64,000 bases of DNA, from the NCBI RefSeq assembly GCF_014636865.1, contig NZ_BMER01000001.1:1414718-1478717 (forward strand), in the 5' to 3' direction. The translations under genes and the position numbers were made by a program. This stretch comes from Parapedobacter pyrenivorans. Its GTDB lineage: Bacteria > Bacteroidota > Bacteroidia > Sphingobacteriales > Sphingobacteriaceae. The notes under the pieces were generated by a model. It was not told the DNA's origin and ran no database searches. It saw only the letters and a list, made by a program, of their open reading frames with translations. Numbering within the stretch: the first letter of the stretch is position 1; each line of letters starts with the position of its first letter. Shown in pieces: positions 1-64,000 of the stretch.

Positions 1-492
1 AACATCAACTTCAGGTATAACCCCAAAGAGACCGTAGAAATAACGCCTGGTGTGCGGTATACCTATAATACGACGGCGAATACCGTTAATTCCGGAAACA
101 ATAGAAATGTCTCTACATGGGCCCTTACCTTGAACGGATCAGTGAACCTGACGCCCACGTGGATATTTGGTGCAGACGTAGCCAAGACCAGCAATAATGG
201 GTACAACAGTTCAGTCGATGCCAATCCCCTGATTGTAAATACTTATATCGAGAAGCAATTTTTCCGGGGCAAGACAGGCGCTATCCGTTTCCAGGCGTTC
301 GACTTGCTCAACGAACAGACGAATGTATCCCGCAGTGTCTCGGAAAATATGATCATCGACAGCAGAAGCAATCGATTGGCCCGTTATTTCATGCTCACGG
401 TATCCTATCGCTTCTCCAACTTTGCAGGGGGGAGCATGGATGGCCCACGTGGTTTTGGCGGTCCGGGTGGGCCCGGTCGTTGGGGCGGCTGA
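1..492 (+). CDS. Outer-membrane beta-barrel protein, C-terminal part (5' end outside window)
   Basis: The reading frame is open from the first base and ends at TGA 490-492, giving the last 163 residues of a longer protein. The visible part alternates polar and aromatic residues in short strands (for example IYTQ-like segments around TYIEKQFFRGKTGAIRFQ and the final YFMLTVSYRFSNF), as in the last strands of a TonB-dependent-receptor-like barrel of the outer-membrane beta-barrel family. It ends in a Gly/Pro-rich tail (GGPGGPGRWGG), which is common in Bacteroidota proteins of this type. The missing N-terminus would be expected to carry a signal peptide and carboxypeptidase-regulatory and plug domains. 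Substrate is unknown. It ends 26 bp before the chosen start of the M16 peptidase. Confidence 0.7.
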   Translation, partial: NINFRYNPKETVEITPGVRYTYNTTANTVNSGNNRNVSTWALTLNGSVNLTPTWIFGADVAKTSNNGYNSSVDANPLIVNTYIEKQFFRGKTGAIRFQAFDLLNEQTNVSRSVSENMIIDSRSNRLARYFMLTVSYRFSNFAGGSMDGPRGFGGPGGPGRWGG

Positions 493-518
493 TCTTTTTT
501 TCACTATCTTGCGCCGCA

Positions 519-1748
519 ATGGAGTATGAGGTTATTCAGTTACCCAATGGCATCCGGCTGGTGTTGCATCACGTCGATTCACCCGTGTCGCACGCGTGTA
601 TGCTGGTCAATGCCGGAGCAAGGGATGAGCCGGTCGGCAGATTTGGGCTGGCCCATTTTATCGAACACCTGTTGTTCAAGCAGACGGCAAGGCGAAACAC
701 CAACCAGATTCTGAACCGGCTTGAAGCGGTAGGCGGTGATCTAAATGCGTATACGACCAAGGAATATACGTGCATACATGCTTCTTTCCTTTCCCCCTAT
801 CTGGAGCGGACATTGGATCTCTTCGAAGACTTATTTTTCCATTCAGTATTTCCGGAAAACGAAATAGAGAAGGAAAAAGGGGTAATCATGGATGAGATGG
901 CCTCTTACCTGGATAGCCCGGAAGACGCGATCATGGATGATTTTGAGGACCTGTTGTTTGAGGGGCACGGATTAGGTCACAATATCCTAGGTACGGCAAC
1001 CGACCTGCAAGGCCTTTCCAAGGCCGACATTGTAGATTTTATCAAGCAAAACTACAATACCCATGAAATTATCATCGGCGTAAGCGGAAATTACACGAGC
1101 AAGAAAGTCCGCTTATTGGCCGAAAAGATTTTGGGTAAATTGCCTGAAAATAATAGCGGAAAGGCTAGAATTGCACCAACGGTAATTCCCAGCCAGCAAA
1201 CGGCTTGCCACAAACCCATCAATCAGGCGCACTACGTGATGGGTACAAAAGCTTATGGTGTGCATGACGAAAACAAGGTTGGCTTATTGTTGCTGAATAA
1301 TTTGCTGGGTGGAATGGGGATGAGCTCCCGGCTCAACCTGATCGTGCGAGAGAAACACGGTATCGCTTACACTGTGGAATCCAATTATACGCCCTACTCC
1401 GATACCGGCCTTTTTTACATCTATTTTGGTACAGATGAAGAAAAGGCCGGACGAGCCCGCCGGCTGATATGGAAAGAACTGAAAAAGCTCCGGGAGCAGA
1501 GGCTGGGGGTAATGCAACTCTACCAGGCAAAGCAGAAATTCAAAGGGCAGATTGCCTTAGCCGAGGAAAGTCGCCTTAGCCTGATCGTTTCTTTAGCCAA
1601 GAGTTTGATGGATTATGATCGCGTACAATCGTTAAGCGAGATCCTTGCACAGATTGATGCCGTGGATGCCGGCCAGTTGCTCGGCATAGCCAATGAAATA
1701 CTGGCTGAGGATAACCTTTCTTCGTTGAGTTTCATTCCGGATGCATAG
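519..1748 (+). CDS. M16 family zinc metallopeptidase (insulinase/processing-peptidase-like)
   Basis: The 409-residue protein has the inverted zinc motif HxxEH (HFIEH, H46, E49, H50). A cluster of glutamates follows at about residues 115-125 (ENEIEKEKGVIMDEM), where the third zinc ligand lies in M16 peptidases. The first half is the catalytic M16 domain and the second half (from about residue 180) the M16_C domain, so this is a single-unit M16B-type protein. I chose ATG 519: the upstream in-frame start would overlap the previous gene and add a non-conserved extension, and a promoter-like TATCTTGC lies just before 519. No signal peptide is seen, so it is probably cytoplasmic or periplasm-associated. 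Substrate is unknown. Confidence 0.85.
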   Translation: MEYEVIQLPNGIRLVLHHVDSPVSHACMLVNAGARDEPVGRFGLAHFIEHLLFKQTARRNTNQILNRLEAVGGDLNAYTTKEYTCIHASFLSPYLERTLDLFEDLFFHSVFPENEIEKEKGVIMDEMASYLDSPEDAIMDDFEDLLFEGHGLGHNILGTATDLQGLSKADIVDFIKQNYNTHEIIIGVSGNYTSKKVRLLAEKILGKLPENNSGKARIAPTVIPSQQTACHKPINQAHYVMGTKAYGVHDENKVGLLLLNNLLGGMGMSSRLNLIVREKHGIAYTVESNYTPYSDTGLFYIYFGTDEEKAGRARRLIWKELKKLREQRLGVMQLYQAKQKFKGQIALAEESRLSLIVSLAKSLMDYDRVQSLSEILAQIDAVDAGQLLGIANEILAEDNLSSLSFIPDA

Positions 1749-1908
1749 TAGTCGCTACGGACGACCGTAGGCCCTTAATTTGATATAATATTTCCCTTTT
1801 TTGATACGATTCTAGTATCGAAAGAAAGCGTTAATGCCGTCTTTTGTGAAACAGTTTAACCGCTGTTAGAAACTAACCATAGGTCGTCATCATCTAAAAT
1901 TTTCTAAT

Positions 1909-4900
1909 ATGGAAAGAAATCATATCAATAATGGGCATCCTAAAAGCCAGCTGTTGCGCATTGGTACATGGAAGCTACTAACCCTAGTGATGGTTCCCCT
2001 TTTTATAATGGCAGCCGCCGGCGTGAACGCAGAGGCAAAGCTTCATCAGGCGCAACCCACGCTTGTCATTTCGGGTACGGTAACCGATGAAGCCGGTACT
2101 CCGCTGACTGGGGTCAGCATCAATGCAAAAGGGACAAACACAGGAACTAAAACTGCAACGGATGGAACGTTCCAAATCAGCGTGGCGCCGGGCTCGACCT
2201 TGGCAATTACGTATGTCGGGTTTGCAACGCAGGAAATCGTGGTAAACGAATCGCGCGAATTGCAAGTGGTGTTGGAAGAAAGCGGTGTTTCGTTGGATGA
2301 GGTGATCGTAACGGGGGTGGCCGCCGGTACACCGAAAACAAAACTTGGCTTCGCGATCGAAAAAATTTCCGGTGAACGATTATCGAAAGTGCCTGCGGTT
2401 GATGCCGCAACGGCATTACAGGGTAAAGTAGCTGGCGTGCGCATCACGAGATCAAGCGGTGCCCCCGGGTCCGAAGTGGATGTGCAGCTACGGGGTGTAA
2501 AGATGATATTCGGCTCATCAAACCCGTTGTATATCATCGACGGCGTATTAACGGAAAATGGATTGGCTGATATCAACGCCGAGGACATCGAAAGCATAGA
2601 AGTGTTGAAGGGGGCTGCGGCATCATCGCTCTATGGGTCACGGGCCGCAAACGGGGTTGTCAGTATCATGACCAAACGCGGGAATTCCGTAGCGGCGGGA
2701 GACGTGCGGCTTGATTTCCGGACGGAGTATGGTAAAAACGGGCTGGGTTTTGTGCCGGAGCGATCATCGGCAACCAACCGCCTCGTTGAAAATGGCGTAG
2801 TAAATTATGGCGTGACCGATCCCGATCGGGTTTATGACAATATATACCCGACCACGTATGACCATATCGACCAATTTTTTAATCCGGGCAGCTATGTGAC
2901 CAACCATCTCGGTATAAGGGGCACGTCTTCCAACAATAAGATCAGTGTATACACCTCGCTCCAACTTACCAAAGAGGAAGGCGTGGTAAAAATGGTAAAG
3001 GGCATTGAACGCGCTAATGTGCGGTTGAATTTGGATTATCGGATTTTGGATAACCTGACGCTCACAACATCCAATCTCTACACCCACACCAATGCAGACA
3101 ACCGGGCAAGTGGCGCCTTTGGGGCCTTATTCCGCTCGGACCCCGGAGCAGATTTACTCGCACCAAATATTGATGGGTCGCCTTATTTGGTCAATGCCAA
3201 CCGGATTGAGAATATCGTAAACCCACTCTATTCGATTACCAACTCGAAAAACGAATCCACGTTGGAGAAACTACTGTCCAATTTTTCGGTGAAATATGAC
3301 CCCACGGATTACCTGACGCTTTCTTCTTCATTCGGGACAACCCGCTCAATCGGCGAGAACTTGTTTTTGACACCGAAGGGCCGCCTGCGATACGACCTGA
3401 CCCCAGAGGTGGGTTATATATCCCGTGGGATGTGGAGGAACAGCGAAAAGGTATTTTCGGTAGATGCGATGTTTCATAAGAAATTCGGTGACTTTGATAC
3501 CAAGTTCAAGGTGCAGTACCTGTATGAGGCTTCTCGATCATCCAGCTTGAATGGCGGTGGCGGTGATTTGGGTATTGGTGGAATGAATATCACGTCTGTA
3601 AACCTTTCGGCCAATCAAACGGCCAGCTCAGCGGTTTTTAGCACGGTAGCGAACAACGTAGCCGCCCTATTTGTGCTGGATTATAAGGATAAGTATATCC
3701 TCGATGCACTGGTGCGAAGGGATGCTTCTTCGCTGTTTGGCGCCGATGTGAGGTGGCAGACGTTTTATCGCGTAGCCGGTGCATGGCGGATTACAGAAGA
3801 TGTGAATATCGGAGGAATTAATGAATGGAAATTGAGGGCATCTTATGGGGTAGCGGGACTACGGCCACCATTTGAAGCCCAGTATGAGGTATTTGCACTT
3901 CAGAACGGCGTGCCGGGTAATATGGAGACCTTGGGGAATAGCCTGTTGAAGCCGTCGTTCTCTAAAGAGACGGAAATCGGTACCGATATGCAGTTTCTGG
4001 ATCGGTTCTATTTCAGTGCTAATTATTCGGTTGCCAATAATACTGACCAGATTCTCAAAGTGCCTGTAACCCCGCTTTCCGGCGCAGCCTTCCAATGGCA
4101 AAACGCCGGCACTATCCAGACGCGGGTTTTCGAAACCAGCCTGAATGCCAACCTGATCAATAAAGCCAGTTGGGGGTGGGACGCAGGCGTTACATTCGAC
4201 AAGATCAAACAAAAGATTACCAAACTGAATGCCACCCCGTACATGTTGGACGGAACACGTTTTAGAATTGAAGAGGGCGTTGATTTTGGTGTGCTATACC
4301 TCGATAGGTTTGCACGATCGTTGGAGGAAGTAGCCAATCAGGTGCCGGCAGGGAGGGAAGCGAACGAACTATTTGTCGTCAATAACCAAGGATTTGTGGT
4401 GCGCCGTAACGAAATCGGCACCATCAATGAAACACCGGTTAAAATCAAGGATGACAATGGCAATGTGGTAGCCCTGCCCAGCCGGAGCATGACACCTAAT
4501 TTTAACCTGAACTTCAATACCACCATCCGCTTTAAAAATCTTTCACTTTATACACTGTGGTCGTACCAAGACGGTGGAATACTTTACAACCATGCGGTGC
4601 GCTATACCACCGAGCCCAAATTATTTGACCAATCGGGTAAGCCTTGGAATGAAGTGAAATCAGCCGCATATTATAGCAATGGCGGGCAGCAGATCGGTAT
4701 GCTTGGATGGGATAATGATGTGCTGGTGTTTGACGCTTCATTTCTCAAACTAAGGGAACTGGCGATCAGTTATGACATCAAGCCTGCAAAATGGCGATTT
4801 ATCGATAATATCAAGGTAAGCCTGATCGGCCGCAACATCTTGACGCTGACGAAATATCCGGGATTCGATCCCGAAGGGGTGTCGGCAGACCGCAGCAAAG

Positions 4901-4989
4901 GCGTTGATGCAAATGCCTTTAGGTTTGAGTCCAATGAGCAATATCCGTTATATAGGACATTCAGTGGCTCATTAGCGTTTACATTTTAA
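1909..4989 (+). CDS. SusC/RagA-type TonB-dependent outer-membrane receptor
   Basis: This 1026-residue protein has the SusC order: a signal segment (about residues 20-42, ending near VNAEA), a carboxypeptidase-regulatory-like domain (about 52-125, ISGTVTDEAGTPLTG), a TonB-box-like segment LDEVIVTG near 130, a plug domain (about 145-260, with DVQLRG, PLYIIDG and SLYGSRAANGV) and a 22-strand-type beta barrel to the C-terminal phenylalanine. It imports oligosaccharides through the outer membrane with energy from TonB-ExbBD. It begins the PUL and sits 12 bp before its SusD partner. There is no N-terminal STN/FecR-interacting domain, so regulation is more likely through the hybrid sensor at 14617 than through an anti-sigma factor. 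The glycan is inferred only from neighbouring enzymes. Confidence 0.95.
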   Translation: MERNHINNGHPKSQLLRIGTWKLLTLVMVPLFIMAAAGVNAEAKLHQAQPTLVISGTVTDEAGTPLTGVSINAKGTNTGTKTATDGTFQISVAPGSTLAITYVGFATQEIVVNESRELQVVLEESGVSLDEVIVTGVAAGTPKTKLGFAIEKISGERLSKVPAVDAATALQGKVAGVRITRSSGAPGSEVDVQLRGVKMIFGSSNPLYIIDGVLTENGLADINAEDIESIEVLKGAAASSLYGSRAANGVVSIMTKRGNSVAAGDVRLDFRTEYGKNGLGFVPERSSATNRLVENGVVNYGVTDPDRVYDNIYPTTYDHIDQFFNPGSYVTNHLGIRGTSSNNKISVYTSLQLTKEEGVVKMVKGIERANVRLNLDYRILDNLTLTTSNLYTHTNADNRASGAFGALFRSDPGADLLAPNIDGSPYLVNANRIENIVNPLYSITNSKNESTLEKLLSNFSVKYDPTDYLTLSSSFGTTRSIGENLFLTPKGRLRYDLTPEVGYISRGMWRNSEKVFSVDAMFHKKFGDFDTKFKVQYLYEASRSSSLNGGGGDLGIGGMNITSVNLSANQTASSAVFSTVANNVAALFVLDYKDKYILDALVRRDASSLFGADVRWQTFYRVAGAWRITEDVNIGGINEWKLRASYGVAGLRPPFEAQYEVFALQNGVPGNMETLGNSLLKPSFSKETEIGTDMQFLDRFYFSANYSVANNTDQILKVPVTPLSGAAFQWQNAGTIQTRVFETSLNANLINKASWGWDAGVTFDKIKQKITKLNATPYMLDGTRFRIEEGVDFGVLYLDRFARSLEEVANQVPAGREANELFVVNNQGFVVRRNEIGTINETPVKIKDDNGNVVALPSRSMTPNFNLNFNTTIRFKNLSLYTLWSYQDGGILYNHAVRYTTEPKLFDQSGKPWNEVKSAAYYSNGGQQIGMLGWDNDVLVFDASFLKLRELAISYDIKPAKWRFIDNIKVSLIGRNILTLTKYPGFDPEGVSADRSKGVDANAFRFESNEQYPLYRTFSGSLAFTF

Positions 4990-5001
4990 CCAAAATAAAT
5001 C

Positions 5002-6528
5002 ATGAAAAGATTACTTATCTATATCGCCGCGGTTTTCATGCTGGTACCCAGTTCATGCAGTTTTTTCGAACCCATTGACATTGCAAATGAAAACCAGCCT
5101 AATATCAATGACCTCGCGACACCGGCCGAATTTTATTCGCTGTTGCGGAACGGCTATAATACCTGGTACAATGGATCCATAGCCGCCAGTCCGACAATCG
5201 GGTTTGCAAACGCAGAGCTGTTTCAGGCAGGAACGCCCGGTTGGGGATCGGGCACCATGTGGTTCAGGCCACGGCAGCAGCTTTTTAATGACGATACGCC
5301 TGACCCAGTGATCATCATCAACTTTGGCGCGTGGTATAACTACTACGGCAGCGTGGGCAGTGCAATCAAAATGTCCAAAATGTTTGAAGACCCGAATTTT
5401 AAGATCACGTTGGGAGGTGTGGATTATACCAACCGCGCAAAGGCGCATGCCTATTTGATCCAAGCACTGCTCTATGGCAATATCGCGTTGTTATATGATA
5501 AAGCCTATCTTTTTACAGCAGAGCACGATGCGTTGACGTTTGACTTTGCAGCCAATACCAAGACGTATCAGGAAGTGATGGATTACGCATTGACCCAATT
5601 GGATAGGGCGATCGAACTGATCGAGACGGATGCGATCGATGAAGACCCTGCATCCGTGGTAGCGGGCGTAACGTTTAACAAGGCGCTGCTCTTGCAATTT
5701 GCAAATTCGATGGGCGCCCGGTTTTTGGCGTCCAATGCCCGGACACAGGCAGAGAACAGCCAAGTGGATTGGAATCGGGTGAAAAGCTATGCCGAAAAAG
5801 GATTGCAAGCTGATTTTAAGGTGGCCTACGATGAAGGTTGGCGGGGAAAAGTGATGACCAGGGATGTCGGCTCAAACTATTTCGCATTTTACAATATGAA
5901 CTGGATCCGCATCAGCCAATGGCTATTGAATAAGATGGCGCCGGATGATCCTTATTCGGTATATCCGATCCCGGTAACACCAGGCAGCGACAGTTTTAAG
6001 GATTGGCCTGAAATCCAAAATTCCCCAGACAGCCGGTTGACGAAGTATTTTAGGTACGAAAATATGCGAAATTGGTTTGGGTCGGATCGTACAGAAAGAC
6101 CGGGATACGGTACGTTTATTTTGAGCCAATACCGGTACTGGCGATACTATGACATCGTAGAAAGAGGACAAGGGATGGTAGACCATTTCCTGAAAGCCGA
6201 AAACGATACGTACTTGGCGGAGGCGCTCATCCGTACCAGTGGTGACCGGGAACGAATTGCACAATTAATCAACAACAGCCGGGTAACCTTAGGAGACCTT
6301 CCGCCGGCGCTTGCCGCGGAAAGTTACGAAGCATTGGAAGATAAACTGTTTTATGAACGTTACGTAGAGTGCGACCTTGTATGGCCACAGTTGGGCTTTT
6401 TCGACCGGCGGCGAGGGAAGGATCAGCTGATCCCAGGTACGGCGAGGCATTTCCCAATACCAGGCCCTGAACTGAAAATGCACGGCCAAGCGCTATATAC
6501 GTTTGGTGGTGTCGGAAATGAAATGTGA
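5002..6528 (+). CDS. SusD/RagB-type nutrient-binding outer-membrane lipoprotein
   Basis: The 508-residue protein starts with a lipoprotein signal (VPSSC, lipidated Cys19) and continues as a SusD-like protein: an N-terminal SusD_3 region (NINDLATPAEFYSLLRNGYNTWY), helical TPR-like stretches in the middle, and a C-terminal segment with YEALEDKLFYERYVECDLVWPQ, typical of SusD proteins where the monomer ends in the barrel-capping fold. It forms the surface lid of the SusC transporter and binds the glycan. The start is 12 bp after the SusC stop, so the two are translated from one message. It diverges from the classic starch SusD, consistent with another substrate. Confidence 0.92.
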   Translation: MKRLLIYIAAVFMLVPSSCSFFEPIDIANENQPNINDLATPAEFYSLLRNGYNTWYNGSIAASPTIGFANAELFQAGTPGWGSGTMWFRPRQQLFNDDTPDPVIIINFGAWYNYYGSVGSAIKMSKMFEDPNFKITLGGVDYTNRAKAHAYLIQALLYGNIALLYDKAYLFTAEHDALTFDFAANTKTYQEVMDYALTQLDRAIELIETDAIDEDPASVVAGVTFNKALLLQFANSMGARFLASNARTQAENSQVDWNRVKSYAEKGLQADFKVAYDEGWRGKVMTRDVGSNYFAFYNMNWIRISQWLLNKMAPDDPYSVYPIPVTPGSDSFKDWPEIQNSPDSRLTKYFRYENMRNWFGSDRTERPGYGTFILSQYRYWRYYDIVERGQGMVDHFLKAENDTYLAEALIRTSGDRERIAQLINNSRVTLGDLPPALAAESYEALEDKLFYERYVECDLVWPQLGFFDRRRGKDQLIPGTARHFPIPGPELKMHGQALYTFGGVGNEM

Positions 6529-6584
6529 ATTGGTGTAATCAATTAATATTACGTAGGCTTAACGAGGCTAAAAAATAGATACAA

Positions 6585-6950
6585 ATGAAGAAGTTAGTTT
6601 TGCTTTTTGTAACCGCAGGCATATTGTCACAAGCATGTGAGCGGGATTTGGCATTCGAAACATTATCGATCACTGCTCCAGCACTAGAAGTGCAGATCGA
6701 AGGGGTGGCGCAAGGCACCGAATACCCCAAAATAGACGGAGCCACGGTAGAGGTGCTGAATAGTGCCGGACAATCGTTGGCTACGGCTACTACGGATGCT
6801 AAAGGCCGGGTGTTATTTACCGGCGAACAGCTGAAGGAAAAGGGCGTATTCACCGTAATGGCACAGAAGGACGCGCTGAGCGGTGAAGGAACGACACCCT
6901 ATTTATTGCTGAATGACGGCGTTACCTTATTTACATTGACCATACAATAG
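6585..6950 (+). CDS. Small PUL lipoprotein with carboxypeptidase-regulatory-like fold
   Basis: The 121-residue protein has a lipoprotein signal (ILSQAC, Cys18). The mature part reads as one small beta-sandwich: VQIEGVAQGTEYPKIDGATVEVLNSAG, then TDAKGRVLFTG, the pattern of carboxypeptidase-regulatory/transthyretin-like domains (variable loop, then TDxxGxxxF). It lies between susD and the glycosidase at 6961 in the same direction, so it is probably a surface-exposed accessory glycan-binding or scaffolding lipoprotein of this PUL. No catalytic residues were recognised. Function is inferred from context only. Confidence 0.7.
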   Translation: MKKLVLLFVTAGILSQACERDLAFETLSITAPALEVQIEGVAQGTEYPKIDGATVEVLNSAGQSLATATTDAKGRVLFTGEQLKEKGVFTVMAQKDALSGEGTTPYLLLNDGVTLFTLTIQ

Positions 6951-6960
6951 GATTATATCC

Positions 6961-9669
6961 GTGATTCGATACCGATTATCAATAGTCGGGTTGCTCGCAT
7001 TGGCAATCCTTGGTTCGTGCGGCCGACCGCAAAGGCCTTTTCTTTCTGATCTGGAGGCGGATAGCGATTTCCCGCTGTATACGACCTACGCGGCGGCGAC
7101 GGAACGCTCGAATTTCATATTGGATGAGGGCTATACTTTTCGGTATTACACCGATAGTCTGGGGGCTGATTTCACCACGGATACCGGTGGCGATATCGGA
7201 CTGGGATTCAAGATGGGTGATCAGTGGGTTTACCGGATTGAGGATATGCACCAAGCACCGATCATCACGGCGAGTTACCCGGACATGGTGCGATATACTT
7301 ATCGGCCTTTTGAAGGGGTTAAGGTGGATGTGTGGTTTGTGGTGCACAGCTCTACGATGGCGTTGATAGACGTTTGTGCAACCAATCTTACTGGAGCAGC
7401 TATGGATCTGGAGGTATACCCGTTCATGCGTAGCAATGGCCGCGCATTCCAGCAGATCGAACAACGGGACGATCATTTTCTTTTTGACCACCAGGAATAT
7501 CCAGATTCATGGACGCTAGATCATGACCTTCCCTATACGGACAGCATTCGGAATGTATGGCTGGCCGCTGAACCCCCCTCGGCTATGGGGGCATTCACCA
7601 GTGAAAACGGAGAGCCTTTCAAACTACCCAATCGCATTGAAAATGAGCGGCAACCGGTGCTGCAAATTAATGGCCGGGCTTACCTGCCCGGAAAACAGCG
7701 CGTCAATGATGCCGATGGCAGGTTGCGCCTACAGCTGATGATTGACGGCGATCCGACAAAATTGCTTACGGAAAGCAGCCCCGTTTGGGGAGGCATGCAT
7801 CCCGCCATCGATCAAGGAGGCTTCTACCGGTTGGAAGCGGCCATGCTCAACGAAAACGCCAAAACGTTTACCCTGCAAGCTTACGATGCCGCCAAAAGGT
7901 TATCGGGCCAGATTACAGGGGTGTTGACCAGTGAGAGCCAGCGCCATGACGTCGATCTGGTGTCTAGCGCGGCAATAACGGTAATGAGCGACACGGAAAT
8001 CCATTGGGATGCGCTACACCACGTGCACCTTGCGTGGAAGGCGGGTCGGGAACACGCATCATTTTCGATATACCGTAGGCATTATCCTGCAGCGTATTAT
8101 GAGCGGATAGTCAGTAACATCGTGGAAACGAGCTACACCGACGCAACCGCAGAACCGGGTGAAGTATATGGATATCTGGTTATCCCTGCAAACCAACAGG
8201 GCGAATTGGGAATGCATGCGCCAGAAGTGACTACAATCGGGCAGACGGTATTCGCGGATTTCGTGCAGGATACCATGGCTGCCGATTCTTTTACGGCGAT
8301 GGACTATGCCAAGCTGTTGACATTCAAGTATGCCTTGCAATTGAAGGCCGGAAAGTCGAAACAACTTCGTTTTATCCGCGGTATCGCATCCGTCACCGCC
8401 GCATCGGACTCACTGGTGCACGCCGCACGCGCACTGTTGCGCCAGCCGCTCGAACCTTATCAGCAGGACAACGAACGATTTTTTGCAAAAACCCCCGTGC
8501 CCCACTTCGGTGACCCAGATAAGGAAGCGCTATATTGGAGTGCCAACAACATGATGCGACAGGTATTTTATCCGTCGGAAGGGAAGTCTAGCTATAACTA
8601 CTATGTCTTTTCAAGGGAGCCCACTTGGGGATGGGGGCATGGCGGGCAGGTATTCCACGAAAGTATTGCGATGCTGGCGTATGCACATGTAGATCCTATA
8701 GGTGCGATGAATTCCCAACGCGTATACCGCGAACGCCAGTATGAAAACGGATACATCAACTATCGGACAGGTGGATACCTGGACGAGGTTATCGAGCACA
8801 ACGGCCAGCTGACAACCTCCGCACCTTGGTATGCTTGGCTCAACTGGGAAGTTTACCGGATAACACAGGATAGCGTGTTTCTGGGAGAAATGTATGATTC
8901 TTCGAAAAAGTTGTTCCGCTTCATCGTGGACAACCGGGACAGCGATGGGGACGGGCTCTGCGAGTGGGGTGGGCACGCCGTGCTCGAATCGGTGCGCGAT
9001 GCATTGGTAGCCGTGTGGGACGAAGTGGGATTCCCTACCAATTTCGAGAGCTTGGACCTCAATTGCATGTTGGTTAAAGAAGCCAAGTCGTTGGAGCAAA
9101 TGGCGCTGAAGCTAGGGTTAGCGGAAGAAGCAGCTGCATGGAAGGCCGATCATGAACAACGTAGCCGATTGATTAATGAAACGTTCTGGGACGAAAAAAA
9201 CGGATTTTACTATCAAGTAGATAAGGTAACGCACACCTTCAGCCATAAGGCCCAAGATGATTTGAAGCGCGACGAAATCATTGGCTTCCTACCACTTTGG
9301 GCAGGTGTTGCCGACAAGCAGCGCGCGGCACGGTTGGTTGAAAAGCTAACAGACACCACGCAGTTCTGGAGACCGTATGGTATACCAACGCTATCCGCAC
9401 GCGATTCGTATTACAACGATAAAGGGTATTGGAACGGGCCAGTATGGGTACAATGGAATTACCTGATCCAACTGGGGCTCCAAGATTATGGTTATCACGA
9501 TGTGGCGGACGAATTGGTCGATCGGGTGGCCAAGGGCATGGTTGCGGTATTAAAGGAAAATCACAATTTGTGGGAATTTTACAGCCCGGACCACCCTTGG
9601 GGCGGATACCATAAAACATACATTTGGGCAGGTATCATCAACCGGATGATGATGGATGCACAGCAGTAA
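6961..9669 (+). CDS. Lipoprotein glycoside hydrolase with (alpha/alpha)6-barrel domain (GH63/MGH1-like)
   Basis: The 902-residue protein begins at GTG 6961; this start gives a good lipoprotein signal (ILGSC, Cys20), and no better ATG exists. Residues about 30-500 look like beta-sandwich and linker regions. Residues about 500-900 form an alpha-helical toroid typical of GH63, trehalase and mannosylglycerate-hydrolase-like enzymes: WGWGHGGQVFHES, SAPWYAWLNWEVYR, DSDGDGLCEWGGHAVLESVRDA, RLINETFWDEKNGFYYQ, YWNGPVWVQWNYL and HPWGGYHKTYIWAG. Aspartate/glutamate in the ESVRDA and final regions would be the catalytic candidates by family analogy. It lies 10 bp after the small lipoprotein and 18 bp before the next enzyme, so it is a PUL enzyme, probably acting at the cell surface. 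The linkage it cuts cannot be read from sequence. Confidence 0.75.
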   Translation: MIRYRLSIVGLLALAILGSCGRPQRPFLSDLEADSDFPLYTTYAAATERSNFILDEGYTFRYYTDSLGADFTTDTGGDIGLGFKMGDQWVYRIEDMHQAPIITASYPDMVRYTYRPFEGVKVDVWFVVHSSTMALIDVCATNLTGAAMDLEVYPFMRSNGRAFQQIEQRDDHFLFDHQEYPDSWTLDHDLPYTDSIRNVWLAAEPPSAMGAFTSENGEPFKLPNRIENERQPVLQINGRAYLPGKQRVNDADGRLRLQLMIDGDPTKLLTESSPVWGGMHPAIDQGGFYRLEAAMLNENAKTFTLQAYDAAKRLSGQITGVLTSESQRHDVDLVSSAAITVMSDTEIHWDALHHVHLAWKAGREHASFSIYRRHYPAAYYERIVSNIVETSYTDATAEPGEVYGYLVIPANQQGELGMHAPEVTTIGQTVFADFVQDTMAADSFTAMDYAKLLTFKYALQLKAGKSKQLRFIRGIASVTAASDSLVHAARALLRQPLEPYQQDNERFFAKTPVPHFGDPDKEALYWSANNMMRQVFYPSEGKSSYNYYVFSREPTWGWGHGGQVFHESIAMLAYAHVDPIGAMNSQRVYRERQYENGYINYRTGGYLDEVIEHNGQLTTSAPWYAWLNWEVYRITQDSVFLGEMYDSSKKLFRFIVDNRDSDGDGLCEWGGHAVLESVRDALVAVWDEVGFPTNFESLDLNCMLVKEAKSLEQMALKLGLAEEAAAWKADHEQRSRLINETFWDEKNGFYYQVDKVTHTFSHKAQDDLKRDEIIGFLPLWAGVADKQRAARLVEKLTDTTQFWRPYGIPTLSARDSYYNDKGYWNGPVWVQWNYLIQLGLQDYGYHDVADELVDRVAKGMVAVLKENHNLWEFYSPDHPWGGYHKTYIWAGIINRMMMDAQQ

Positions 9670-9687
9670 ATCATATTGCAAAAACAC

Positions 9688-11727
9688 ATGAAGTTAAAGA
9701 AAACGGTTATTTTTTGTATGCTCATTGCTATCAGTTTGCTAGCTCAATTAGCCTTGGCCCAAAATTACATCAACAACCGGGCACCGCTTGCCAAAAAGCC
9801 GTATATCGAATTGCCGCTGGGTAGCATCAAGCCTCAAGGATGGCTGCACGAAATGCTGCTACGGCAAAAAAGCGGCACTACGGGGCAATTGGATACGTTA
9901 TATCCTACCGTTATGGGTGCACGAAACGGGTGGCTGGGCGGCGATGGCGATCAATGGGAGCGTGGCCCCTATTGGATAGATGGGTTATTGCCACTCGCTT
10001 ACATCCTCGACGATGAGGTGTTGAAGGCGAAGGTACAGCCCTGGGTCGAGTGGGCCATCAAGAGCCAGAAACCCAATGGGTACTTCGGCCCTGATAAAGA
10101 CTACGGATCCGAGCCGGGGCTTCAGCGCAACAACGCACACGACTGGTGGCCTAAAATGGTGGTGCTGAAAATCCTCCAACAATATTATTCGGCTACTGGC
10201 GATGACCGGGTCATCAAGCTGATGTCGGGCTACTTCAGGTACCAGTTGAACACGCTTACCGAAAAGCCTTTAGGTCATTGGACATTTTGGGCAGAGTTTA
10301 GGTCGGGCGATAATCTTCAAGCGGTGTACTGGTTATACAACATCACGGGTGAACGCTCGCTCTTGAAGTTGGCCGAGCTGATCCACGGGCAGGGTAAGGA
10401 TTATACCGGTATGTTTGAGCAACGTGAAGCGATGAGTACGATCGGTAGCATCCATTGTGTTAATTTGGCCCAGGGCATCAAAGAACCGATCATCTATTAC
10501 CAGCAAAATCCCAACAAGCGTTTCATCGACGCCGTAAAGCTCGGTTTTAGTGACATCCGCAAATTCAACGGACATCCACAGGGCATGTATGGTGGTGACG
10601 AGGCACTGCATGGCAATAACCCGACCCAAGGGTCTGAGCTGTGCACTGCCGTGGAGCTGATGTTTTCGCTGGAAAAAATGTTGGAAATCACCGGTGATAT
10701 CGAATTTGCCGAGCACCTGGAAAAGGTGGCGTTTAATGCGCTTCCTACGCAAGTGACCGATGATTTTATGGATAGGCAGTATTTCCAACAGGCCAATCAG
10801 GTGCAAATCCAGCGACGGCCGTACAATTTCAACATCAATCACGGAGAGACCGATTTGGTGTTTGGCTTGCTTACCGGTTACCCGTGCTGCACGTCCAACA
10901 TGCATCAAGGGTGGCCAAAGTTTACGCAGAATCTTTGGTATGCCACGGACGATGGTGGGTTGGCCGCACTGCTGTATTCGCCAAGCAACGTTACTGCAAA
11001 AGTTGGTAACGATGTCACAGTTTCGCTTACCGAAGAAACCAACTATCCGTTTGATGAGGCCATCCGTTTTACGTTGGCGATCGAGCGTGGAGTCGCGACG
11101 GTCGATTTCCCTTTGCACCTGCGTATACCGACATGGTGTACAGGCGCGCAAATTAAAGTGAATGGCGAGCTGTGGGGAGGGGATACCGATTCGGGGCAGA
11201 TTGCGATTATCCGCCGTACTTGGAAATCCGGTGATCGGGTCGAACTCGCATTACCGATGCATATCACGACGAGCACGTGGCATGAAAATGCGATGGCTGT
11301 AGAAAGAGGGCCGATTGTCTATGCACTGAAAATTGCTGAGCGCTGGGAAAAGAAAGCGGTTACCGACAATCCGGCCTTATATGGCTCCCATTACTACGAA
11401 GTATATCCCGAATCGCCGTGGAACTACGGCATCGTCGATTTCGCGAAAAAGGATCCGAACGATGTCTTTAAGGTCATCAAGCGCCAGGACGTGGATTTCA
11501 CCTATCCTTGGAACTTGGAAAATGCACCCGTTGAGCTAAAAGTAACGGGGAAGCGGATGCCTACGTGGACGCTATATAATGGTATGGCCGGCCCGTTGCC
11601 TCATAGCAATATCATCTATGGCATCCAGTCGACCAATGAACAACCGGAAGAAGAGATTACCTTGATACCTTACGGTGCTACCACGCTGCGTATTTCGGCC
11701 TTTCCAGTGATTAACCCTCAACAATAA
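9688..11727 (+). CDS. GH127-type beta-L-arabinofuranosidase (DUF1680 family)
   Basis: The 679-residue protein has an N-terminal signal peptide (ending near ALAQ) and the DUF1680 fold. The key residues of the family are visible: E317-L-C319 in SELCTAVE, and C400-C401 in GYPCCTSNMHQG. In Bifidobacterium HypBA1 the matching residues (E338, C340, C417, C418) hold a zinc and provide the cysteine nucleophile. I chose ATG 9688 over the in-frame TTG 9676 because it begins the signal peptide directly. It would release L-arabinofuranose in the periplasm from oligosaccharides imported by the SusCD pair. Some DUF1680 proteins act on other sugars (GH146 and relatives), so the substrate stays open. Confidence 0.85.
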   Translation: MKLKKTVIFCMLIAISLLAQLALAQNYINNRAPLAKKPYIELPLGSIKPQGWLHEMLLRQKSGTTGQLDTLYPTVMGARNGWLGGDGDQWERGPYWIDGLLPLAYILDDEVLKAKVQPWVEWAIKSQKPNGYFGPDKDYGSEPGLQRNNAHDWWPKMVVLKILQQYYSATGDDRVIKLMSGYFRYQLNTLTEKPLGHWTFWAEFRSGDNLQAVYWLYNITGERSLLKLAELIHGQGKDYTGMFEQREAMSTIGSIHCVNLAQGIKEPIIYYQQNPNKRFIDAVKLGFSDIRKFNGHPQGMYGGDEALHGNNPTQGSELCTAVELMFSLEKMLEITGDIEFAEHLEKVAFNALPTQVTDDFMDRQYFQQANQVQIQRRPYNFNINHGETDLVFGLLTGYPCCTSNMHQGWPKFTQNLWYATDDGGLAALLYSPSNVTAKVGNDVTVSLTEETNYPFDEAIRFTLAIERGVATVDFPLHLRIPTWCTGAQIKVNGELWGGDTDSGQIAIIRRTWKSGDRVELALPMHITTSTWHENAMAVERGPIVYALKIAERWEKKAVTDNPALYGSHYYEVYPESPWNYGIVDFAKKDPNDVFKVIKRQDVDFTYPWNLENAPVELKVTGKRMPTWTLYNGMAGPLPHSNIIYGIQSTNEQPEEEITLIPYGATTLRISAFPVINPQQ

Positions 11728-11733
11728 ATCCCG

Positions 11734-14562
11734 ATGACACTACACGTAATCAAAAAAATATCCAACAAAATATTCAATCATAGCACCTGTTTGTTCGCCT
11801 GTATTTGGTGTATCCCTGTGGCGCAGGCTCAGGAACTCAAGCAATTCGTGCGTGCTTCGGAGGGCATGGAGGTTACCGGATTTGTGATGGCGACCGGCGA
11901 GGAGCTTCAAAGTACCGGATCCCATCCGCTCGTGGCATTCGATATCAATGACCGTACCATGTTGGCTGCCGATGCGAAGGGAATTATCGATATTTCCCTC
12001 GAAACGGTAACCGGATTTAACCCGGCTTATAAAGCTATTTTGCGGTTTACGAATCGGTCAGCCGATACGTTGGTTTTATCCAACGTGGTACCGTTGGGCC
12101 GTGCCGATAAGGCCGTGTACATCACCGGAAAGGGCAAGCATGGCTTATCGCGCTCGCACCTCTTCCTTCCGGGGAAGCAACCGGTGAATTGCATCCTCCC
12201 CGACAATGCCTGGGAATTGGGATACAGCGCGATGGCGCTGCCCAATGGGCTTTCCGTATGTGCACTGGTAAGGCGGGATCGGGCCAGCGCATACAAGGCA
12301 ACCATCCGCCGCTTCGAGACCGTCATCGCACCCGGCGGCTCTATCGCATATAACCTGTTTGCGGATGTATACAGCGGTGATTGGCAACAAGGTTTGAAAA
12401 AGGTATTTCAGGAACGTTACCTGTATGACGTAGCGCAGTTTGACAATAGCCTGTTCGAGCGCGATGACCTTAAATGGATCCGGCATACCTACGTGATGCA
12501 TCTCATCATGGCATGGGATAAGTTTTACCACGATAGTGAAACCGGGCAATCAGGTCTTCCAGGGTTTATCGAACGCGGTAAGAAATTGTATGGCGGTGAT
12601 GACGTGATTGGACTATGGCCAACATGGCCTACCCTGGGCATCGACCAGCGCAATCAGTTTGACCTATTCCGTGATTTGCCGGGAGGCATGGCGCGCATAC
12701 GTCAGGACGCCGATTATTGCCGGAGTCACGGCACCGCTTTCTTCCTCTGTTATAACCCTTGGGACGAAAGTACGCGCGGCGAAGGCCATATGGAAGGACT
12801 ATACGATCTCATCATGCAGACTGGGGCGGATGGCGTCGTGCTGGATACCCAAGGGGGGTCCAGCACCGAGTTGCAGGAGGCGGCAGATCGCGCCAAACCG
12901 GGGGTGATCATGTATAGCGAGGGGTTTGCGGTGCCCAAGGATATGCAGGGCATTGTATCGGGACGCGTACACAATGCGCTGTATTACCCACCTATGCTAA
13001 ATCTCAATAAGTTTATCAAACCGGAGTTTACGATATACCGGGTTGCGGAATTGGCTAAGGAACCCATCAAACGGGAGTTTGCCACCGCCTTTTTTAACGG
13101 TTACGGAACTGAGCTCAATATTTTTGCGCCTGGCCAACCCGATTGGGTCGATGAACAGTACCGCTACCTGGGCCGTACAACTCGGATATTGCGCGAAAAT
13201 ACGTACAACTTCCTAAGTCGTGACTATATACCGCTTATTCCGACATTGGTGGATAGCGTTTATGCCAATAAATGGTCGTTGCCCGACAAGATCCTTTATA
13301 CGCTGTATAGCATCAAACCGGAAGGGTTTAACGCGCCGCTCCTTGAGGTAACACCTACGGAGGGTACCCATTTCGTCGATCTGTGGAATAACGAGGAAGT
13401 AGAACCCGTGATGCAGGATGGGCATCAATACCTCCCGGCAAAAATCCATGCCTTTGACCGCTTTGATTTGGGCACCAACAATGAAGGTGAAGTAGGTTGT
13501 ATTGCGCAGTTGCCTATGCTGTTGACGGTTTCATTGGACAACAACACATTGCACATCCATGCCGATAAAGGGCAGCAAATCAATGTTTGGGCAGGTGCGC
13601 CGGATTATGAGAAAAAGCCGGTGGAGCTAACTTCCGGCAGCCATGAGCTGGATATATTCGAGCATTTCGGCCGGCATGAGGGTAAGCTGGTTGTCCAACT
13701 ACTGGAAGACGGTATATTGCTTGACCAACGGGTAGCCGTTATCAAGGCGGGTACGCCGCGTCTAGCTAGTGAGGTTAGCCCTTCGGCAACGGTAGGCGAT
13801 ACGGAGGGTATGATCGAGATTCCGAAAGGTTCTTTTGTGTTTCACGCCACGAACGGTGATGAATTCATCGCCTACCCCAAGCACGATGAAGGAAAGACGT
13901 TCGAACTGACGGGTTTCTGGATGGACAAATATCCCGTAACGAATGCGGATTTCCTCCGGTTTATGGAAGCCAGTGGCTATCAGCCCACCGATACCGCCAA
14001 TTTCCTAAAGCACTGGCAGGGTGGCCGGCCGCTTAAGGGCGAGGAGCGTTATCCGGTAGTTTATGTGAGCTATGAAGATGCACAGGCCTATGCCCGCTGG
14101 GCCGGTAAGCGGTTGCCCACCGAAGTAGAATGGCAGTATGCCGCGCAGACGCCGGATCTCCGCGAGTGGCCTTGGTCGAAAGATACGAAGCACATCAAAC
14201 GGGAATTGGAACCCGTGACCAACAGCCTCACCGTATACAAAATCAAGGGTATTGATTCGAAATTAGCGAACTTGGGCGATGGCAAACCCTATCCGGTGGG
14301 AAAATACAAACGCGGCGCGAACCCCTATGGTTTGGAAGACCTCGTGGGATCGGTTTGGCAGCTGACCAACGATGTATATAAAAGCGGGTCTTACACTTAT
14401 ATCATGATGAAAGGTGGATCTTATTTCAATCCGACGTCCAGTTGGTGGTACGTACAAGGCGGTCCTCGGGAATTGCATTATCGGCAATACCTGCTTCGCG
14501 TTTCGCAAGGATTTGAACGCAATGCTACAGTAGGGTTTCGTTGCGTGAAAGATAAGAAATGA
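11734..14562 (+). CDS. Exported glycosidase-like protein fused to a C-terminal FGE/SUMF1 domain
   Basis: This 942-residue protein has a signal peptide (ending near VAQAQ), a large N-terminal region and a C-terminal formylglycine-generating-enzyme-like domain. Residues about 40-230 are beta-rich. Residues about 240-560 resemble a clan-D-like TIM barrel (DDVIGLWPTWPTLG, CRSHGTAFFLCYNPWDES, GADGVVLDTQGG, MYSEGFAVP), with D in VVLDTQ and E in YSEGF as candidate catalytic acids. From about residue 692 the FGE-sulfatase pattern is clear: MIEIPKGSFVF, FWMDKYPVTNADFLRFM, YPVVYVSYEDAQAYARWAGKRLPTEVEWQYAA, NPYGLEDLVGSVWQLTND, MKGGSYFNP and VGFRCV. It lies 6 bp after the arabinofuranosidase gene. The FGE domain in such fusions may serve as a sugar- or metal-binding module rather than modify a sulfatase; no sulfatase gene is present in the window. 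Confidence 0.7.
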   Translation: MTLHVIKKISNKIFNHSTCLFACIWCIPVAQAQELKQFVRASEGMEVTGFVMATGEELQSTGSHPLVAFDINDRTMLAADAKGIIDISLETVTGFNPAYKAILRFTNRSADTLVLSNVVPLGRADKAVYITGKGKHGLSRSHLFLPGKQPVNCILPDNAWELGYSAMALPNGLSVCALVRRDRASAYKATIRRFETVIAPGGSIAYNLFADVYSGDWQQGLKKVFQERYLYDVAQFDNSLFERDDLKWIRHTYVMHLIMAWDKFYHDSETGQSGLPGFIERGKKLYGGDDVIGLWPTWPTLGIDQRNQFDLFRDLPGGMARIRQDADYCRSHGTAFFLCYNPWDESTRGEGHMEGLYDLIMQTGADGVVLDTQGGSSTELQEAADRAKPGVIMYSEGFAVPKDMQGIVSGRVHNALYYPPMLNLNKFIKPEFTIYRVAELAKEPIKREFATAFFNGYGTELNIFAPGQPDWVDEQYRYLGRTTRILRENTYNFLSRDYIPLIPTLVDSVYANKWSLPDKILYTLYSIKPEGFNAPLLEVTPTEGTHFVDLWNNEEVEPVMQDGHQYLPAKIHAFDRFDLGTNNEGEVGCIAQLPMLLTVSLDNNTLHIHADKGQQINVWAGAPDYEKKPVELTSGSHELDIFEHFGRHEGKLVVQLLEDGILLDQRVAVIKAGTPRLASEVSPSATVGDTEGMIEIPKGSFVFHATNGDEFIAYPKHDEGKTFELTGFWMDKYPVTNADFLRFMEASGYQPTDTANFLKHWQGGRPLKGEERYPVVYVSYEDAQAYARWAGKRLPTEVEWQYAAQTPDLREWPWSKDTKHIKRELEPVTNSLTVYKIKGIDSKLANLGDGKPYPVGKYKRGANPYGLEDLVGSVWQLTNDVYKSGSYTYIMMKGGSYFNPTSSWWYVQGGPRELHYRQYLLRVSQGFERNATVGFRCVKDKK

Positions 14563-14585
14563 CTGGGGATGTACGGGAAAAAGAT

Positions 14586-14593
14586 TAAATTTA
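14586..14593 (+). promoter_or_regulatory. Possible -7 box before the hybrid regulator
   Basis: TAAATTTA matches the Bacteroidota -7 consensus TAnnTTTG at seven of eight positions and lies 23 bp before the regulator's ATG. No clear -33 TTTG element was found, so this is a weak call. Confidence 0.3.
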
Positions 14594-14616
14594 CGCTTGG
14601 ACAAAGGGAGCGGTAA

Positions 14617-17600
14617 ATGAAACCGTACAATACGTATTGGTTGGCCTTGATGAGTGCGGTTTGGTTGGTCTTAAGCGGTACGCATGTTCGCGGGCAAGAG
14701 ACACAGCAGCGGCAGGCCAACTATTATTTCAGGAGCCTGCAAGTCGAGGATGGGCTTTCGCAAAATTCCGTCTACGCTGTTTTTCAGGATCAACAGGGCT
14801 ACATGTGGTTTGGTACCCAGGATGGGTTGAACCGGTATGATGGTCATACGTTCAAGATTTTCAAGAAGAATACCGGCGATCCACAGAGTCTTGGCAATAA
14901 TACGGTTACAGCCATTACGCAAGACCATCAGGGTCAGCTATGGGTTGGTACAGGTGACGGGGCTTATATATATGATCCCCGCAACGAAAATTTTACCCGA
15001 TATGATGCGCATAGCGAAGAGGGCGAGGCGGTGGCGGGGATGGTGCGCGACATCCAAGTAGATAAGCAGGGGAATGTGTGGATGGCGGTTTTCAATAAGG
15101 GCGTTTTCCGCGTGGCCAAGTCAAAAACGTTGACCTACTTCAACCTGGATCGCGAAGATAGCCCAACACCGGTATGGATAAGGCGGATTACATTTGATAC
15201 GGAGGGGCGGCTTTGGATCGGTACTTACCATCGCGGCATGTATTGCCTGGACCCGACGACTGGCCGGATTGAGCAATTCTTTATCAATCCGGATGCAAAG
15301 AACGTTGTCGATAATGATGTCAACGATATTTTTCTGCTAAATGCGGAGACGCTGTTGGTCGGTACCACCAACAAGGGGGTACAGGCTTTCAATCTCCGTA
15401 CACGTGCGTTTTCGCCGGTGCTTGAAACCAATGAACAAGGCAAATCGTTGTACGTACGCCGGATATACCGATCTACCGATGGTGAACTGTGGATCGGTAC
15501 CGAGAGCGGTGCATACATCTATTACCCACAAACCCAGCGTTATGAAAATGTACGTCATGTCAATGGCGATAGCTATTCCCTAACGGACAATGCAGTCCAT
15601 TCCGTCTACCAGGACCGTGAAGGGGGTATTTGGCTGGGTACGTTTTTCGGCGGAGTGAACTATTTTATCCGCCCGTACAGTCTTTTCGAGAAGTACTACC
15701 CGGTTACCGGCGAAAACTCCATCAAAGGAAAGAGCATCAGTGAGTTTTGCGAGGTGGATGAGCGCCAGATCTGGATTGGCACCGAAGATGCGGGGCTCCA
15801 TGTATACGATCCGGTTGCTAGGCAGTTTGAAAATGGAATCCTACCCGCTACCAATATCCATGCCTTGATGCGTGATGGCAATACGTTGTGGGTAGGGTCA
15901 TTCACCGAGGGGTTGTTTGTCGTAGATCTACGCACCAGGCTTTTCAGGCAGTACAAAAACACATCGGCTCCGCGATCATTGATCAATAATAACATTTATT
16001 CCATCTATAAAGATTATACCGGCACCATTTGGGTGGGTACAATGATGGGATTGTGCCAGTACGATCGCCAGGCGGATACCTTTATACCCATCCAGGACAC
16101 ACTCATCAGCGCTCAGGTGAATGATATGCTGGAAGACTACCAAGGTACACTGTGGTTTGCTACCATCGGCGAGGGCTTATATGCGTATGATCGGAGTGGC
16201 GATACCTGGCGGCATTATCCATTGCCCATACCGGGCGATGCCGCCAGCAATAAGATCACCTGCATACTGGAGGATAGCCAGCACCGGTTATGGCTCGGTA
16301 CGGAAGGCGCGGGTATCTATCGCTATGATCGCGAAAGCGATGCATTCACCAGTTTCTATTCGGAAGACAACGGCTTACCAAACAACGTCATTTACCAATT
16401 GGTTGAAGATTTGTACGGTCATATCTGGGGAAGTACCAATAAAGGACTTTTCAAGCTGGATGCCAAACAGCAGACAATCGATGTATATACCCATGCCAAT
16501 GGGCTATTGGGCGATCAGTTCAATTACAAATCTGGCTTCCGTAGCAAAGAAGGCAAACTCTATTTTGGAGGCATTAAAGGTTTCGTTGCCTTTACCCCTT
16601 ACAATAGCTGGCAGAACGAAGTGCCCCCGCCCGTGGTGATCAACAGCATCCAGATTCAAAACAGGGAAACCGTTGGCGTAGCGGAATTATCGCTCCCGTA
16701 TCGTTCCGCCGTATTCAGCTTAGGCTTTGCAGCGCTCAGCTATGTCTCACCTCAAGGTAATCAGTACGCCTACAAGCTGGAAGGGAAAGACAACGATTGG
16801 ATTACTACCGACTATCCATCACGGGTTACGTATTCTAATTTACCTCCCGGTACCTACACGTTTCGGGTTAAGGCCTCCAACAGCGATGGTGTATGGAATG
16901 AGCAAGGCGCCGATATGCTAATTCATATCCTTCCGCCGTTTTACCGCACGACATGGGCGTACCTGGTCTATTTTCTTCTTTTTTCATTGGCCACCTATTG
17001 GGCAATACGCTATTTCAGGCAGCGCATACGCGCCCGAAACAAACGGGTACTCCAAGCCATTGAAAGCAAGAAGGAAAAGGAACTATATCATACCAAAATT
17101 GATTTCTTTACGAATGTAACCCACGAAATACGTACGCCATTGAGCCTGATCAAAGCGCCGTTGGAGGAAATGATGAAAAATACCGGTCCGGCGGATAGCC
17201 ATTGGGAAAACCTTTCCATTATGCAGCGTAATACCAATCGGTTGCTAAAGTTAGTGAACGAATTGCTTGATTTCCGGAAGGCGGAAGCAAAGGGTGTGTC
17301 GGTACACTTTACCAATTTGGATGTGATTTTCGTGATTAAGGACACCCTGAGTCGGTTTATCCCATCGGCCAAGCTAAATGGTATTGCTATGGATGTCGCG
17401 TTACCCAATCATACGGTCCACGCGGATTTGGATGCAGAGATATTCACTAAAATTATCAGTAACCTGATTCATAATGCCTTGAAACACGCAAAGAATCGCA
17501 TACGGGTTTCTTTGGAAGTATTCGAAGGCTATATCAAGTTGGCCATTGCCAATGATGGTAACCGGATTCCCAACGATATTGCCGATAAGATTTTCCTTCC

Positions 17601-18606
17601 TTTTTTCAAACTCGACGAGAAGTCGCAAGGCTCCGGATTGGGACTGGCATTTTCCAAATCATTGGCTGAACTTCACAATGGCAACCTGTATCTCGAACAG
17701 CAAGTGCATTTCGACACCGTATTTGTACTGGAGTTGCCCACCCATCAAACCGGGCACCTACGGCAGGAAGATCTGTTGAGTGAGCGGTCTGTAGAGGTCA
17801 ATCCACTCACGCCGTTGGGAGACGTGGATGAATTGCTGCGCGGTGACGTTAAAAGGACGATTCTTTCGATAGAGGACAATGGAGAATTCCAGCAATTTAT
17901 GGTGAGCCAACTTCAGCGGGACTACGACGTACTGGTTGCTCAGCATGGTAAGGACGCGATTGGGGTACTCCACGAAGCGCAAGTAGACATCATCATTTGC
18001 GATATCATGATGCCCGTGATGGACGGCATTGCGTTCTGCCATTACGTCAAGGAAAACTTAAAGTTTAGCCACATTCCGATTATTCTATTGACTGCGAAGA
18101 CAGGCCTTCAATCCAAAATTGACGGACTCAAGGCTGGAGCAGACGAGTATGTCGATAAACCCTACTCCATTGATTTTTTACGTGCGCGCATCGAAAATTT
18201 GCTGGAGAGCCGTCGTAAACTTCGGGAGGCGTACCGCACCCTTCCGGAAACGGCCTACGAAAGCATTGCGCATTCCAAGGCTGACCAGCAATTTTTAGAT
18301 AGTTTGGTTAATGTCATCCATGCCCGCTTGGATGAAGTAGACCTTGATGTAGACAAGCTAGCAGAATCGATGAACATGAGCCGGGCCACATTTTACCGCA
18401 AGGTAAGGCACATTTCTGAATTGACTCCTAATGACTTCATCCGGTTGGTGCGGCTGAAAAAAGCAGCAGGCCTCCTTCGTGAGAAGGAGTACCGCGTGGG
18501 CGAGATTGCCTATTTGGTTGGATTCAGCTCACCATCTTACTTTTCGAAATGTTTTCAAAAGCAGTTTGGGGTGCTGCCGAAGGATTTTGAACGGGTCAAT
18601 GTGTAA
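14617..18606 (+). CDS. Hybrid two-component sensor kinase/response regulator with AraC output (HTCS)
   Basis: The 1329-residue protein has the HTCS order: signal peptide (1-27); two seven-bladed propellers of Reg_prop repeats (about 40-650, repeats of the GxIWxGTxxGLxxYD type); a Y_Y_Y domain (about 690-770, YAYKLEGKDNDWITT, PPGTYTFRVKASN); a transmembrane helix (about 780-800); a HisKA domain with H836 in THEIRTPLS; an HATPase domain (NLIHNALKHA, GSGLGLAF); a receiver domain with phosphorylatable D1129 in ICDIMMPVMDG; and a C-terminal AraC helix-turn-helix pair (IAYLVGFSSPSYFSKCFQKQFG). It senses an oligosaccharide in the periplasm and binds DNA to switch on the PUL. It lies 54 bp after the PUL enzymes and is very probably their activator. 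Confidence 0.95.
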   Translation: MKPYNTYWLALMSAVWLVLSGTHVRGQETQQRQANYYFRSLQVEDGLSQNSVYAVFQDQQGYMWFGTQDGLNRYDGHTFKIFKKNTGDPQSLGNNTVTAITQDHQGQLWVGTGDGAYIYDPRNENFTRYDAHSEEGEAVAGMVRDIQVDKQGNVWMAVFNKGVFRVAKSKTLTYFNLDREDSPTPVWIRRITFDTEGRLWIGTYHRGMYCLDPTTGRIEQFFINPDAKNVVDNDVNDIFLLNAETLLVGTTNKGVQAFNLRTRAFSPVLETNEQGKSLYVRRIYRSTDGELWIGTESGAYIYYPQTQRYENVRHVNGDSYSLTDNAVHSVYQDREGGIWLGTFFGGVNYFIRPYSLFEKYYPVTGENSIKGKSISEFCEVDERQIWIGTEDAGLHVYDPVARQFENGILPATNIHALMRDGNTLWVGSFTEGLFVVDLRTRLFRQYKNTSAPRSLINNNIYSIYKDYTGTIWVGTMMGLCQYDRQADTFIPIQDTLISAQVNDMLEDYQGTLWFATIGEGLYAYDRSGDTWRHYPLPIPGDAASNKITCILEDSQHRLWLGTEGAGIYRYDRESDAFTSFYSEDNGLPNNVIYQLVEDLYGHIWGSTNKGLFKLDAKQQTIDVYTHANGLLGDQFNYKSGFRSKEGKLYFGGIKGFVAFTPYNSWQNEVPPPVVINSIQIQNRETVGVAELSLPYRSAVFSLGFAALSYVSPQGNQYAYKLEGKDNDWITTDYPSRVTYSNLPPGTYTFRVKASNSDGVWNEQGADMLIHILPPFYRTTWAYLVYFLLFSLATYWAIRYFRQRIRARNKRVLQAIESKKEKELYHTKIDFFTNVTHEIRTPLSLIKAPLEEMMKNTGPADSHWENLSIMQRNTNRLLKLVNELLDFRKAEAKGVSVHFTNLDVIFVIKDTLSRFIPSAKLNGIAMDVALPNHTVHADLDAEIFTKIISNLIHNALKHAKNRIRVSLEVFEGYIKLAIANDGNRIPNDIADKIFLPFFKLDEKSQGSGLGLAFSKSLAELHNGNLYLEQQVHFDTVFVLELPTHQTGHLRQEDLLSERSVEVNPLTPLGDVDELLRGDVKRTILSIEDNGEFQQFMVSQLQRDYDVLVAQHGKDAIGVLHEAQVDIIICDIMMPVMDGIAFCHYVKENLKFSHIPIILLTAKTGLQSKIDGLKAGADEYVDKPYSIDFLRARIENLLESRRKLREAYRTLPETAYESIAHSKADQQFLDSLVNVIHARLDEVDLDVDKLAESMNMSRATFYRKVRHISELTPNDFIRLVRLKKAAGLLREKEYRVGEIAYLVGFSSPSYFSKCFQKQFGVLPKDFERVNV

Positions 18607-18681
18607 ACCTTGGAGCAGGCCACTTGATCAGATTTTGTGCAGCATCCTTTGGGAATTAACCGAAAATGTGTTAATTGGGAT

Positions 18682-19614
18682 ATGAAACCAGTCAATATGA
18701 CCTGCAAAACACTAACCACGGGATTTGCACTGTTGTTCATTTCCTATTTCGGACTTGCTCAGCAGCGATTCCCGCTCTATCCACAGGGTATTCCCAATGC
18801 AAAAGAGGCCGAAAACCTCGAACGCAATGAGCCCAATGCGATGGTGGATAGCGTAGCTTTCGACGTATCCGAGCCCAGTATCGCGCTGTTCTTGGCACCG
18901 GCGGATCGAGCAACGGGTACCGCAGTTATTATTTGTCCGGGCGGCGGTTACCACGCATTGCTAACCAAACGTGAAGGTAGCGACGTAGCTAGGGCATTTA
19001 CCAAATTGGGTATAACTGCCATTGTACTGCACTATAGATTGCCCAATGACCGTATTATGGTAAATCGGAGTATCGGCCCCCTGCAGGATTTGCAGCAGGC
19101 CATCAAAACCGTCCGTGAACGTGCGGGCGATTGGCGGATAGATTCCAATAGAATCGGCGTGATGGGATTTTCTGCAGGGGGACACTTAGCCGCTACCGCC
19201 GGAACGCACCATGCCGATGCATATATCGAAAATCCGGAAAGGACGAGCCTGCGTCCCGATTTTATGTTGCTGATCAATCCCGTTATCAGCTTCATGGATT
19301 CAGTGGGCCATACCGGATCGCGGGGTAACCTCTTGGGTGACCAGCCAGGTACGAAGCAGATGCTGTATTTCTCTAATGAATTGCATGTTGATTCGTTGAC
19401 CCCGCCTGCGTTTCTTGTCCATTCCGGAGCCGACGAAGTGGTTTCCGTGGAGAACAGTCTTTATTTTTATCAGGCATTGCGACAGCACCGGGTGGAAACG
19501 GGCCTGCATATTTACGCCAAGGGGGAGCATGGCTTTCTTACAGCGCCATCATTTGATGAATGGTTTGGTCGATGTGTATATTGGCTGGAACAAATGGGAT
19601 TGATGGACAACTGA
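18682..19614 (+). CDS. Exported alpha/beta-hydrolase, acetyl-xylan-esterase/BD-FAE-like
   Basis: The 310-residue protein has a signal peptide (ending near FGLAQ) and an alpha/beta-hydrolase fold. The oxyanion segment is IICPGGGYHAL, the nucleophile S164 is in GFSAGGH, the acid D251 is in GADEVV and the histidine H283 is in GEHGF. This order and the PGGGY motif fit carbohydrate esterases that remove acetyl or feruloyl groups from plant glycans. I chose ATG 18682 because it starts the signal peptide; an upstream GTG 18637 would add 15 residues with no sense. It lies 75 bp downstream of the regulator on the same strand and is probably the last PUL gene. Confidence 0.8.
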   Translation: MKPVNMTCKTLTTGFALLFISYFGLAQQRFPLYPQGIPNAKEAENLERNEPNAMVDSVAFDVSEPSIALFLAPADRATGTAVIICPGGGYHALLTKREGSDVARAFTKLGITAIVLHYRLPNDRIMVNRSIGPLQDLQQAIKTVRERAGDWRIDSNRIGVMGFSAGGHLAATAGTHHADAYIENPERTSLRPDFMLLINPVISFMDSVGHTGSRGNLLGDQPGTKQMLYFSNELHVDSLTPPAFLVHSGADEVVSVENSLYFYQALRQHRVETGLHIYAKGEHGFLTAPSFDEWFGRCVYWLEQMGLMDN

Positions 19615-19627
19615 TCGTTCCCTAGCT

Positions 19628-19649
19628 GGAGGTGAGAATTCTCAGCTCC
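19628..19649. repeat. 22-bp near-perfect palindrome between the esterase gene and fabD
   Basis: The arms are GGAGG/TGAGAA and TTCTCA/GCTCC; only one symmetrical base pair breaks the symmetry. It lies 13 bp after the esterase stop and about 30 bp before the fabD -7 box. No T-run follows, so an operator or mRNA 3'-end hairpin is more likely than a standard terminator. Confidence 0.45.
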
Positions 19650-19677
19650 GCTTGCGGCAGTTTTCGGCATATTACGC

Positions 19678-19685
19678 TATATTTG
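19678..19685 (+). promoter_or_regulatory. Promoter -7 box of fabD
   Basis: TATATTTG fits the Bacteroidota -7 consensus TAnnTTTG exactly and lies 46 bp before the fabD ATG. A TTG at 19652-19654 is a possible -33 element, with a spacing (23 bp) slightly longer than usual. Confidence 0.6.
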
Positions 19686-19731
19686 CAGTTAAATACATAC
19701 GGCTACGGTGTAAATAAAACGGAACGGCAAT

Positions 19732-20616
19732 ATGAAAAAAGCATATATTTTTCCCGGGCAGGGCGCCCAATTCGTGGGCATGGGTAAGGACCTGTACAAC
19801 CACGGTGAAGAAACAAAATTCCTTTTTGAACAGGCTAACGAAATCCTGGGGTTCCGTATTACGGACGTCATGTTTGAAGGTGCAGACGAAGATCTGAAGC
19901 AGACGAAAGTCACCCAGCCGGCTATTTTCCTGCATTCTGTAATTTTGGCTAAAGCGCTGGGCAGTGCCTTTGTACCACACATGGTGGCAGGGCATTCGCT
20001 GGGCGAATTTTCGGCCCTGGTTGCTGCTGAGGCGTTGGAGTTTGAAGATGGATTGCGATTGGTAGCGGCCCGGGCCAATGCCATGCAGAAAGCCACGGAG
20101 ATACAACCCTCAACGATGGCAGCCATTTTGGGGCTCGACGATTTCACAGTGGAAGATATCTGCCAACGCGTAAGCGACGTGGTCGTGCCAGCGAATTACA
20201 ACTGCCCGGGGCAGCTGGTTATCTCAGGTACCATTGCAGGTATTGACAAAGCCTGCGAACTGCTGCTGGAAGCGGGTGCAAAACGCGCATTGAAGCTCAA
20301 CGTAGGGGGAGCATTCCATTCGCCGTTGATGGAAGCGGCCAAAGTGGAATTACAGGACGCCATCGAAGCGGTGAAAATAAGCAAACCGATATGCCCGATA
20401 TACCAAAATGTCGATGCGAAAGCGTATACCGACCCCGATGCGATAAAACATAACCTTATTGAGCAACTTACCGGACCAGTACGTTGGACGCAGACCATCC
20501 TACAAATGATCGAGGATGGCGCCACGGTGTTTACCGAAGTCGGTCCCGGCAACGTGTTGCAAGGATTGGTGAAAAAGATAAACCGCCAAGCGGAAACAGC
20601 CGCCGCCGTTTTATAA
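19732..20616 (+). CDS. fabD: Malonyl-CoA:ACP transacylase
   Basis: The 294-residue protein has every FabD landmark: the N-terminal [12 protein letters not shown], the nucleophile S89 in GHSLGEF, the arginine of [10 protein letters not shown]196 in GGAFHSPLM and the C-terminal [14 protein letters not shown]. It moves malonyl groups from CoA to acyl carrier protein for fatty-acid synthesis in the cytoplasm. The stop codon overlaps the stop of the convergent metK: the two coding ends share 6 bp, with no terminator between them. It has its own promoter and is not part of a fab cluster here. Confidence 0.95.
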
Positions 20617-21864
20617 TCCGAAAGCGGCTTTTACTTTTTCGACGTAATCCAGCTTTTCCCAGGTAAAGAGCTCGACTTCCACTTTGGTGGAATCTCCATT
20701 GCTGTTTTCAAAAGTTTTGGTCAATGTGCGTGGCTCGCGGCCCATATGTCCATACGCCGCTGTCTCCGCATAAATTGGATAGCGCAACTTGAGCCGTGTT
20801 TCGATGCCATACGGCGTCATATCAAACAGCTCATGGATTTTATCTGCAATTTGACCGTCAGATAACTTCACCTTTGACGTACCATAAGTATTGACATAGA
20901 TGCCAATAGGATCCTTTACACCGATGGCGTATGATATCTGTACCAAGAGCTCATCCGCGACACCTGCCGCTACCAGGTTTTTGGCAATATGACGGGTAGC
21001 GTAGGCCGCCGAACGATCTACTTTGGAGGGATCCTTACCCGAAAATGCACCCCCACCGTGGCCACCCTTGCCGCCGTAGGTATCCACGATGATTTTTCTG
21101 CCGGTCAATCCCGTATCGCCATGCGGTCCGCCGATTACAAACTTGCCGGTCGGATTGATGTGGTATTTGATACCATCTGTGAAAAGCTGTTGCAATTCGG
21201 GCTTCAGTTGTGCCTTTACACGTGGAATGAGGATATTGATAATATCCGATTTAATTTGACTGAGCATCACCTCTTCCGGACCGAAGTCATCATGCTGGGT
21301 AGATATGACAATCGCATCGATGCGGATAGGCTTATGGTCATCGCTATATTCCAACGTGACCTGCGCTTTGGAATCCGGCCGAAGGTACGTAATGTCCTTA
21401 TTTTCGCGTCTTAGGGCAGCAAGCTCATACAATAGCCGATGCGCGAGATCAAGTGCCAACGGCATCAGGTTTTCGGTTTCGTTACTGGCATAGCCAAACA
21501 TGATACCCTGGTCGCCCGCACCCTGCTCCTGCTTTTCCTTGCGGTCTACCCCCTGGTTGATGTCGGGAGATTGCTCATGTAAGGCAGAAAGGATGCCACA
21601 TGAATTGGCTTCAAACATGTATTCGGATTTGGTATACCCGATACGTTCGATGACCGAACGTGTAATCTTAGGTACATCCAAGTATATTTTGGACTTAACT
21701 TCCCCTGCCAACACGACCTGGCCGGTGGTGACCAATGTTTCGATTGCAACCCGGGAATCGGAATCCCAAGCCAGAAAATTGTCAATTAGCGCGTCGGAAA
21801 TCTGATCAGCGATCTTGTCTGGATGTCCTTCGGATACGGATTCCGAGGTGAATAAATAAGGCAT
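20611..21864 (-). CDS. metK: S-adenosylmethionine synthetase
   Basis: The 417-residue protein makes S-adenosylmethionine from methionine and ATP. Visible signatures are the N-terminal [31 protein letters not shown] (ATP-binding hexapeptide region), [18 protein letters not shown] (P-loop-like segment) and the C-terminal AYGHMG. Length is slightly above the usual 385-400 residues because of a short insertion near [23 protein letters not shown]. The message begins about 130 nt upstream and carries a SAM-II riboswitch (21916-21993), so the enzyme is controlled by its own product. The 3' end overlaps fabD by 6 bp. Confidence 0.97.
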
Positions 21865-21915
21865 AGTATGCGATTATCTTGATACAACTTGTTTTTATGG
21901 TTGAAATGGTGGAAA

Positions 21916-21993
21916 GGAGCTTAGCACTTTTTTACCGTGGTTGCAATCCTGTGAGGCCGTTAACGTAACGGTCACACGCAAATCAATCCACAT
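21916..21993 (-). ncRNA. SAM-II riboswitch in the metK leader
   Basis: Read on the minus strand, the leader holds the SAM-II pseudoknot elements in order: P1 5' strand GUGG-A-UU, then GAUUU, then UUGC, P1 3' strand AACCAC, then GGUAAAAAAGU and GCUAAG. UUGC and GCUA can form the P2 core with the U-U pair that holds SAM. The part between GAUUU and UUGC carries an extra hairpin (CCGUU/AACGG with outer pairs), larger than in the minimal 52-nt type. It starts only a few bases after the predicted start of transcription and ends about 50 nt before the metK ATG. The call rests on pattern match to the known family, not on a covariance search. Confidence 0.82.
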
Positions 21994-22002
21994 TTCACGC
22001 TG

Positions 22003-22033
22003 CAAAGCTACGATACTTTTGTTGTTTTCAAAA
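22003..22033 (-). promoter_or_regulatory. metK promoter
   Basis: On the minus strand TTTTG (22033-22029) is followed after 18 bp by TAGCTTTG (22010-22003), an exact Bacteroidota -33/-7 pair. Transcription would begin near 21996, immediately before the riboswitch. Confidence 0.75.
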
Positions 22034-22108
22034 TGATAATGAGCTATTATCAACTTTTTTGTTCTGTCTATGTTAAGTTTCTATAAAATCATAATGACAC
22101 TTATGCAT

Positions 22109-22133
22109 TGTATCGGTAATGCTGATACATTTG
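22109..22133 (+). promoter_or_regulatory. Promoter -7 box with overlapping inverted repeat, lipid-kinase gene
   Basis: TACATTTG at 22126-22133 is an exact -7 box 25 bp before the kinase start; TTG at 22108-22110 is a possible -33. The -7 box lies inside an inverted repeat TGTATC-N9-GATACA (22109-22129). A third GATACA occurs at 22143-22148. This layout suggests a repressor site, but no regulator is known. Confidence 0.5.
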
Positions 22134-22158
22134 TGATAAATTGATACATGAGATAGGA

Positions 22159-23031
22159 ATGAAGAAGCGGATTTTATTTGTTGTCAATCCGATATCTGGG
22201 GGTAAAAAAAAGAAAGGTTTTGAGAAGCGGGCGATCGCGGATCTGGATTTGGCCTTATATGATGCCCGGTTTATGCTTACCGAATGCCCGGGCCATGCGA
22301 ACGAATTGGCTATTCAGGCAGTGGCAGAGCGGGTAGACGTAGTGGTGGCCGTGGGTGGAGACGGTACAATCAATGAAATTGCGTCGGCTTTGAATGGTAC
22401 GGACACTGCATTGGGAATCATTCCAGAGGGATCTGGAAATGGTTTGGCGCTGTATTTGGGCATTCCGTTGAACGAACGGGCAGCCATCCGTAGGTTGAAT
22501 AGGCTTGAACACCTATCCATCGATAGCGGGATGATCAACGGTGTTTCGTTTTTTAATATGGCGGGCATCGGCTTTGATGCGTCAGTAAGTGATCGGTTTG
22601 CCAACGACAATATAAGAGGGCCGATCGGTTACCTGAAAGCGGTACTCAGCGAAATCAGTACGTATAAGCCAAAACGGTATATCCTGGATATCGACGGGAA
22701 AATTGTTGAACGGGAGGCCTTTATGATCAGTGTCGCCAATTCACCGCAATACGGCAATAATGCCTATGTCGCTCCGCAAGCATCGGTGACCGACGGTCTG
22801 TTGGACGTTTGCATTATCCATAAATTTCCCTTATACACCATTCCAATGATGTTGTTCCACCTGTTTAACAAGACGGCCGACCAATCGGAATACGTAGAAA
22901 TTATACCGGGCAAACGCATTCGCATCGAGCGGGAGACGGCCGATGCCGTGCATGTGGATGGCGAACCCAAGGATATGGGAGCAGTGTTGGAGATTGCTGT
23001 AAATCCGAATACATTACGGATTGTTTGCTGA
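22159..23031 (+). CDS. Diacylglycerol/lipid kinase family protein (DagK/YegS-like)
   Basis: The 290-residue protein matches the DAGK_cat fold: VVNPISGGKKKKG at the N-terminus, the ATP-binding GGDGTINE at residues 66-73, PEGSGNGLA, and a C-terminal VHVDGEP motif. It probably phosphorylates a lipid such as diacylglycerol or a sphingoid base at the inner membrane; Sphingobacteriaceae make sphingolipids, so either substrate is possible. ATG 22159 is preferred over an in-frame TTG 18 bp upstream because the conserved sequence begins with KKRILFVVNP. It has its own promoter, diverging from metK. Confidence 0.88.
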   Translation: MKKRILFVVNPISGGKKKKGFEKRAIADLDLALYDARFMLTECPGHANELAIQAVAERVDVVVAVGGDGTINEIASALNGTDTALGIIPEGSGNGLALYLGIPLNERAAIRRLNRLEHLSIDSGMINGVSFFNMAGIGFDASVSDRFANDNIRGPIGYLKAVLSEISTYKPKRYILDIDGKIVEREAFMISVANSPQYGNNAYVAPQASVTDGLLDVCIIHKFPLYTIPMMLFHLFNKTADQSEYVEIIPGKRIRIERETADAVHVDGEPKDMGAVLEIAVNPNTLRIVC

Positions 23032-23096
23032 AGTGATTAAAAAAAACAATTTATTTGTAAAACTATCGTTTACTAAGACATGAAGTTGAAAAAAGC

Positions 23097-23438
23097 ATGA
23101 AGAAGAAGCAACGCTATGAAGGTATTGTGTATTCAACGGATGAGACCTTTGCCTATCAGGGTTCGGAGGACGATGACGTAGAGACACTACCCAATCACCA
23201 GCAAAACCTGCGCGTGATGTTGGATCGGAAAATGCGGGGTGGAAAAACAGTGACGCTGGTGACAGGTTTTACAGGCACATCGGCAGACCTCGAGACATTG
23301 GGCAAGCGGCTCAAGCAACGATGTGGTGTGGGCGGAAGTGCAAAAGCGGGCGAAATCATCATTCAGGGCGATTTCAAACAACGAATATTGCAGCTTTTAC
23401 TGGATGACGGTTACCGGGCTAAGCCAGCGGGTGGATAA
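23097..23438 (+). CDS. SUI1/YciH-type translation initiation factor homologue
   Basis: The 113-residue protein has the SUI1 (eIF1) fold in its C-terminal two thirds: LDRKMRGGKTVTLVTGFTG, the LETLGKRLKQRCGVGGSAK helix and loop, and GEIIIQGDFKQRILQLLLDDGY. Bacterial YciH proteins of this type are thought to influence the accuracy of start-codon choice by binding the small ribosomal subunit. The N-terminal 35 residues are acidic and variable. It is 65 bp downstream of the lipid-kinase gene and may share its message; a weak hairpin follows it at 23437-23482. Confidence 0.9.
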   Translation: MKKKQRYEGIVYSTDETFAYQGSEDDDVETLPNHQQNLRVMLDRKMRGGKTVTLVTGFTGTSADLETLGKRLKQRCGVGGSAKAGEIIIQGDFKQRILQLLLDDGYRAKPAGG

Positions 23439-23482
23439 TCGTTTACGTAACCATAGTAACAATTAAAATACGTTAAACGATT
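23437..23482 (+). terminator. Long-loop inverted repeat after the SUI1 gene
   Basis: AATCGTTTACG (23437-23447) and CGTTAAACGATT (23471-23482) pair with one bulge around a 23-nt loop. It overlaps the stop codon region of the SUI1 gene. There is no strong T-run, so it may act as a 3'-end stabiliser rather than a terminator. Confidence 0.35.
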
Positions 23483-23751
23483 GTTGCTTCTGTTTAAGGG
23501 ATTGGCACATAGTTCGTTGGTATTGAATTGAACAGCCATTCAAATGAGGTATAAATGTTCAAATGCCGTTTATGTGTTGCTAAAACCGATTTATTTGAAC
23601 GTTTAATTTGCAATTACAAAAAAAAATAGTTTTCATTGTAAAAAAATTGCTTTTGGATTACAGAAGCGAGGTTTGTTTAGGGTGTGCCGATGCTGCTGCT
23701 GCGCGCCCCTTGGATAGGGAGTGGTTTACTAAACAATTATTGACAAACGTT
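23483..23751. other. AT-rich gene-free stretch upstream of exbB
   Basis: Between the SUI1 gene and exbB there are about 430 bp without a coding frame. Apart from the hairpin at its left end and the promoter and stem-loop at its right end (listed separately), I see only A/T tracts and no RNA gene, repeat array or small ORF with a sensible start. Confidence 0.6.
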
Positions 23752-23779
23752 TTGTTATTGGTTTAAAACACTATATTTG
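23751..23779 (+). promoter_or_regulatory. Promoter of the exbB-tonB operon
   Basis: TTTTG-like element ending at 23754 and, after 17 bp, TATATTTG (23772-23779), an exact -7 box. The leader is about 85 nt long and begins with the stem-loop at 23782-23801. Confidence 0.7.
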
Positions 23780-23781
23780 CT

Positions 23782-23801
23782 TTAGCCGCGATGGCGGCTA
23801 A
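23782..23801 (+). promoter_or_regulatory. Stem-loop at the 5' end of the exbB-tonB message
   Basis: TTAGCCGC-GATG-GCGGCTAA forms a perfect 8-bp stem with a four-base loop directly after the -7 box, so it would sit at the extreme 5' end of the transcript. Such hairpins protect messages from 5' decay in other bacteria; that role here is inferred. Confidence 0.5.
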
Positions 23802-23869
23802 CCATGGATTAAATTGCACAAATTATTAAAAAATCATATTAACAACATTAAAATCTAAAATTCACAAAA

Positions 23870-24700
23870 ATGGCAAACGCACCAAAAACAAGTACAGCAA
23901 ACACAGAGAAAGGCAATTCAAGTTCGAATGTTTTTGCAAGTCTGGCGATTATTATCTGTTTCGTAATCGGAACATTGGTTTGGAAGTATATCATGGGCGA
24001 TCCAAACAACTTTATCGATAACAATCCCGAAAACCAACCGAAGCCGGGCAATTATTTCGGGATGGTGTACCACGCGGGCTATGTGGTGCCGGTGTTATTA
24101 GGCCTGTTCCTTATGGTGTGGGTATTTGCGATTGAGCGTTTTATCGTTATCGGAAGAGCATCAGGTAAAGGGAATGTCGGTAACTTTGTAAGAAAGGTAC
24201 AATCGTTGATCGGCAACGGTAACATTGATTCGGCTATTTCGGAATGCGATAAGCAAAAAGGTTCTGTTGCAAATGTTATCAAAGCCGGTTTGTTGAAGTA
24301 CAAAGACGTATCTGCCAATCCGAATCTGGATACTGAACAGGCTACTGTGGCTATCCAAAAGGAAATCGAAGAAGCTACGGCGCTAGAAATGCCGATGCTG
24401 GAAAAGAACCTCACTATTATTGCAACGTTGGTATCTATCGGTACATTGACCGGACTGTTGGGTACGGTAACCGGGATGATCAGGGCGTTTGCGGCTTTGG
24501 CAACGGGTGGCTCTACAGACTCGGCGCAATTGGCAAACGGTATTTCTGAAGCATTGGTAAATACGGCTACAGGTATTGCTACGTCAGCAATCGCCATTGT
24601 ATTCTATAATATCTTTACTTCTAAGATCGACACGCTCACCTATTCGATAGATGAAGCAGGCTTTTCTATCGTGCAAACGTACGCGGCTAGCCACAAATAG
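23870..24700 (+). CDS. exbB: ExbB-type proton channel protein (MotA/TolQ/ExbB family)
   Basis: The 276-residue inner-membrane protein has three membrane segments: about 24-43 (ASLAIIICFVIGTLVW), about 72-92 (VVPVLLGLFLMVWVFAIERF) and two more in the conserved ExbB core (IIATLVSIGTLTGLLGTVTGMIRAF and ALVNTATGIATSAIAIVFYN). The core motif GLLGTVTGMI and the cytoplasmic loop are typical. With the ExbD proteins downstream it uses the proton gradient to drive TonB, which powers the SusC receptors. First gene of an operon that runs to 29813. Confidence 0.93.
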   Translation: MANAPKTSTANTEKGNSSSNVFASLAIIICFVIGTLVWKYIMGDPNNFIDNNPENQPKPGNYFGMVYHAGYVVPVLLGLFLMVWVFAIERFIVIGRASGKGNVGNFVRKVQSLIGNGNIDSAISECDKQKGSVANVIKAGLLKYKDVSANPNLDTEQATVAIQKEIEEATALEMPMLEKNLTIIATLVSIGTLTGLLGTVTGMIRAFAALATGGSTDSAQLANGISEALVNTATGIATSAIAIVFYNIFTSKIDTLTYSIDEAGFSIVQTYAASHK

Positions 24701-24776
24701 CATATTTTCATTCGGCTTTATGGAAAACCGGATGAAAATGCATCATAGTTAGTAGTAATAGAAAAAAATTGCAATT

Positions 24777-25403
24777 ATGCCAAGGGTAAAAGTAAAGCGA
24801 GCCAGTACGACAATAGACATGACCGCCATGTGCGATGTGTCTTTTCTGCTGCTCACATTTTTTATATTGACGGCCACGGCGGTTCAACCCGAGCCGATGA
24901 AGGTAGATACGCCGGCATCCGTGACGCAAGTGAAGGTGCCTGACGAAAACCTGGGGTTGATTACCGTGGGCGATGGAGGCAAGGTTTTCTTCAGTGTAAA
25001 AGGGCGCGACGTCAGGGGACGTATGCTTGAGCTGATGTCTGAGAAGTATGCCATTCCCTTTACAGCCGAGGAGAAAAATAAGTTCACGATCATGGAGACA
25101 TTCGGCGTCCCGATGGGTAACCTGAAGGAAGTCATTAATATGGATGCGAATGATCGGGTGCGCCCGGGATTGCAGCCAGGCATTCCGGCCGATACCACGA
25201 AGGAACTCTCCAATCAGTTGTTTCACTGGATCTATTCTGCCCGGGTGGCGACCAAGGAACTCAAGAATGAGGAAATGAGGCTTTCCATAAAGGGCGACGC
25301 GGAGGAGAAGTATCCCGCTATTAAGCAGGTAATCGATATTCTGCAGAGCCAGAAGGTGAATAAATTCAGCTTGATTACGAGCCTCCGGAACGAGGATTTT
25401 TAG
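24777..25403 (+). CDS. exbD: ExbD/TolR-type biopolymer transport protein (first copy)
   Basis: The 208-residue protein has a short cytoplasmic N-terminus, one membrane helix (about residues 18-38, MCDVSFLLLTFFILTATAV) with the proton-carrying aspartate in IDMTAMCDVSFLL, and a periplasmic domain ending IKQVIDILQSQKVNKFSLITSL, the TolR-like C-terminal pattern. The periplasmic part has an insertion of about 60 residues relative to E. coli ExbD, as is common in Bacteroidota. It works with ExbB and TonB. Located 76 bp after exbB and followed by a second exbD. Confidence 0.92.
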   Translation: MPRVKVKRASTTIDMTAMCDVSFLLLTFFILTATAVQPEPMKVDTPASVTQVKVPDENLGLITVGDGGKVFFSVKGRDVRGRMLELMSEKYAIPFTAEEKNKFTIMETFGVPMGNLKEVINMDANDRVRPGLQPGIPADTTKELSNQLFHWIYSARVATKELKNEEMRLSIKGDAEEKYPAIKQVIDILQSQKVNKFSLITSLRNEDF

Positions 25404-25441
25404 TGGCTGGGATTTTGTTAACAGTTTAAGATTTTAATGCA

Positions 25442-25999
25442 ATGGCAGAATTAAATCAAGATAGTGGCGGTGGCAAAAAGGGCGGCAAGGTAAGAAGTAA
25501 GAAGGCGGGCGGACGGGTCGACCTCACAGCGATGGTGGATCTGGCATTCCTGCTCATCACCTTCTTCATGCTTACGACTTCCCTGAATAAGCCCAATGCT
25601 ATGGACGTGGCGATGCCGGATAAAAACGAAGAGGATCCAGAGGATCGGCTGGAGATTGCCGATAACCGTTCCATGACCCTCCTTCTAGGCTCTGACAATA
25701 AAATCGAATGGTACATGGGCACCTATAGTGAACCTATCGAAGGACCGGAAATTGTAGGTTACGGAAAAGATGGTATCCGTCCGATATTGTTGAAAAAACT
25801 GAAGGAGGTTCCGCAGATTACTGGCGATTCGGAAAAAGGACTCATTGTGGTGATTCGGCCTAGTGAGAAGTCTACACACCGCAATCTCGTCGATATCTTG
25901 GACGAGATGAATATTGTGGAAGCCAAGCAATATACGATCGGAACAATCAGTGAGCCGGAGATTGAGGTATTGGAGCGTGATGGCATATACAATGATTAA
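25442..25999 (+). CDS. exbD: ExbD/TolR-type biopolymer transport protein (second copy)
   Basis: The 185-residue protein has a basic N-terminus (KKGGKVRSKKAGGR), the VDLTAMVDLAFLLITFFMLTT helix with its conserved aspartate, and a periplasmic domain ending in LVDILDEMNIVEAKQYTIGTISEPE. It differs clearly from the first copy, so the two may form a hetero-dimer inside the ExbB ring or serve different TonB partners. Paired exbD genes are usual in Bacteroidota tonB loci. The gap to the first copy is 38 bp. Confidence 0.92.
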   Translation: MAELNQDSGGGKKGGKVRSKKAGGRVDLTAMVDLAFLLITFFMLTTSLNKPNAMDVAMPDKNEEDPEDRLEIADNRSMTLLLGSDNKIEWYMGTYSEPIEGPEIVGYGKDGIRPILLKKLKEVPQITGDSEKGLIVVIRPSEKSTHRNLVDILDEMNIVEAKQYTIGTISEPEIEVLERDGIYND

Positions 26000-26024
26000 T
26001 GCTCACCACATAAAACAGTAAGTT

Positions 26025-26858
26025 ATGTTTGGTACTAAATTAGATATTTTTAAGAAGGAATGGCTCGATGTGGTGTTCGAGGGGCGGAATAAGGAGTACG
26101 GAGCGTATGAACTTCGGAAACTTTCGCCCAGGGCTACGAACGTCGGGGTGCTAGTGGCATCGGTAGCATTTGTGCTGCTGCTGATGGCACCTGCTATTGC
26201 GAGGTGGATCGGCGTTGATATGAATGCAGGCGATGAGGTTGAGAAGGTTATCGAAACCGAGGTGGTGCTTTCTGAACCACCGCCGGTAAACGAGGAAGAA
26301 CCACCTCCCCCGCCGCCGGTGGAGCCACCCCCCCCGCGCGTAGACCAAGTGCGGATGCCGGAGATGAAAGTGGTTCCGGCTGAGCAAGTGCAAGACGAAG
26401 AACCGCCTACGGTGGAGCAGTTAAAGCTCGCCGATCCCGGATCAAAAACGATTGAAGGGGATCCCAATGCAGAAATCCGTATTGACCTGCCGGTTGGTGA
26501 AGGTGAGATTGATGCAGAGGTAACGGAAACAAACAGTGACCAGATTTTTCAATCGGTCGAAATTGATCCGAATCCGCCTGGAGGAATGGCTGAGTTTATG
26601 AAATGGGTCGGCGCAAATTATGACTACCCACAAGGTGCTATCGAAGCCGGTGTGAATGGACAGGTACAGGTCTCTTTTGTGGTGGAACGGGATGGCAGCC
26701 TAACCGACATCAAAGTGGTGCGGGATTTGAAATACGGTACGGGTGAAGCAGCGGTCAAACTGTTGCAGAAGGCAAAAAAATGGAGTCCTGGTATACAGAA
26801 CGGGCGACCTGTGCGCGTAGCATATACCTTGCCTATCCGCCTTAATCTGCAACAATAG
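26025..26858 (+). CDS. tonB: TonB energy-transducing protein
   Basis: The 277-residue protein has a cytoplasmic N-terminal segment (FKKEWLDVVFEGRNKEYGAYELRK, common in Bacteroidota TonB), a membrane helix (about residues 42-62), a proline/glutamate-rich periplasm-spanning region (PPPVNEEEPPPPPPVEPPPPR) and a C-terminal TonB domain (about 190-277: MKWVGANYDYPQGAIEAGVNG, VVERDGSLTDIKVVRDL, KKWSPGIQNGRPVRVAYTLPIRL). It carries energy from ExbBD to TonB-dependent receptors such as the SusC protein at 1909. Start codon lies 25 bp after exbD. Confidence 0.95.
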   Translation: MFGTKLDIFKKEWLDVVFEGRNKEYGAYELRKLSPRATNVGVLVASVAFVLLLMAPAIARWIGVDMNAGDEVEKVIETEVVLSEPPPVNEEEPPPPPPVEPPPPRVDQVRMPEMKVVPAEQVQDEEPPTVEQLKLADPGSKTIEGDPNAEIRIDLPVGEGEIDAEVTETNSDQIFQSVEIDPNPPGGMAEFMKWVGANYDYPQGAIEAGVNGQVQVSFVVERDGSLTDIKVVRDLKYGTGEAAVKLLQKAKKWSPGIQNGRPVRVAYTLPIRLNLQQ

Positions 26859-26863
26859 AAATA

Positions 26864-27094
26864 TTGGCATCACATTACCATAGGGATAACAATGGTAGAC
26901 AGAAATCGCCCGCCAAGCGATTTCTGTCTGTTTTGGGCCTATTCATGTTTGGCCTTTACTTGGTGTTGGGTTTGGTCGTGATCTTTTGGAAAGACTTCCC
27001 GCTCGAATTGGATCGTACATACCGCGTGTTGTTTGGGGTTTTATTGGTGGTGTATTCGTTCTTTCGCTTTGTGCGGCTTTGGCAGAACCGGTAG
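26864..27094 (+). CDS. Small membrane protein in the tonB operon
   Basis: The 76-residue frame begins at TTG 26864, 5 bp after the tonB stop. It has a basic N-terminus, then two hydrophobic helices (about residues 22-43, FLSVLGLFMFGLYLVLGLVVIFW, and 53-68, YRVLFGVLLVVYSFFRF) and ends in RLWQNR. Short two-helix proteins of this kind commonly follow tonB in Sphingobacteriaceae. The start is uncertain: no ATG exists upstream of the first helix, so TTG 26864 is the only plausible one. Function is unknown; close coupling suggests a role with the TonB complex. Confidence 0.6.
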   Translation: MASHYHRDNNGRQKSPAKRFLSVLGLFMFGLYLVLGLVVIFWKDFPLELDRTYRVLFGVLLVVYSFFRFVRLWQNR

Positions 27095-27135
27095 ATGTTG
27101 ATGGGTGATTTTATAAAAAAAACGGATATTTTTTC

Positions 27136-28056
27136 ATGACAATGAAAAAATTAGTATTATTACCGCTCATTTTTGGTCTTTTGGCTTTCTTGTGGTCCTG
27201 TAATAATCGACAACCTAAGGAAAACCAAACCATCGTAAGCGGTCAATTGCAGGTGCTGGTCGATGAGACATTGTCGCCGATCATGGAGGAACAAGTGGCT
27301 GTTTTTGAACACTTGTACAAACGAACGGATGTGGCTTTATCAGTAGGGCAGGAAAACCAGATTGTCAGCAAATTAGTGAATACTGACGTTGAAGTGGTTG
27401 TGCTGACCAGGCAATTGAATGAAGATGAAATGAAGTTCTTTGAAGCCCGTCAATTCCGGCCCCGGGTGCATAAATTCGCAACGGATGCCATCGCGTTGAT
27501 TGTGAACAAGAATAGTCCGGACTCGGTGGTGCATGTGGATGATATCATCCGGGTGATGCGGGGAAAGCAACCGGCTGGCCATGTGAACAGATTGGTGTTT
27601 GATAACCCCAACTCCAGTACGGTCCGCTTTTTAAAGGAATTGGCAGGAGTGGATTCATTGCCCGATAAAGGTGTTTATGCGATGAAGTCGAATGCAGATG
27701 TGCTGAAATATGTGTATGAAACACCCCAAACTATGGGTGTTTTGGGAATTAGCTGGATCGTTAGGCCCGATAGCACGCTCCAAATGTACGCGGACGGCGT
27801 AAAAGTGTTGGGTGTGCGTAATCAAGCCGGAAAGCCAGGGTCCGATGGCTTTTACAAGCCCTCGCAATCCAATTTGGCTGAGGGACACTATCCCCTGTCG
27901 CGCTCGGTTTATATCGTTAATGCCGAACCGCGTAAAAGTTTGGGCATGGGGTTTGCAGCATTTTTGACAGGGGTGACGGGGCAACGGATTATTTTGAAAT
28001 CGGGATTGATGCCCGATAGCCTGCCACCAAGAGAATTGATTATCAGGAGTAAATAG
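27136..28056 (+). CDS. PstS-like substrate-binding lipoprotein
   Basis: The 306-residue protein has a lipoprotein signal (LAFLWSC, Cys22) and resembles the phosphate-binding PstS fold: VLVDETLSPIMEEQVAVFEH at the start, DAIALIVNKNSPDSVVHVDDI, then FDNPNSSTVRFLKELAG and the C-terminal GFAAFLTGVTGQRIILKSGLMPDS, the PstS-type ending. No transport permease or ATPase lies near. Its place between tonB and a TPR gene, 41 bp after the small membrane protein, is conserved in the Sphingobacteriaceae as far as I recall; here it may sense or pass on ligand rather than transport phosphate. ATG 27136 is used; ATG 27142 is equally possible. Confidence 0.75.
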   Translation: MTMKKLVLLPLIFGLLAFLWSCNNRQPKENQTIVSGQLQVLVDETLSPIMEEQVAVFEHLYKRTDVALSVGQENQIVSKLVNTDVEVVVLTRQLNEDEMKFFEARQFRPRVHKFATDAIALIVNKNSPDSVVHVDDIIRVMRGKQPAGHVNRLVFDNPNSSTVRFLKELAGVDSLPDKGVYAMKSNADVLKYVYETPQTMGVLGISWIVRPDSTLQMYADGVKVLGVRNQAGKPGSDGFYKPSQSNLAEGHYPLSRSVYIVNAEPRKSLGMGFAAFLTGVTGQRIILKSGLMPDSLPPRELIIRSK

Positions 28057-28073
28057 ATTAAATACTAAATAGA

Positions 28074-29813
28074 ATGAACATGATGAAAAAAGCAATGATA
28101 TGGGGTATATCCCTTGCTTTTGTGGTTACTGGAGTACATGCCCAAAGCTTAGACGACGCGAAAAAGGCGATTGATGCTGAACAGTTCGCCAAAGCTAAGG
28201 GAATGCTGGAAACGCTTGTGAAGAACAAGCCGAAAGATGGTGAGAATTACTTTTATTTGGGGCTCGTATATGTAAATAATGAGCACTTAGATTCTGCACT
28301 GACCCTTTTTGATCAAGGACTGGCTGCCGATCCGAAAAACAACTTGAACAAAGTGGGGCAGGGTATTGTCGCTTTGTACCAAGATAATGCAAGTGGGGCG
28401 ACTGCTAAGTTTGCGGAAGCTACACAAAAGTTGAAGCGGAAAGATTATTTGGAGCTCTATCACATCGGCCGTGCTTACATCGACGCTCCCGAACCTGATT
28501 ACAAGAAGGCCGTGGAGTACTTGGATCAAGCGAAAGCCAAGAATAGTGAGGATCCGATGGTTCCGTTGGCATTGGGCGATGCGTACTTTGGACTGAAAAA
28601 TGCAAGTCCGGCCTATGTGAATTACCGCGATGCATCGTCGTTGGATAATACGCTTACACGGGCTCGGGTACAATTGCAGGTTATCACCCGGCTTTCCCAT
28701 GCATGGCAGGAAGCAATTGATGGATTGAAGAAGATTGCTGGGGAGGTACCGGATTATGCACCGACTTATCGTGAACTGGCCGAAACCTATCACGCTTGGG
28801 CGAATACGGCGACCACAATAGAAGACTATAATGCGCGGAATAAGGAAGCGGTAACGTACTACAAGCAATACATGGATAAAACCGACTATACGGTTGACTC
28901 CCGGATCCGCTACGCCGACTTTTTGGTGTATGTGAAGGACTATGCGGAACTGCAGGTTCAGGCGGCCGAATTGGCGCAACTGGAAGATGTGAATCCAAAG
29001 GTGTTGCGTTATTTGGGTTATTCAGCTTATGAAAATAAGCAGTTTCAGGAAAGCAAGGACGCGTTGGATAAATTGTTTACCCGGATGGATGCCGAGCGCA
29101 TCATCCCGCGTGACTACCTGCATTTGGGTTTAGCAGACATTCGATTGGCAAGCCAAAGTGAGCCCGTGGAAGAAGCGTTGTTTAATGAAGGTATTGCACA
29201 ACTTAAAAAGGCCGTCGCTGCCGATTCGTCGATCGCTGACGATCTGAACGATGTGGGCAAGGAGCTTTTTGCCGACAAGAAATTTTTGAGCGCATCCAAG
29301 GTATTCGAGATCGCCGCATCTACACCGACATCGAGAAATTTCATTTACGATAATTTCTATCTGGGTTATTCCGCGTATTATGCGGTTGCGACCAAGCCGG
29401 TGGCCCAACGTGGCGAAGCCGAAACTGCGCTATTGCACAAAGCGGATACCGCTTTCGGCGTTGTGATCGAGAAAGCACCGACTACACAAGACGCTTACCT
29501 GTTTCGTGGCAATGTAAATAATCTGTTGGAAGACTCCGAGAATCCGAAAGGGACGGCAGAGCCCTATTTCCTTAAATATATTGAGATGGTGAAGGAAAAG
29601 GGCGATGCTGAAGTGCAGAAAAATAAAGCCAGACTGGTTGACGCGTACAGCACCATTGCGGTGGTCAGTGTTAAGCGGGGCGAGTACCAGAAGGGCAGGG
29701 ATTTGATTGGCGAGATCCTGAAACTTGATCCTGAAAATACCTGGGCTAAAAGTACGCTGCAGTATTTGGAGCAAGAAACAGCTACTTCAGCGGATACCAC
29801 AACAGTGCAGTAG
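28074..29813 (+). CDS. Exported tetratricopeptide-repeat protein
   Basis: The 579-residue protein has a signal peptide (ending near VHAQ) and is built almost entirely of TPR-like helix pairs (for example AKGMLETLVKNKPKDGENYFYLGLVYVNNEHLDSALTLFDQGLAADPKN near the N-terminus and YQKGRDLIGEILKLDPENTWAKSTLQYLEQ at the end). It is probably periplasmic or outer-membrane associated and acts as a scaffold. It closes the exbB-tonB operon, 17 bp after the PstS-like gene, and a strong terminator follows. Three ATG codons lie within the first 10 bp, so the exact start is uncertain by up to three residues. Confidence 0.85.
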   Translation: MNMMKKAMIWGISLAFVVTGVHAQSLDDAKKAIDAEQFAKAKGMLETLVKNKPKDGENYFYLGLVYVNNEHLDSALTLFDQGLAADPKNNLNKVGQGIVALYQDNASGATAKFAEATQKLKRKDYLELYHIGRAYIDAPEPDYKKAVEYLDQAKAKNSEDPMVPLALGDAYFGLKNASPAYVNYRDASSLDNTLTRARVQLQVITRLSHAWQEAIDGLKKIAGEVPDYAPTYRELAETYHAWANTATTIEDYNARNKEAVTYYKQYMDKTDYTVDSRIRYADFLVYVKDYAELQVQAAELAQLEDVNPKVLRYLGYSAYENKQFQESKDALDKLFTRMDAERIIPRDYLHLGLADIRLASQSEPVEEALFNEGIAQLKKAVAADSSIADDLNDVGKELFADKKFLSASKVFEIAASTPTSRNFIYDNFYLGYSAYYAVATKPVAQRGEAETALLHKADTAFGVVIEKAPTTQDAYLFRGNVNNLLEDSENPKGTAEPYFLKYIEMVKEKGDAEVQKNKARLVDAYSTIAVVSVKRGEYQKGRDLIGEILKLDPENTWAKSTLQYLEQETATSADTTTVQ

Positions 29814-29842
29814 TAATCGTTTTAAATCTGTAAGAATGTTTT

Positions 29843-29877
29843 AAAGCGCTAATTTTCGAATTAGCGCTTTATTTTTT
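29843..29877 (+). terminator. Rho-independent terminator after the tonB operon
   Basis: AAAGCGCTAATT (29843-29854), loop TTCG and AATTAGCGCTTT (29859-29870) make a perfect 12-bp stem with a stabilising UUCG loop, followed by ATTTTTT. This is a strong terminator; it also separates the operon from nuoA, whose -7 box starts on its last base. Confidence 0.9.
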
Positions 29878-29884
29878 AGCTTTG
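29877..29884 (+). promoter_or_regulatory. Promoter -7 box of the nuo operon
   Basis: TAGCTTTG fits TAnnTTTG exactly and lies 21 bp before the nuoA ATG. The -33 region would fall in the terminator stem, where no TTTG is visible. Confidence 0.6.
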
Positions 29885-29905
29885 TCGAACCTTAAAGCTG
29901 ATAAT

Positions 29906-30283
29906 ATGGAATCGGAAATATTAAGTACCCCTCATGATTATTTGCCCATACTGATTCAATTGATTGTGGCGGCTGGATTTGGCGTGGGGACCATCATCAT
30001 TACGCATCTCATCGGGCCTAAAGTGAGGACTGAAAACAAATTGGGGGCATTTGAATCGGGGATAGAGGTTATTGGAAATGCCCGTCAGCCGTTTTCCATT
30101 AAGTATTTTATAGTCGCGATATTATTCGTTATTTTTGATATTGAAGTTATTTTTATGTACCCATGGGCCGTCAACTTCCGGGAATTCGGACTTTCGGGGC
30201 TGATTGAGATGTTCGTGTTTATGGGAATGCTATTGTTGGGCTTTATTTATATCCTAAAAAAGAAAGCGTTGGAATGGGATTAA
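29906..30283 (+). CDS. nuoA: NADH-quinone oxidoreductase subunit A
   Basis: The 125-residue membrane protein has three helices (about 12-35, 62-85 and 93-113) and the NuoA signatures KLGAFESGIE and IRYFIVAILFVIFDIEVIFMYPWAV-like sequence (here IKYFIVAILFVIFDIEVIFMYPWAVNF). It belongs to the membrane arm of complex I near the quinone site. I chose ATG 29906 because the family begins close to it; an upstream frame start would lie in the promoter. First gene of the nuo operon. Confidence 0.95.
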   Translation: MESEILSTPHDYLPILIQLIVAAGFGVGTIIITHLIGPKVRTENKLGAFESGIEVIGNARQPFSIKYFIVAILFVIFDIEVIFMYPWAVNFREFGLSGLIEMFVFMGMLLLGFIYILKKKALEWD

Positions 30284-30341
30284 CAGCATGTTAGAACGTT
30301 TCTAAATAATATAATTAGCCCCATAAGCACCCAATATGTTG

Positions 30342-30349
30342 TAATTTTG
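30342..30349 (+). promoter_or_regulatory. Possible internal promoter before nuoB
   Basis: TAATTTTG matches the -7 consensus exactly in the 124-bp gap between nuoA and nuoB. It would start a message at about 30356, at the foot of the hairpin at 30353-30378. Confidence 0.4.
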
Positions 30350-30352
30350 TAA

Positions 30353-30387
30353 CTCATCTGTACAGTAATATAGATGGGTTTTTTTTT
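30353..30387 (+). terminator. Attenuator-like hairpin with T-run between nuoA and nuoB
   Basis: CTCATCT (30353-30359) pairs with AGATGGG (30372-30378) including G-U pairs, followed by nine T (30379-30387). The stem is weak and AT-rich, so it may cause partial termination or pausing rather than full stop, since nuoB-N follow at once. Confidence 0.45.
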
Positions 30388-30407
30388 GAGGTAAGACCGG
30401 AGTAAGC

Positions 30408-30959
30408 ATGAGCGATATTAAGTTAGCGGCGGCGCCACCAGGTGTGGAAGGGTCGGGCTTTTTTGCAACAACATTGGACAAGGCGATCGGGTTGGCAAGA
30501 GCTAATTCATTGTGGCCGCTACCATTTGCGACATCCTGTTGTGGCATCGAATTCATGGCGACGATGGGGGCTACGTATGATTTGGCTAGATTTGGTGCCG
30601 AGCGGCCGAGCTTTTCGCCAAGGCAGGCAGATATGTTGTTGGTAATGGGCACCATTGCTAAGAAAATGGCCCCTGTACTTAAGCAAGTATATATTCAGAT
30701 GGCAGAGCCACGTTGGGTAATTGCGGTAGGTGCTTGTGCGTCAAGCGGTGGCATTTTTGATACCTATTCCGTTTTGCAGGGTATCGATGAAGTCATTCCC
30801 GTGGATGTATATGTACCCGGGTGCCCCCCGCGCCCCGAAGCGATCTTGGACGGTGTGATGCGGTTGCAGGAAATTGTGAAGAATGAGTCATTGAGTAGGC
30901 GGAACTCACCGGAATACAAAGCTTTACTCGAACAGTACGGAATAGATACCCATGGCTAA
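30408..30959 (+). CDS. nuoB: NADH-quinone oxidoreductase subunit B
   Basis: The 183-residue protein holds the N2 [4Fe-4S] cluster of complex I. The paired cysteines are in FATSCCGIEFMA, the third in AVGACASSGGIFDTYSVLQG and the fourth in VDVYVPGCPPRPEAILDG. It passes electrons to quinone at the junction of the two arms. Its 3' end overlaps nuoC by 8 bp, which suggests translational coupling. A 124-bp gap with promoter- and attenuator-like features separates it from nuoA. Confidence 0.97.
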   Translation: MSDIKLAAAPPGVEGSGFFATTLDKAIGLARANSLWPLPFATSCCGIEFMATMGATYDLARFGAERPSFSPRQADMLLVMGTIAKKMAPVLKQVYIQMAEPRWVIAVGACASSGGIFDTYSVLQGIDEVIPVDVYVPGCPPRPEAILDGVMRLQEIVKNESLSRRNSPEYKALLEQYGIDTHG

Positions 30960-31455
30960 ACTCAATAACAACACGGTATTGCAACGCCTTCAGGAGCGGT
31001 TTGCCGAGACTATCCGAAACGTGTCTGAGCCATTTGGTTTGCTCACGATTGAGACCGATACTACGCGGATTCTGGATGTTCTAGAGTTTCTAAAAACGGA
31101 TAGCGAATTGCAGTTTGGTTATTTGACGGATATTACCGCTGTACACTATCCGGATTTGGAAAGGGCGTTTGCTGTGGTCTATCATGTCCATAGTTTGGTC
31201 AATAATGTGCGTATCCGGATCAAGGTTTTTTTGGAGGGGAATTATCCGGCTATTCCTACAGCTACGGTATTATGGAATGGCGCTGACTGGATGGAGCGCG
31301 AAACCTATGATTTTTTTGGGATACAGTTTGTAGGGCATCCCGATCTGCGCAGGATATTAAACGTGGACGATATGGATGTATTTCCCATGAGGAAAGAATA
31401 CCCGCTGGAGGACCCCAACAAAGTAGATAAGAAAGATTATTTCTTCGGCAGATAA
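30952..31455 (+). CDS. nuoC: NADH-quinone oxidoreductase subunit C
   Basis: The 167-residue protein is the 30-kDa-type subunit of complex I. It shows the family sequence FGYLTDITAVHYPD, FAVVYHVHSLVNNVRIRIKVFLEG, and the signature WNGADWMERETYDFFGIQFVGHPDLRRIL, ending in MRKEYPLEDP. It is a separate protein here and not fused to NuoD as in E. coli. It overlaps nuoB by 8 bp and lies 3 bp before nuoD. Confidence 0.95.
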   Translation: MAKLNNNTVLQRLQERFAETIRNVSEPFGLLTIETDTTRILDVLEFLKTDSELQFGYLTDITAVHYPDLERAFAVVYHVHSLVNNVRIRIKVFLEGNYPAIPTATVLWNGADWMERETYDFFGIQFVGHPDLRRILNVDDMDVFPMRKEYPLEDPNKVDKKDYFFGR

Positions 31456-31458
31456 GAC

Positions 31459-32697
31459 ATGATGAACGATTCGGTTTCCAAAATATCGGGCAATAAACCT
31501 GTTTACAGTGATAATGACCCACAGGATGAATTATTCACACTCAATCTGGGGCCTACCCATCCGGCCACACATGGGGTGTTCCAAAACGTGCTGCAGGTAG
31601 ATGGCGAGCGCATCGTAAGTGGTGTGTCCACCATCGGTTATATCCATCGGGCGTTTGAGAAAATAGCCGAACATCGCCCCTATTATCAGATCACACCACT
31701 AACTGATCGCCTCAATTACTGTTCGTCGCCCATCAATAATATGGGATGGCACATGACGGTTGAAAAGTTGCTGGATATCGAATTGCCGAAGCGGGTTCAG
31801 TACATGCGGGTGATTATCATGGAACTGGCGCGTATCACGGACCACATCATTTGCAACGGAATATTAGGGGTAGATACGGGTGCTTTCTCCGGCTTCCTGT
31901 ATGTTTTGCAGGAGCGGGAATTTATCTATGAGATCTATGAAGAGATTTGTGGTGCGCGGCTTACCACCAATATCGGTCGTATAGGCGGATTTGAGCGGGA
32001 TTTCAATGAAACCGCCTTTGCCAAGATCAGGGAGTTCCTGAAGCGCTTCCCGCCTGTATTGAAAGAGTTTGAGGAACTCTTCAATCGCAACCGGATATTT
32101 GTCGACCGTACGGCCGATGTTGCTGCCGTGGATGCCGAGACTGCATTGGGCTATAGTTGGAGCGGCCCGATACTCCGGGCTACCGGTGTGGACTATGACG
32201 TGCGGGTAAACGAACCGTATTCTTCATACGAGGAGTTTGAGTTTGATATCCCTGTCGGTACCAAGGGCGATGTGTACGACCGTTTTATGGTGCGCAATAA
32301 CGAGATGTGGGAAAGCCTAAAAATCATTGAGCAAGCGCTGGATAAAATCGAAAAGGAACCAAAAGGAATCTTCCACGCAGACGTGCCGGATTTTTACTTG
32401 CCGCCCAAGGAGCAGGTGTATAACAATATGGAGGCACTGATCTACCATTTCAAGATCGTGATGGGCGAGATCGATACCCCTAAAACAGAAGTTTATCATA
32501 GTGTGGAAGGGGCCAATGGTGAATTGGGCTTCTACTTGATCAGTGATGGCGGCAGGTCACCTTACCGGTTACATTTCCGCAGGCCCTCGTTTATCAACTA
32601 TCAGATGTATGCGCCAATGAGCAGTGGGATGCTTCTTTCGGACGCTATTATCAACATGAGTAGCTTAAATGTTATAGCAGGAGAACTGGATGCTTAG
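31459..32697 (+). CDS. nuoD: NADH-quinone oxidoreductase subunit D
   Basis: The 412-residue protein is the 49-kDa-type subunit that lines the quinone site. Signatures: LNLGPTHPATHGVFQNVLQVDGE, GYIHRAFEKIAEHRPYYQ, TDRLNYCSSPINN, the LGVDTGAFSGFLY region, and the C-terminal YRLHFRRPSFINYQ followed by GELDA, where the usual ending GEVDR is slightly altered. It overlaps nuoE by 8 bp. Confidence 0.96.
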   Translation: MMNDSVSKISGNKPVYSDNDPQDELFTLNLGPTHPATHGVFQNVLQVDGERIVSGVSTIGYIHRAFEKIAEHRPYYQITPLTDRLNYCSSPINNMGWHMTVEKLLDIELPKRVQYMRVIIMELARITDHIICNGILGVDTGAFSGFLYVLQEREFIYEIYEEICGARLTTNIGRIGGFERDFNETAFAKIREFLKRFPPVLKEFEELFNRNRIFVDRTADVAAVDAETALGYSWSGPILRATGVDYDVRVNEPYSSYEEFEFDIPVGTKGDVYDRFMVRNNEMWESLKIIEQALDKIEKEPKGIFHADVPDFYLPPKEQVYNNMEALIYHFKIVMGEIDTPKTEVYHSVEGANGELGFYLISDGGRSPYRLHFRRPSFINYQMYAPMSSGMLLSDAIINMSSLNVIAGELDA

Positions 32698-33238
32698 TGT
32701 GAAACAAAACGAACCGCTGGAGTTCACGGAAGAAATGCTTGGTAAGTTTGCCGAGATCGTCACGCGCTATCCCGAGGGAAGGCAGAAATCGGCTTTGCTG
32801 CCGATCTTGCATGAAGTGCAGGCCAACTATGGCTGGCTGAGCGTGCCTGCCATGGATCGTGTGGCAGCTTACCTGCAATTGGAAGCGATAGAGGTGTATG
32901 AAGTGGCTACGTTTTACACCATGTATTTCCTGCAGCCGCAAGGCAAATATGCCTTGGAAGTATGCCGTACCGGACCCTGTTGCCTGGTGGGGGCTGAGCG
33001 TATCATGAAGCATATCGAAGAGCGGTTGGGCGTGAAGGAGGGGGAAGTAACCTCAGACGGATTGTTTAGCTGGCGTGGTGTGGAATGCCTGGCAGCATGT
33101 GGTTATGGGCCTGTGCTGCAAATCGGACCGGAGTATACCTTCTATGAAAACCTTACCGAAGCGGGTGTGGACAAACTAATTGATGAATTAAAAGAGAAAG
33201 CATCGGCTAACGGCCAATCGCCGATAGCCAATGGCTGA
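32690..33238 (+). CDS. nuoE: NADH-quinone oxidoreductase subunit E
   Basis: The 182-residue protein carries the N1a [2Fe-2S] cluster; its four cysteines are in VCRTGPCCLVGAE (two) and VECLAACGYGPVLQI (two). It works with NuoF in NADH oxidation. The last 15 or so residues (KEKASANGQSPIANG) are not family-like and are encoded by a stretch resembling the simple GCCAAT/GATAG repeats found in this operon's spacers, so the tail is probably a late extension. It overlaps nuoD by 8 bp. Confidence 0.95.
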   Translation: MLSVKQNEPLEFTEEMLGKFAEIVTRYPEGRQKSALLPILHEVQANYGWLSVPAMDRVAAYLQLEAIEVYEVATFYTMYFLQPQGKYALEVCRTGPCCLVGAERIMKHIEERLGVKEGEVTSDGLFSWRGVECLAACGYGPVLQIGPEYTFYENLTEAGVDKLIDELKEKASANGQSPIANG

Positions 33239-33250
33239 TAGTTAGCAATT

Positions 33251-34603
33251 ATGGCTCGTAAGTTACTATTAACGCATATCGATGTTCCGGGCATCCATAC
33301 GTTCGAGGTGTATCGCCAAAAAGGTGGATACCGGGCGGTTGAGAAGGCATTGAAAACACTCACGCCCGAAGAGGTGGTGGAAGAGGTGAAGAAATCGGGC
33401 TTGCGTGGGCGGGGCGGGGCGGGTTTCCCTACCGGAATGAAGTGGAGCTTTCTCGCCAAGCCGGAAGGTGTGCCTCGCTATTTGGTGTGTAATGCCGATG
33501 AATCGGAGCCGGGTACGTTCAAGGATCGTTACTTGATGACCCACATCCCGCATGCGTTGATAGAAGGGATGATTGTATCGAGCTACGCACTCGGTGCCAA
33601 TACGTCGTACATCTACGTGCGTGGAGAGATGATGCCCCAAATACGCATCCTCGAAAGAGCCATTGCCGAAGCAAAAAATGCGGGATTGCTGGGGAAGAAT
33701 ATCTTGGGAACGGGGTATGACCTGGAAGTATACGTGCAGCCGGGCGGTGGCGCATATATCTGTGGGGAGGAAACGGCATTACTGGAGTCATTGGAAGGCA
33801 AGCGAGGCAATCCCCGTATAAAACCGCCGTTTCCCGCAGTGTCGGGGCTTTATAATTGCCCAACTGTAGTGAACAACGTGGAATCCATTGCCGCTACGGT
33901 ACCCATTATCAATGATGGCGGTGAGGAGTATGCGAAAATCGGTATTGAACGCAGTACCGGTACGAAGCTGATTTCCGCTGGTGGCAACCTGAATAAGCCA
34001 GGCGTGTATGAAATCGAGTTGGGATTGCCAGTTGAGGAATTCATTTATTCCGATGCGTATTGCGGCGGCATTGCCAATGGCAAGCGGTTGAAAGCTGTAG
34101 TGGCGGGTGGATCTTCAGTACCTATTTTACCGGCCAACCTGATTTTGAAGACACTCAAGGGGGAGCCACGTTTGATGACTTACGAATCGTTAGCTGATGG
34201 TGGATTCCAAAGTGGTACGATGTTGGGTTCAGGCGGGTTCATTGCCTATGATGAAGATCAATGTATTGTACGCAATACCTGGAATTTTACACGGTTTTAC
34301 CACCATGAGAGTTGCGGGCAATGCTCACCCTGCAGAGAAGGCACAGGATGGATGGAGAAGGTGCTGCATAAGATCGAACATGGGCATGGCTCATTCAGTG
34401 ATATCGACTTGTTGGTAGACGTGGCCAAGAAAATTGAAGGGAATACGATATGTCCGCTCGGCGACGCTGCGGCTTGGCCTGTAGCCAGTGCAATCCGTCA
34501 TTTTAGGGATGAGTTTGAGTGGCATGTGACGAATGGTCAGGAAGCACAGGCACGCAATTATGGCTTGGCCCATTATGCGGACCCGTTGGAACCGGTGATA
34601 TAA
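33251..34603 (+). CDS. nuoF: NADH-quinone oxidoreductase subunit F
   Basis: The 450-residue protein binds NADH, FMN and the N3 [4Fe-4S] cluster. Signatures: LRGRGGAGFPTGMKWSF (FMN/NADH loop), NADESEPGTFKDR, GAGAYICGEETAL-like sequence (here GGGAYICGEETALLESLEGKRG), and the cluster motif ESCGQCSPCREGT with the later cysteine in NTICPLGDAAAWP. It is the entry point for electrons in complex I. 12 bp after nuoE; a 74-bp spacer with simple-repeat character follows. Confidence 0.97.
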   Translation: MARKLLLTHIDVPGIHTFEVYRQKGGYRAVEKALKTLTPEEVVEEVKKSGLRGRGGAGFPTGMKWSFLAKPEGVPRYLVCNADESEPGTFKDRYLMTHIPHALIEGMIVSSYALGANTSYIYVRGEMMPQIRILERAIAEAKNAGLLGKNILGTGYDLEVYVQPGGGAYICGEETALLESLEGKRGNPRIKPPFPAVSGLYNCPTVVNNVESIAATVPIINDGGEEYAKIGIERSTGTKLISAGGNLNKPGVYEIELGLPVEEFIYSDAYCGGIANGKRLKAVVAGGSSVPILPANLILKTLKGEPRLMTYESLADGGFQSGTMLGSGGFIAYDEDQCIVRNTWNFTRFYHHESCGQCSPCREGTGWMEKVLHKIEHGHGSFSDIDLLVDVAKKIEGNTICPLGDAAAWPVASAIRHFRDEFEWHVTNGQEAQARNYGLAHYADPLEPVI

Positions 34604-34677
34604 ATTACGAAATTAGATACATAAGCTACCGATGCTAGGCGGAATGCCGAAAACCGATAGTTGATAGTTAGAATACC
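34604..34677. repeat. Simple-repeat-like spacer between nuoF and nuoG
   Basis: The 74-bp gap contains GATAGTTGATAGTTAG and related short runs that resemble the 3' end of nuoE (GATAGCC...GATAGTTAG). It has no ORF and no clear hairpin. Confidence 0.4.
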
Positions 34678-35694
34678 ATGGCTGAAGACGTTAGATTCAA
34701 GGTTAGCATAGACGGAATTCCGGTGGATGTAGCTCCGGGAACTACGATATTGAATGCTGCCCGTCTGATTGGCGGAGACGTTGTGCCGCCGGCAATGTGC
34801 TACTATTCCAAACTGGAGGGCAGTGGCGGAAAATGCCGTACCTGCTTAGTGAAAGTCAGCAAGGGATCGGAAAAAGACCCGCGACCGATGCCGAAATTGG
34901 TGGCCTCATGCCGTACTACGGTGATGGACGGGATGGAGGTACAGAGTATCACGTCGGCGGAAGTGCTGGAAGCGAGGAAGGGAGTGGTGGAGATGCTGTT
35001 GATCAACCATCCGTTGGACTGCCCGATCTGTGACCAGGCCGGGGAATGCCATTTGCAGGATTTAAGCTATGAGCACGGCTTGGCGGATACCCGTTATGAA
35101 TTTGAGCGTAGAACTTTTGATAAAATTGATATCGGCGATAAGATTCAGTTGCACATGACACGCTGCATACTCTGCTACCGCTGTGTGTTTGTAGCCGACC
35201 AGCTGACCCCGCAGCGGGTGCATGGCATATTGGGCCGCGGTGATGCCGCCGAAATATCTACCTATATCGCAAAGGCCGTTGATAATGAGTTTTCGGGTAA
35301 CATGATTGACGTATGCCCGGTCGGGGCATTGACCGACAAGACATTTCGTTTCAAAAACCGGGTGTGGTTTACCAAACCAGTAGAAGCACATCGCGATTGC
35401 CCTACATGTAGTGGCAAAGTGACCCTTTGGTATAAAGGCGAGGACGTATTGCGCGTAACTGCGAGAAAGGACACCTATGGGGAGGCAGAAGCGTTTATTT
35501 GCAATACCTGCAGGTTTGAGAATAAAGCTACTTCTGATTGGATCATAGAGGGCCCACGTGTCGTTAAACGTACGTCGGTTATTTCGTCGAATCATTATGA
35601 GCAGTTGAATCCGCCACCTGTGGTAAAAAAGAATTTAACGCTGCAGGCAGCGAATAAGGAGCAGTTTGAACGCATAGAGCGGCTACTGCCGTAA
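34678..35694 (+). CDS. nuoG: NADH-quinone oxidoreductase subunit G, short form
   Basis: The 338-residue protein has the N-terminal [2Fe-2S] domain (PPAMCYYSKLEGSGGKCRTCLV, ASCRTTV), the His/Cys cluster region (HPLDCPICDQAGECHLQDL) and the [4Fe-4S] motif (CILCYRCV ... NMIDVCPVGAL), then a C-terminal zinc-like motif (RDCPTCSG, CNTC). The molybdopterin-like domain that makes E. coli NuoG about 900 residues long is absent. Short NuoG proteins are usual in this bacterial group, so this is not a truncation. Confidence 0.93.
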   Translation: MAEDVRFKVSIDGIPVDVAPGTTILNAARLIGGDVVPPAMCYYSKLEGSGGKCRTCLVKVSKGSEKDPRPMPKLVASCRTTVMDGMEVQSITSAEVLEARKGVVEMLLINHPLDCPICDQAGECHLQDLSYEHGLADTRYEFERRTFDKIDIGDKIQLHMTRCILCYRCVFVADQLTPQRVHGILGRGDAAEISTYIAKAVDNEFSGNMIDVCPVGALTDKTFRFKNRVWFTKPVEAHRDCPTCSGKVTLWYKGEDVLRVTARKDTYGEAEAFICNTCRFENKATSDWIIEGPRVVKRTSVISSNHYEQLNPPPVVKKNLTLQAANKEQFERIERLLP

Positions 35695-35771
35695 GGTTGA
35701 CGGGAGATCAATTGATTTGAAAATTTGAAGCCGGTGCGCCTCATTGCTCACCGCCTAATTCAATACAAGAT
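35695..35771. repeat. Spacer with ATTTGAA-type simple repeat between nuoG and nuoH
   Basis: It contains TTGATTTGAAAATTTGAAG, part of the ATTTGAA/AGATTTG simple repeat that recurs between nuoK and nuoL. No ORF or hairpin is seen. Confidence 0.45.
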
Positions 35772-36809
35772 ATGGAATTGGCATTTGTCATCGAGAAAGT
35801 GTTATTAGTGAGCCTGATATTCGTGATTACGTTGGTGATCGCGATGTATTCGACCTTAGCCGAGCGCAAGGTAGCCGGTTTTATGCAGGATCGCTTTGGG
35901 CCGGACCGTGCCGGACCGTTCGGGATTTTACAACCATTGTGTGATGGAGGCAAGTTTTTCTTCAAAGAGGAAATTATACCCGCAGGCGCGCATAAGACGT
36001 TGTTTATCCTGGGGCCCACCATTGCCATCATTACCGCATGCATTGGAAGCGCGGTCATCCCATGGGGGCAAGAGCTGACGATCGGCGAGCGGGTCATCGA
36101 GTTGCAGGTAACGGACGTTAATGTAGGGGTACTTTATATGTTTGGCGTAGTAGCCTTAAGTGTATATGGCATCATGTTGGGCGGCTGGGCATCCAATAAT
36201 AAGTTTTCATTGATGGGCGCGGTACGTGCCGCATCACAGAGTATCAGTTATGAACTGGCGATGGGGCTTTCACTAATTGCGCTATTGATGGTTACCCAAT
36301 CGCTTTCACTGAAGGAAATTGTCGTACAGCAAGAGGGCTTTGTTAATTGGAACATTTGGGTGCAACCTTTAGGTTTCCTCATATTTTTGATCTGTTCTTT
36401 TGCCGAATGTAGCCGTGTGCCTTTCGATTTGCCGGAATGCGAAACGGAGTTGATCGGCGGCTACAATGTGGAATACTCATCAATGAAGCTAGGGCTCTAC
36501 ATGTTCGCTGAATACATCCACATGTTTGTTTCTTCCGCATTGATGGCGACACTCTACTTCGGGGGATATAACTTTCCCTTCATGAATGATTTAGGGCTGT
36601 CTCAGAATTGGATTACCATCATCGGTGTATTGGTGTTTTTTGCAAAAATATTTGCATTCATCTTTTTCTTTATGTGGATACGGTGGACCCTTCCGCGATT
36701 CCGTTATGACCAATTGATGAACTTGGGGTGGAAGGTTCTCATTCCATTGGCAATTGCCAATATTGTATTGACCGGGGTAATCACCGTCATAAAAGATACT
36801 TTTTTTTAA
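35772..36809 (+). CDS. nuoH: NADH-quinone oxidoreductase subunit H
   Basis: The 345-residue membrane protein has eight or nine helices and the NuoH signatures ERKVAGFMQDRFGPDRAGPFGILQPLCDGGKFFFKEE, SQSISYELAMGLSLI and the quinone-site loop AECSRVPFDLPECETELIGGYNVEYSSMKLGLYMFAEYIHM, plus the C-terminal WIRWTLPRFRYDQLMNLGWK. It forms the link between the peripheral and membrane arms. Confidence 0.97.
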   Translation: MELAFVIEKVLLVSLIFVITLVIAMYSTLAERKVAGFMQDRFGPDRAGPFGILQPLCDGGKFFFKEEIIPAGAHKTLFILGPTIAIITACIGSAVIPWGQELTIGERVIELQVTDVNVGVLYMFGVVALSVYGIMLGGWASNNKFSLMGAVRAASQSISYELAMGLSLIALLMVTQSLSLKEIVVQQEGFVNWNIWVQPLGFLIFLICSFAECSRVPFDLPECETELIGGYNVEYSSMKLGLYMFAEYIHMFVSSALMATLYFGGYNFPFMNDLGLSQNWITIIGVLVFFAKIFAFIFFFMWIRWTLPRFRYDQLMNLGWKVLIPLAIANIVLTGVITVIKDTFF

Positions 36810-36833
36810 CGAAATTTGGTTGAGGGAAACGAC

Positions 36834-37355
36834 ATGCAGTCTTTGAGTAATAGAAAAAAAGTTTTGGAGCAGAAGCCCATGAATTTTTGGGAGCGTATCT
36901 ATCTTCCCGCCATTTTCAAGGGACTCTCCATTACCATCAAGCATTTTTTTAAACCGATTCCCACAGTTCGTTATCCGGAGGTGGAGCGGCCTTATTCGAA
37001 GAATTTCCGCGGCCAGCATTCGCTCAAGCGCGATGAAGAAGGTCGCGAACGGTGCACCGCGTGCGGATTGTGTGCCCTTTCATGCCCCGCGGAAGCCATT
37101 ACAATGATTTCTGCAGAGCGGCAGAAAGGGGAAGAACACTTGTACCGGGAAGAGAAATATGCGGCGGTGTACGAAATCAATATGTTGCGTTGCATATTCT
37201 GTGGCCTATGCGAAGAAGCCTGCCCGAAGGAAGCCATTTACTTGGATGGGCCGCATGTGACCGCCGATTACCTGCGCAAGGATTTTATTTATGGTAAAGA
37301 CAAATTGGTGGAACCCCGATTTGATTATAAAGATGAACATGAACCCACAGCTTAA
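36834..37355 (+). CDS. nuoI: NADH-quinone oxidoreductase subunit I
   Basis: The 173-residue protein carries two [4Fe-4S] clusters (N6a and N6b) in CTACGLCALSCPAEAI and CIFCGLCEEACPKEAI. It passes electrons toward NuoB. ATG 36834 is chosen because the reading frame upstream would begin inside the spacer and the protein then starts MQSLSNRKKVLEQ. It lies 24 bp after nuoH and 27 bp before nuoJ. Confidence 0.95.
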   Translation: MQSLSNRKKVLEQKPMNFWERIYLPAIFKGLSITIKHFFKPIPTVRYPEVERPYSKNFRGQHSLKRDEEGRERCTACGLCALSCPAEAITMISAERQKGEEHLYREEKYAAVYEINMLRCIFCGLCEEACPKEAIYLDGPHVTADYLRKDFIYGKDKLVEPRFDYKDEHEPTA

Positions 37356-37382
37356 TCCGCTGAAAAACCTTACGAAAACAGC

Positions 37383-37880
37383 ATGAGCGTTTTTTACTTT
37401 GTAGCCTTTCTGTCTATATTTTTTGCGCTGATGACCATCTTTACCAGGAATCCGGTGCATAGTGTTCTTTATTTGGTGATCACGTTTTTTACGTTTACCG
37501 TGCACTACATTTTACTGAATGCACAGTTTCTTGCAGTGGTCAATTTCATCGTATACATGGGAGCTATCATGGTATTGTTCCTTTTTGTTTTGATGCTGCT
37601 CAATCTGAATAAGGATAGCGAGCCGCTGAAGTCCAATCTGGTGAAATTCATGGGTGCAATAGCAGGTATGTGCTTGTTGATTACGCTGGCGGGATCATTA
37701 CGGATTTTGGAGGTGTCCGAGTCGGTACAGCTAAAAAATCCGGATATCGGCTTGGTAGCCAATTTGGGTAAAGTGCTGTTTAGTGATTTCTTACTTCCGT
37801 TTGAAATTTCTTCGATTCTATTGTTGACCGCCATGGTGGGTGCGGTATTGTTGGCTAAAAACGATCCAAAAAAAGTATAA
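37383..37880 (+). CDS. nuoJ: NADH-quinone oxidoreductase subunit J
   Basis: The 165-residue membrane protein has five helices with the NuoJ features FALMTIFTRNPVHSVLYLVITFF, LNAQFLAVVNFIVYMGAIMVLFLFVLMLLNLN and a C-terminal SSILLLTAMVGAVLLAK. It belongs to the membrane arm. Its stop codon directly abuts the nuoK start (TAAATG), so the two are very probably translationally coupled. Confidence 0.95.
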   Translation: MSVFYFVAFLSIFFALMTIFTRNPVHSVLYLVITFFTFTVHYILLNAQFLAVVNFIVYMGAIMVLFLFVLMLLNLNKDSEPLKSNLVKFMGAIAGMCLLITLAGSLRILEVSESVQLKNPDIGLVANLGKVLFSDFLLPFEISSILLLTAMVGAVLLAKNDPKKV

Positions 37881-38210
37881 ATGGAAAGCATCGTACAAAA
37901 TATACAGGGTGTGCCGCTCAATCATTATATTCTGTTTTGCAGTATCATTTTCGCTATCGGAGTCACCGGCGTACTGATTCGCCGTAATGTGATTATCATT
38001 ATGATGTCCGTGGAACTGATGCTTAATTCGGTAAACCTGCTGTTGACGGCGTTTTCCGTGCATAACGGGGATCCGGCAGGACAGGTGTTCGTGTTTTTCA
38101 TCATGGCCCTGGCGGCCGCAGAGGTGGCCGTAGGTTTGGCTATCATCGTGATGGTCTACCGTAATACGCGCTCGGTAGATATCAATGCACTGAATCGCTT
38201 ACGGGGGTGA
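37881..38210 (+). CDS. nuoK: NADH-quinone oxidoreductase subunit K
   Basis: The 109-residue membrane protein has three helices and the NuoK signature GVLIRRNVIIIMMSVELMLNSVNLLLTAFS with its conserved membrane glutamate, then FFIMALAAAEVAVGLAIIVMVYRN with the second glutamate. These glutamates take part in proton transfer. It directly follows nuoJ. Confidence 0.96.
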   Translation: MESIVQNIQGVPLNHYILFCSIIFAIGVTGVLIRRNVIIIMMSVELMLNSVNLLLTAFSVHNGDPAGQVFVFFIMALAAAEVAVGLAIIVMVYRNTRSVDINALNRLRG

Positions 38211-38293
38211 TTGAATTTGGAGATTTGCCGATCTGAACGTACGCCGGCTTGGAGAATAGACGATAATTTGAAGATTTGAACTACTAAAAAAGC
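38211..38293. repeat. Spacer with ATTTGAA-type simple repeat between nuoK and nuoL
   Basis: It holds GAATTTGGAGATTTG and, near its end, ATAATTTGAAGATTTGAAC, the same motif family as in the nuoG-nuoH gap. No ORF or hairpin is seen. Confidence 0.45.
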
Positions 38294-40213
38294 ATGATAG
38301 ATTTAATCTGGTTGATTCCACTGTTGCCGTTGGTTGGCTTTTTGGTCAATGGAATTGGCAGGGATGTATTGCCAAGGCCGTTGGTTGGCATTATCGGCAG
38401 TGGGGTGGTATTTGTTTCCTTTCTGCTGAGCTGTGGCGTATTTGCCGCCGTCTATGCGGCTCGCCAGGCAGGTGAATCCGCTACCTTTACACAATCGATT
38501 TTTGAATGGATCAGTGCCGGGAATCTGAGCGTTTCGCTCTCTTTTTTGGTCGATCCGTTGAGTGCCATCATGTTGCTCATCGTCACGGGTATCGGGTTCC
38601 TGATTCATGTTTATTCCATCGGTTACATGAAACACGATGACGGATTTGCCAAGTTTTTTGCATTCCTCAACCTGTTTATCTTTTTCATGCTACTTTTGGT
38701 CCTGGGATCGAATTATGTGGTGATGTTTATCGGTTGGGAAGGCGTTGGGCTTTGTTCCTACCTGCTGATCGGATTCTGGTTTAAGAGCTCGGCATTCGCC
38801 AGTGCAGCCAAGAAAGCTTTTGTGATGAATCGTATCGGCGATTTGGGCTTCCTTATCGCTGTGTTTTTGATATTCAATACATTCGGTACCTTAGAGTTTG
38901 CGGGAATTTTCCCCCGGGCGGCTGATATGGCCATGGGCGATACGACATTGCTGTTGATCACCTTGTTGCTTTTCGTAGCGGCCACCGGTAAATCTGCACA
39001 GATTCCGCTGTTTACGTGGTTGCCGGATGCGATGGCGGGTCCTACGCCGGTGTCGGCGTTGATCCACGCGGCAACAATGGTTACGGCGGGTATCTACATG
39101 ATTGCCCGTTCCAATATCCTATTTACGCTTTCCCCGATTACGCTTCAGGTGGTTGCGGCCATCGGCATTTGCACAGCCTTGCTGGCGGCGGCCGTCGCTA
39201 TTACGCAAAACGATATTAAGAAGGTGCTGGCTTATTCTACGGTATCACAGCTGGGTTATATGTTCTTGGGCTTGGGAGTGGGTGCATTCACGGGTGCTTT
39301 CTTCCATGTGATTACCCATGCATTTTTTAAGGCATTGCTATTTTTGGGTGCAGGTTCTGTAATCCATGCCATGAGCAATGAACAGGATATGCGTAGCATG
39401 GGCGGATTAAAGAAACAACTCCCCACAACGTATCTGACCATGCTGGTTGCTACGATAGCCATCTCCGGTATTCCGCCGCTTTCTGGCTTCTTTTCCAAAG
39501 ATGAGATACTGGCCCATGCATTTTCCGCCAACAAGTTGTTGTGGGTGCTTGGCTTTATCGGCGCATTGTTTACGGCATTCTACATGTTCAGGATGTTATT
39601 TCTGACGTTTTTCGGTAAATTTAGAGGTACGGCCGAACAGGCGGGCCACCTGCATGAGTCGCCGGCAACGATGACCGTTCCTTTGGTTATCCTGGCCATA
39701 CTGGCCGCTTTCGGGGGCTGGTTGAACGTACCGGCAGCCTTAGGCGGTAGCCACTTACTGGCCGATTTCCTTTCCCCCGTGTTCGCGGATTCCGTCGCTA
39801 AAACAGGGGCGTTCCATTTGGATCACACTACCGAATATATCCTGATGGGCGTATCGGCATTGGCGGCCGTTGTAATGGCCCTGGCAGCCTATAGGCAATA
39901 TGTGAGTAAAGGAGCGGTACCGGTGGCGGATGAGGCTCCGCGTGGATTACTAGCCAAGATTTCTTATCACAAATTTTATGTAGATGAACTGTATGACGCA
40001 GTGATTGTTCGTCCGTTGAATGCGCTGTCGGTGTTCTTTTACCGTATAGTCGACCGATCGGGCATCGATGGGTTGGTTAATGGCCTAAGCAGAAGTGTGG
40101 GCGAATCCGGAAAGGGAATCCGATTGCTGCAAACCGGCAATGTAGGGTTTTATATTTTTATGATGGTCATCGCCATAATGGCACTCCTGGCCTATGGTTT
40201 TTTTAACGGTTAA
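38294..40213 (+). CDS. nuoL: NADH-quinone oxidoreductase subunit L (proton pump)
   Basis: The 639-residue antiporter-like membrane protein has the family core MFIGWEGVGLCSYLLIGFWF, the helix with essential residues AATGKSAQIPLFTWLPDAMAGPTPVSALIHAATMVTAGIYM, QNDIKKVLAYSTVSQLGYMFLGLG and the long C-terminal lateral helix region (after about 500). It pumps protons at the far end of the membrane arm. Usual length for the family. Confidence 0.97.
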   Translation: MIDLIWLIPLLPLVGFLVNGIGRDVLPRPLVGIIGSGVVFVSFLLSCGVFAAVYAARQAGESATFTQSIFEWISAGNLSVSLSFLVDPLSAIMLLIVTGIGFLIHVYSIGYMKHDDGFAKFFAFLNLFIFFMLLLVLGSNYVVMFIGWEGVGLCSYLLIGFWFKSSAFASAAKKAFVMNRIGDLGFLIAVFLIFNTFGTLEFAGIFPRAADMAMGDTTLLLITLLLFVAATGKSAQIPLFTWLPDAMAGPTPVSALIHAATMVTAGIYMIARSNILFTLSPITLQVVAAIGICTALLAAAVAITQNDIKKVLAYSTVSQLGYMFLGLGVGAFTGAFFHVITHAFFKALLFLGAGSVIHAMSNEQDMRSMGGLKKQLPTTYLTMLVATIAISGIPPLSGFFSKDEILAHAFSANKLLWVLGFIGALFTAFYMFRMLFLTFFGKFRGTAEQAGHLHESPATMTVPLVILAILAAFGGWLNVPAALGGSHLLADFLSPVFADSVAKTGAFHLDHTTEYILMGVSALAAVVMALAAYRQYVSKGAVPVADEAPRGLLAKISYHKFYVDELYDAVIVRPLNALSVFFYRIVDRSGIDGLVNGLSRSVGESGKGIRLLQTGNVGFYIFMMVIAIMALLAYGFFNG

Positions 40214-40237
40214 TCGAGACGAAGTTATATCGCGTAC

Positions 40238-41689
40238 ATGGACAATTTATTTATACTATTATTAATTCCGGTCCTTGGAGCATTGGTGCTCGCCTTTGTG
40301 CAACAGGCAAAGGCAGCCAGGCAGTTGGCATTGTTGGTGTCGTTGGTTTCGTTGGGGCTTACGATTCCATTTTTGGTGCAGTTCGTACCGGATGCCAGTA
40401 TGCAGTTCGAGCAGCGGTTTGCTTGGATTCCTTCGTTGGGTATCCATTTCCATATCGGCATCGACGGGATTAGCCTGCCGTTGGTATTGCTTACCAATGG
40501 ATTGATTCCGTTGATTATTCTTTCGGCGTTCAACTACGACTATAAGGGCGGGTTCTATGCGTTGGTATTATTTATGCAAGCTGGATTATTGCTCGTTTTC
40601 ACCGCATTGGATGCATTCGCATTCTATGTAGGCTGGGAAGTGGCTTTGATACCGATTTACTTTATCTGTGCATTGTGGGGCGGAGAAAACCGCATTCGGG
40701 TAAACATCAAGTTTTTCATCTATACTTTTTTCGGGAGCTTGCTGATGCTGGTTGCGATTATCTACTTGCACATGCAGGTTCCCACAGAGGATTACGAACT
40801 GACCTCGTTTTACCAACTGGGATTGGATGCTAGTACGCAGCGATGGATCTTCTGGGCGTTTTTCATCGCGTTTGCCATCAAGATGCCCATTTTCCCGTTC
40901 CATACCTGGCAACCCGATACCTACACAGAGGCACCTACGGCGGGAACCATGTTATTGGCTGCCATCATGCTTAAAATGGGTGTATACGGAGTCATCCGCT
41001 GGTTAATCCCGATTGCTCCATTGGGTACGGCGGCATATGGGCAATTGGCGTTGGTATTATGTGTGATCGGCGTTGTTTACGCGTCTGTCATCGCGTTTAA
41101 ACAAGGAGATATCAAGCGATTAATTGCATACTCGTCCATCGCACACGTGGGGCTCATCGGTGCGGGTATCTTTGCTTGGAATGTGCAAGGCTTACAAGGT
41201 GCCATTATTCAAATGATCAATCACGGCATCAGTGTGGTGGGTTTATTTTTTGTGGCGGATATCCTAATCCGTCGGCTGGATACGCGTGATATGGCGGCCA
41301 TGGGCGGAATTGCAAAGCCCGCGCCGGTGCTGGCCATTTTGTTTTTGACCATCGTGATGGGTGCAATCGGACTGCCAATAACCAATGGCTTTATCGGTGA
41401 GTTCTTGCTGTTGATGGGGATTTATCAATATGGCATTTGGTATGCCGCTCTCGGTGGGCTCACCATCATTCTTGGCGCGGTCTATCTGCTACGGATGTAT
41501 CAAAAGGTGATGTTGGGCGAAGTGAACACGCAAACGGCCGTTTTCACGGATATTAGGGGCACTGAATGGGTTGTGTTGGCGGTTGTTGTTGTTTTGATTA
41601 TCGGTATCGGGGTGTATCCGAAACCCTTGTTGGATCTCTCGGAGGCGGCGGTAACGGATTTGATCAATAAGGTCGGTCTAATTAGATAA
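40238..41689 (+). CDS. nuoM: NADH-quinone oxidoreductase subunit M (proton pump)
   Basis: The 483-residue antiporter-like membrane protein shows HIGIDGISLPLVLLTN, FYVGWEVALIPIYFICALWGG with its conserved glutamate, KMPIFPFHTWQPDTYTEAPTAGTMLLAAIMLKMGVYGVIRW and KQGDIKRLIAYSSIAHVGLIGAGIFA. It pumps protons in the membrane arm. It is 24 bp after nuoL and 60 bp before nuoN. Confidence 0.97.
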   Translation: MDNLFILLLIPVLGALVLAFVQQAKAARQLALLVSLVSLGLTIPFLVQFVPDASMQFEQRFAWIPSLGIHFHIGIDGISLPLVLLTNGLIPLIILSAFNYDYKGGFYALVLFMQAGLLLVFTALDAFAFYVGWEVALIPIYFICALWGGENRIRVNIKFFIYTFFGSLLMLVAIIYLHMQVPTEDYELTSFYQLGLDASTQRWIFWAFFIAFAIKMPIFPFHTWQPDTYTEAPTAGTMLLAAIMLKMGVYGVIRWLIPIAPLGTAAYGQLALVLCVIGVVYASVIAFKQGDIKRLIAYSSIAHVGLIGAGIFAWNVQGLQGAIIQMINHGISVVGLFFVADILIRRLDTRDMAAMGGIAKPAPVLAILFLTIVMGAIGLPITNGFIGEFLLLMGIYQYGIWYAALGGLTIILGAVYLLRMYQKVMLGEVNTQTAVFTDIRGTEWVVLAVVVVLIIGIGVYPKPLLDLSEAAVTDLINKVGLIR

Positions 41690-41749
41690 AAATTAAGAAT
41701 TGCATATTCCGGAGGTGTTTGCCGAAGGGGCTAAGATAATAAACGAAAC

Positions 41750-43129
41750 ATGAGTGCGATCATTACGCTGTCTTTATTAGCTATATTGGTACTGTATCTG
41801 GGATTGTTCAAAGCCCGAAATGCGCTGTTACCGGTTTCCCTGTTGGGTCTTGTTACCACGCTGGTCATGTATGCGGTACAGTGGGGTATAGATGCCAACC
41901 CATTATACAGCGGTATGGTGTTGTTCGATCATTTTGCCGTTGCCTTTTCCGTCTTATGCGTTTTGCTGACTGCATTGGTGTTGTTGCTGTCCAAAGACTA
42001 CTTCGATAAGGCAAGTCCGCATGTGGCCGAATACTATGCCCTCATTCTTTTTTCACTGACTGGAGCCGTGCTGGTCGTGTCGTTCCACAACTTGGCTATG
42101 CTATTCATTGGTATCGAAATCATGTCGGTGGCATTATACATCCTTGCAGGTATCCGAAAGAAGGATTTCGCGTCCAATGAAGCAGCTTTGAAGTATTTCC
42201 TGATGGGGGCGTTCTCCACAGGCTTTTTGTTGTTCGGTATTGCCTTATTGTATGGCGCAAGCGGCTCATTCGATTTGGCCGCGATTAAGCAATACGTGGT
42301 ATCCAATCCGCACGCGATCTCACCACTGTTTTATGCTGGTATCTTGCTGCTGATAGTGGGGTTGGCATTCAAGGTGGGTGCTGCGCCTTTCCATTTCTGG
42401 ACGCCCGATGTTTACGACGGCGCGCCGATATTGGTTACGGTATTCATGGCCACTGTGGTCAAGACGGCTGCATTCGCTGGTTTCCTCCGGCTGTTTTACT
42501 TTTGTTTCGTGCCGTTGCAGGATTTTTGGATGCCGGTACTGCTGGTGATGACGATCATCACCTTGTTTATCGGAAACATTACAGCAATCGTACAACAGAG
42601 TGTTAAGCGGATGCTTGCCTACTCAAGTATCTCACATGCGGGATACTTGCTTTTTGCCATTGTGGCCATTGGCCCGGCTTCTGGGGAGTCTGTACTGTTT
42701 TACGCTGGGGCCTATTCCTTGTCGACGATCATTGCCTTCGGAGCGCTTATCTTGGTGAAACGGGCTACCGGCAGCGAGCATTTTGAAGCATTCAATGGCT
42801 TGGCCAAACGGAATCCGTATTTGTCGCTGGCCATTGTCATCGCTATGCTGTCGCTGGCGGGGATACCGCTCACAGCGGGTTTCATTGGTAAGTTTATGAT
42901 GTTTTCCGGTGTATTGGCAGACTACCAAATATTATTGGTTGTGCTTGCGGTCATCAATGCGGCGATGGGTATTTTTTATTATTTCAGGGTTATCGTGGCG
43001 ATGTATTTCAGGCCGATTGACCGTGACCAGGTCGTGGTAAGTAGCCAATACAAAGCCGTGTTCTTATTGGCGGCGTTGATTACCTTATTGCTTGGTGTAT
43101 ATCCGGCTTGGCTAACGGGATTGATCTAA
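41750..43129 (+). CDS. nuoN: NADH-quinone oxidoreductase subunit N (proton pump)
   Basis: The 459-residue antiporter-like membrane protein shows LFIGIEIMSVALYILAGIRKKDFASNEAALKYFLMGAFSTGFLLFGIALLYG, KVGAAPFHFWTPDVYDGAPILVTVFMATVVKTAAFAGFLRLF and QQSVKRMLAYSSISHAGYLLFAI. It is the third proton-pump subunit and the last gene of the operon; a shared hairpin terminator follows at 43156-43185. Confidence 0.97.
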   Translation: MSAIITLSLLAILVLYLGLFKARNALLPVSLLGLVTTLVMYAVQWGIDANPLYSGMVLFDHFAVAFSVLCVLLTALVLLLSKDYFDKASPHVAEYYALILFSLTGAVLVVSFHNLAMLFIGIEIMSVALYILAGIRKKDFASNEAALKYFLMGAFSTGFLLFGIALLYGASGSFDLAAIKQYVVSNPHAISPLFYAGILLLIVGLAFKVGAAPFHFWTPDVYDGAPILVTVFMATVVKTAAFAGFLRLFYFCFVPLQDFWMPVLLVMTIITLFIGNITAIVQQSVKRMLAYSSISHAGYLLFAIVAIGPASGESVLFYAGAYSLSTIIAFGALILVKRATGSEHFEAFNGLAKRNPYLSLAIVIAMLSLAGIPLTAGFIGKFMMFSGVLADYQILLVVLAVINAAMGIFYYFRVIVAMYFRPIDRDQVVVSSQYKAVFLLAALITLLLGVYPAWLTGLI

Positions 43130-43155
43130 TTCAGGCCTGCCAAACTTAGCTAAAA

Positions 43156-43185
43156 AAGGGGTGTCTAGCTTTCTAGACACCCCTT
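43156..43185. terminator. Shared terminator between nuoN and the tricorn-type protease gene
   Basis: AAGGGGTGTCTAG (43156-43168), loop CTTT, CTAGACACCCCTT (43173-43185): a perfect 13-bp stem in the gap between two converging genes. On the minus strand it is followed by a T-run (TTTTTTA), so it fits best as a terminator of the protease gene; on the plus strand it can serve nuoN less strongly. Confidence 0.85.
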
Positions 43186-43209
43186 ATGTATTGCATGGCT
43201 GTCTCTCCC

Positions 43210-46200
43210 TTATTTCGATTTATCGGGGAAGGCCGGTATTTTCGGTACGCCGGTCGTGCCATCTTCTTTTAGCTTTTCGAGCAGTACGCTGATGCCGCGC
43301 GTCAATTGCGCATCGATACCCTGGTACGCTGCATAGGGATCGTTAATCACCTCGATGTCTGGATGAACACCTTCACCCTCGATGATAAATGAAGAGCCAT
43401 CAGCTGAAAAGTGAGCGAACTCTGGTTTACGCATATCGCCACCATCGATAAAAGGCAGGGAGCCGCTAATGCCTACTACGCCACCCCATGAGCGCTGGCC
43501 GATGAGCGGTCCGATGCCGTAGTATCTGAATTGCCAGGGGAACAGGTCGCCGTCTGACGCCGAATATTGGTCGATAAGGCACACTTTAGGGCCGATATGT
43601 GCATCCGGTTTGATCGAAGAGGTCTTACTGTTGCGCCGCATGGTGCCTAGGCCGGGCCTACGGAGCAGGCGTTCGATAATCATCGGTGATACGTTGCCGC
43701 CCCCGTTTCCACGGTCGTCGATAATGAGCGCTTCCTTATCGAGTTGGGGGTAGAAGTAACGGGCAAATTGATTAAGCCCCTCAGGGCCCATGTCCGGAAT
43801 ATGTACGTAGCCGATGCGGCCATTGCTGGCGGCGGTCACTTTGGCAATATTTTGCTGGACCCATTCGTGATAGTAAAGTGCGGATTCATCACTTATTGGC
43901 TTTACTAACACCTTGCGGATGCCGTTGTCTGTAGCTGTTCCGTTGATTTCAATTTCCACCAATTGGCCAGCCTTCGCGATAAGTGCCTGATAGAGGTTGT
44001 CTACATCTTTCATGGACGTGCCGTTGATAGAAATGATGTAGTCACCCGCTTTGGCGTTTACACCTGGTGCGCGCAGCGGGGACACCAGCGTCTTATTCCA
44101 ACTTTGCCCGGAGAGGATGCTATCGATGCGGTAGTATCCGCTTTTGTCGCGGCTAAACGTCGCACCCAATAATCCCATAGGGATGCGTTGCACGTCGGGG
44201 CGATCGCCGCTGTTCACGTAGGCATGGCCAATATTGAGTTCAGCAATCAATTCTCCAATCAGATAAGTGAGGTCGTCGCGGTGGTTTACATAAGGTAATA
44301 ATGGCGCATACTTGTCGTGCATTGCTTTCCAATTTACGCCGTGCATGTTGGGGTCGTAAAAATAGTCGCGCATCTGGCGCCAGCTCTCGTCGTACACTTG
44401 CTTCCATTCCGCTTTCAGGTCGATGGTTAATTTCAAACCGGCCAAATCAAGCTTACTAGAAGGCGTAATCTTGGTTTTTCCTAGATTTTCGATAAAAAAC
44501 CCATCGCTGGTGCGGAAGAGGATTTTTTTGCGATCTGGGGTCACGCTGTAGCTTCCGAAGTTGCCGATTTCGGTTTCTTTTTTATCGGTGAGGCTAAAAA
44601 ACCGGAACTTCCTATCTCCTCGGCTGCTGCTTGAATAGTATACGCCCTCATCGGTGGCCACAAGGCCGGAATATGATCCAGGTGTTACCGGCAAGCTTTC
44701 GATGCGGTCTGCCAATCCGTCCTCATCCACGACAACCGTCACCTCTTTTTTCGCAGACTCTTCGCGTTTCTCGCCTTTGTCTTCTTTTTTCGAATCATCG
44801 GTTGAGTCACGTTTCACGACCACTTCGTCACTTTCTTCCGCAAAAGGGGACTTAGCGTCCGCACTTAGCCGTACAAAATAGGGCCGGCTCATATCGTTAT
44901 ATGCATGGTTCCATTCGGTACTGCTATAGGTTGGGTTAAAGTCACGCTGCGAGACGAAATAGAGCAATTTTCCATCCGTGCTGAATTCGGGTTGGCCACT
45001 GTTGTACCAGGTGTCGGTAACGGTGATCGTTTTTCTGGTGACGATGTTGTAGAGTCTGATCACGGTAAACTCCCGTGCCTTTCCGGGCGTGGTGTAGGCG
45101 ATCCATTTACTATCGGGCCCGAAGGTGTAGGAACCGACCGTACCCTCGTCGGAATGTGCAACAACGGTGGCGGTACCCGATTGGATATCCACGATGTGCA
45201 AATCTTGGCCGCGATCACCATAGAGTAGGTATTTGCTGTCGGGGCTCCAAATGGGGTTGAATTTGTATACCCGGCCGCCCTTGGTAAGTTGCTTGGCAGG
45301 CGCGGCTCCATCCTGTTGTTGGATATAAAGTTCATCTTCGCCCGTACGGTCGGAAATGAAGCTTACCCATCGGCCGTCGGGGCTCCATCCCACATTGCGG
45401 TCGTGCGCGCCGCTGCTTTGCGTGAGGTTTCGGGTTACCCCGGTCTTGGCAGGTACGGTAAAGACATCGCCCCTCGCCCCGAAGGTCACACGTTTGCCAT
45501 CTGGCGATAGGTCAGCACTGTATATAAATTTGGACGCATCCACCTGTTTGGAACGACCCGAGGCGAAGTCCTCCGCGATGATGATGTGCAATTGGCGTGT
45601 CTGTCCATCGCGCAGATCGTGGTGATAGATATAACCGCCGTTTTCGAAGACGATGGCATCGCCACCCACCGAAGGGAATTTTACATCAAATTCCGTGAAA
45701 TCCGTTATTTTTTGCGTTTGTTTGGTTTGGGTGTCATAAACGAAAAGATTGGCCCTCCGGTCGCGGTCGCTCACAAAATAGATTTTATCCTGATAGTACA
45801 TGGGAAACACATCCTGCGCGGGATTATTGGTGATGTTTTCTGAAGCACCGGATTTGGGGTCTACCAGCCAGATGTCGTCGGCCATGCCCCCTCGATAGTA
45901 CTTCCAGGTCCTGAATTCACGGAATACACGATTCATCGCCAGTTTTGATCCATCTGGGCTGTACGAAGCCCAGGAGGCCACATCGAATGGGAGTTCCTTA
46001 CTGAGATCTCCATCAAGGGGGGCTAAATACAGTTTGCCTTTGAATGCATTGAACGACGTTCCACGGCTACGGTAAATGACATGCTGATTGTCGGATGTCC
46101 ATCCCATTACAATGTTGTTGGGCCCCATCCGGTCGGCCACGTCGTCCCGGCTGAGTGTAGCCGTATAGGTGATTCGTTTGGGCTCACCTCCTTTGGCGGG

Positions 46201-46473
46201 GATGACAAATACTTCCGTATTTCCATCATATTGCCCGGTAAATGCGATGTGTTGGCCATTCGGGCTGAATCTGGCAAATAACTCATAGCCCGGGTGGCTG
46301 GTGATCCGGCGGGCTACGCCTCCATTTGTCGATACCACATAGAGGTCGCCGGCGTAGGTGAAAGCAACTTGATCGCCATGCACCGCTGGGAAGCGTAACA
46401 GGCGGGTTTCTTCTTGTGCACGGGTGACCGAAATACTGCACAGCAGTGCAATGAGTAGCATGGTTTTCTTCAT
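43210..46473 (-). CDS. Tricorn-type S41 serine protease with beta-propeller and PDZ domain
   Basis: The 1087-residue exported protein has a signal peptide (ending near VTRAQ), a beta-propeller of PD40/WD40-like repeats (about 25-560, units such as FSPNGQHIAFTG and WSPDGRWVSFISDRTG), a charged Lys/Glu linker, a second propeller-like part, a PDZ domain (about 785-870, GDYIISINGTSMKDVD) and an S41 core. The catalytic pattern of tricorn is seen: H750 in LNIGHAY, S973 in YSASDGDLFPW and glutamate near 1032 in IEGEGVHPDIEV; DDRGNGGG supplies the oxyanion segment. It likely degrades peptides in the periplasm. ATG 46473 is preferred over TTG 46482 because it starts the signal peptide. Confidence 0.92.
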   Translation of the reverse strand: MKKTMLLIALLCSISVTRAQEETRLLRFPAVHGDQVAFTYAGDLYVVSTNGGVARRITSHPGYELFARFSPNGQHIAFTGQYDGNTEVFVIPAKGGEPKRITYTATLSRDDVADRMGPNNIVMGWTSDNQHVIYRSRGTSFNAFKGKLYLAPLDGDLSKELPFDVASWASYSPDGSKLAMNRVFREFRTWKYYRGGMADDIWLVDPKSGASENITNNPAQDVFPMYYQDKIYFVSDRDRRANLFVYDTQTKQTQKITDFTEFDVKFPSVGGDAIVFENGGYIYHHDLRDGQTRQLHIIIAEDFASGRSKQVDASKFIYSADLSPDGKRVTFGARGDVFTVPAKTGVTRNLTQSSGAHDRNVGWSPDGRWVSFISDRTGEDELYIQQQDGAAPAKQLTKGGRVYKFNPIWSPDSKYLLYGDRGQDLHIVDIQSGTATVVAHSDEGTVGSYTFGPDSKWIAYTTPGKAREFTVIRLYNIVTRKTITVTDTWYNSGQPEFSTDGKLLYFVSQRDFNPTYSSTEWNHAYNDMSRPYFVRLSADAKSPFAEESDEVVVKRDSTDDSKKEDKGEKREESAKKEVTVVVDEDGLADRIESLPVTPGSYSGLVATDEGVYYSSSSRGDRKFRFFSLTDKKETEIGNFGSYSVTPDRKKILFRTSDGFFIENLGKTKITPSSKLDLAGLKLTIDLKAEWKQVYDESWRQMRDYFYDPNMHGVNWKAMHDKYAPLLPYVNHRDDLTYLIGELIAELNIGHAYVNSGDRPDVQRIPMGLLGATFSRDKSGYYRIDSILSGQSWNKTLVSPLRAPGVNAKAGDYIISINGTSMKDVDNLYQALIAKAGQLVEIEINGTATDNGIRKVLVKPISDESALYYHEWVQQNIAKVTAASNGRIGYVHIPDMGPEGLNQFARYFYPQLDKEALIIDDRGNGGGNVSPMIIERLLRRPGLGTMRRNSKTSSIKPDAHIGPKVCLIDQYSASDGDLFPWQFRYYGIGPLIGQRSWGGVVGISGSLPFIDGGDMRKPEFAHFSADGSSFIIEGEGVHPDIEVINDPYAAYQGIDAQLTRGISVLLEKLKEDGTTGVPKIPAFPDKSK

Positions 46474-46565
46474 GAGATGCAAATAATGTTCTAAATTAAT
46501 TGGGGCTCCATCCGCCTAAGTTAAGGAAATCATCAGCAAGAAGCGTGTTGCAATTGCGGTTAAAA

Positions 46566-46596
46566 TAAAAAACCGTTCCGGCTTACACCGGAACGG
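46566..46596 (-). terminator. Rho-independent terminator downstream of the S24-type repressor gene
   Basis: Read on the minus strand, CCGTTCCGG and CCGGAACGG (46596-46573) form a 9-bp stem around a 6-nt loop and are followed by TTTTTTATTTT. It lies about 150 bp after the repressor stop and 100 bp before the protease start, so it separates the two minus-strand genes. Confidence 0.8.
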
Positions 46597-46742
46597 CCGC
46601 CCCAATGGGGTTAGGGGCTATCAACCTAAACCTATGCTGGTAATAGCGAAAAGGATGCCAAGTTTTTTGCTTGGCGGATATCTTTTGCATTTTTTTGAAA
46701 ATTTTTGCAGGTTTCTGCAAACAAAGGATGCCTGCTACAATA
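46597..46742. other. Gap after the repressor gene with short hairpin, no gene seen
   Basis: About 145 bp between the repressor stop and the terminator. It holds a small stem GCCAAG/CTTGGC near 46658-46676 and T-rich stretches. A 69-codon frame on the minus strand crosses it but overlaps the repressor end and the terminator and has no family resemblance. It may simply be the repressor's 3' untranslated region. Confidence 0.4.
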
Positions 46743-47462
46743 TTACAATTGGTTTTGGGTGATTTTGCCCTTAATAATATACAGTTTGACAATAGAAGCT
46801 TTTGTGATCACGGTGTCACCCTCATAATCGGGATTGGCGGCCCGGAGTACGATTTTGGAGGTGTCTTTGTGTTGGTAGAGCAACCTCACCGTCACCATGC
46901 CGTTGGCGCGTTCATCGGTCACGACCAAATAAGCCTCGCCCCATAGGATGATATCGGTGTTTGTAATTTCCTTGACAGCGATGATCTCACCGTTGGCGAC
47001 GCGAGGATACATGCTGTCGCCGTACATGGGCAGATAAGCCGAGCAGTCGTTAAAGGGGCGAAAGTTTACGTAGTATTCCGGTGTGCTATCGTCGAAAATA
47101 TCCGATGATATACGTTGCAGGTCGGTGAGTTTGACATCGTAGAAGGGTACGCTTTCTCCACCTGACTTGGGAATCGAATGAAAGGTCTGTTTGAGGTAGG
47201 GTCGTACCATAAATAGCTTCTCCCCTTCACCGGTGTTCAGGTAGGCTGGATTAATATTGTAATATTCAATAATGTCTTTTGCAAGGCGTTTGCCTAGTTT
47301 CCGTTTATTGTTTTCAATGGATGACCCATTATTGAATGCTTTCATCAAGGGGCTATAAAACTCTTCCACGGTCATGCCCAAGGAATTTCGGATCTCCTTA
47401 AGGCGGCTCCCGATTTTTTCCGACTGTAAATCAATGCCTTCTAAAGAATTTTGCATTTCCAT
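46743..47462 (-). CDS. S24/CI-like transcriptional repressor, probably not self-cleaving
   Basis: The 239-residue protein has an N-terminal helix-turn-helix region (about residues 14-75, IGSRLKEIRNSLGMTVEEFYSPL, then AYLNTGEG as in phage-type XRE regulators) and a C-terminal S24 (LexA/CI/UmuD) domain. The nucleophile S150 is present in YLPMYGDSMYP. The general-base lysine expected near residue 193 is arginine (VTVRLLY in place of VKRL), and no Ala-Gly cleavage site was seen. I chose ATG 47462; the frame upstream comes from a TTG inside the promoter region. It probably binds the palindrome at 47488-47502 and controls its own gene and the facing HEPN gene. Confidence 0.8.
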   Translation of the reverse strand: MEMQNSLEGIDLQSEKIGSRLKEIRNSLGMTVEEFYSPLMKAFNNGSSIENNKRKLGKRLAKDIIEYYNINPAYLNTGEGEKLFMVRPYLKQTFHSIPKSGGESVPFYDVKLTDLQRISSDIFDDSTPEYYVNFRPFNDCSAYLPMYGDSMYPRVANGEIIAVKEITNTDIILWGEAYLVVTDERANGMVTVRLLYQHKDTSKIVLRAANPDYEGDTVITKASIVKLYIIKGKITQNQL

Positions 47463-47473
47463 CTGTTTTGATA

Positions 47474-47503
47474 TTGAAATAGTATCTAAAGATATTATCT
47501 TTG
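47474..47503 (+). promoter_or_regulatory. Rightward promoter toward the HEPN gene
   Basis: TTG (47474-47476), 19 bp, then TATCTTTG (47496-47503): an exact -33/-7 pair. The -7 box lies within the palindrome 47488-47502. Transcription would start near 47509, giving a leader of about 130 nt before the HEPN ATG. Confidence 0.7.
47488..47502. promoter_or_regulatory. Perfect 15-bp palindrome, candidate repressor operator
   Basis: AAAGATA-T-TATCTTT is a perfect odd palindrome. A second, weaker GATA...TATC pair lies at 47470-47486. It covers the rightward -7 box and lies in the leader of the leftward repressor message, so binding here would block the HEPN promoter and hinder the repressor message. 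Confidence 0.6.
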
Positions 47504-47523
47504 TAGTATGAAATAGCAATATA

Positions 47524-47553
47524 CAAACTTAGCTGCTGTTAACGTATGCAAAA
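47524..47553 (-). promoter_or_regulatory. Leftward promoter of the S24-type repressor
   Basis: On the minus strand TTTTG (47553-47549), 17 bp, TAAGTTTG (47531-47524): an exact pair. Transcription would start near 47518 and run through the rightward promoter, leaving a leader of about 55 nt. Confidence 0.7.
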
Positions 47554-47623
47554 TAGAAAAAACAGTGCAGCTGCTCCTGCTTTGATGAAGAAATTCAACA
47601 AGTTGTGCATTAATTACCCATAG
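47546..47623 (+). CDS. Possible 25-codon leader ORF before the HEPN gene
   Basis: ATG 47546 opens a 25-codon frame (MQNRKNSAAAPALMKKFNKL...) that ends at TAG 47621-47623, 18 bp before the HEPN start, within the predicted leader. It is short and may be chance, but position and spacing would fit a leader peptide or a small inhibitor. Low confidence. Confidence 0.2.
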   Translation: MQNRKNSAAAPALMKKFNKLCINYP

Positions 47624-47641
47624 TCCACAAAACCGTTAACC

Positions 47642-48517
47642 ATGGATATAGACTTTGATAACCTCAATTCGGTGCAGCAAGCCGCATTACGCCGGCTGGC
47701 CCTGGAGCTCACCGACCGGATCGGTACGGCATTTATCTTTTGTTTTGCCCTTCAACAGCACGAATCGAGCTGCGCGCATTGTTTTGCACAGAAAACAACG
47801 AAACAATGGTTCAAGGCCGATATCTTATTGGTGTACAATGAGAGCGAACAGCGCTGCTTGTATGACATCCAACATTTGGCCAATAACCTTAGTACCGATA
47901 CGCATCAATACACCACGGTGGTGCTATCACATAACGATGCAATGCAACGCCTGGCTACAGGAGATGTGTTTGTTTGTCATATTTTCAAGCGTGGCGCTTT
48001 GTTGTATAGCCAAACGAATGCGTTGCCAGTCGTTCAGGGGTTTATATGCCACGAAACCTTGTTGCAAGAAACACGGGAAGGCTGGCGCCGTTGGTTCAAC
48101 AACAGTTGCCAATTTATGGATTGTGCTGCATATTGCTTGGTGGAATGCAATTTTGGCTTGGCTGTATTTATGATGCATCAAACTGTGGAGCAAGCGTGCA
48201 AGGCGATACTTAAAGTCATGTTGCACATGAGGCCCAATACCCACAACCTTGCATGGATGCTCAAACTTTGCAGTACCATTGCACCAGAGATTGCCGGCGT
48301 CTTCCCTCGTGATAATCCGCGGGATAAGACGCTCTTCAATTTACTCAAAAACAGCTATAATGATTGCCGTTATGCTGCGGGGTTTACCGTCAAGGAGGAA
48401 GAGGCGTGGACGCTTTACTACCGTGCCTCGACACTTTTACGAATAGCCGGTGAGCTGAGCAATCGTCGGATTGCAGCAATGGAGCTGCTCGTAAAGAATC
48501 CTTCGCCACAAGCCTAA
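47642..48517 (+). CDS. Nucleotidyltransferase-like/HEPN protein facing an S24-type repressor
   Basis: The 291-residue protein has a degenerate nucleotidyltransferase-like N-terminal half (about residues 20-140, ADILLVYNESEQR, DVFVCHIFKRGALLY) and a C-terminal HEPN domain (about 155-285: NFGLAVFMMHQTVEQACKAILKVML, then RPNTHNLAWMLKL, the usual HEPN His-Asn/Asp-Leu turn). The classic catalytic GS-x-D of minimal nucleotidyltransferases is not seen. HEPN domains are often RNases in toxin and defence systems. The protein is cysteine-rich (about ten). It converges tail to tail with a permease gene, with 1 bp between stops. It resembles the protein at 60040 in design. Confidence 0.7.
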   Translation: MDIDFDNLNSVQQAALRRLALELTDRIGTAFIFCFALQQHESSCAHCFAQKTTKQWFKADILLVYNESEQRCLYDIQHLANNLSTDTHQYTTVVLSHNDAMQRLATGDVFVCHIFKRGALLYSQTNALPVVQGFICHETLLQETREGWRRWFNNSCQFMDCAAYCLVECNFGLAVFMMHQTVEQACKAILKVMLHMRPNTHNLAWMLKLCSTIAPEIAGVFPRDNPRDKTLFNLLKNSYNDCRYAAGFTVKEEEAWTLYYRASTLLRIAGELSNRRIAAMELLVKNPSPQA

Positions 48518-48518
48518 T

Positions 48519-50924
48519 TTACTCATCTCGCAACGACTCCACGGGGTTAGCCACAGCTGCCCGGATGGCTTGCCCGCCCACTGTGAGCAACGCAATCATC
48601 ATTGCCGCCAGCCCTGCCAGCCCAAAAAACCACCATTGGATTTCAATGCGGTAGGCGAAATCTTCCAGCCATCTGTTCATCGCCCACCAAGCAATTGGAG
48701 ATGCGATGAGCATGGCAAGTCCGACGAGTTTCACAAAATCCGTAACCAAAAGACGGATAATGCTAGCTACCGTTGCTCCTAGTACTTTACGGATACCGAT
48801 TTCTTTCGTCCGTTGGTAGGCTGTGAATGTCGCTAGTCCGAATAATCCAAGGCAAGCCACGAAGACGGTGAGCCCTGCAAACAAGCCCAGTATGATGCCG
48901 GTTTTACGTTCTGCCAGGTAGGTGTTATTGATCCGATCATCCAGAAAAGAGTACGAAAAAGGCAAATCGGGGCTGAGCCCATCATACTGTTTTTTCATGG
49001 TTTCCAGTAAACTGGTAACATCACCGGGCTTGGCTTTTACTAGAAGATTGCCGAAATTCTTGTTCAACACCATCACCAAAGGTGATATCCGTTCGTGCAA
49101 GGATTTGAAATGGAAATCTTTTACGACTCCCACAATACGTAAGTGTTTGTTTTCGCCATTGACTAGCGTTTTTCCGAGCGCGTCGCCGGTCCATCCAAAT
49201 GTTGCAGCAGCCGTTTCGTTGATAATAGCGCTCAATGAATCCATGCCGTAATCGGCTGAAAAATTTCGGCCAGCTGACAATTCGATTCCCAGGGTTGGGA
49301 TATAGTGTTCATCCACATCATATCGGAGGGTCTTGGTCCATTGCGCGGGAGCATCTACGGGATGGACGAAGAAGTTGTTACTATAGGTAGCGCCCGCCGG
49401 AACATAGGGCGAGTTACTCACGTGGAGTACACGTGAATCCTGTAGCAATTGCTGCCGGAATATTTCTTCGTTTTTTTCCAAGGGCCAGGTCCGCAGTACC
49501 AGCACTTGTTCCTTATCATAACCCAGTTTTTTATGCTGGATGTAATGGAGTTGTTTGTACACGACGGTGGTACAGATGATCAGACCAATCGAAACCAGAA
49601 ACTGGAAAACGACCAAACCGCTGCGCAATCCCAAGCCGTTATTGTCAGGAATGAGCTTCCCCTTCAATACCGCTACCGGCCTAAAGGCTGACAAGAAGAA
49701 TGCCGGATAACTTCCAGCCACAAGACCTACGGCAAACCCAACGAACAACAGCAAGGGTATGATCCACCAATGTGCTACCAAGTCGAGTGTTAATGCCTTG
49801 CCCGATAGATGGTTAAACAGCGGTAACGCCAAGTAGGTAAGTCCAATGGCGAATAGCAACGCGATAAACGTCAATAGTAGCGACTCGAGTAGAAACTGGA
49901 TGGTCAGCGCTTTCCGCCCCGACCCGAGTACTTTCCGTACGCCTACCTCCTTGGCCCGTCTGGAAGCACTGGCGGTAGCCAGGTTCATGAAATTGATACT
50001 GGCAACGAGGAGCATGAACAAGGCAATAGCACCGAAAATGTACACATAGCGGATGTCTCCTGGCGTACTCAGGTCATTGGTAAAATCCGAATGCAGGTGA
50101 ATGTCCGTAAGGCGCTGGAGGTGTAAGCCGATGTCGTTACCCGCCTTTCGGTGTTCCGTATAGGTCATCCCGAAAGCAGCGGGGAACTGGGGGCCGGCAT
50201 ATTTTTCAAACAACGCGGGGAGCTTGACTTCCATCGTGTTGTAATCTGAGCCGGGATGAAGTACCGCGTAGGTATAAAAGCCCGATTCCAGCCACGAATG
50301 GGATTTAGCATTCGGGTAGCTAGACATAGAAGTGAAAATATCGAAACGGAGGTGTGAGTTATGGGGTAAATCCGCTGCCACACCCGTCACTTTTAGGGGT
50401 TGGTTATTGTCCTTCACCGCTATTTGCCTGCCGATGACATCTATACTCCCGAAATATTTTCTGGCAACTGTTTCCGTAAGGATGACTGTGTTGGGTTCGA
50501 TGAGCGCAGTCTTTGAATTGCCCTGGATTAGGGGAAAGCTGAATACCTGGAAAAAATTTGAATCCACGAATGCCATTTCTTCCTCATTGAAGAACTGATC
50601 GGCCACCTGAAAGAAAGGTCTGCCGGCCGATACCAGACGGGTGGCGGCTTCAACAGCTGGAAATTCCGCTTGGATTGCCTGCGCCGTAGGAGGCATTACA
50701 TTGGCTTCTTTGATCTCACCACCGGGTACGGCGCCGCCAAATACCACACGCACAATGCGGTCCGACTTTTCGTGGAATCGGTCGTAGCTCCATTCATCGA
50801 ATATAAATAAACCGATCAGTATGCATGTGGCGATTCCCAAGGCTAGCCCCGCGACGTTGATGACGGCAAACACCCGCTGCCGTAGCAGGTTACGGAGTGC
50901 AGTTTTGAAGTAGTTCTTTATCAT
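48519..50924 (-). CDS. FtsX/MacB-type ABC transporter permease (third of three)
   Basis: The 801-residue membrane protein begins MIKNYFKTALRNLLRQRVFAVINVAGLALGIATCILI (first helix about residues 20-42). A periplasmic MacB_PCD domain follows (about 60-250), then FtsX helices near 285-345, 375-400 and 425-445, a second periplasmic domain (about 450-640) and a C-terminal FtsX core (VFVACLGLFGLATFTAYQRTKEIGIRKVLGATVASII). It ends in VANPVESLRDE. No ATPase gene lies near. Such doubled-FtsX permeases are common in Bacteroidota, often in several copies; they may move lipids, peptides or antibiotics, or act in stress signalling. Confidence 0.88.
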   Translation of the reverse strand: MIKNYFKTALRNLLRQRVFAVINVAGLALGIATCILIGLFIFDEWSYDRFHEKSDRIVRVVFGGAVPGGEIKEANVMPPTAQAIQAEFPAVEAATRLVSAGRPFFQVADQFFNEEEMAFVDSNFFQVFSFPLIQGNSKTALIEPNTVILTETVARKYFGSIDVIGRQIAVKDNNQPLKVTGVAADLPHNSHLRFDIFTSMSSYPNAKSHSWLESGFYTYAVLHPGSDYNTMEVKLPALFEKYAGPQFPAAFGMTYTEHRKAGNDIGLHLQRLTDIHLHSDFTNDLSTPGDIRYVYIFGAIALFMLLVASINFMNLATASASRRAKEVGVRKVLGSGRKALTIQFLLESLLLTFIALLFAIGLTYLALPLFNHLSGKALTLDLVAHWWIIPLLLFVGFAVGLVAGSYPAFFLSAFRPVAVLKGKLIPDNNGLGLRSGLVVFQFLVSIGLIICTTVVYKQLHYIQHKKLGYDKEQVLVLRTWPLEKNEEIFRQQLLQDSRVLHVSNSPYVPAGATYSNNFFVHPVDAPAQWTKTLRYDVDEHYIPTLGIELSAGRNFSADYGMDSLSAIINETAAATFGWTGDALGKTLVNGENKHLRIVGVVKDFHFKSLHERISPLVMVLNKNFGNLLVKAKPGDVTSLLETMKKQYDGLSPDLPFSYSFLDDRINNTYLAERKTGIILGLFAGLTVFVACLGLFGLATFTAYQRTKEIGIRKVLGATVASIIRLLVTDFVKLVGLAMLIASPIAWWAMNRWLEDFAYRIEIQWWFFGLAGLAAMMIALLTVGGQAIRAAVANPVESLRDE

Positions 50925-50979
50925 CTCTTTAGTAATTAGTACATTACACTTGATCGTTAGATAATATCTTTGTACTACG

Positions 50980-53400
50980 TCATTCGTCCCTCAATGAATC
51001 AACTGGATTAGCTACTGCGGCTTTGAAAGCTTTGATGCCAATGGTTAGCATCGCAATTGTCAGGGCCACCAGCATCGCAACCGCAAACAGCCCAGTGCTT
51101 AAATTAATGCGATAAGTAAAATTAGCCAACCAGTCATGCATGAAATAATAGGCAATCGGTGCCGCCACGCAGAATGCAATAACTACCAAATAAACGAACT
51201 CTTTGGAAAATTGATAGACGATACCTGCGACACTTGCGCCAAGCACCTTCCGGATTCCGATTTCCTTTACTTTTTGGCCCAGCATAAAGGACACCATCCC
51301 ATATAGTCCGATGCTGGATATTACGAGCGATAATGCCGCAAACAATTGGTACACCAGCGCCATTTTTTCTTCCTGTTCGTAAAATTTGGCGATATTATCA
51401 TCCAAGAAGCTAGCCTGGTAATAATGCTCCGGGTAAAGCTGTTCAAACCGTTGCTGGATTTCAACCAATGTGCTTTTCCCGGCGCCTTTCTCCAGTTTGA
51501 TACCGGCTACGTAATAGTTGCGCTTCAAGGTAGTAATGATCATCGGGCTGACTTCTTCTCGCAGCGAGTTGGGTATAAAGTCTTTCACAACCCCGGCAAC
51601 GGTCATCCAACTATCCATAAATCCAATGCGGATTCGCTTACCTATCGCATCTTCGGCACTTGGTAAACCCAATTTACGCACCATGGTCTCGTTGACCACG
51701 GCCGCTTTGGCGGTATCGCTTTCCGCATAGGCATTGCCTGCAACAAAGGTCAGCGCATAGTTGTCAAAATAGTCGGCGTCAGCGAATTTCATAGTGGTGG
51801 GGAACGTGATATCATTGCCCGATTCCGTTCCATCGAAATAGAAATTTGACTGCCATTTGTTGTCCGATGAAGGAACGTCGCTCGCCAGGCTCACCGACTG
51901 AATCTGTGGGAGCTGTAATAACTGCTGCTTGAAAATCGATACCCGCTGGTTCTCGCTGTTGTCGCTAGGTACTTGCACTACGTAAACAGCCGCTTTGTCA
52001 AAACCCAGATCGGCATTCCGGATATAGGTCATTTGTTTTACGGCCACCAGTGTGCCGATCATGAGCAATTGAGCGATGGCGAATTGTACAACCACCAAGC
52101 TCTTCCGCACGGGAACTCCCCCCAGTTGGGCGGTATTAGTCTTATTCTTGAGCGCAGCAATGGGTGTAAAACCGGAAAGGACAAGTGCCGGGTAGCCACC
52201 CGACAGCAGGGTCATCGCCACGAGGGCTATACCGAGAAATACAACGGTATTCCCTTGTAGTAAAGTAGGGCGATCAGGCATGTTGGAAAAGTGATGCACA
52301 TAAGGGAGCGCGATATAGACGATCCCGATTGCAACGACCATCGATAGAAAGACAAGTAGGAAGGTTTCACTGAACGATTGTGCAATCAAGCCCCGCCTGG
52401 AACCCCCTAATACTTTCCGAACACCAATTTCCTTGCCTTTACCTAGCGCTTGGGCGGTACTGAGGTTGATGAAATTGATGGCTGCCATGATGAGGATGAA
52501 CACGCCGATGAGCGCCAATGTGGTCAAGGTAGACCGCTTAACCATTCGATTATCGAGCACATTGCCGTAGCGTGTGTCAAAATGAATATCGCTCAGTGGC
52601 TGCAAGTGTAGCAACCTATTTCTTCCGTTGCCTTCAAAATATTTTTTGGCTAAGCCTTCCAATTGTTGGCCGATAGCGGCCCTGTCCTCATTGGGATCAA
52701 ACAATACATAAGTCTGGAAGCTGCTGCTTACGCCATTCCAATTATCGGCATCGTAGTCAAACAGACTCGAATTTGCCTCCAATGTCGGGAAGGAGGCGAG
52801 TAAGTGATAAGGAAAGTTGCTGTTTTGCGGAGCGTTTTCCACAACAGCGGTAACCTGGAGCGTAATAGCATTGGCCAATTGGAGTTGCTGTCCTATGGCC
52901 TGCTGCCATGAGCCAAAGAAGCGGTCGGCAGTCTCCCTGTCGAGGACGGCACTATTGGGCACCGTCAGCGAGGTCGCATCTCCAGCAAGCCACGTTGCGT
53001 CAAAGAGCTGGAAAAAATCGGCTGTTGTAAAAATGACCTGTTCGGAATATTTGTCGATCGGGTTTTCCTGGTTTTTATTAGGTACATCTACCTGGCCACC
53101 GGTTGCTAGCAATGGTACGATGGCCTTCAATTGAGGCATGTCTACCTGTAGCGCTTGGGGTAACGGATTAGCGACTCCCGCGTTGTAATCGGACGAATTT
53201 TCGTGTTTCGTCTCCGTTACAATCCGGTAGATATGTTTGTAGTTTTTATGGAAGCGATCATAGCTCCACTCATGCTGCACGATCACAAATAAAATCAACG
53301 CCGACGCAATTCCCAAAGAAAGCCCCATCAAATTGATTAGCGATGTCCGCCTTTGGCGGATGATATTTCGCCATGCGATTTTGAGGTAGTTCGTTATCAT
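50980..53400 (-). CDS. FtsX/MacB-type ABC transporter permease (second of three)
   Basis: The 806-residue protein has the same layout as its neighbours: MITNYLKIAWRNIIRQRRTSLINLMGLSLGIASALIL at the start, periplasmic MacB_PCD domain, FtsX core with KGKEIGVRKVLGGSRRGLIAQ, second periplasmic domain and the last FtsX core with LGQKVKEIGIRKVLGASVAGIVYQ, ending VANPVDSLRDE. It is 55 bp upstream of the third permease and has a clear -7 box before it (53425-53418). Sequence differs clearly from the other two, so this is an old tandem family rather than a fresh copy. Confidence 0.88.
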   Translation of the reverse strand: MITNYLKIAWRNIIRQRRTSLINLMGLSLGIASALILFVIVQHEWSYDRFHKNYKHIYRIVTETKHENSSDYNAGVANPLPQALQVDMPQLKAIVPLLATGGQVDVPNKNQENPIDKYSEQVIFTTADFFQLFDATWLAGDATSLTVPNSAVLDRETADRFFGSWQQAIGQQLQLANAITLQVTAVVENAPQNSNFPYHLLASFPTLEANSSLFDYDADNWNGVSSSFQTYVLFDPNEDRAAIGQQLEGLAKKYFEGNGRNRLLHLQPLSDIHFDTRYGNVLDNRMVKRSTLTTLALIGVFILIMAAINFINLSTAQALGKGKEIGVRKVLGGSRRGLIAQSFSETFLLVFLSMVVAIGIVYIALPYVHHFSNMPDRPTLLQGNTVVFLGIALVAMTLLSGGYPALVLSGFTPIAALKNKTNTAQLGGVPVRKSLVVVQFAIAQLLMIGTLVAVKQMTYIRNADLGFDKAAVYVVQVPSDNSENQRVSIFKQQLLQLPQIQSVSLASDVPSSDNKWQSNFYFDGTESGNDITFPTTMKFADADYFDNYALTFVAGNAYAESDTAKAAVVNETMVRKLGLPSAEDAIGKRIRIGFMDSWMTVAGVVKDFIPNSLREEVSPMIITTLKRNYYVAGIKLEKGAGKSTLVEIQQRFEQLYPEHYYQASFLDDNIAKFYEQEEKMALVYQLFAALSLVISSIGLYGMVSFMLGQKVKEIGIRKVLGASVAGIVYQFSKEFVYLVVIAFCVAAPIAYYFMHDWLANFTYRINLSTGLFAVAMLVALTIAMLTIGIKAFKAAVANPVDSLRDE

Positions 53401-53417
53401 GCTTATTGGTCTTAGTA

Positions 53418-53425
53418 CAAAAGTA
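53418..53425 (-). promoter_or_regulatory. Promoter -7 box before the second permease
   Basis: On the minus strand TACTTTTG matches the -7 consensus exactly, 18 bp before the permease ATG. It suggests that the second (and probably third) permease can be expressed apart from the first. Confidence 0.5.
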
Positions 53426-53563
53426 TTTAGTCATTAGATAACAGCGGTCAGAACGTTCGTTTTTATCGTTTCCCGCTTTCACTGTTTTAGCCTGTTGCAG
53501 ACCCTACCTAGGGTACAACAGCGGAGCGCCTCGGATCCAGATGGAGCGTAACAGGCTAAAGCT

Positions 53564-55939
53564 TTACTCATCCCGCAATGAATCTACCGGGTTCACGACT
53601 GCCGCCTTAATTGCTTGGAAACTCACTGTTAGCAAAGCGATCGCTACTGCCGCCAGCCCCGCCGCGGCAAACATCCACCATTCGATATCGATGCGATATG
53701 CGAAACCGGCCAACCAATTGTTCATCGTCCACCAGGCAATTGGGCAGGCGATGACAATGGCCACCAAAACAAGCTTTACAAAATCTTGCGAAAGGAGCGA
53801 TACCACACTGCCCACTGACGCACCCAACACCTTTCGGATACCGACCTCCTTGGTGCGTTGTTCGGCGGTGAATGCAGCCAAGCCGAAAAGGCCAAGGCAA
53901 GAAATCAATATGGCAAATAAAGCAAAGTAATAGGACAATTTACCGACAATCTCTTCACTCTTATACAACTTAGAAAACTCCAGATCCGAGAACTGAAAGG
54001 TGAAAGGAGTTTTTGGATTTAATGCTTTGCAGAGCCGTTCAAGCGTCGCAATAGCGTCTTTTGTGCTGCCTGCTTTGGTACGCACCAGGATAGTGCCCCA
54101 TGTCCAGTTTTCGTCTAGCCGAATGATCAATGGTTCGATAGCTTGATGGAAGGAGTTGAAATGAAAATCCCGAAGTATACCGATGATTTTGCCCGGACGG
54201 TTCCCCCAATCCACCGTTTGTCCGATGGCTGATTGGAAGCCCATCCGTTCCACGGCGGTTTCGTTCAGCAAGTAGGCAGCCGAATCTGCTCCAAAAGCCT
54301 TCGAAAAATCGCGGCCCTCCTTTAGCTGGAGCTGTAGGGTCTCTGCGAAATCGTAGCCCACCACGGCATCGGCAAAAGATACCATGAGATTAGGATCTTT
54401 GCCCTGCCAATTGATGCTTCCTGTATGGTGTTCAATTACTGTCGGCGAATTGCGCATCTTCGATACCGAAAGGATTCCGGGATGATTTTCCGCTTCTGTT
54501 TTAAATGTTTGATAGTTTTTTACCAAATCACCTTCAATAGGGATGTAAACCAGATTCTCCCGATCATAGCCAATATGCGTCGTTTGAATAAAGCCAAGTT
54601 GGCGATAAATCACCATCATGCCCAATATTAACATGACCGAAAGGGTGAATTGGAAGACTACCAATCCCTTCCGGAGGAGAACCACACCGCCCAACCGGAG
54701 GTTATTTTTCAGTACATGGATAGGCCGCATGGAAGATAAATACAGTGCAGGGTAACTTCCGGCTACCATACCGACAGTGATAAGTAGTGCGAATACCGAA
54801 AGCCAGAAACCGGATGCTGAGAGCGGCAGTGCCAAAGCTTTTCCCGTAAACTGGTTGAATACCGGTAGGAAGCCAAAAGCGAGTATAAGTCCGACTAGGA
54901 GTGCGCACGCCGCGAGCAGGAACGCTTCCATATAAAACTGCGTGATCAAAGAGAATCGGGAAGCCCCGATAGTTTTGCGAAGCCCGATTTCTTTGGCCCG
55001 TTTAACCGAGCGGGCCGTTGCCAGGTTCATGAAGTTGATACAAGCGATGAGTAGTACGAATGCGGCAACCCAGCTAAACAGCCGGACGTATTCGATACGC
55101 CCGCCAGTGATATATCCGTCCTTAAAATTTGAGTATAAGTACCGTTCGCCATAGGGTTGCAAAGCCAGTTCCGTTCGGAAGCCCTCATTCTTATCCGTGT
55201 AATGATAGATGAAATCTTTTATTTTAGCTGCTACATGTTGCCGGTCGGCATCGGCACGCAACTGCACGAATGTTGAGGGAGAGGTGTTACCCCAATTATG
55301 TACCCAGGCATTTTCGCTGACAAAATCGCCCCACCCCCTTAGGAAGTCAAACTGCTGGGAAGCATGGACGGGAAGGTTTTCAAAGACTGCTGTCACCTGC
55401 AGGTCTCCCTTATTCTCAAACCGGATGGTCTTGCCTATAGCGTTTTCCGTGCTGCCAAAAAAAAGATCGGCCATTTTTCGTGAAATGGCAATCGCATTCG
55501 GCATAGTCAACGCCGATTGTTTGTCGCCCTGCAGCACGGGGTAGCTGAACATGTTTAGAAAATCGGCACCGACAAAAAATCCCATCATTTTGTTGACATT
55601 GTCATCCACGGAAAAGGTACTAGCCGTGCCGGGGGCTGCTACATATTCCATCCCGCTTGCATATTCGATCTCCGGAATATTTTTCTTAAGTTCCTGGGCC
55701 AAAAGCCCCTGGGTTTGGTAAGCACCTGCTACCTTTCCATCGTAAAAATTCCGTTGATAGACTTGATAGAGCTCGTCGCCATTCGCGTGGAATTGATCGA
55801 CGCGCAGCTCATCCTGAACCCAAAGCAGGATAAGCAGGGCACAAGAAATACCCAATGCCAAACCGACTATATTCAAGAAGGAAAAGCCTTTGTTTTTTGT
55901 AATGCTTCGTAAAGCCGTACTGAAATTATTCCTTATCAT
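53564..55939 (-). CDS. FtsX/MacB-type ABC transporter permease (first of three)
   Basis: The 791-residue protein begins MIRNNFSTALRSITKNKGFSFLNIVGLALGISCALLI, has the periplasmic MacB_PCD domain, the middle FtsX part with RSVKRAKEIGLRKTIGASRFSLITQF, and the C-terminal core LGLFGLAAFTAEQRTKEVGIRKVLGASVGSVVSLL, ending VVNPVDSLRDE. It is the first gene of the three in reading order. The 163-bp gap to the next permease holds the -7 box at 53425-53418. Function is inferred as in the other two. Confidence 0.88.
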   Translation of the reverse strand: MIRNNFSTALRSITKNKGFSFLNIVGLALGISCALLILLWVQDELRVDQFHANGDELYQVYQRNFYDGKVAGAYQTQGLLAQELKKNIPEIEYASGMEYVAAPGTASTFSVDDNVNKMMGFFVGADFLNMFSYPVLQGDKQSALTMPNAIAISRKMADLFFGSTENAIGKTIRFENKGDLQVTAVFENLPVHASQQFDFLRGWGDFVSENAWVHNWGNTSPSTFVQLRADADRQHVAAKIKDFIYHYTDKNEGFRTELALQPYGERYLYSNFKDGYITGGRIEYVRLFSWVAAFVLLIACINFMNLATARSVKRAKEIGLRKTIGASRFSLITQFYMEAFLLAACALLVGLILAFGFLPVFNQFTGKALALPLSASGFWLSVFALLITVGMVAGSYPALYLSSMRPIHVLKNNLRLGGVVLLRKGLVVFQFTLSVMLILGMMVIYRQLGFIQTTHIGYDRENLVYIPIEGDLVKNYQTFKTEAENHPGILSVSKMRNSPTVIEHHTGSINWQGKDPNLMVSFADAVVGYDFAETLQLQLKEGRDFSKAFGADSAAYLLNETAVERMGFQSAIGQTVDWGNRPGKIIGILRDFHFNSFHQAIEPLIIRLDENWTWGTILVRTKAGSTKDAIATLERLCKALNPKTPFTFQFSDLEFSKLYKSEEIVGKLSYYFALFAILISCLGLFGLAAFTAEQRTKEVGIRKVLGASVGSVVSLLSQDFVKLVLVAIVIACPIAWWTMNNWLAGFAYRIDIEWWMFAAAGLAAVAIALLTVSFQAIKAAVVNPVDSLRDE

Positions 55940-56061
55940 CTCTAATTTTGTGCTGGCAACAAATCACTTCGTGATCAGTCCGTGTTCAAAAAAATAGCAT
56001 CAACTACGCCAAAACATTAATTTGCTCATTATTAGTTTTTTATGATGAAATTGTTTTGGAT

Positions 56062-56083
56062 AGGTGTTCGATTTCGAACACCT
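56062..56083. repeat. Perfect 22-bp palindrome upstream of the permease cluster
   Basis: AGGTGTTCGA-TT-TCGAACACCT is perfect over 10-bp arms. It lies between the divergent permease and DUF4197 genes, 123 bp upstream of the permease start and 107 bp before the -7 box of the DUF4197 gene. The two-base loop argues for a protein-binding operator rather than a terminator. Confidence 0.5.
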
Positions 56084-56189
56084 GTTGCCCAAATACGAAC
56101 AGTATTGAATCATCGGGAAACGACGCGGGCTTTCTTTGGTAAATGGTACGAAACCGTCTCCCTGCAAAATGCATGTTGATTTTGTTGTG

Positions 56190-56197
56190 TACATTTG
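56190..56197 (+). promoter_or_regulatory. Promoter -7 box of the DUF4197 gene
   Basis: TACATTTG matches the consensus exactly, 21 bp before the ATG at 56219. TTG at 56176-56178 is the nearest -33-like element, closer than usual. Confidence 0.55.
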
Positions 56198-56218
56198 CCG
56201 GGTATTTATAAATTGAAC

Positions 56219-56992
56219 ATGATGTTTTTTGGAAGACTATTTTTGATCGGGTTATTTGGCTCTTTTTTGGCTTCATCCACGGTCCAGGCACAAAGTATAT
56301 TTGATAAAGTAAAGAAAGCTGTAAAAAATCAACAAGAAGAGAAGACAAGTGATGATAGTAAGAAAAGCAACTCGGACCTGACCGGCATATCCACCGGAGA
56401 AATGTCCGGTGCGCTTAAAGAAGCGTTGAATATCGGTGTAAAAGAGGGGATACAAAAGCTCGGAGCCGAAGACGGATTCTTTAAGAATGAGCTCGTTAAA
56501 ATCCTACTCCCGGAGAAATTGAGGAAGGTAGATGCCACGCTACGCGGTATCGGATTGGGCAGCTTGGCCGACCGGGGGTTGCTATTGCTTAATCGGGCCG
56601 CTGAAGATGCAGTACAGGAAGGCGCGCCGATTTTTGCCAATGCGATCACATCGATGACATTTGACGATGCGAAAAACATTTTGCTGGGTGATAGCGTAGC
56701 GGCGACCAATTACCTGAAGGGTAAAACATCCGAACAACTTTTTACGGCATTCAAACCAAAAGTGGAAGGTTCTCTGGGTAAAGTCGGTGCAGACAAAATC
56801 TGGGAACAGATCATCAGCCAGTATAATGGGATAACCAACCAGTCGCTCGAAACGGATCTGAACAGTTATGTGACGCAGGAAACCGTTAGCGGGGTATTCA
56901 AGATGGTTGCAGAAAAAGAAAGCGCCATCCGGGACAATTCGGTATTCCGTACTACCTCACTGTTGAAGAAGGTGTTTGGCGCAGTCGATTAA
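56219..56992 (+). CDS. DUF4197 family exported protein
   Basis: The 257-residue protein has a signal peptide (ending near VQAQ), a charged low-complexity stretch (NQQEEKTSDDSKKSNSD) and a DUF4197 domain: ALKEALNIGVKEGIQKLGAEDGFF, ILLPEKLRKVDATLRGIGLGSLADRGLLLLNRAAEDAV, MTFDDAKNILLGDSVAATNYLKGKT and a C-terminal LKKVFG. The role of this family is unknown. ATG 56219 is chosen since it begins the signal peptide just after the promoter; an in-frame codon 24 bp upstream falls inside the -7 box. It is 12 bp before the monooxygenase gene. Confidence 0.88.
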   Translation: MMFFGRLFLIGLFGSFLASSTVQAQSIFDKVKKAVKNQQEEKTSDDSKKSNSDLTGISTGEMSGALKEALNIGVKEGIQKLGAEDGFFKNELVKILLPEKLRKVDATLRGIGLGSLADRGLLLLNRAAEDAVQEGAPIFANAITSMTFDDAKNILLGDSVAATNYLKGKTSEQLFTAFKPKVEGSLGKVGADKIWEQIISQYNGITNQSLETDLNSYVTQETVSGVFKMVAEKESAIRDNSVFRTTSLLKKVFGAVD

Positions 56993-57004
56993 CCGCTAGC
57001 AAAC

Positions 57005-58174
57005 ATGACGTTAGCTAGCGAATATGCCATTGTTGGAGGCGGGGTTGCGGGGATTTCCACAGCCATTGCCCTTGCCGGTCTTAAAAAAGATTTTCTGGTT
57101 TTCGAACAGGCTCCGGTGCTGAAGGGTATCGGGGCTGGCTTCGGTTTGGCTGCCAATGCTATGCAGGCGTTTGAATATTTAGGCCTTCGGCAGGAGGTCG
57201 AAGAAATCGGCTTCTATACCGATACCTATGAAGTCTTGGACCATAAGGGCCGTGCCTTGATTGCGCCCGATGCCCAGAGCCTGAGTGCGCGATACAATCA
57301 AAAGAACCTTACGGTGCACCGCGCAGACCTACATCGCTATCTGCAAGAAAAGCTGCCTCCGGAATCCATACAGCTCGGTAAGCGCTTACGGCGGTTTGAA
57401 CGAGCTGGCGATGGGATCGCCTTGCATTTCGAAGATGGCACAATGTACCGGTGCCGGTATTTGATCGTTGCAGATGGCGTTAATTCCATTGCTCGGCAGC
57501 AATTGGTCCCCGGCTCCAAACCCCGTTACTCAGGTTATACCTGTTGGCGGGCCACGATTACCAATGGTGCTATCGGATTACAGCGCGGTTCGGAAACGTG
57601 GGGCCCTGATGGTAGGTTTGGAATGACGCCGTTGGTAGATGATCGCATTTACTGGTACGCTTGTGTCAATGCGTCGCCAAACAGCAATGTATATAGAAAT
57701 TATTCGGTGCAGGATCTATTGCGCAACTTCGGTGGTTACCACCATCCGATTCCTGAAATCCTGTCGAGTACAAAAGATGAGGATCTGATCTGGAACGATA
57801 TCATCGATATCAAGCCGCTATCACGTTTTGCTTACGACAACATTTTACTGATCGGTGACGCCGCACATGCCACTACCCCCAATATGGGGCAAGGAGCTTG
57901 CCAGGCCCTTGAGGATGTAGCCGTGTTGACCGACGAGATGAAGCGGACCAGCCTCGTTGAACAGGCATTCAAAAACTTCGAAAGGCGCCGGTTAAAGCGG
58001 ACAAAATACATCACCGATACCTCTTGGCGAATCGGTCGCGCCGCCCAATATACCCATCCGCTAGTGATCGGTATCCGCAACTCGTTACTACGGATCATGC
58101 CCGCAGCATGGGCGCAGGGAACGTTAAAAAAGCTATTAGAAGTGGATTTTATGGCGATATCAGCGTCGAAGTGA
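57005..58174 (+). CDS. FAD-dependent monooxygenase
   Basis: The 389-residue protein has the Rossmann GxGxxG FAD motif (VGGGVAGISTAIAL, residues 10-23), the second FAD motif LIGDAAHATTPNMGQGACQALEDV and the middle R/D motif (DGVNSIARQQL), in the order of class A flavin hydroxylases (UbiH/PHBH-like). It would add oxygen to an aromatic or related substrate with NAD(P)H; the substrate is not readable. It follows the DUF4197 gene by 12 bp, so they share a message, and converges with the GDSL-lipase gene with 29 bp between stops. Confidence 0.88.
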   Translation: MTLASEYAIVGGGVAGISTAIALAGLKKDFLVFEQAPVLKGIGAGFGLAANAMQAFEYLGLRQEVEEIGFYTDTYEVLDHKGRALIAPDAQSLSARYNQKNLTVHRADLHRYLQEKLPPESIQLGKRLRRFERAGDGIALHFEDGTMYRCRYLIVADGVNSIARQQLVPGSKPRYSGYTCWRATITNGAIGLQRGSETWGPDGRFGMTPLVDDRIYWYACVNASPNSNVYRNYSVQDLLRNFGGYHHPIPEILSSTKDEDLIWNDIIDIKPLSRFAYDNILLIGDAAHATTPNMGQGACQALEDVAVLTDEMKRTSLVEQAFKNFERRRLKRTKYITDTSWRIGRAAQYTHPLVIGIRNSLLRIMPAAWAQGTLKKLLEVDFMAISASK

Positions 58175-58203
58175 TGGATCGCAGGATATCCGTCAGCAAC
58201 CGC

Positions 58204-59046
58204 TTACGGTAAGGTGTGCAGCAATTCGCGGGCAATCACCCGGTATCCCTTGTCCGAGGGATGCAGCCCATCGTATGTCATGTCGATGGCCGCTTCGGGA
58301 TAGGGATATTCATCGGTTTCGGGATTGAAGACAACTTCCGTATAGGTTGGGTATCGGTATTGGCGGTACTTACCGGATGCTGGTTCTTTCAGCCATTTGA
58401 ATTTCACCAGCTTTTCGAGCTTCAGCTTGGGGTGATGATAAAGGTCGACGACCTTGAATCCCGCTTCGCGGCCGATCGCTCGGATCGTATCGGCGAATTG
58501 TTCGAGCGTTTGGCCATTTCGGTTCGGTTTATAGGAGCCCCAGGCGTTGTTCTTAAAATCGTTGATGTATACAAAGTCGGCCCGCTGCATGGGTGTGATC
58601 AGGATGATATCGGCATCGGGGTTCAGCTGCTTGAGTTTATCGGCTATGATACGGAAAGAGCCGCTTGTGGTGGCGGTGCCTGTCTTGTTCCGGTAATCAG
58701 CCAGTGAACCGAGGAGCAATCCCGCCCACCAATCATTCGTGCCCAAGAAAACCGTGTAAAAATCCGCCTTTTCCAATTCCAGGTTATCGATTTGCTCTGC
58801 GATGCGTACCGCTGTCCAACCGTTATGCCCCTGGTTGATATAGCGCATGTCCTGTCTTTCCTCCGTTACCAACGTCATATAGCCTTTGGTTATGCGATTG
58901 CCCGTTTCGTCAGGATGCTCGTTGAGGTATGTAATGGAATCACCGAGCGCGAGCCAAGTCTGCTGCTTTTGTCCGAAGGAGCAGCAAAGGAGGGCAATGA
59001 TGACGAACAGCATGGAGTGTTTCATATATCGAGTTAACGGTGTCAT
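58204..59046 (-). CDS. SGNH/GDSL-type lipase or esterase, exported
   Basis: The 280-residue protein has a signal peptide (MLFVIIALLCCSFG) and the SGNH blocks in order: LALGDSITYL (block I, serine), the glycine in block II (RYINQGHNGW), GTNDWW (block III, asparagine) and DGLHPSDKGY (block V, Asp and His). It is an esterase acting in the periplasm or outside. ATG 59046 lies one base from the stop of the upstream XRE gene, so the two may be coupled; ATG 59025 (MKHSML) is an equally good start for the signal peptide. Confidence 0.85.
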   Translation of the reverse strand: MTPLTRYMKHSMLFVIIALLCCSFGQKQQTWLALGDSITYLNEHPDETGNRITKGYMTLVTEERQDMRYINQGHNGWTAVRIAEQIDNLELEKADFYTVFLGTNDWWAGLLLGSLADYRNKTGTATTSGSFRIIADKLKQLNPDADIILITPMQRADFVYINDFKNNAWGSYKPNRNGQTLEQFADTIRAIGREAGFKVVDLYHHPKLKLEKLVKFKWLKEPASGKYRQYRYPTYTEVVFNPETDEYPYPEAAIDMTYDGLHPSDKGYRVIARELLHTLP

Positions 59047-59047
59047 A

Positions 59048-59272
59048 TTAATTTCCTTCACCAACCAACGTTAATCGACCGTACAGTTGGTTGAGTAATG
59101 CACACGGATCCAAGTCAATGGCTTTCGCGATGAGATAGAGTTCATCGGCCCGCAGCTTGGCTGTTGGTGTCAGTGTTAGTTCGTTCATCCGTGCTTTGCT
59201 CAGGCCCGTCCGCCGCGCTACCATCGACTTATTAACCGACCGTTTAGCCAGAATTTCTCCTAGATCTGTCAT
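59048..59272 (-). CDS. Small XRE-type DNA-binding regulator
   Basis: The 74-residue protein is a single helix-turn-helix domain: LGEILAKRSVNKSMVARRTGLSKARMNELT, then PTAKLRADELYLIAKAIDLDPCALLNQLYG, the standard XRE/Cro fold. It diverges from the RNA-ligase remnant across a 121-bp gap full of GTATAG-type inverted repeats, so it probably binds there and controls both directions. It is followed at once by the GDSL lipase gene. Similar single-domain regulators often belong to phage-like or toxin-antitoxin loci. Confidence 0.8.
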   Translation of the reverse strand: MTDLGEILAKRSVNKSMVARRTGLSKARMNELTLTPTAKLRADELYLIAKAIDLDPCALLNQLYGRLTLVGEGN

Positions 59273-59351
59273 TTAATCTGCTCTTTTGTGATGATAAATA
59301 TAATTATTGTATAGAAAATATGAACGATTGTTTGTTTTATTGAAATATTAA

Positions 59352-59377
59352 CTATACGTTTGTATAGATTTTCTATC
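59352..59377 (+). promoter_or_regulatory. Promoter with overlapping inverted repeats upstream of the RNA-ligase remnant
   Basis: TACGTTTG (59355-59362) is an exact -7 box and lies within the inverted repeat CTATAC-GTTT-GTATAG (59352-59367). A second overlapping repeat ATAGA-TTT-TCTAT lies at 59364-59376, and another GTATAG half-site at 59309-59314. The layout fits an XRE repressor operator. Confidence 0.6.
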
Positions 59378-59393
59378 TAATTATTGATTTTTT

Positions 59394-59967
59394 ATGGAAA
59401 CAACCGCAACTCAACAACTCGTAGAACGGCTCATTCAGCACCGCTATTATGTCTTGGAGAAATTGGATGGATCGTCCGTTACCTATTATTTGCACAACGG
59501 ACATTTTGGGGTTTGTTCTCGAAACCTAGAGCTGTTAGAATCACCCGATAACACGCTTTGGAAGTTCGCTCATGAGATTGAGCTTACTCGCAAATTGAGT
59601 TCGCTTAATCGAAATATTGCGTTACAAGGTGAGCTCATTGGAGAAGGGGTCAAGGGAATCCATATAAACTCGTAAGCCAGACGGTACAGTTTTTTATGCG
59701 TTTGATATTGACAAACACCGATACCTACCCATGGACGAATTTTTCCGACTGATGGAAAAGCTGGAACTTGAAACTGTCCCTTTATTGGCTGGGAACTTCC
59801 AGTTGCCGGACACCATTGACGAGATTTTGGGGCTGGCAGACGGTGACGCCGAACTAAGTCCGCCTAATAAACAGGTTGCCCGAGAGGGATTGGTGTTTCG
59901 CAATGCTGATTGTACCGTTTCGTTCAAGGTAATATCTAATAAATTTCTACTGAAAGGTGCTAATTAA
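59394..59967 (+). pseudogene. RNA ligase (DRB0094/Rnl-like), frameshifted
   Basis: The first frame (59394-59675) carries the ligase motif I VLEKLDGSSVTYY (lysine K23 would take AMP), motif III HFGVCSRNLEL and motif IV IALQGELIGEGVKGI, then stops at 59673. The continuation, TRKPDGTVFYAFDIDKHRYLPMDEFF, is in another frame from about 59668 and runs to 59967. It includes EGLVFRN and motif V SFKVISNKFLLK. A net one-base change near 59667-59670 therefore breaks the gene. The N-terminal domain of the Deinococcus-type enzyme is also absent. Nick-sealing RNA ligases repair cut RNA. A sequencing error cannot be excluded. Confidence 0.75.
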
Positions 59968-60039
59968 TTTCCCAAGTGTTTGAAGTCCTTTTTTCGACCA
60001 GAATACAAGCAACAGCATTAGTTTACTTAACATTAAATT

Positions 60040-61119
60040 ATGAATCAGAATATTCACGTTAGCGGCAATGGAGATGCCCGGAATAACGATTTCTCTACTC
60101 GCAACGATTCCCAAACCACCAATCACATCTACCTCCATCCCGGTCCGAACCACGGGGAGTTTGACAACTGGATGCGGAAAATCGGTTCGCTTTTGCAGGT
60201 GGCGTCTGAACACGCGGCGCTGAAACCGGTGTTGGAATTGATGACCGCCGTGTTCGAACCGCAGCGGCTGTTCTTAATCAATCACCCTGCATTGCCCGAG
60301 TTGGATGTTAATGCCTACGCCGAAATCCTCGTTGTGATGGATCGGTCGCAAATCACCTCAAAGAAAATGACCAAAGGCATCCTCGACCTGGCATGTTTCC
60401 GGCAAAAAAATGTGGTTGTCAATTTTGAAACAACAGCCAAATTCGAACGAGCAATCAGCCAAGGACAACCTCATCATTGCCTCTTTTGCAGCCAAGAAAA
60501 CCTCGTGTTTTCGGGGAGTCCTTATCGGCTTCAATCAGTGTCTGCTGAAACGCTCGACGAAGTGAGAACCGAGCTACCGGAAAAACTGGACCGACTATTC
60601 GCGCAGTCGGGCGTATTCTTGTCGGAAGCCGAGCGGTTGAAAAGCCAATCGCCCAATGTAGCAGCTTTGATGTTACATCATTGCCTGGAATACTTATATA
60701 AGAACCTGTTGTCTATCTTCAGTTTTGAATTCCCAAAAACTCACCGATTGGGAAGGCTTCAGCCGAAGGTGGCTAGGTGTTTCCCGCAGGCAAGCGCTGC
60801 ATTGAGTGAAAATATCGCGGGTTTGCTTGATTTCACGCATAGTTCGATAACGGGCTTGCATTTCGATATCGACGAAATCTGGGATGCGGAAAGTGTATTC
60901 GAAAAGGTAGATAACGCACTGAAGGTGACGAAGGCTGTAATTGAGAACCGAGTGGCGTTGTTATCTGGAGGTTCTGGTAATCTTGAGCAAAGCGAAAACA
61001 GCGAAAGAACGGTAGCCAAGAGAAAAAGTGTGGAACAACTAAAGAAGGAATTGGTGGAAGTTTCGCGAAATAGCGATGGACATAAATTTGACCGTGAAGA
61101 AGCCAATGATTATGAATAG
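60040..61119 (+). CDS. HEPN-domain protein with nucleotidyltransferase-like N-terminal half
   Basis: The 359-residue protein has a Gly/Asn/Ser-rich start (residues 1-45, with HIYLHPGPNHGEFDNWMRKI), a nucleotidyltransferase-like region (about 80-180: AEILVVMDRSQITSKKMTKGILDLACFRQKNVVVNFET, HCLFCSQENLVF) and a C-terminal HEPN domain (about 205-305: SPNVAALMLHHCLEYLYKNLLSIFSFEFPKTHRL, then VFEKVDNALKVTKAVIENRVALL). A lysine/glutamate-rich tail follows. HEPN proteins often cut RNA or modify partners in toxin-antitoxin or defence systems. It resembles the protein at 47642, follows the broken RNA ligase by 72 bp, and a decayed copy of its HEPN part lies at 61930-62165. Confidence 0.7.
   Translation: MNQNIHVSGNGDARNNDFSTRNDSQTTNHIYLHPGPNHGEFDNWMRKIGSLLQVASEHAALKPVLELMTAVFEPQRLFLINHPALPELDVNAYAEILVVMDRSQITSKKMTKGILDLACFRQKNVVVNFETTAKFERAISQGQPHHCLFCSQENLVFSGSPYRLQSVSAETLDEVRTELPEKLDRLFAQSGVFLSEAERLKSQSPNVAALMLHHCLEYLYKNLLSIFSFEFPKTHRLGRLQPKVARCFPQASAALSENIAGLLDFTHSSITGLHFDIDEIWDAESVFEKVDNALKVTKAVIENRVALLSGGSGNLEQSENSERTVAKRKSVEQLKKELVEVSRNSDGHKFDREEANDYE
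60738..60914 (+). repeat. Direct repeat, left copy (inside the HEPN gene)
   Basis: This 177-bp stretch is repeated in the same direction at 61930-62104 (175 bp). The two copies flank the toxin-antitoxin genes at a distance of about 1.0 kb. Confidence 0.85.
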
Positions 61120-61258
61120 GATTGTCGTCGGCACCAATGCGCTAATGTATAGTATTAACTTCAAGGAACAAGGTGAAGTGGAAAAAGACTTCAAGCCAGC
61201 GGACTACAAATCCTGGAATGTCACAATCTTTATCTCTTGGATAATAGCCAGTCGATAA
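61112..61258 (+). pseudogene. Possible remnant of a PIN-domain toxin N-terminus
   Basis: From ATG 61112 the frame reads MNRIVVGTNALMYSINFKEQ and then GEVEKDFKPADYKSW, which resembles the start of VapC-type PIN domains (RIVVDTNxLIYxxN) with the first catalytic Asp changed to Gly. It begins inside the end of the HEPN gene in another frame and ends at 61258 inside the antisense end of the intact PIN gene. The similarity is short, so this call is tentative. Confidence 0.3.
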
Positions 61259-61638
61259 TCATTTGTAAAAAAATAATCCGCTTGGTTTTCTAGAGCCGTA
61301 GCAACTTGTATCGCATCTGGCGTTTTCAAGTTATATTTTGCCCTTAATCCGGCTGCACCTTCAGCAATATCATTAGACACTTCAGCTAAAAGAATACCGG
61401 ATGCGTTCAAGAGAATTTCTTTGTATTGATCTACCAGTCTGTGTTTTCGCTCTCTTAGGGGCTTAACCAAAACTTCCAAAAGGGTAATCGAAGAAGTAAT
61501 AAACGTAAAATCGCCGTTATCGTTGGCGGTAAAACACGCCATCAGCTTCTCCTGATATTCAGAATGACCCTCAATGAAATAGATAAGGGGTGCCGTATCT
61601 AAAAATACGGTCTTTTGATAGAAATCAGTTATTACCAC
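61204..61638 (-). CDS. PIN-domain toxin, VapC-like
   Basis: The 144-residue protein carries the four acidic residues of a PIN ribonuclease: D14 in VFLDTAPLIYF, E55 in TLLEVLV, D108 in TPDAIQVATA and D127 in FFTNDYRL. It would cut RNA, probably tRNA or rRNA, when free of its antitoxin. It begins with GTG 61638 and overlaps the antitoxin stop by 7 bp, so the two are coupled in translation. The 3' end runs into the antisense PIN-like fragment from the plus strand. Confidence 0.85.
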   Translation of the reverse strand: MVITDFYQKTVFLDTAPLIYFIEGHSEYQEKLMACFTANDNGDFTFITSSITLLEVLVKPLRERKHRLVDQYKEILLNASGILLAEVSNDIAEGAAGLRAKYNLKTPDAIQVATALENQADYFFTNDYRLAIIQEIKIVTFQDL

Positions 61639-61847
61639 TGCCTTTCCTGCTCGATGTATTCATCAATATTGGTCTTACTCCAAAGCGAGGACCCGATACC
61701 AGAAATAGAACTGAGTTTGACTTTATTTCTCGTAGTATCAGATTTGCGAATTAGTAATGCCAATTTTTCCAACAAACTCAATTGATCAGCTCTGTTAAGC
61801 TGTTTAACCTGAGTTAGAATCGTGTTTATGTTTAAATCTGCATTCAT
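61632..61847 (-). CDS. Antitoxin partner of the PIN-domain toxin
   Basis: The 71-residue protein (MNADLNINTILTQVKQLNR, then ADQLSLLEKLALLIRKS) has the helical start and charged, tryptophan-ended tail (KTNIDEYIEQERQW) typical of small antitoxins paired with PIN toxins in cyanobacteria and Bacteroidota. The start would bind DNA and the tail the toxin. It lies directly upstream of the toxin and overlaps it by 7 bp. An exact -7 box (61859-61852) lies just before the start, with a perfect inverted repeat upstream. Confidence 0.75.
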   Translation of the reverse strand: MNADLNINTILTQVKQLNRADQLSLLEKLALLIRKSDTTRNKVKLSSISGIGSSLWSKTNIDEYIEQERQW

Positions 61848-61851
61848 ATCA

Positions 61852-61859
61852 CAAAAATA
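61852..61859 (-). promoter_or_regulatory. Promoter -7 box of the toxin-antitoxin operon
   Basis: On the minus strand TATTTTTG matches the consensus exactly. It lies only 4 bp before the antitoxin ATG, so the message would be leaderless or nearly so. Confidence 0.55.
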
Positions 61860-61869
61860 ATAAATATTA

Positions 61870-61897
61870 TTCTAACCCGCTATCTATTAGGTTAGAA
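61870..61897. promoter_or_regulatory. Inverted repeat upstream of the toxin-antitoxin operon
   Basis: TTCTAACC (61870-61877) and GGTTAGAA (61890-61897) are perfect 8-bp arms 12 bp apart. They cover the expected -33 region of the operon promoter, the usual place for antitoxin binding. Confidence 0.5.
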
Positions 61898-61929
61898 GAA
61901 CTGCTTCAAAGAAGACAACGAGAACCCTA

Positions 61930-62104
61930 AACTCACCGATTGGAAAGGCTTCAGCCGAAGGTGGCCAGGTGTTTCCCGCAGGCAAGCGCTGCATAGTGAA
62001 AATACCGCGGATTTGCTTGATTTCACGCACAGTTCGATAACGGGCTTGCATTTCGATATCGACGAAATCTGGGATGCGGAAAGGGTATTCGAAAAGGTAG
62101 ATAA
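61930..62104 (+). repeat. Direct repeat, right copy
   Basis: Partner of 60738-60914; see the pseudogene entry at 61930-62165 for alignment details. Sequence beyond 62104 on the right no longer matches the left copy. Confidence 0.85.
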
Positions 62105-62165
62105 TTTGATTGACACTTCTGCCGTAATCAAGTACGTCAAGGGCACTTTTCCTGAACGGCATTAG
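61930..62165 (+). pseudogene. Truncated, frameshifted second copy of the HEPN 3' region
   Basis: Bases 61930-62104 match 60738-60914 of the HEPN gene with about six substitutions and a 2-bp deletion (by eye, about 96% identity). After the deletion the frame reads SENTADLLDFTHSSITGLHF and then DIDEIWDAERVFEKVDN, and continues as LIDTSAVIKYVKGTFPERH to a stop at 62163-62165, which resembles the end of a related HEPN protein but differs from the intact gene. So this is the tail of a paralogue rather than a simple copy. The N-terminal part is missing. Confidence 0.8.
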
Positions 62166-62312
62166 CGTTTTTAGATGACCGGATGAAAGTAGATACAGGA
62201 CATATCCGCGTGTTCTGGAAAAGCGCTGTTGCGGCTTTGTGAGGTTGAATTTCTACCACGACATAACATCGTTTTTTAATGTTTCAATGGTAAGCAAATT
62301 GCCGTACTTGAC

Positions 62313-62927
62313 CTAGTCAATCGCCTCGATAGACCGGATAGCAATACCCGAGAAACAGTCATCCATGCAGCCGTTCGGCACGAAGCCCGCTGAAGAAATC
62401 AGGCCATCATTTTTTGCGTCAAAAGAAATTTGTGCGTCATCCCGTTTTTTCAACCATACCGTGCGGGCCGTCTCGTAAATCTCATCCAGCGTCTGGATAG
62501 GGCTGGCTGGGGAAGACTCATGAACCCCCAATTCAATCGCGGTCTCCGTCCATTGCAGTCCCTCGTGGAAGGAACTTCCCTCATGTTCCAGAAACTCTTC
62601 GGCCGTAAATCCCAAGCCATTCAGCAAGTCATCGAGCGATGCCGAAACCCAACCCTCATCCGGCCTGCGGATGTCATTGAATACCTCGTATCGGAAATCC
62701 CGTTGCACCACCTTCCCTTCCTTAACGGTGATAGTAGTCAGCCAAGAGGATCCTGTCCAGGTAGCACCAGACACTTCGTAGCGGTAATTGTTGCCACTTG
62801 ATGCCTTAAAATTCAGCCAAGCTTTGTAGCTCTGCTCGAAACGGCTCTCGTGTTCGATATCACCTTTTTCACAGGCGTTAAAGACGGTGATGGCCAACAG
62901 GGCCAGTAATGCGTATACTTTATTCAT
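62313..62927 (-). CDS. Predicted lipoprotein of unknown function (DUF6174-like character)
   Basis: The 204-residue protein starts at ATG 62927 with a lipoprotein signal (TVFNAC, Cys19). The mature part has the pattern YKAWLNFKASSGNNYRYEVSGATWTG, TTITVKEGKVVQRDFRYEVFND and LDEIYETARTVW, then CMDDCFSGIAIRSIEAID, similar to the small extracytoplasmic DUF6174 type that reads xYxFxx...VxVxxGxV. The frame extends upstream but without a sensible start. It stands alone, ending 148 bp after the HEPN remnant. Confidence 0.65.
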   Translation of the reverse strand: MNKVYALLALLAITVFNACEKGDIEHESRFEQSYKAWLNFKASSGNNYRYEVSGATWTGSSWLTTITVKEGKVVQRDFRYEVFNDIRRPDEGWVSASLDDLLNGLGFTAEEFLEHEGSSFHEGLQWTETAIELGVHESSPASPIQTLDEIYETARTVWLKKRDDAQISFDAKNDGLISSAGFVPNGCMDDCFSGIAIRSIEAID

Positions 62928-63095
62928 AGTTGGAATTTTAGTGCTAAACGCAAAGCAGCGCACTTTTGCTACAGGGGATCTAGTGATTTAAATAGTTCGT
63001 GGCTACGGTCATCTCAACGAGATAACCGGGAAAGCAAAATTTAACTGTAAAGGTAGAAAGACCGCTGAGCGATTCGCTTTTTTGCGCAGGATGAT

Positions 63096-63103
63096 TAGCT
63101 TTG
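63096..63103 (+). promoter_or_regulatory. Promoter -7 box of the chloride-channel gene
   Basis: TAGCTTTG is an exact -7 box 4 bp before the first ATG, so the message would have almost no leader. A TTG at 63082-63084 is closer than usual for a -33 element. Confidence 0.5.
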
Positions 63104-63107
63104 TGGC

Positions 63108-64000
63108 ATGATGAAGCGACTTCGGAGATACATCATGACGCTGAATCAATGGCGGATTCAACGGTTGTCAAATCGAAATTTCCTTATCGTTTTGTCGATC
63201 TTGGTGGGCATATTGGGTGGTCTAGCTGCTGCTGCACTTAAAGGCTTGACGCATTCCATTGCGGCGTTTCTACAGGATGAGGTACAATGGGAATATAAAT
63301 ATTACCTGTATCTCTTCTTTCCGTTGATAGGTATCCTATTGAGTGTTGTCTATGTGAGGCGATTTATCAAAAGTAAGCAAATGGCGCATGGTATGACCCC
63401 GATTATGTATGCCATATCACGTAGATCCAGTAGGATTGAACCCCACAATATGTATTCGCAGATTATTACGAGCGCATTGACTATCGGCTTTGGTGGTTCG
63501 GCCGGACTGGAAGCGCCTATCGCCAATAGCGGTTCGGCAATCGGGGCCAATATCGGACGAGTTTTTGGGCTCAATTATCGCGAAATTACGCTTTTATTGG
63601 CTTGCGGGGCTGCTGCGGGGATTGCCGGTGCCTTCAACAGTCCGGTGGCGGGGATGATTTTTGCAATTGAAATCCTTTTGCCGGAATTTTCGATACCGGC
63701 ATTTATTCCGTTGCTGATGTCAGCGGCCACGGCTTCTGTGATATCGAGATTGATCTACAGCGAACCGCTGTTTCACCTGCTGACGGATGACTGGAACCTC
63801 GATGCGTTATTTTTTTATGTTCTTTTAGCGGCCCTGATCGGTTTGTTTTCCATCTATTTTTCCAAGTTAAGTGCTGCGGTCAACAGCTGGTTTGCAGGTA
63901 TTACAAATCCATACCGGAAAGTGTGGTTAAGCGGACTTAGCTTGGGATTGCTCATCTTTCTTTTTCCGGCTTTATATGGCGAGGGGTATTTGGCTATCCA
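63108..64000 (+). CDS. ClC-type chloride channel/transporter, N-terminal part (3' end outside window)
   Basis: The frame from ATG 63108 is open to the end of the window (297 residues). It has many membrane helices and the ClC signatures: GFGGSAGLEAPIANSGSAIG (anion-selectivity segment; the glutamate in GLEAP corresponds to the gating glutamate), GAFNSPVAGMIFAIEILL (second signature) and, later, LYGEGY. It would move chloride across the inner membrane, by exchange with protons or as a channel. It stands alone behind its own promoter. ATG 63111 is an equally possible start. Confidence 0.88.
   Translation, partial: MMKRLRRYIMTLNQWRIQRLSNRNFLIVLSILVGILGGLAAAALKGLTHSIAAFLQDEVQWEYKYYLYLFFPLIGILLSVVYVRRFIKSKQMAHGMTPIMYAISRRSSRIEPHNMYSQIITSALTIGFGGSAGLEAPIANSGSAIGANIGRVFGLNYREITLLLACGAAAGIAGAFNSPVAGMIFAIEILLPEFSIPAFIPLLMSAATASVISRLIYSEPLFHLLTDDWNLDALFFYVLLAALIGLFSIYFSKLSAAVNSWFAGITNPYRKVWLSGLSLGLLIFLFPALYGEGYLAI

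Follow-up and report, generated by a model that had tools for sequence, protein, structure and literature searches.

The window, a stretch of 64,000 nt from Parapedobacter pyrenivorans (GCF_014636865.1, NZ_BMER01000001.1, positions 1,414,718-1,478,717, forward strand), contains a series of carbohydrate-related genes encoded on one strand. A SusC/RagA transporter (1909..4989, +; TIGR04056, 538.3 bits) is followed by a SusD-like protein (5002..6528, +), which we assigned by its position, its PF14322 match being sub-threshold (E 0.063). Downstream lie a GH63/MGH1-like glycosidase (6961..9669, +; PF22422, 144.7 bits) and a GH127-like gene of the beta-L-arabinofuranosidase type (9676..11727, +; PF07944, 95.5 bits), whose stop codon sits 6 bases upstream of the ATG of the fusion gene under study. 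Beyond the fusion gene, we found a hybrid two-component system regulator (14617..18606, +) with Reg_prop, Y_Y_Y, HisKA, response regulator and HTH_18 domains, and an esterase resembling BD-FAE and pectin acetylesterases by Pfam and NCBIfam profiles (18637..19614, +). With its SusC/SusD pair (SusD by position), glycosidases and regulator on the same strand, the locus is a PUL, as the preliminary description had it. That description had also reported no sulfatase nearby, and indeed none of the genome's 28 PF00884 matches fell within the window. A scan for promoters and terminators yielded no more sites than shuffled sequences did, and a viral-contig search gave no match.

The fusion gene (11734..14562, +) encodes 942 aa from an ATG start, and its parts were delineated using the ORF list, Pfam and predicted models. 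A likely export signal, read from the sequence, occupies aa ~1-32 (11734..11829, +) and coincides with a helix at residues 2-31 of the model. It is followed by an N-terminal beta-sandwich (aa 35-215; 11836..12378, +), a glycosidase-like TIM barrel (aa 216-500; 12379..13233, +), C-terminal beta-sandwiches (aa 501-680; 13234..13773, +), the sandwiches being taken from the secondary structure of the models and the barrel from the models and their structure matches, and an FGE-like domain without the copper cysteine pair (PF03781, aa 690-939; 13801..14550, +), identified by Pfam, structure and profile. PF03781 was the only Pfam-A match of the ORF at E<=0.01, scoring 148.3 bits (cut-off 23.3); with an E-value of 4.3e-43, the match is not due to chance, which bears out the earlier proposal of an FGE/SUMF1 domain fused behind another protein part. 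Relaxing the threshold to E<=10 brought no Pfam match for the N-terminal 685 aa, and the term glycosidase-like therefore derives from structure prediction. These ~685 residues likewise had no credible sequence match in NCBIfam or the PDB, where the search returned chance matches only (E 0.47 for the sequence and 0.024 for its profile). The model of aa 31-685 had a pLDDT of 90.1 and presented the order sandwich, TIM barrel, sandwiches, while the full-length model reached a pTM of 0.84, which suggests a defined domain arrangement. Measured as the mean majority-residue frequency over 50 rows, conservation was 0.75 in the barrel and 0.72 in the FGE-like domain, rising to 0.88 over the last 56 residues of the latter (a stretch of our own choosing), and the N-terminal sandwich was the least conserved of the parts measured (0.52).

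A Foldseek search with the aa 31-685 model ranked GH129 first (8rzk, E 1.3e-14), with GH13 and GH36 next; overlays over the whole chain were loose (TM ~0.4, rmsd ~12), and a good fit was obtained for the barrel only. The best barrel superposition was on GH13 (5z0u, Z 23.1, rmsd 3.4 over 330 residues); GH129 lay outside the 50 superposition matches listed, which excludes nothing. By predicted structure, the N-terminal part thus holds a glycosidase-type TIM barrel, in line with what had been proposed from the sequence. Asp371 (codon 12844..12846, +), at the end of barrel strand 4 (GADGVVLDT; strand E367-370 in the model), and Glu396 (codon 12919..12921, +), at the end of strand 5 (VIMYSEG; strand E392-396 in the model), were invariant in 16/16, 50/50 and 61/61 rows of three overlapping alignments, and were kept down to 26% identity across the close, split and distant branches. 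GH13, GH101 and GH129 enzymes use an Asp at strand 4 and a Glu at strand 5 as catalytic residues. The predicted barrel shows the same layout, GH13-like by position only, from which we infer, by analogy, that a retaining mechanism would act on an alpha-type linkage, Asp371 serving as its nucleophile and Glu396 as its acid/base.

Profile comparison revealed no convincing kinship to these families, and the proposed catalytic roles therefore rest on position in the predicted fold. Using hhalign, we obtained a probability of 7.0% against GH97 (single-pair P 0.005; partner alignment of 12 rows), 4.9% against GH36 (P 0.008; 6 rows) and 0.3% against GH13 (P 0.24; 9 rows). Among Pfam models, GH13 (PF00128) did not match the window's barrel, GH36, GH97 and GH101 did not match the barrel part, and GH129 (PF11308) matched neither the window nor any of the 16 rows of alignment A1. 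PF11308 also had no match in 148 genomes, but it was equally silent in the controls, so that this silence says nothing about absence. No Pfam or NCBIfam model covered the barrel part or gave it a GH family, and no paper, as judged by title and the start of the abstract, described the fusion or named a family, a mention in the body of a text being possible. By these measures (Pfam, NCBIfam and literature titles and abstract starts), the barrel family may be undescribed.

We next turn to the FGE-like domain, for which a check of the copper-binding cysteines had been proposed. The copper cysteine motif of FGE, GGSxxCxxxxC, was checked on 16 stand-alone FGEs. The pair was present in all 16 of these and in none of the 75 complete members of the family; counted without gaps from the GGS, the two cysteine places correspond here to Asn899 and Trp904. 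PMC12123546 describes the two active-site cysteines of FGE as binding Cu(I) in a bis-thiolate site. The genome of the window also encodes a separate FGE with an intact pair (G000:C5, L183). Absence of the pair is not special among PF03781 domains: of 25 other Bacteroidota domains reaching the cysteine place, five had it and 20 lacked it. What none of those 25 had was WYxxGGP, the mark of the partner clade, whose exact form is missing in the distant fused members L004 and L035. In the window, the alignment, motif and tree place it within SSWWYVQGGP (aa 902-911; 14437..14466, +), directly after the GGS, in a loop that was modelled poorly (residues 902-905, pLDDT <50).

A pattern scan of species-level genomes returned 447 relatives, of which we examined the best 80, the other 367 being unseen. 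Within these best 80, the FGE-like domain was present in 78/78 members long enough to carry it; L072 and L117, in which a contig edge precedes the domain, were left out of this census, and one cut member (L073) and two that are out of frame within the domain (L086, L106) account for the 75 complete members. Within the window's genus the distribution is patchy, with a full-length fusion in 1/8 other genomes. Three genomes from a single genus encode the two parts in separate, adjacent genes on the same strand, the FGE-like gene coming first; the loci are near-identical and this split lineage hence counts as one case. Fused to the barrel or encoded beside it, the FGE-like domain thus occurred in every relative examined with a sufficiently long contig.

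Besides the window, alignment A2 included 49 of the 80 loci, A4 26 and A5 60, all hand-picked for completeness and spread. A tree of 42 PF03781 domains, which replaced an earlier one with true FGEs as the sole outgroup, grouped the split and fused FGE-like domains in one clade with 100/100 support. The motif filter removed L028 from this tree (L027 and L028 from the earlier one), and 27/30 comparison loci were used, L194 and L207 having failed the filter and L205 being a family member; L204 and L217 stop short of the cysteine place, leaving the 25 counted above. In the barrel tree, the branches leading to the split and distant rows were very long (8.0 and 8.7), making the placement of these rows unsure. 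Given the constant pairing, the split neighbours and the single clade, sequence comparison marks the domain as a long-standing partner dedicated to the barrel. The idea that the fusion is accidental or degenerate was rejected, since the domain is kept in every long-enough member and carries a clade-wide signature.

We then considered the gene neighbourhoods for hints of a substrate. Many flanks were cut, and under this constraint at least one glycosidase or epimerase gene of those tested occurred in 29/80 loci and SusC, sought with two queries, in 10/80. GH127 was found in 24/80 loci (1.39 Mb in all), or 18/47 among loci >21 kb; a base rate of 36 PF07944 match rows in 41 genomes (~147 Mb, our own sum) would predict ~0.34 in 1.39 Mb, a comparison that spans differing methods, related loci and a window genome that is itself rich in PF07944 (6 rows). 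For these reasons the excess of GH127 is insufficient to claim arabinose, and the claim of an arabinose substrate was dropped. A few loci (L180, L103, L039 and the split L179/L184/L185) contained genes that may hint at ribose, namely a ribokinase, an ADP-ribosylglycohydrolase-like gene and a RhaT-like transporter. The directly adjacent genes also included unrelated ones, among them eight TetR regulators, four phospholipase-D-like genes and three Ku genes. A minority of loci hints at furanosides, and our guess at the substrate is a glycan with furanoside sugars, for instance arabinose, which the neighbouring GH127 would trim, or ribose.

Together, these results are consistent with a glycoside hydrolase that is exported, belongs to an undescribed family and has a dedicated, copper-less FGE-like partner at its substrate pocket, a model-based reading that we hold with middling confidence. 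The gene product would use putative retaining chemistry, with Asp371 as nucleophile and Glu396 as acid/base, and the FGE-like domain would be a fixed partner at the barrel, completing the substrate pocket or gating and guarding it. The aromatic SSWWYVQGGP loop, which stands where true FGEs hold copper, would be placed at the barrel, and the domain would have no redox chemistry of its own. Lacking the copper-binding cysteines and constantly paired with the barrel, it probably serves the sugar enzyme and not sulfatase activation. More tentatively, we suggest that the protein might represent a new two-part GH family, in which an FGE fold, redox-dead and with its copper pocket turned into an aromatic, sugar-contacting loop, completes the active site of a GH13/GH129-type barrel, the two parts being fused in most lineages seen and forming an exported two-subunit complex in another.

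Among the alternatives, the FGE-like domain could be a carbohydrate-binding module of C-type-lectin-like fold that anchors the enzyme on its polymer from outside the active site. Its C-terminal place, as is often seen in accessory modules, and its conserved W/Y-rich loop, which would suit sugar stacking, fit this reading; furthermore, PMC10907252 classes FGE domains within the C-type-lectin ligand-binding fold, as one of its subtypes. The domain nevertheless occurs in all 78 long-enough members of the best 80; where the halves are split, it is kept as a neighbouring gene of its own, and its conservation roughly equals that of the barrel. Accessory modules, on the other hand, are usually gained and lost between relatives, and we regard a binding module as an unlikely, though serious, contender.

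In a further reading, the barrel does not work as a hydrolase, and the fold would instead serve a transglycosylase, some lyase-like enzyme or a binding protein. GH13-type folds serve transferases too, branching enzymes and GlgE appeared among the structure matches of the barrel, and no characterised family shows a convincing sequence relationship to it. Nonetheless, each of the two catalytic strand positions holds an invariant carboxylate, whether the branch is close, split or distant, and glycosidases accompany the gene in the PUL of the window and in some relatives, which makes this reading distinctly improbable.

The preliminary description had left three roles open for the domain. Binding a sugar or holding the barrel fits the constant pairing, the split version and the conserved FGE-like C-terminus, whereas an unrecognised oxidation found no positive support, the copper site being gone in 75/75 members; FGE-type oxidation by the domain is very unlikely. 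A broader form of the idea, an oxidoreductase that uses another cofactor to oxidise the glycan or a partner protein, draws on oxidising fold relatives (EgtB, OvsA, SenA and PvdO) among the sequence or fold matches, and on the NCBIfam name of PvdO (dihydropyoverdine dehydrogenase), a protein that is not known to carry the FGE cysteines. Against it stand the missing pair, the NCBIfam scores far below cut-off for EgtB (77.6/360 bits), SenA (67.5/420) and PvdO (NF051459, 32.3/500), and a Pfam search in which no N-terminal iron-binding domain of any kind was matched, and we give it little credence. With OvoA also below its cut-off (31.8/400 bits), an ergothioneine- or selenoneine-type enzyme was rejected. 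Finally, although the genome has 28 sulfatase matches, the domain is almost certainly not a working FGE for sulfatases encoded elsewhere, as it lacks the copper pair, which another FGE of this genome retains; a role for local sulfatases was rejected on the missing pair and the sulfatase-free window.

The preliminary description had also asked whether the fusion was common and already assigned. Common it is, as the census of long-enough members attests, yet no Pfam or NCBIfam model covers the barrel and no literature title or abstract start assigns the fusion. The 447 relatives may thus owe their annotation to the FGE-like domain only and, with no model for the enzyme part, be mistaken for sulfatase activators. 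Should the pairing prove functional, the FGE fold would have found a new use as the obligate partner of a glycosidase, and the natural split pair makes an obligate partnership directly testable with two separate proteins.

Among known enzymes, the best Foldseek matches of the aa 31-685 model came from GH129 (3,6-anhydro-D-galactosidase and alpha-N-acetylgalactosaminidase; 8rzk, 5opq, 5wzq), with loose overlays spanning sandwich and barrel (TM 0.41); GH129 enzymes are not known to carry an FGE-like domain. The GH13 alpha-amylase superfamily (5z0u, 4e2o, 1g1y) superposes on the barrel with Z 22-23 over ~315-335 residues, and GH36, GH97 and GH101 (5a55) are related multi-domain folds among the Foldseek matches. 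Fold matches of the FGE-like domain include CalU17 (6vqp, Z 21.1) and the FGE 6muj (Z 19.4), with a profile E-value of 1.4e-25 to 6s07. Unlike FGE, the protein described here has its cysteine pair replaced, has a barrel fused to or paired with the domain and lies in a window without a sulfatase, whereas the FGE-like fold itself is common to FGE (6muj, 6s07), CalU17, SUMF2, PvdO, EgtB and the present domain.

The fusion is encoded by a single intact ORF of 942 aa with an ATG start (11734-14562, + strand). It lies in a one-strand cluster that runs SusC, SusD-like, a small Ig-like ORF, GH63/MGH1-like, GH127-like, the fusion, a hybrid two-component regulator and an esterase; 6 bases separate the stop of the GH127-like gene from the ATG of the fusion. 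The preliminary description of an FGE-type domain fused to a glycosidase-like part is borne out by this uninterrupted frame, a PF03781 match and a predicted fold of glycosidase type. The GH127-like gene itself (9676-11727) is divergent, with PF07944 at 95.5 bits versus 360.2 for the GH127 of the related locus L067, and its sole NCBIfam match, aceric acid hydrolase, scored far below the cut-off (109.6 versus 950 bits). The protein at the SusD position (5002-6528) had no above-threshold Pfam match (PF14322 at E 0.063), as was the case for its relative in locus L065, and perhaps represents a divergent SusD family. The small ORF (6579-6947; 122 aa scanned) gave weak Ig-like/MG3 matches and clusters with small ORFs of loci L052, L060 and L065.

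The C-terminal domain is FGE-like both by sequence (PF03781; profile E 1.4e-25 to a PDB FGE) and by fold (CalU17 6vqp, Z 21.1; FGE 6muj, Z 19.4). According to an excerpt of PMC12123546, FGE activity uses Cu(I) held by two cysteines. The corresponding motif, GGSxxCxxxxC, was present in 16/16 stand-alone FGEs fetched from related genomes and in 0/75 relatives of the fusion with a complete C-terminus, confirming the earlier impression that the pair was not obvious here. An ungapped count from the shared GGS places the cysteine positions at Asn899 and Trp904, inside NPTSSWWYVQGGP. The window's genome also encodes a true FGE with the copper motif intact on a separate contig (G000:C5:5720-6592, locus L183), together with 28 sulfatase matches. 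Within the family, the last 56 residues, a stretch of our own choice, had the highest mean majority-residue frequency of six stretches measured (0.88; the barrel reached 0.75 and the entire FGE-like domain 0.72). Given that 20 of 25 other Bacteroidota PF03781 domains reaching that place also lack the cysteine pair, its loss is common in the superfamily; the family's distinguishing mark is instead WYxxGGP, found in 13/15 partner domains versus 0/25 of those other domains.

Residues 1-685 matched no Pfam family (E up to 10), a PDB sequence search returned nothing credible, and a Pfam scan of 16 relatives gave two with one match each (E 0.05-0.06), which we regard as chance. AlphaFold2 modelled the full protein (50 rows) with pLDDT 86.9 and pTM 0.84, and residues 31-685 (61 rows) with pLDDT 90.1 and pTM 0.91. 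Foldseek placed GH129 (8rzk, E 1.3e-14) first for the latter model, followed by GH13 and GH36; overlays of the whole chain were loose (TM ~0.4). Structure prediction upheld the proposed glycosidase-type fold. VIA-align ranked GH13 chains best (5z0u, Z 23.1, rmsd 3.4, 330 residues) and returned GH27 beta-L-arabinopyranosidases at Z ~20. GH129, GH13, GH36 and GH27 act on alpha or equivalent linkages. In the predicted model, strand 4 closes with Asp371 and strand 5 with Glu396, both invariant across overlapping alignments of 16, 50 and 61 rows; the catalytic residues of GH13, GH101 and GH129 are placed in this way. The modelled N-terminal part thus has a fold of the type seen in these glycosidases, with a mechanism that is plausible, but its placement in any one of these families is unsupported: profile-profile comparison with GH36, GH13 and GH97, each built from fetched genes, gave unconvincing kinship (hhalign probability 4.9, 0.3 and 7.0%, respectively).

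In one genus, three genomes (G365, G404 and G428) carry a barrel gene without the FGE-like domain, 27-30% identical to that of the window, and in 3/3 a separate FGE-like gene lies immediately upstream on the same strand. In the one split locus scanned, the FGE-like gene matched PF03781 at 158.1 bits and the barrel gene had no Pfam match. Like the fused domain, the separate FGE-like gene lacks the cysteine pair, and it keeps WYMQGGP. A phylogeny of 42 PF03781 domains grouped the 15 partners, 12 fused and 3 split, in a single clade (support 100/100). Fusion in most lineages seen and adjoining genes in another is classically a sign that two parts function together, although the three loci are near-identical and therefore count as one case. 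Since both split genes have signal-peptide-like starts, as read from their sequence, their products should meet outside the cytoplasm.

A search of genome_contigs (84,980 species) for a single conserved peptide pattern yielded 447 confirmed relatives. The best 80 of these are all Bacteroidota wherever a group is named, and among them the FGE-like domain is present in 78/78 long-enough members: 75 complete to the domain end, one (L073) cut by the contig end and two (L086 and L106) out of frame within the domain. The ORFs of the last two (863 and 864 aa) end near 12472, exiting the family frame inside the domain, which suggests a shared frameshift or error. A phylum sample contained the family in 16/395 genomes and 13/171 genera, with a patchy distribution (full-length in 1/8 other genomes of the window's genus); the closest named genome is Parapedobacter soli (L039), its N-terminal part 75% identical. 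The homologue in genome G321 (L022 1144-1170, - strand; G321:C1) carries an in-frame TAG within the FGE-like domain (RLPT*VEWQ), with the remaining domain open downstream, reflecting either a sequencing error or a young pseudogene. Bacteroidales bacterium 6E carries a duplication, with two tandem members of the cluster to which the fusion belongs (L042 6724-9849 and 9866-12733).

Among 78 same-strand adjacent genes (77 from the 80 loci plus the window's GH127) were 10 GH127, 8 MGH1-like, 7 aldose epimerases and 4 DUF2961/GH172, along with unrelated types, 8 TetR regulators among them. The flanks retrieved contained GH127 in 24/80 loci, at least one of GH127, GH172, MGH1-like, GH116-like or epimerase in 29/80, none of the tested neighbours in 51/80, and SusC (two queries) in 10/80; a PUL setting is therefore not evident for most relatives, in part because flanks are cut. 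A ribokinase, RhaT-like transporters or a gene resembling ADP-ribosylglycohydrolase occur in some loci spread over deep branches, namely L180, L103, the split loci and P. soli, with the ribokinase scoring above the TIGR02152 cut-off in L180 and below it in L185. In P. soli, the ADP-ribosylglycohydrolase-like gene (L039 12848-14434) directly follows the fusion, before the regulator; tblastn found no counterpart in the window, and homologues lie near family members in L180 and L103, both also with ribokinase genes. Because GH127 and GH172 both comprise furanosidases, and such glycosides contain ribose in its furanose form, our guess at the substrate is a furanoside, a weak one given the 51 loci without any tested neighbour.

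The best-supported reading is a retaining-type alpha-glycosidase barrel that carries a permanently attached, redox-dead FGE-like partner. The partner may alternatively do no more than bind the glycan or stabilise the barrel; our preferred reading is that it would line the substrate pocket. Several low-confidence blocks of the model overlap conserved barrel loops (aa 341-350, 371-380 and 411-420) and the aromatic loop around aa 902-911, an overlap that is only suggestive but would fit a shared site beyond the predictor's resolution.

As far as our searches reach, the novelty is a barrel family that is uncatalogued in Pfam and NCBIfam and by PDB-sequence comparison, together with the copper-less FGE-like domain that constantly accompanies it; no paper describing the pairing was found among open-licence PMC papers judged by title and abstract start. 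The barrel fold itself is already known, as are FGE-like domains without the cysteine pair, which are common and include SUMF2 and PvdO.
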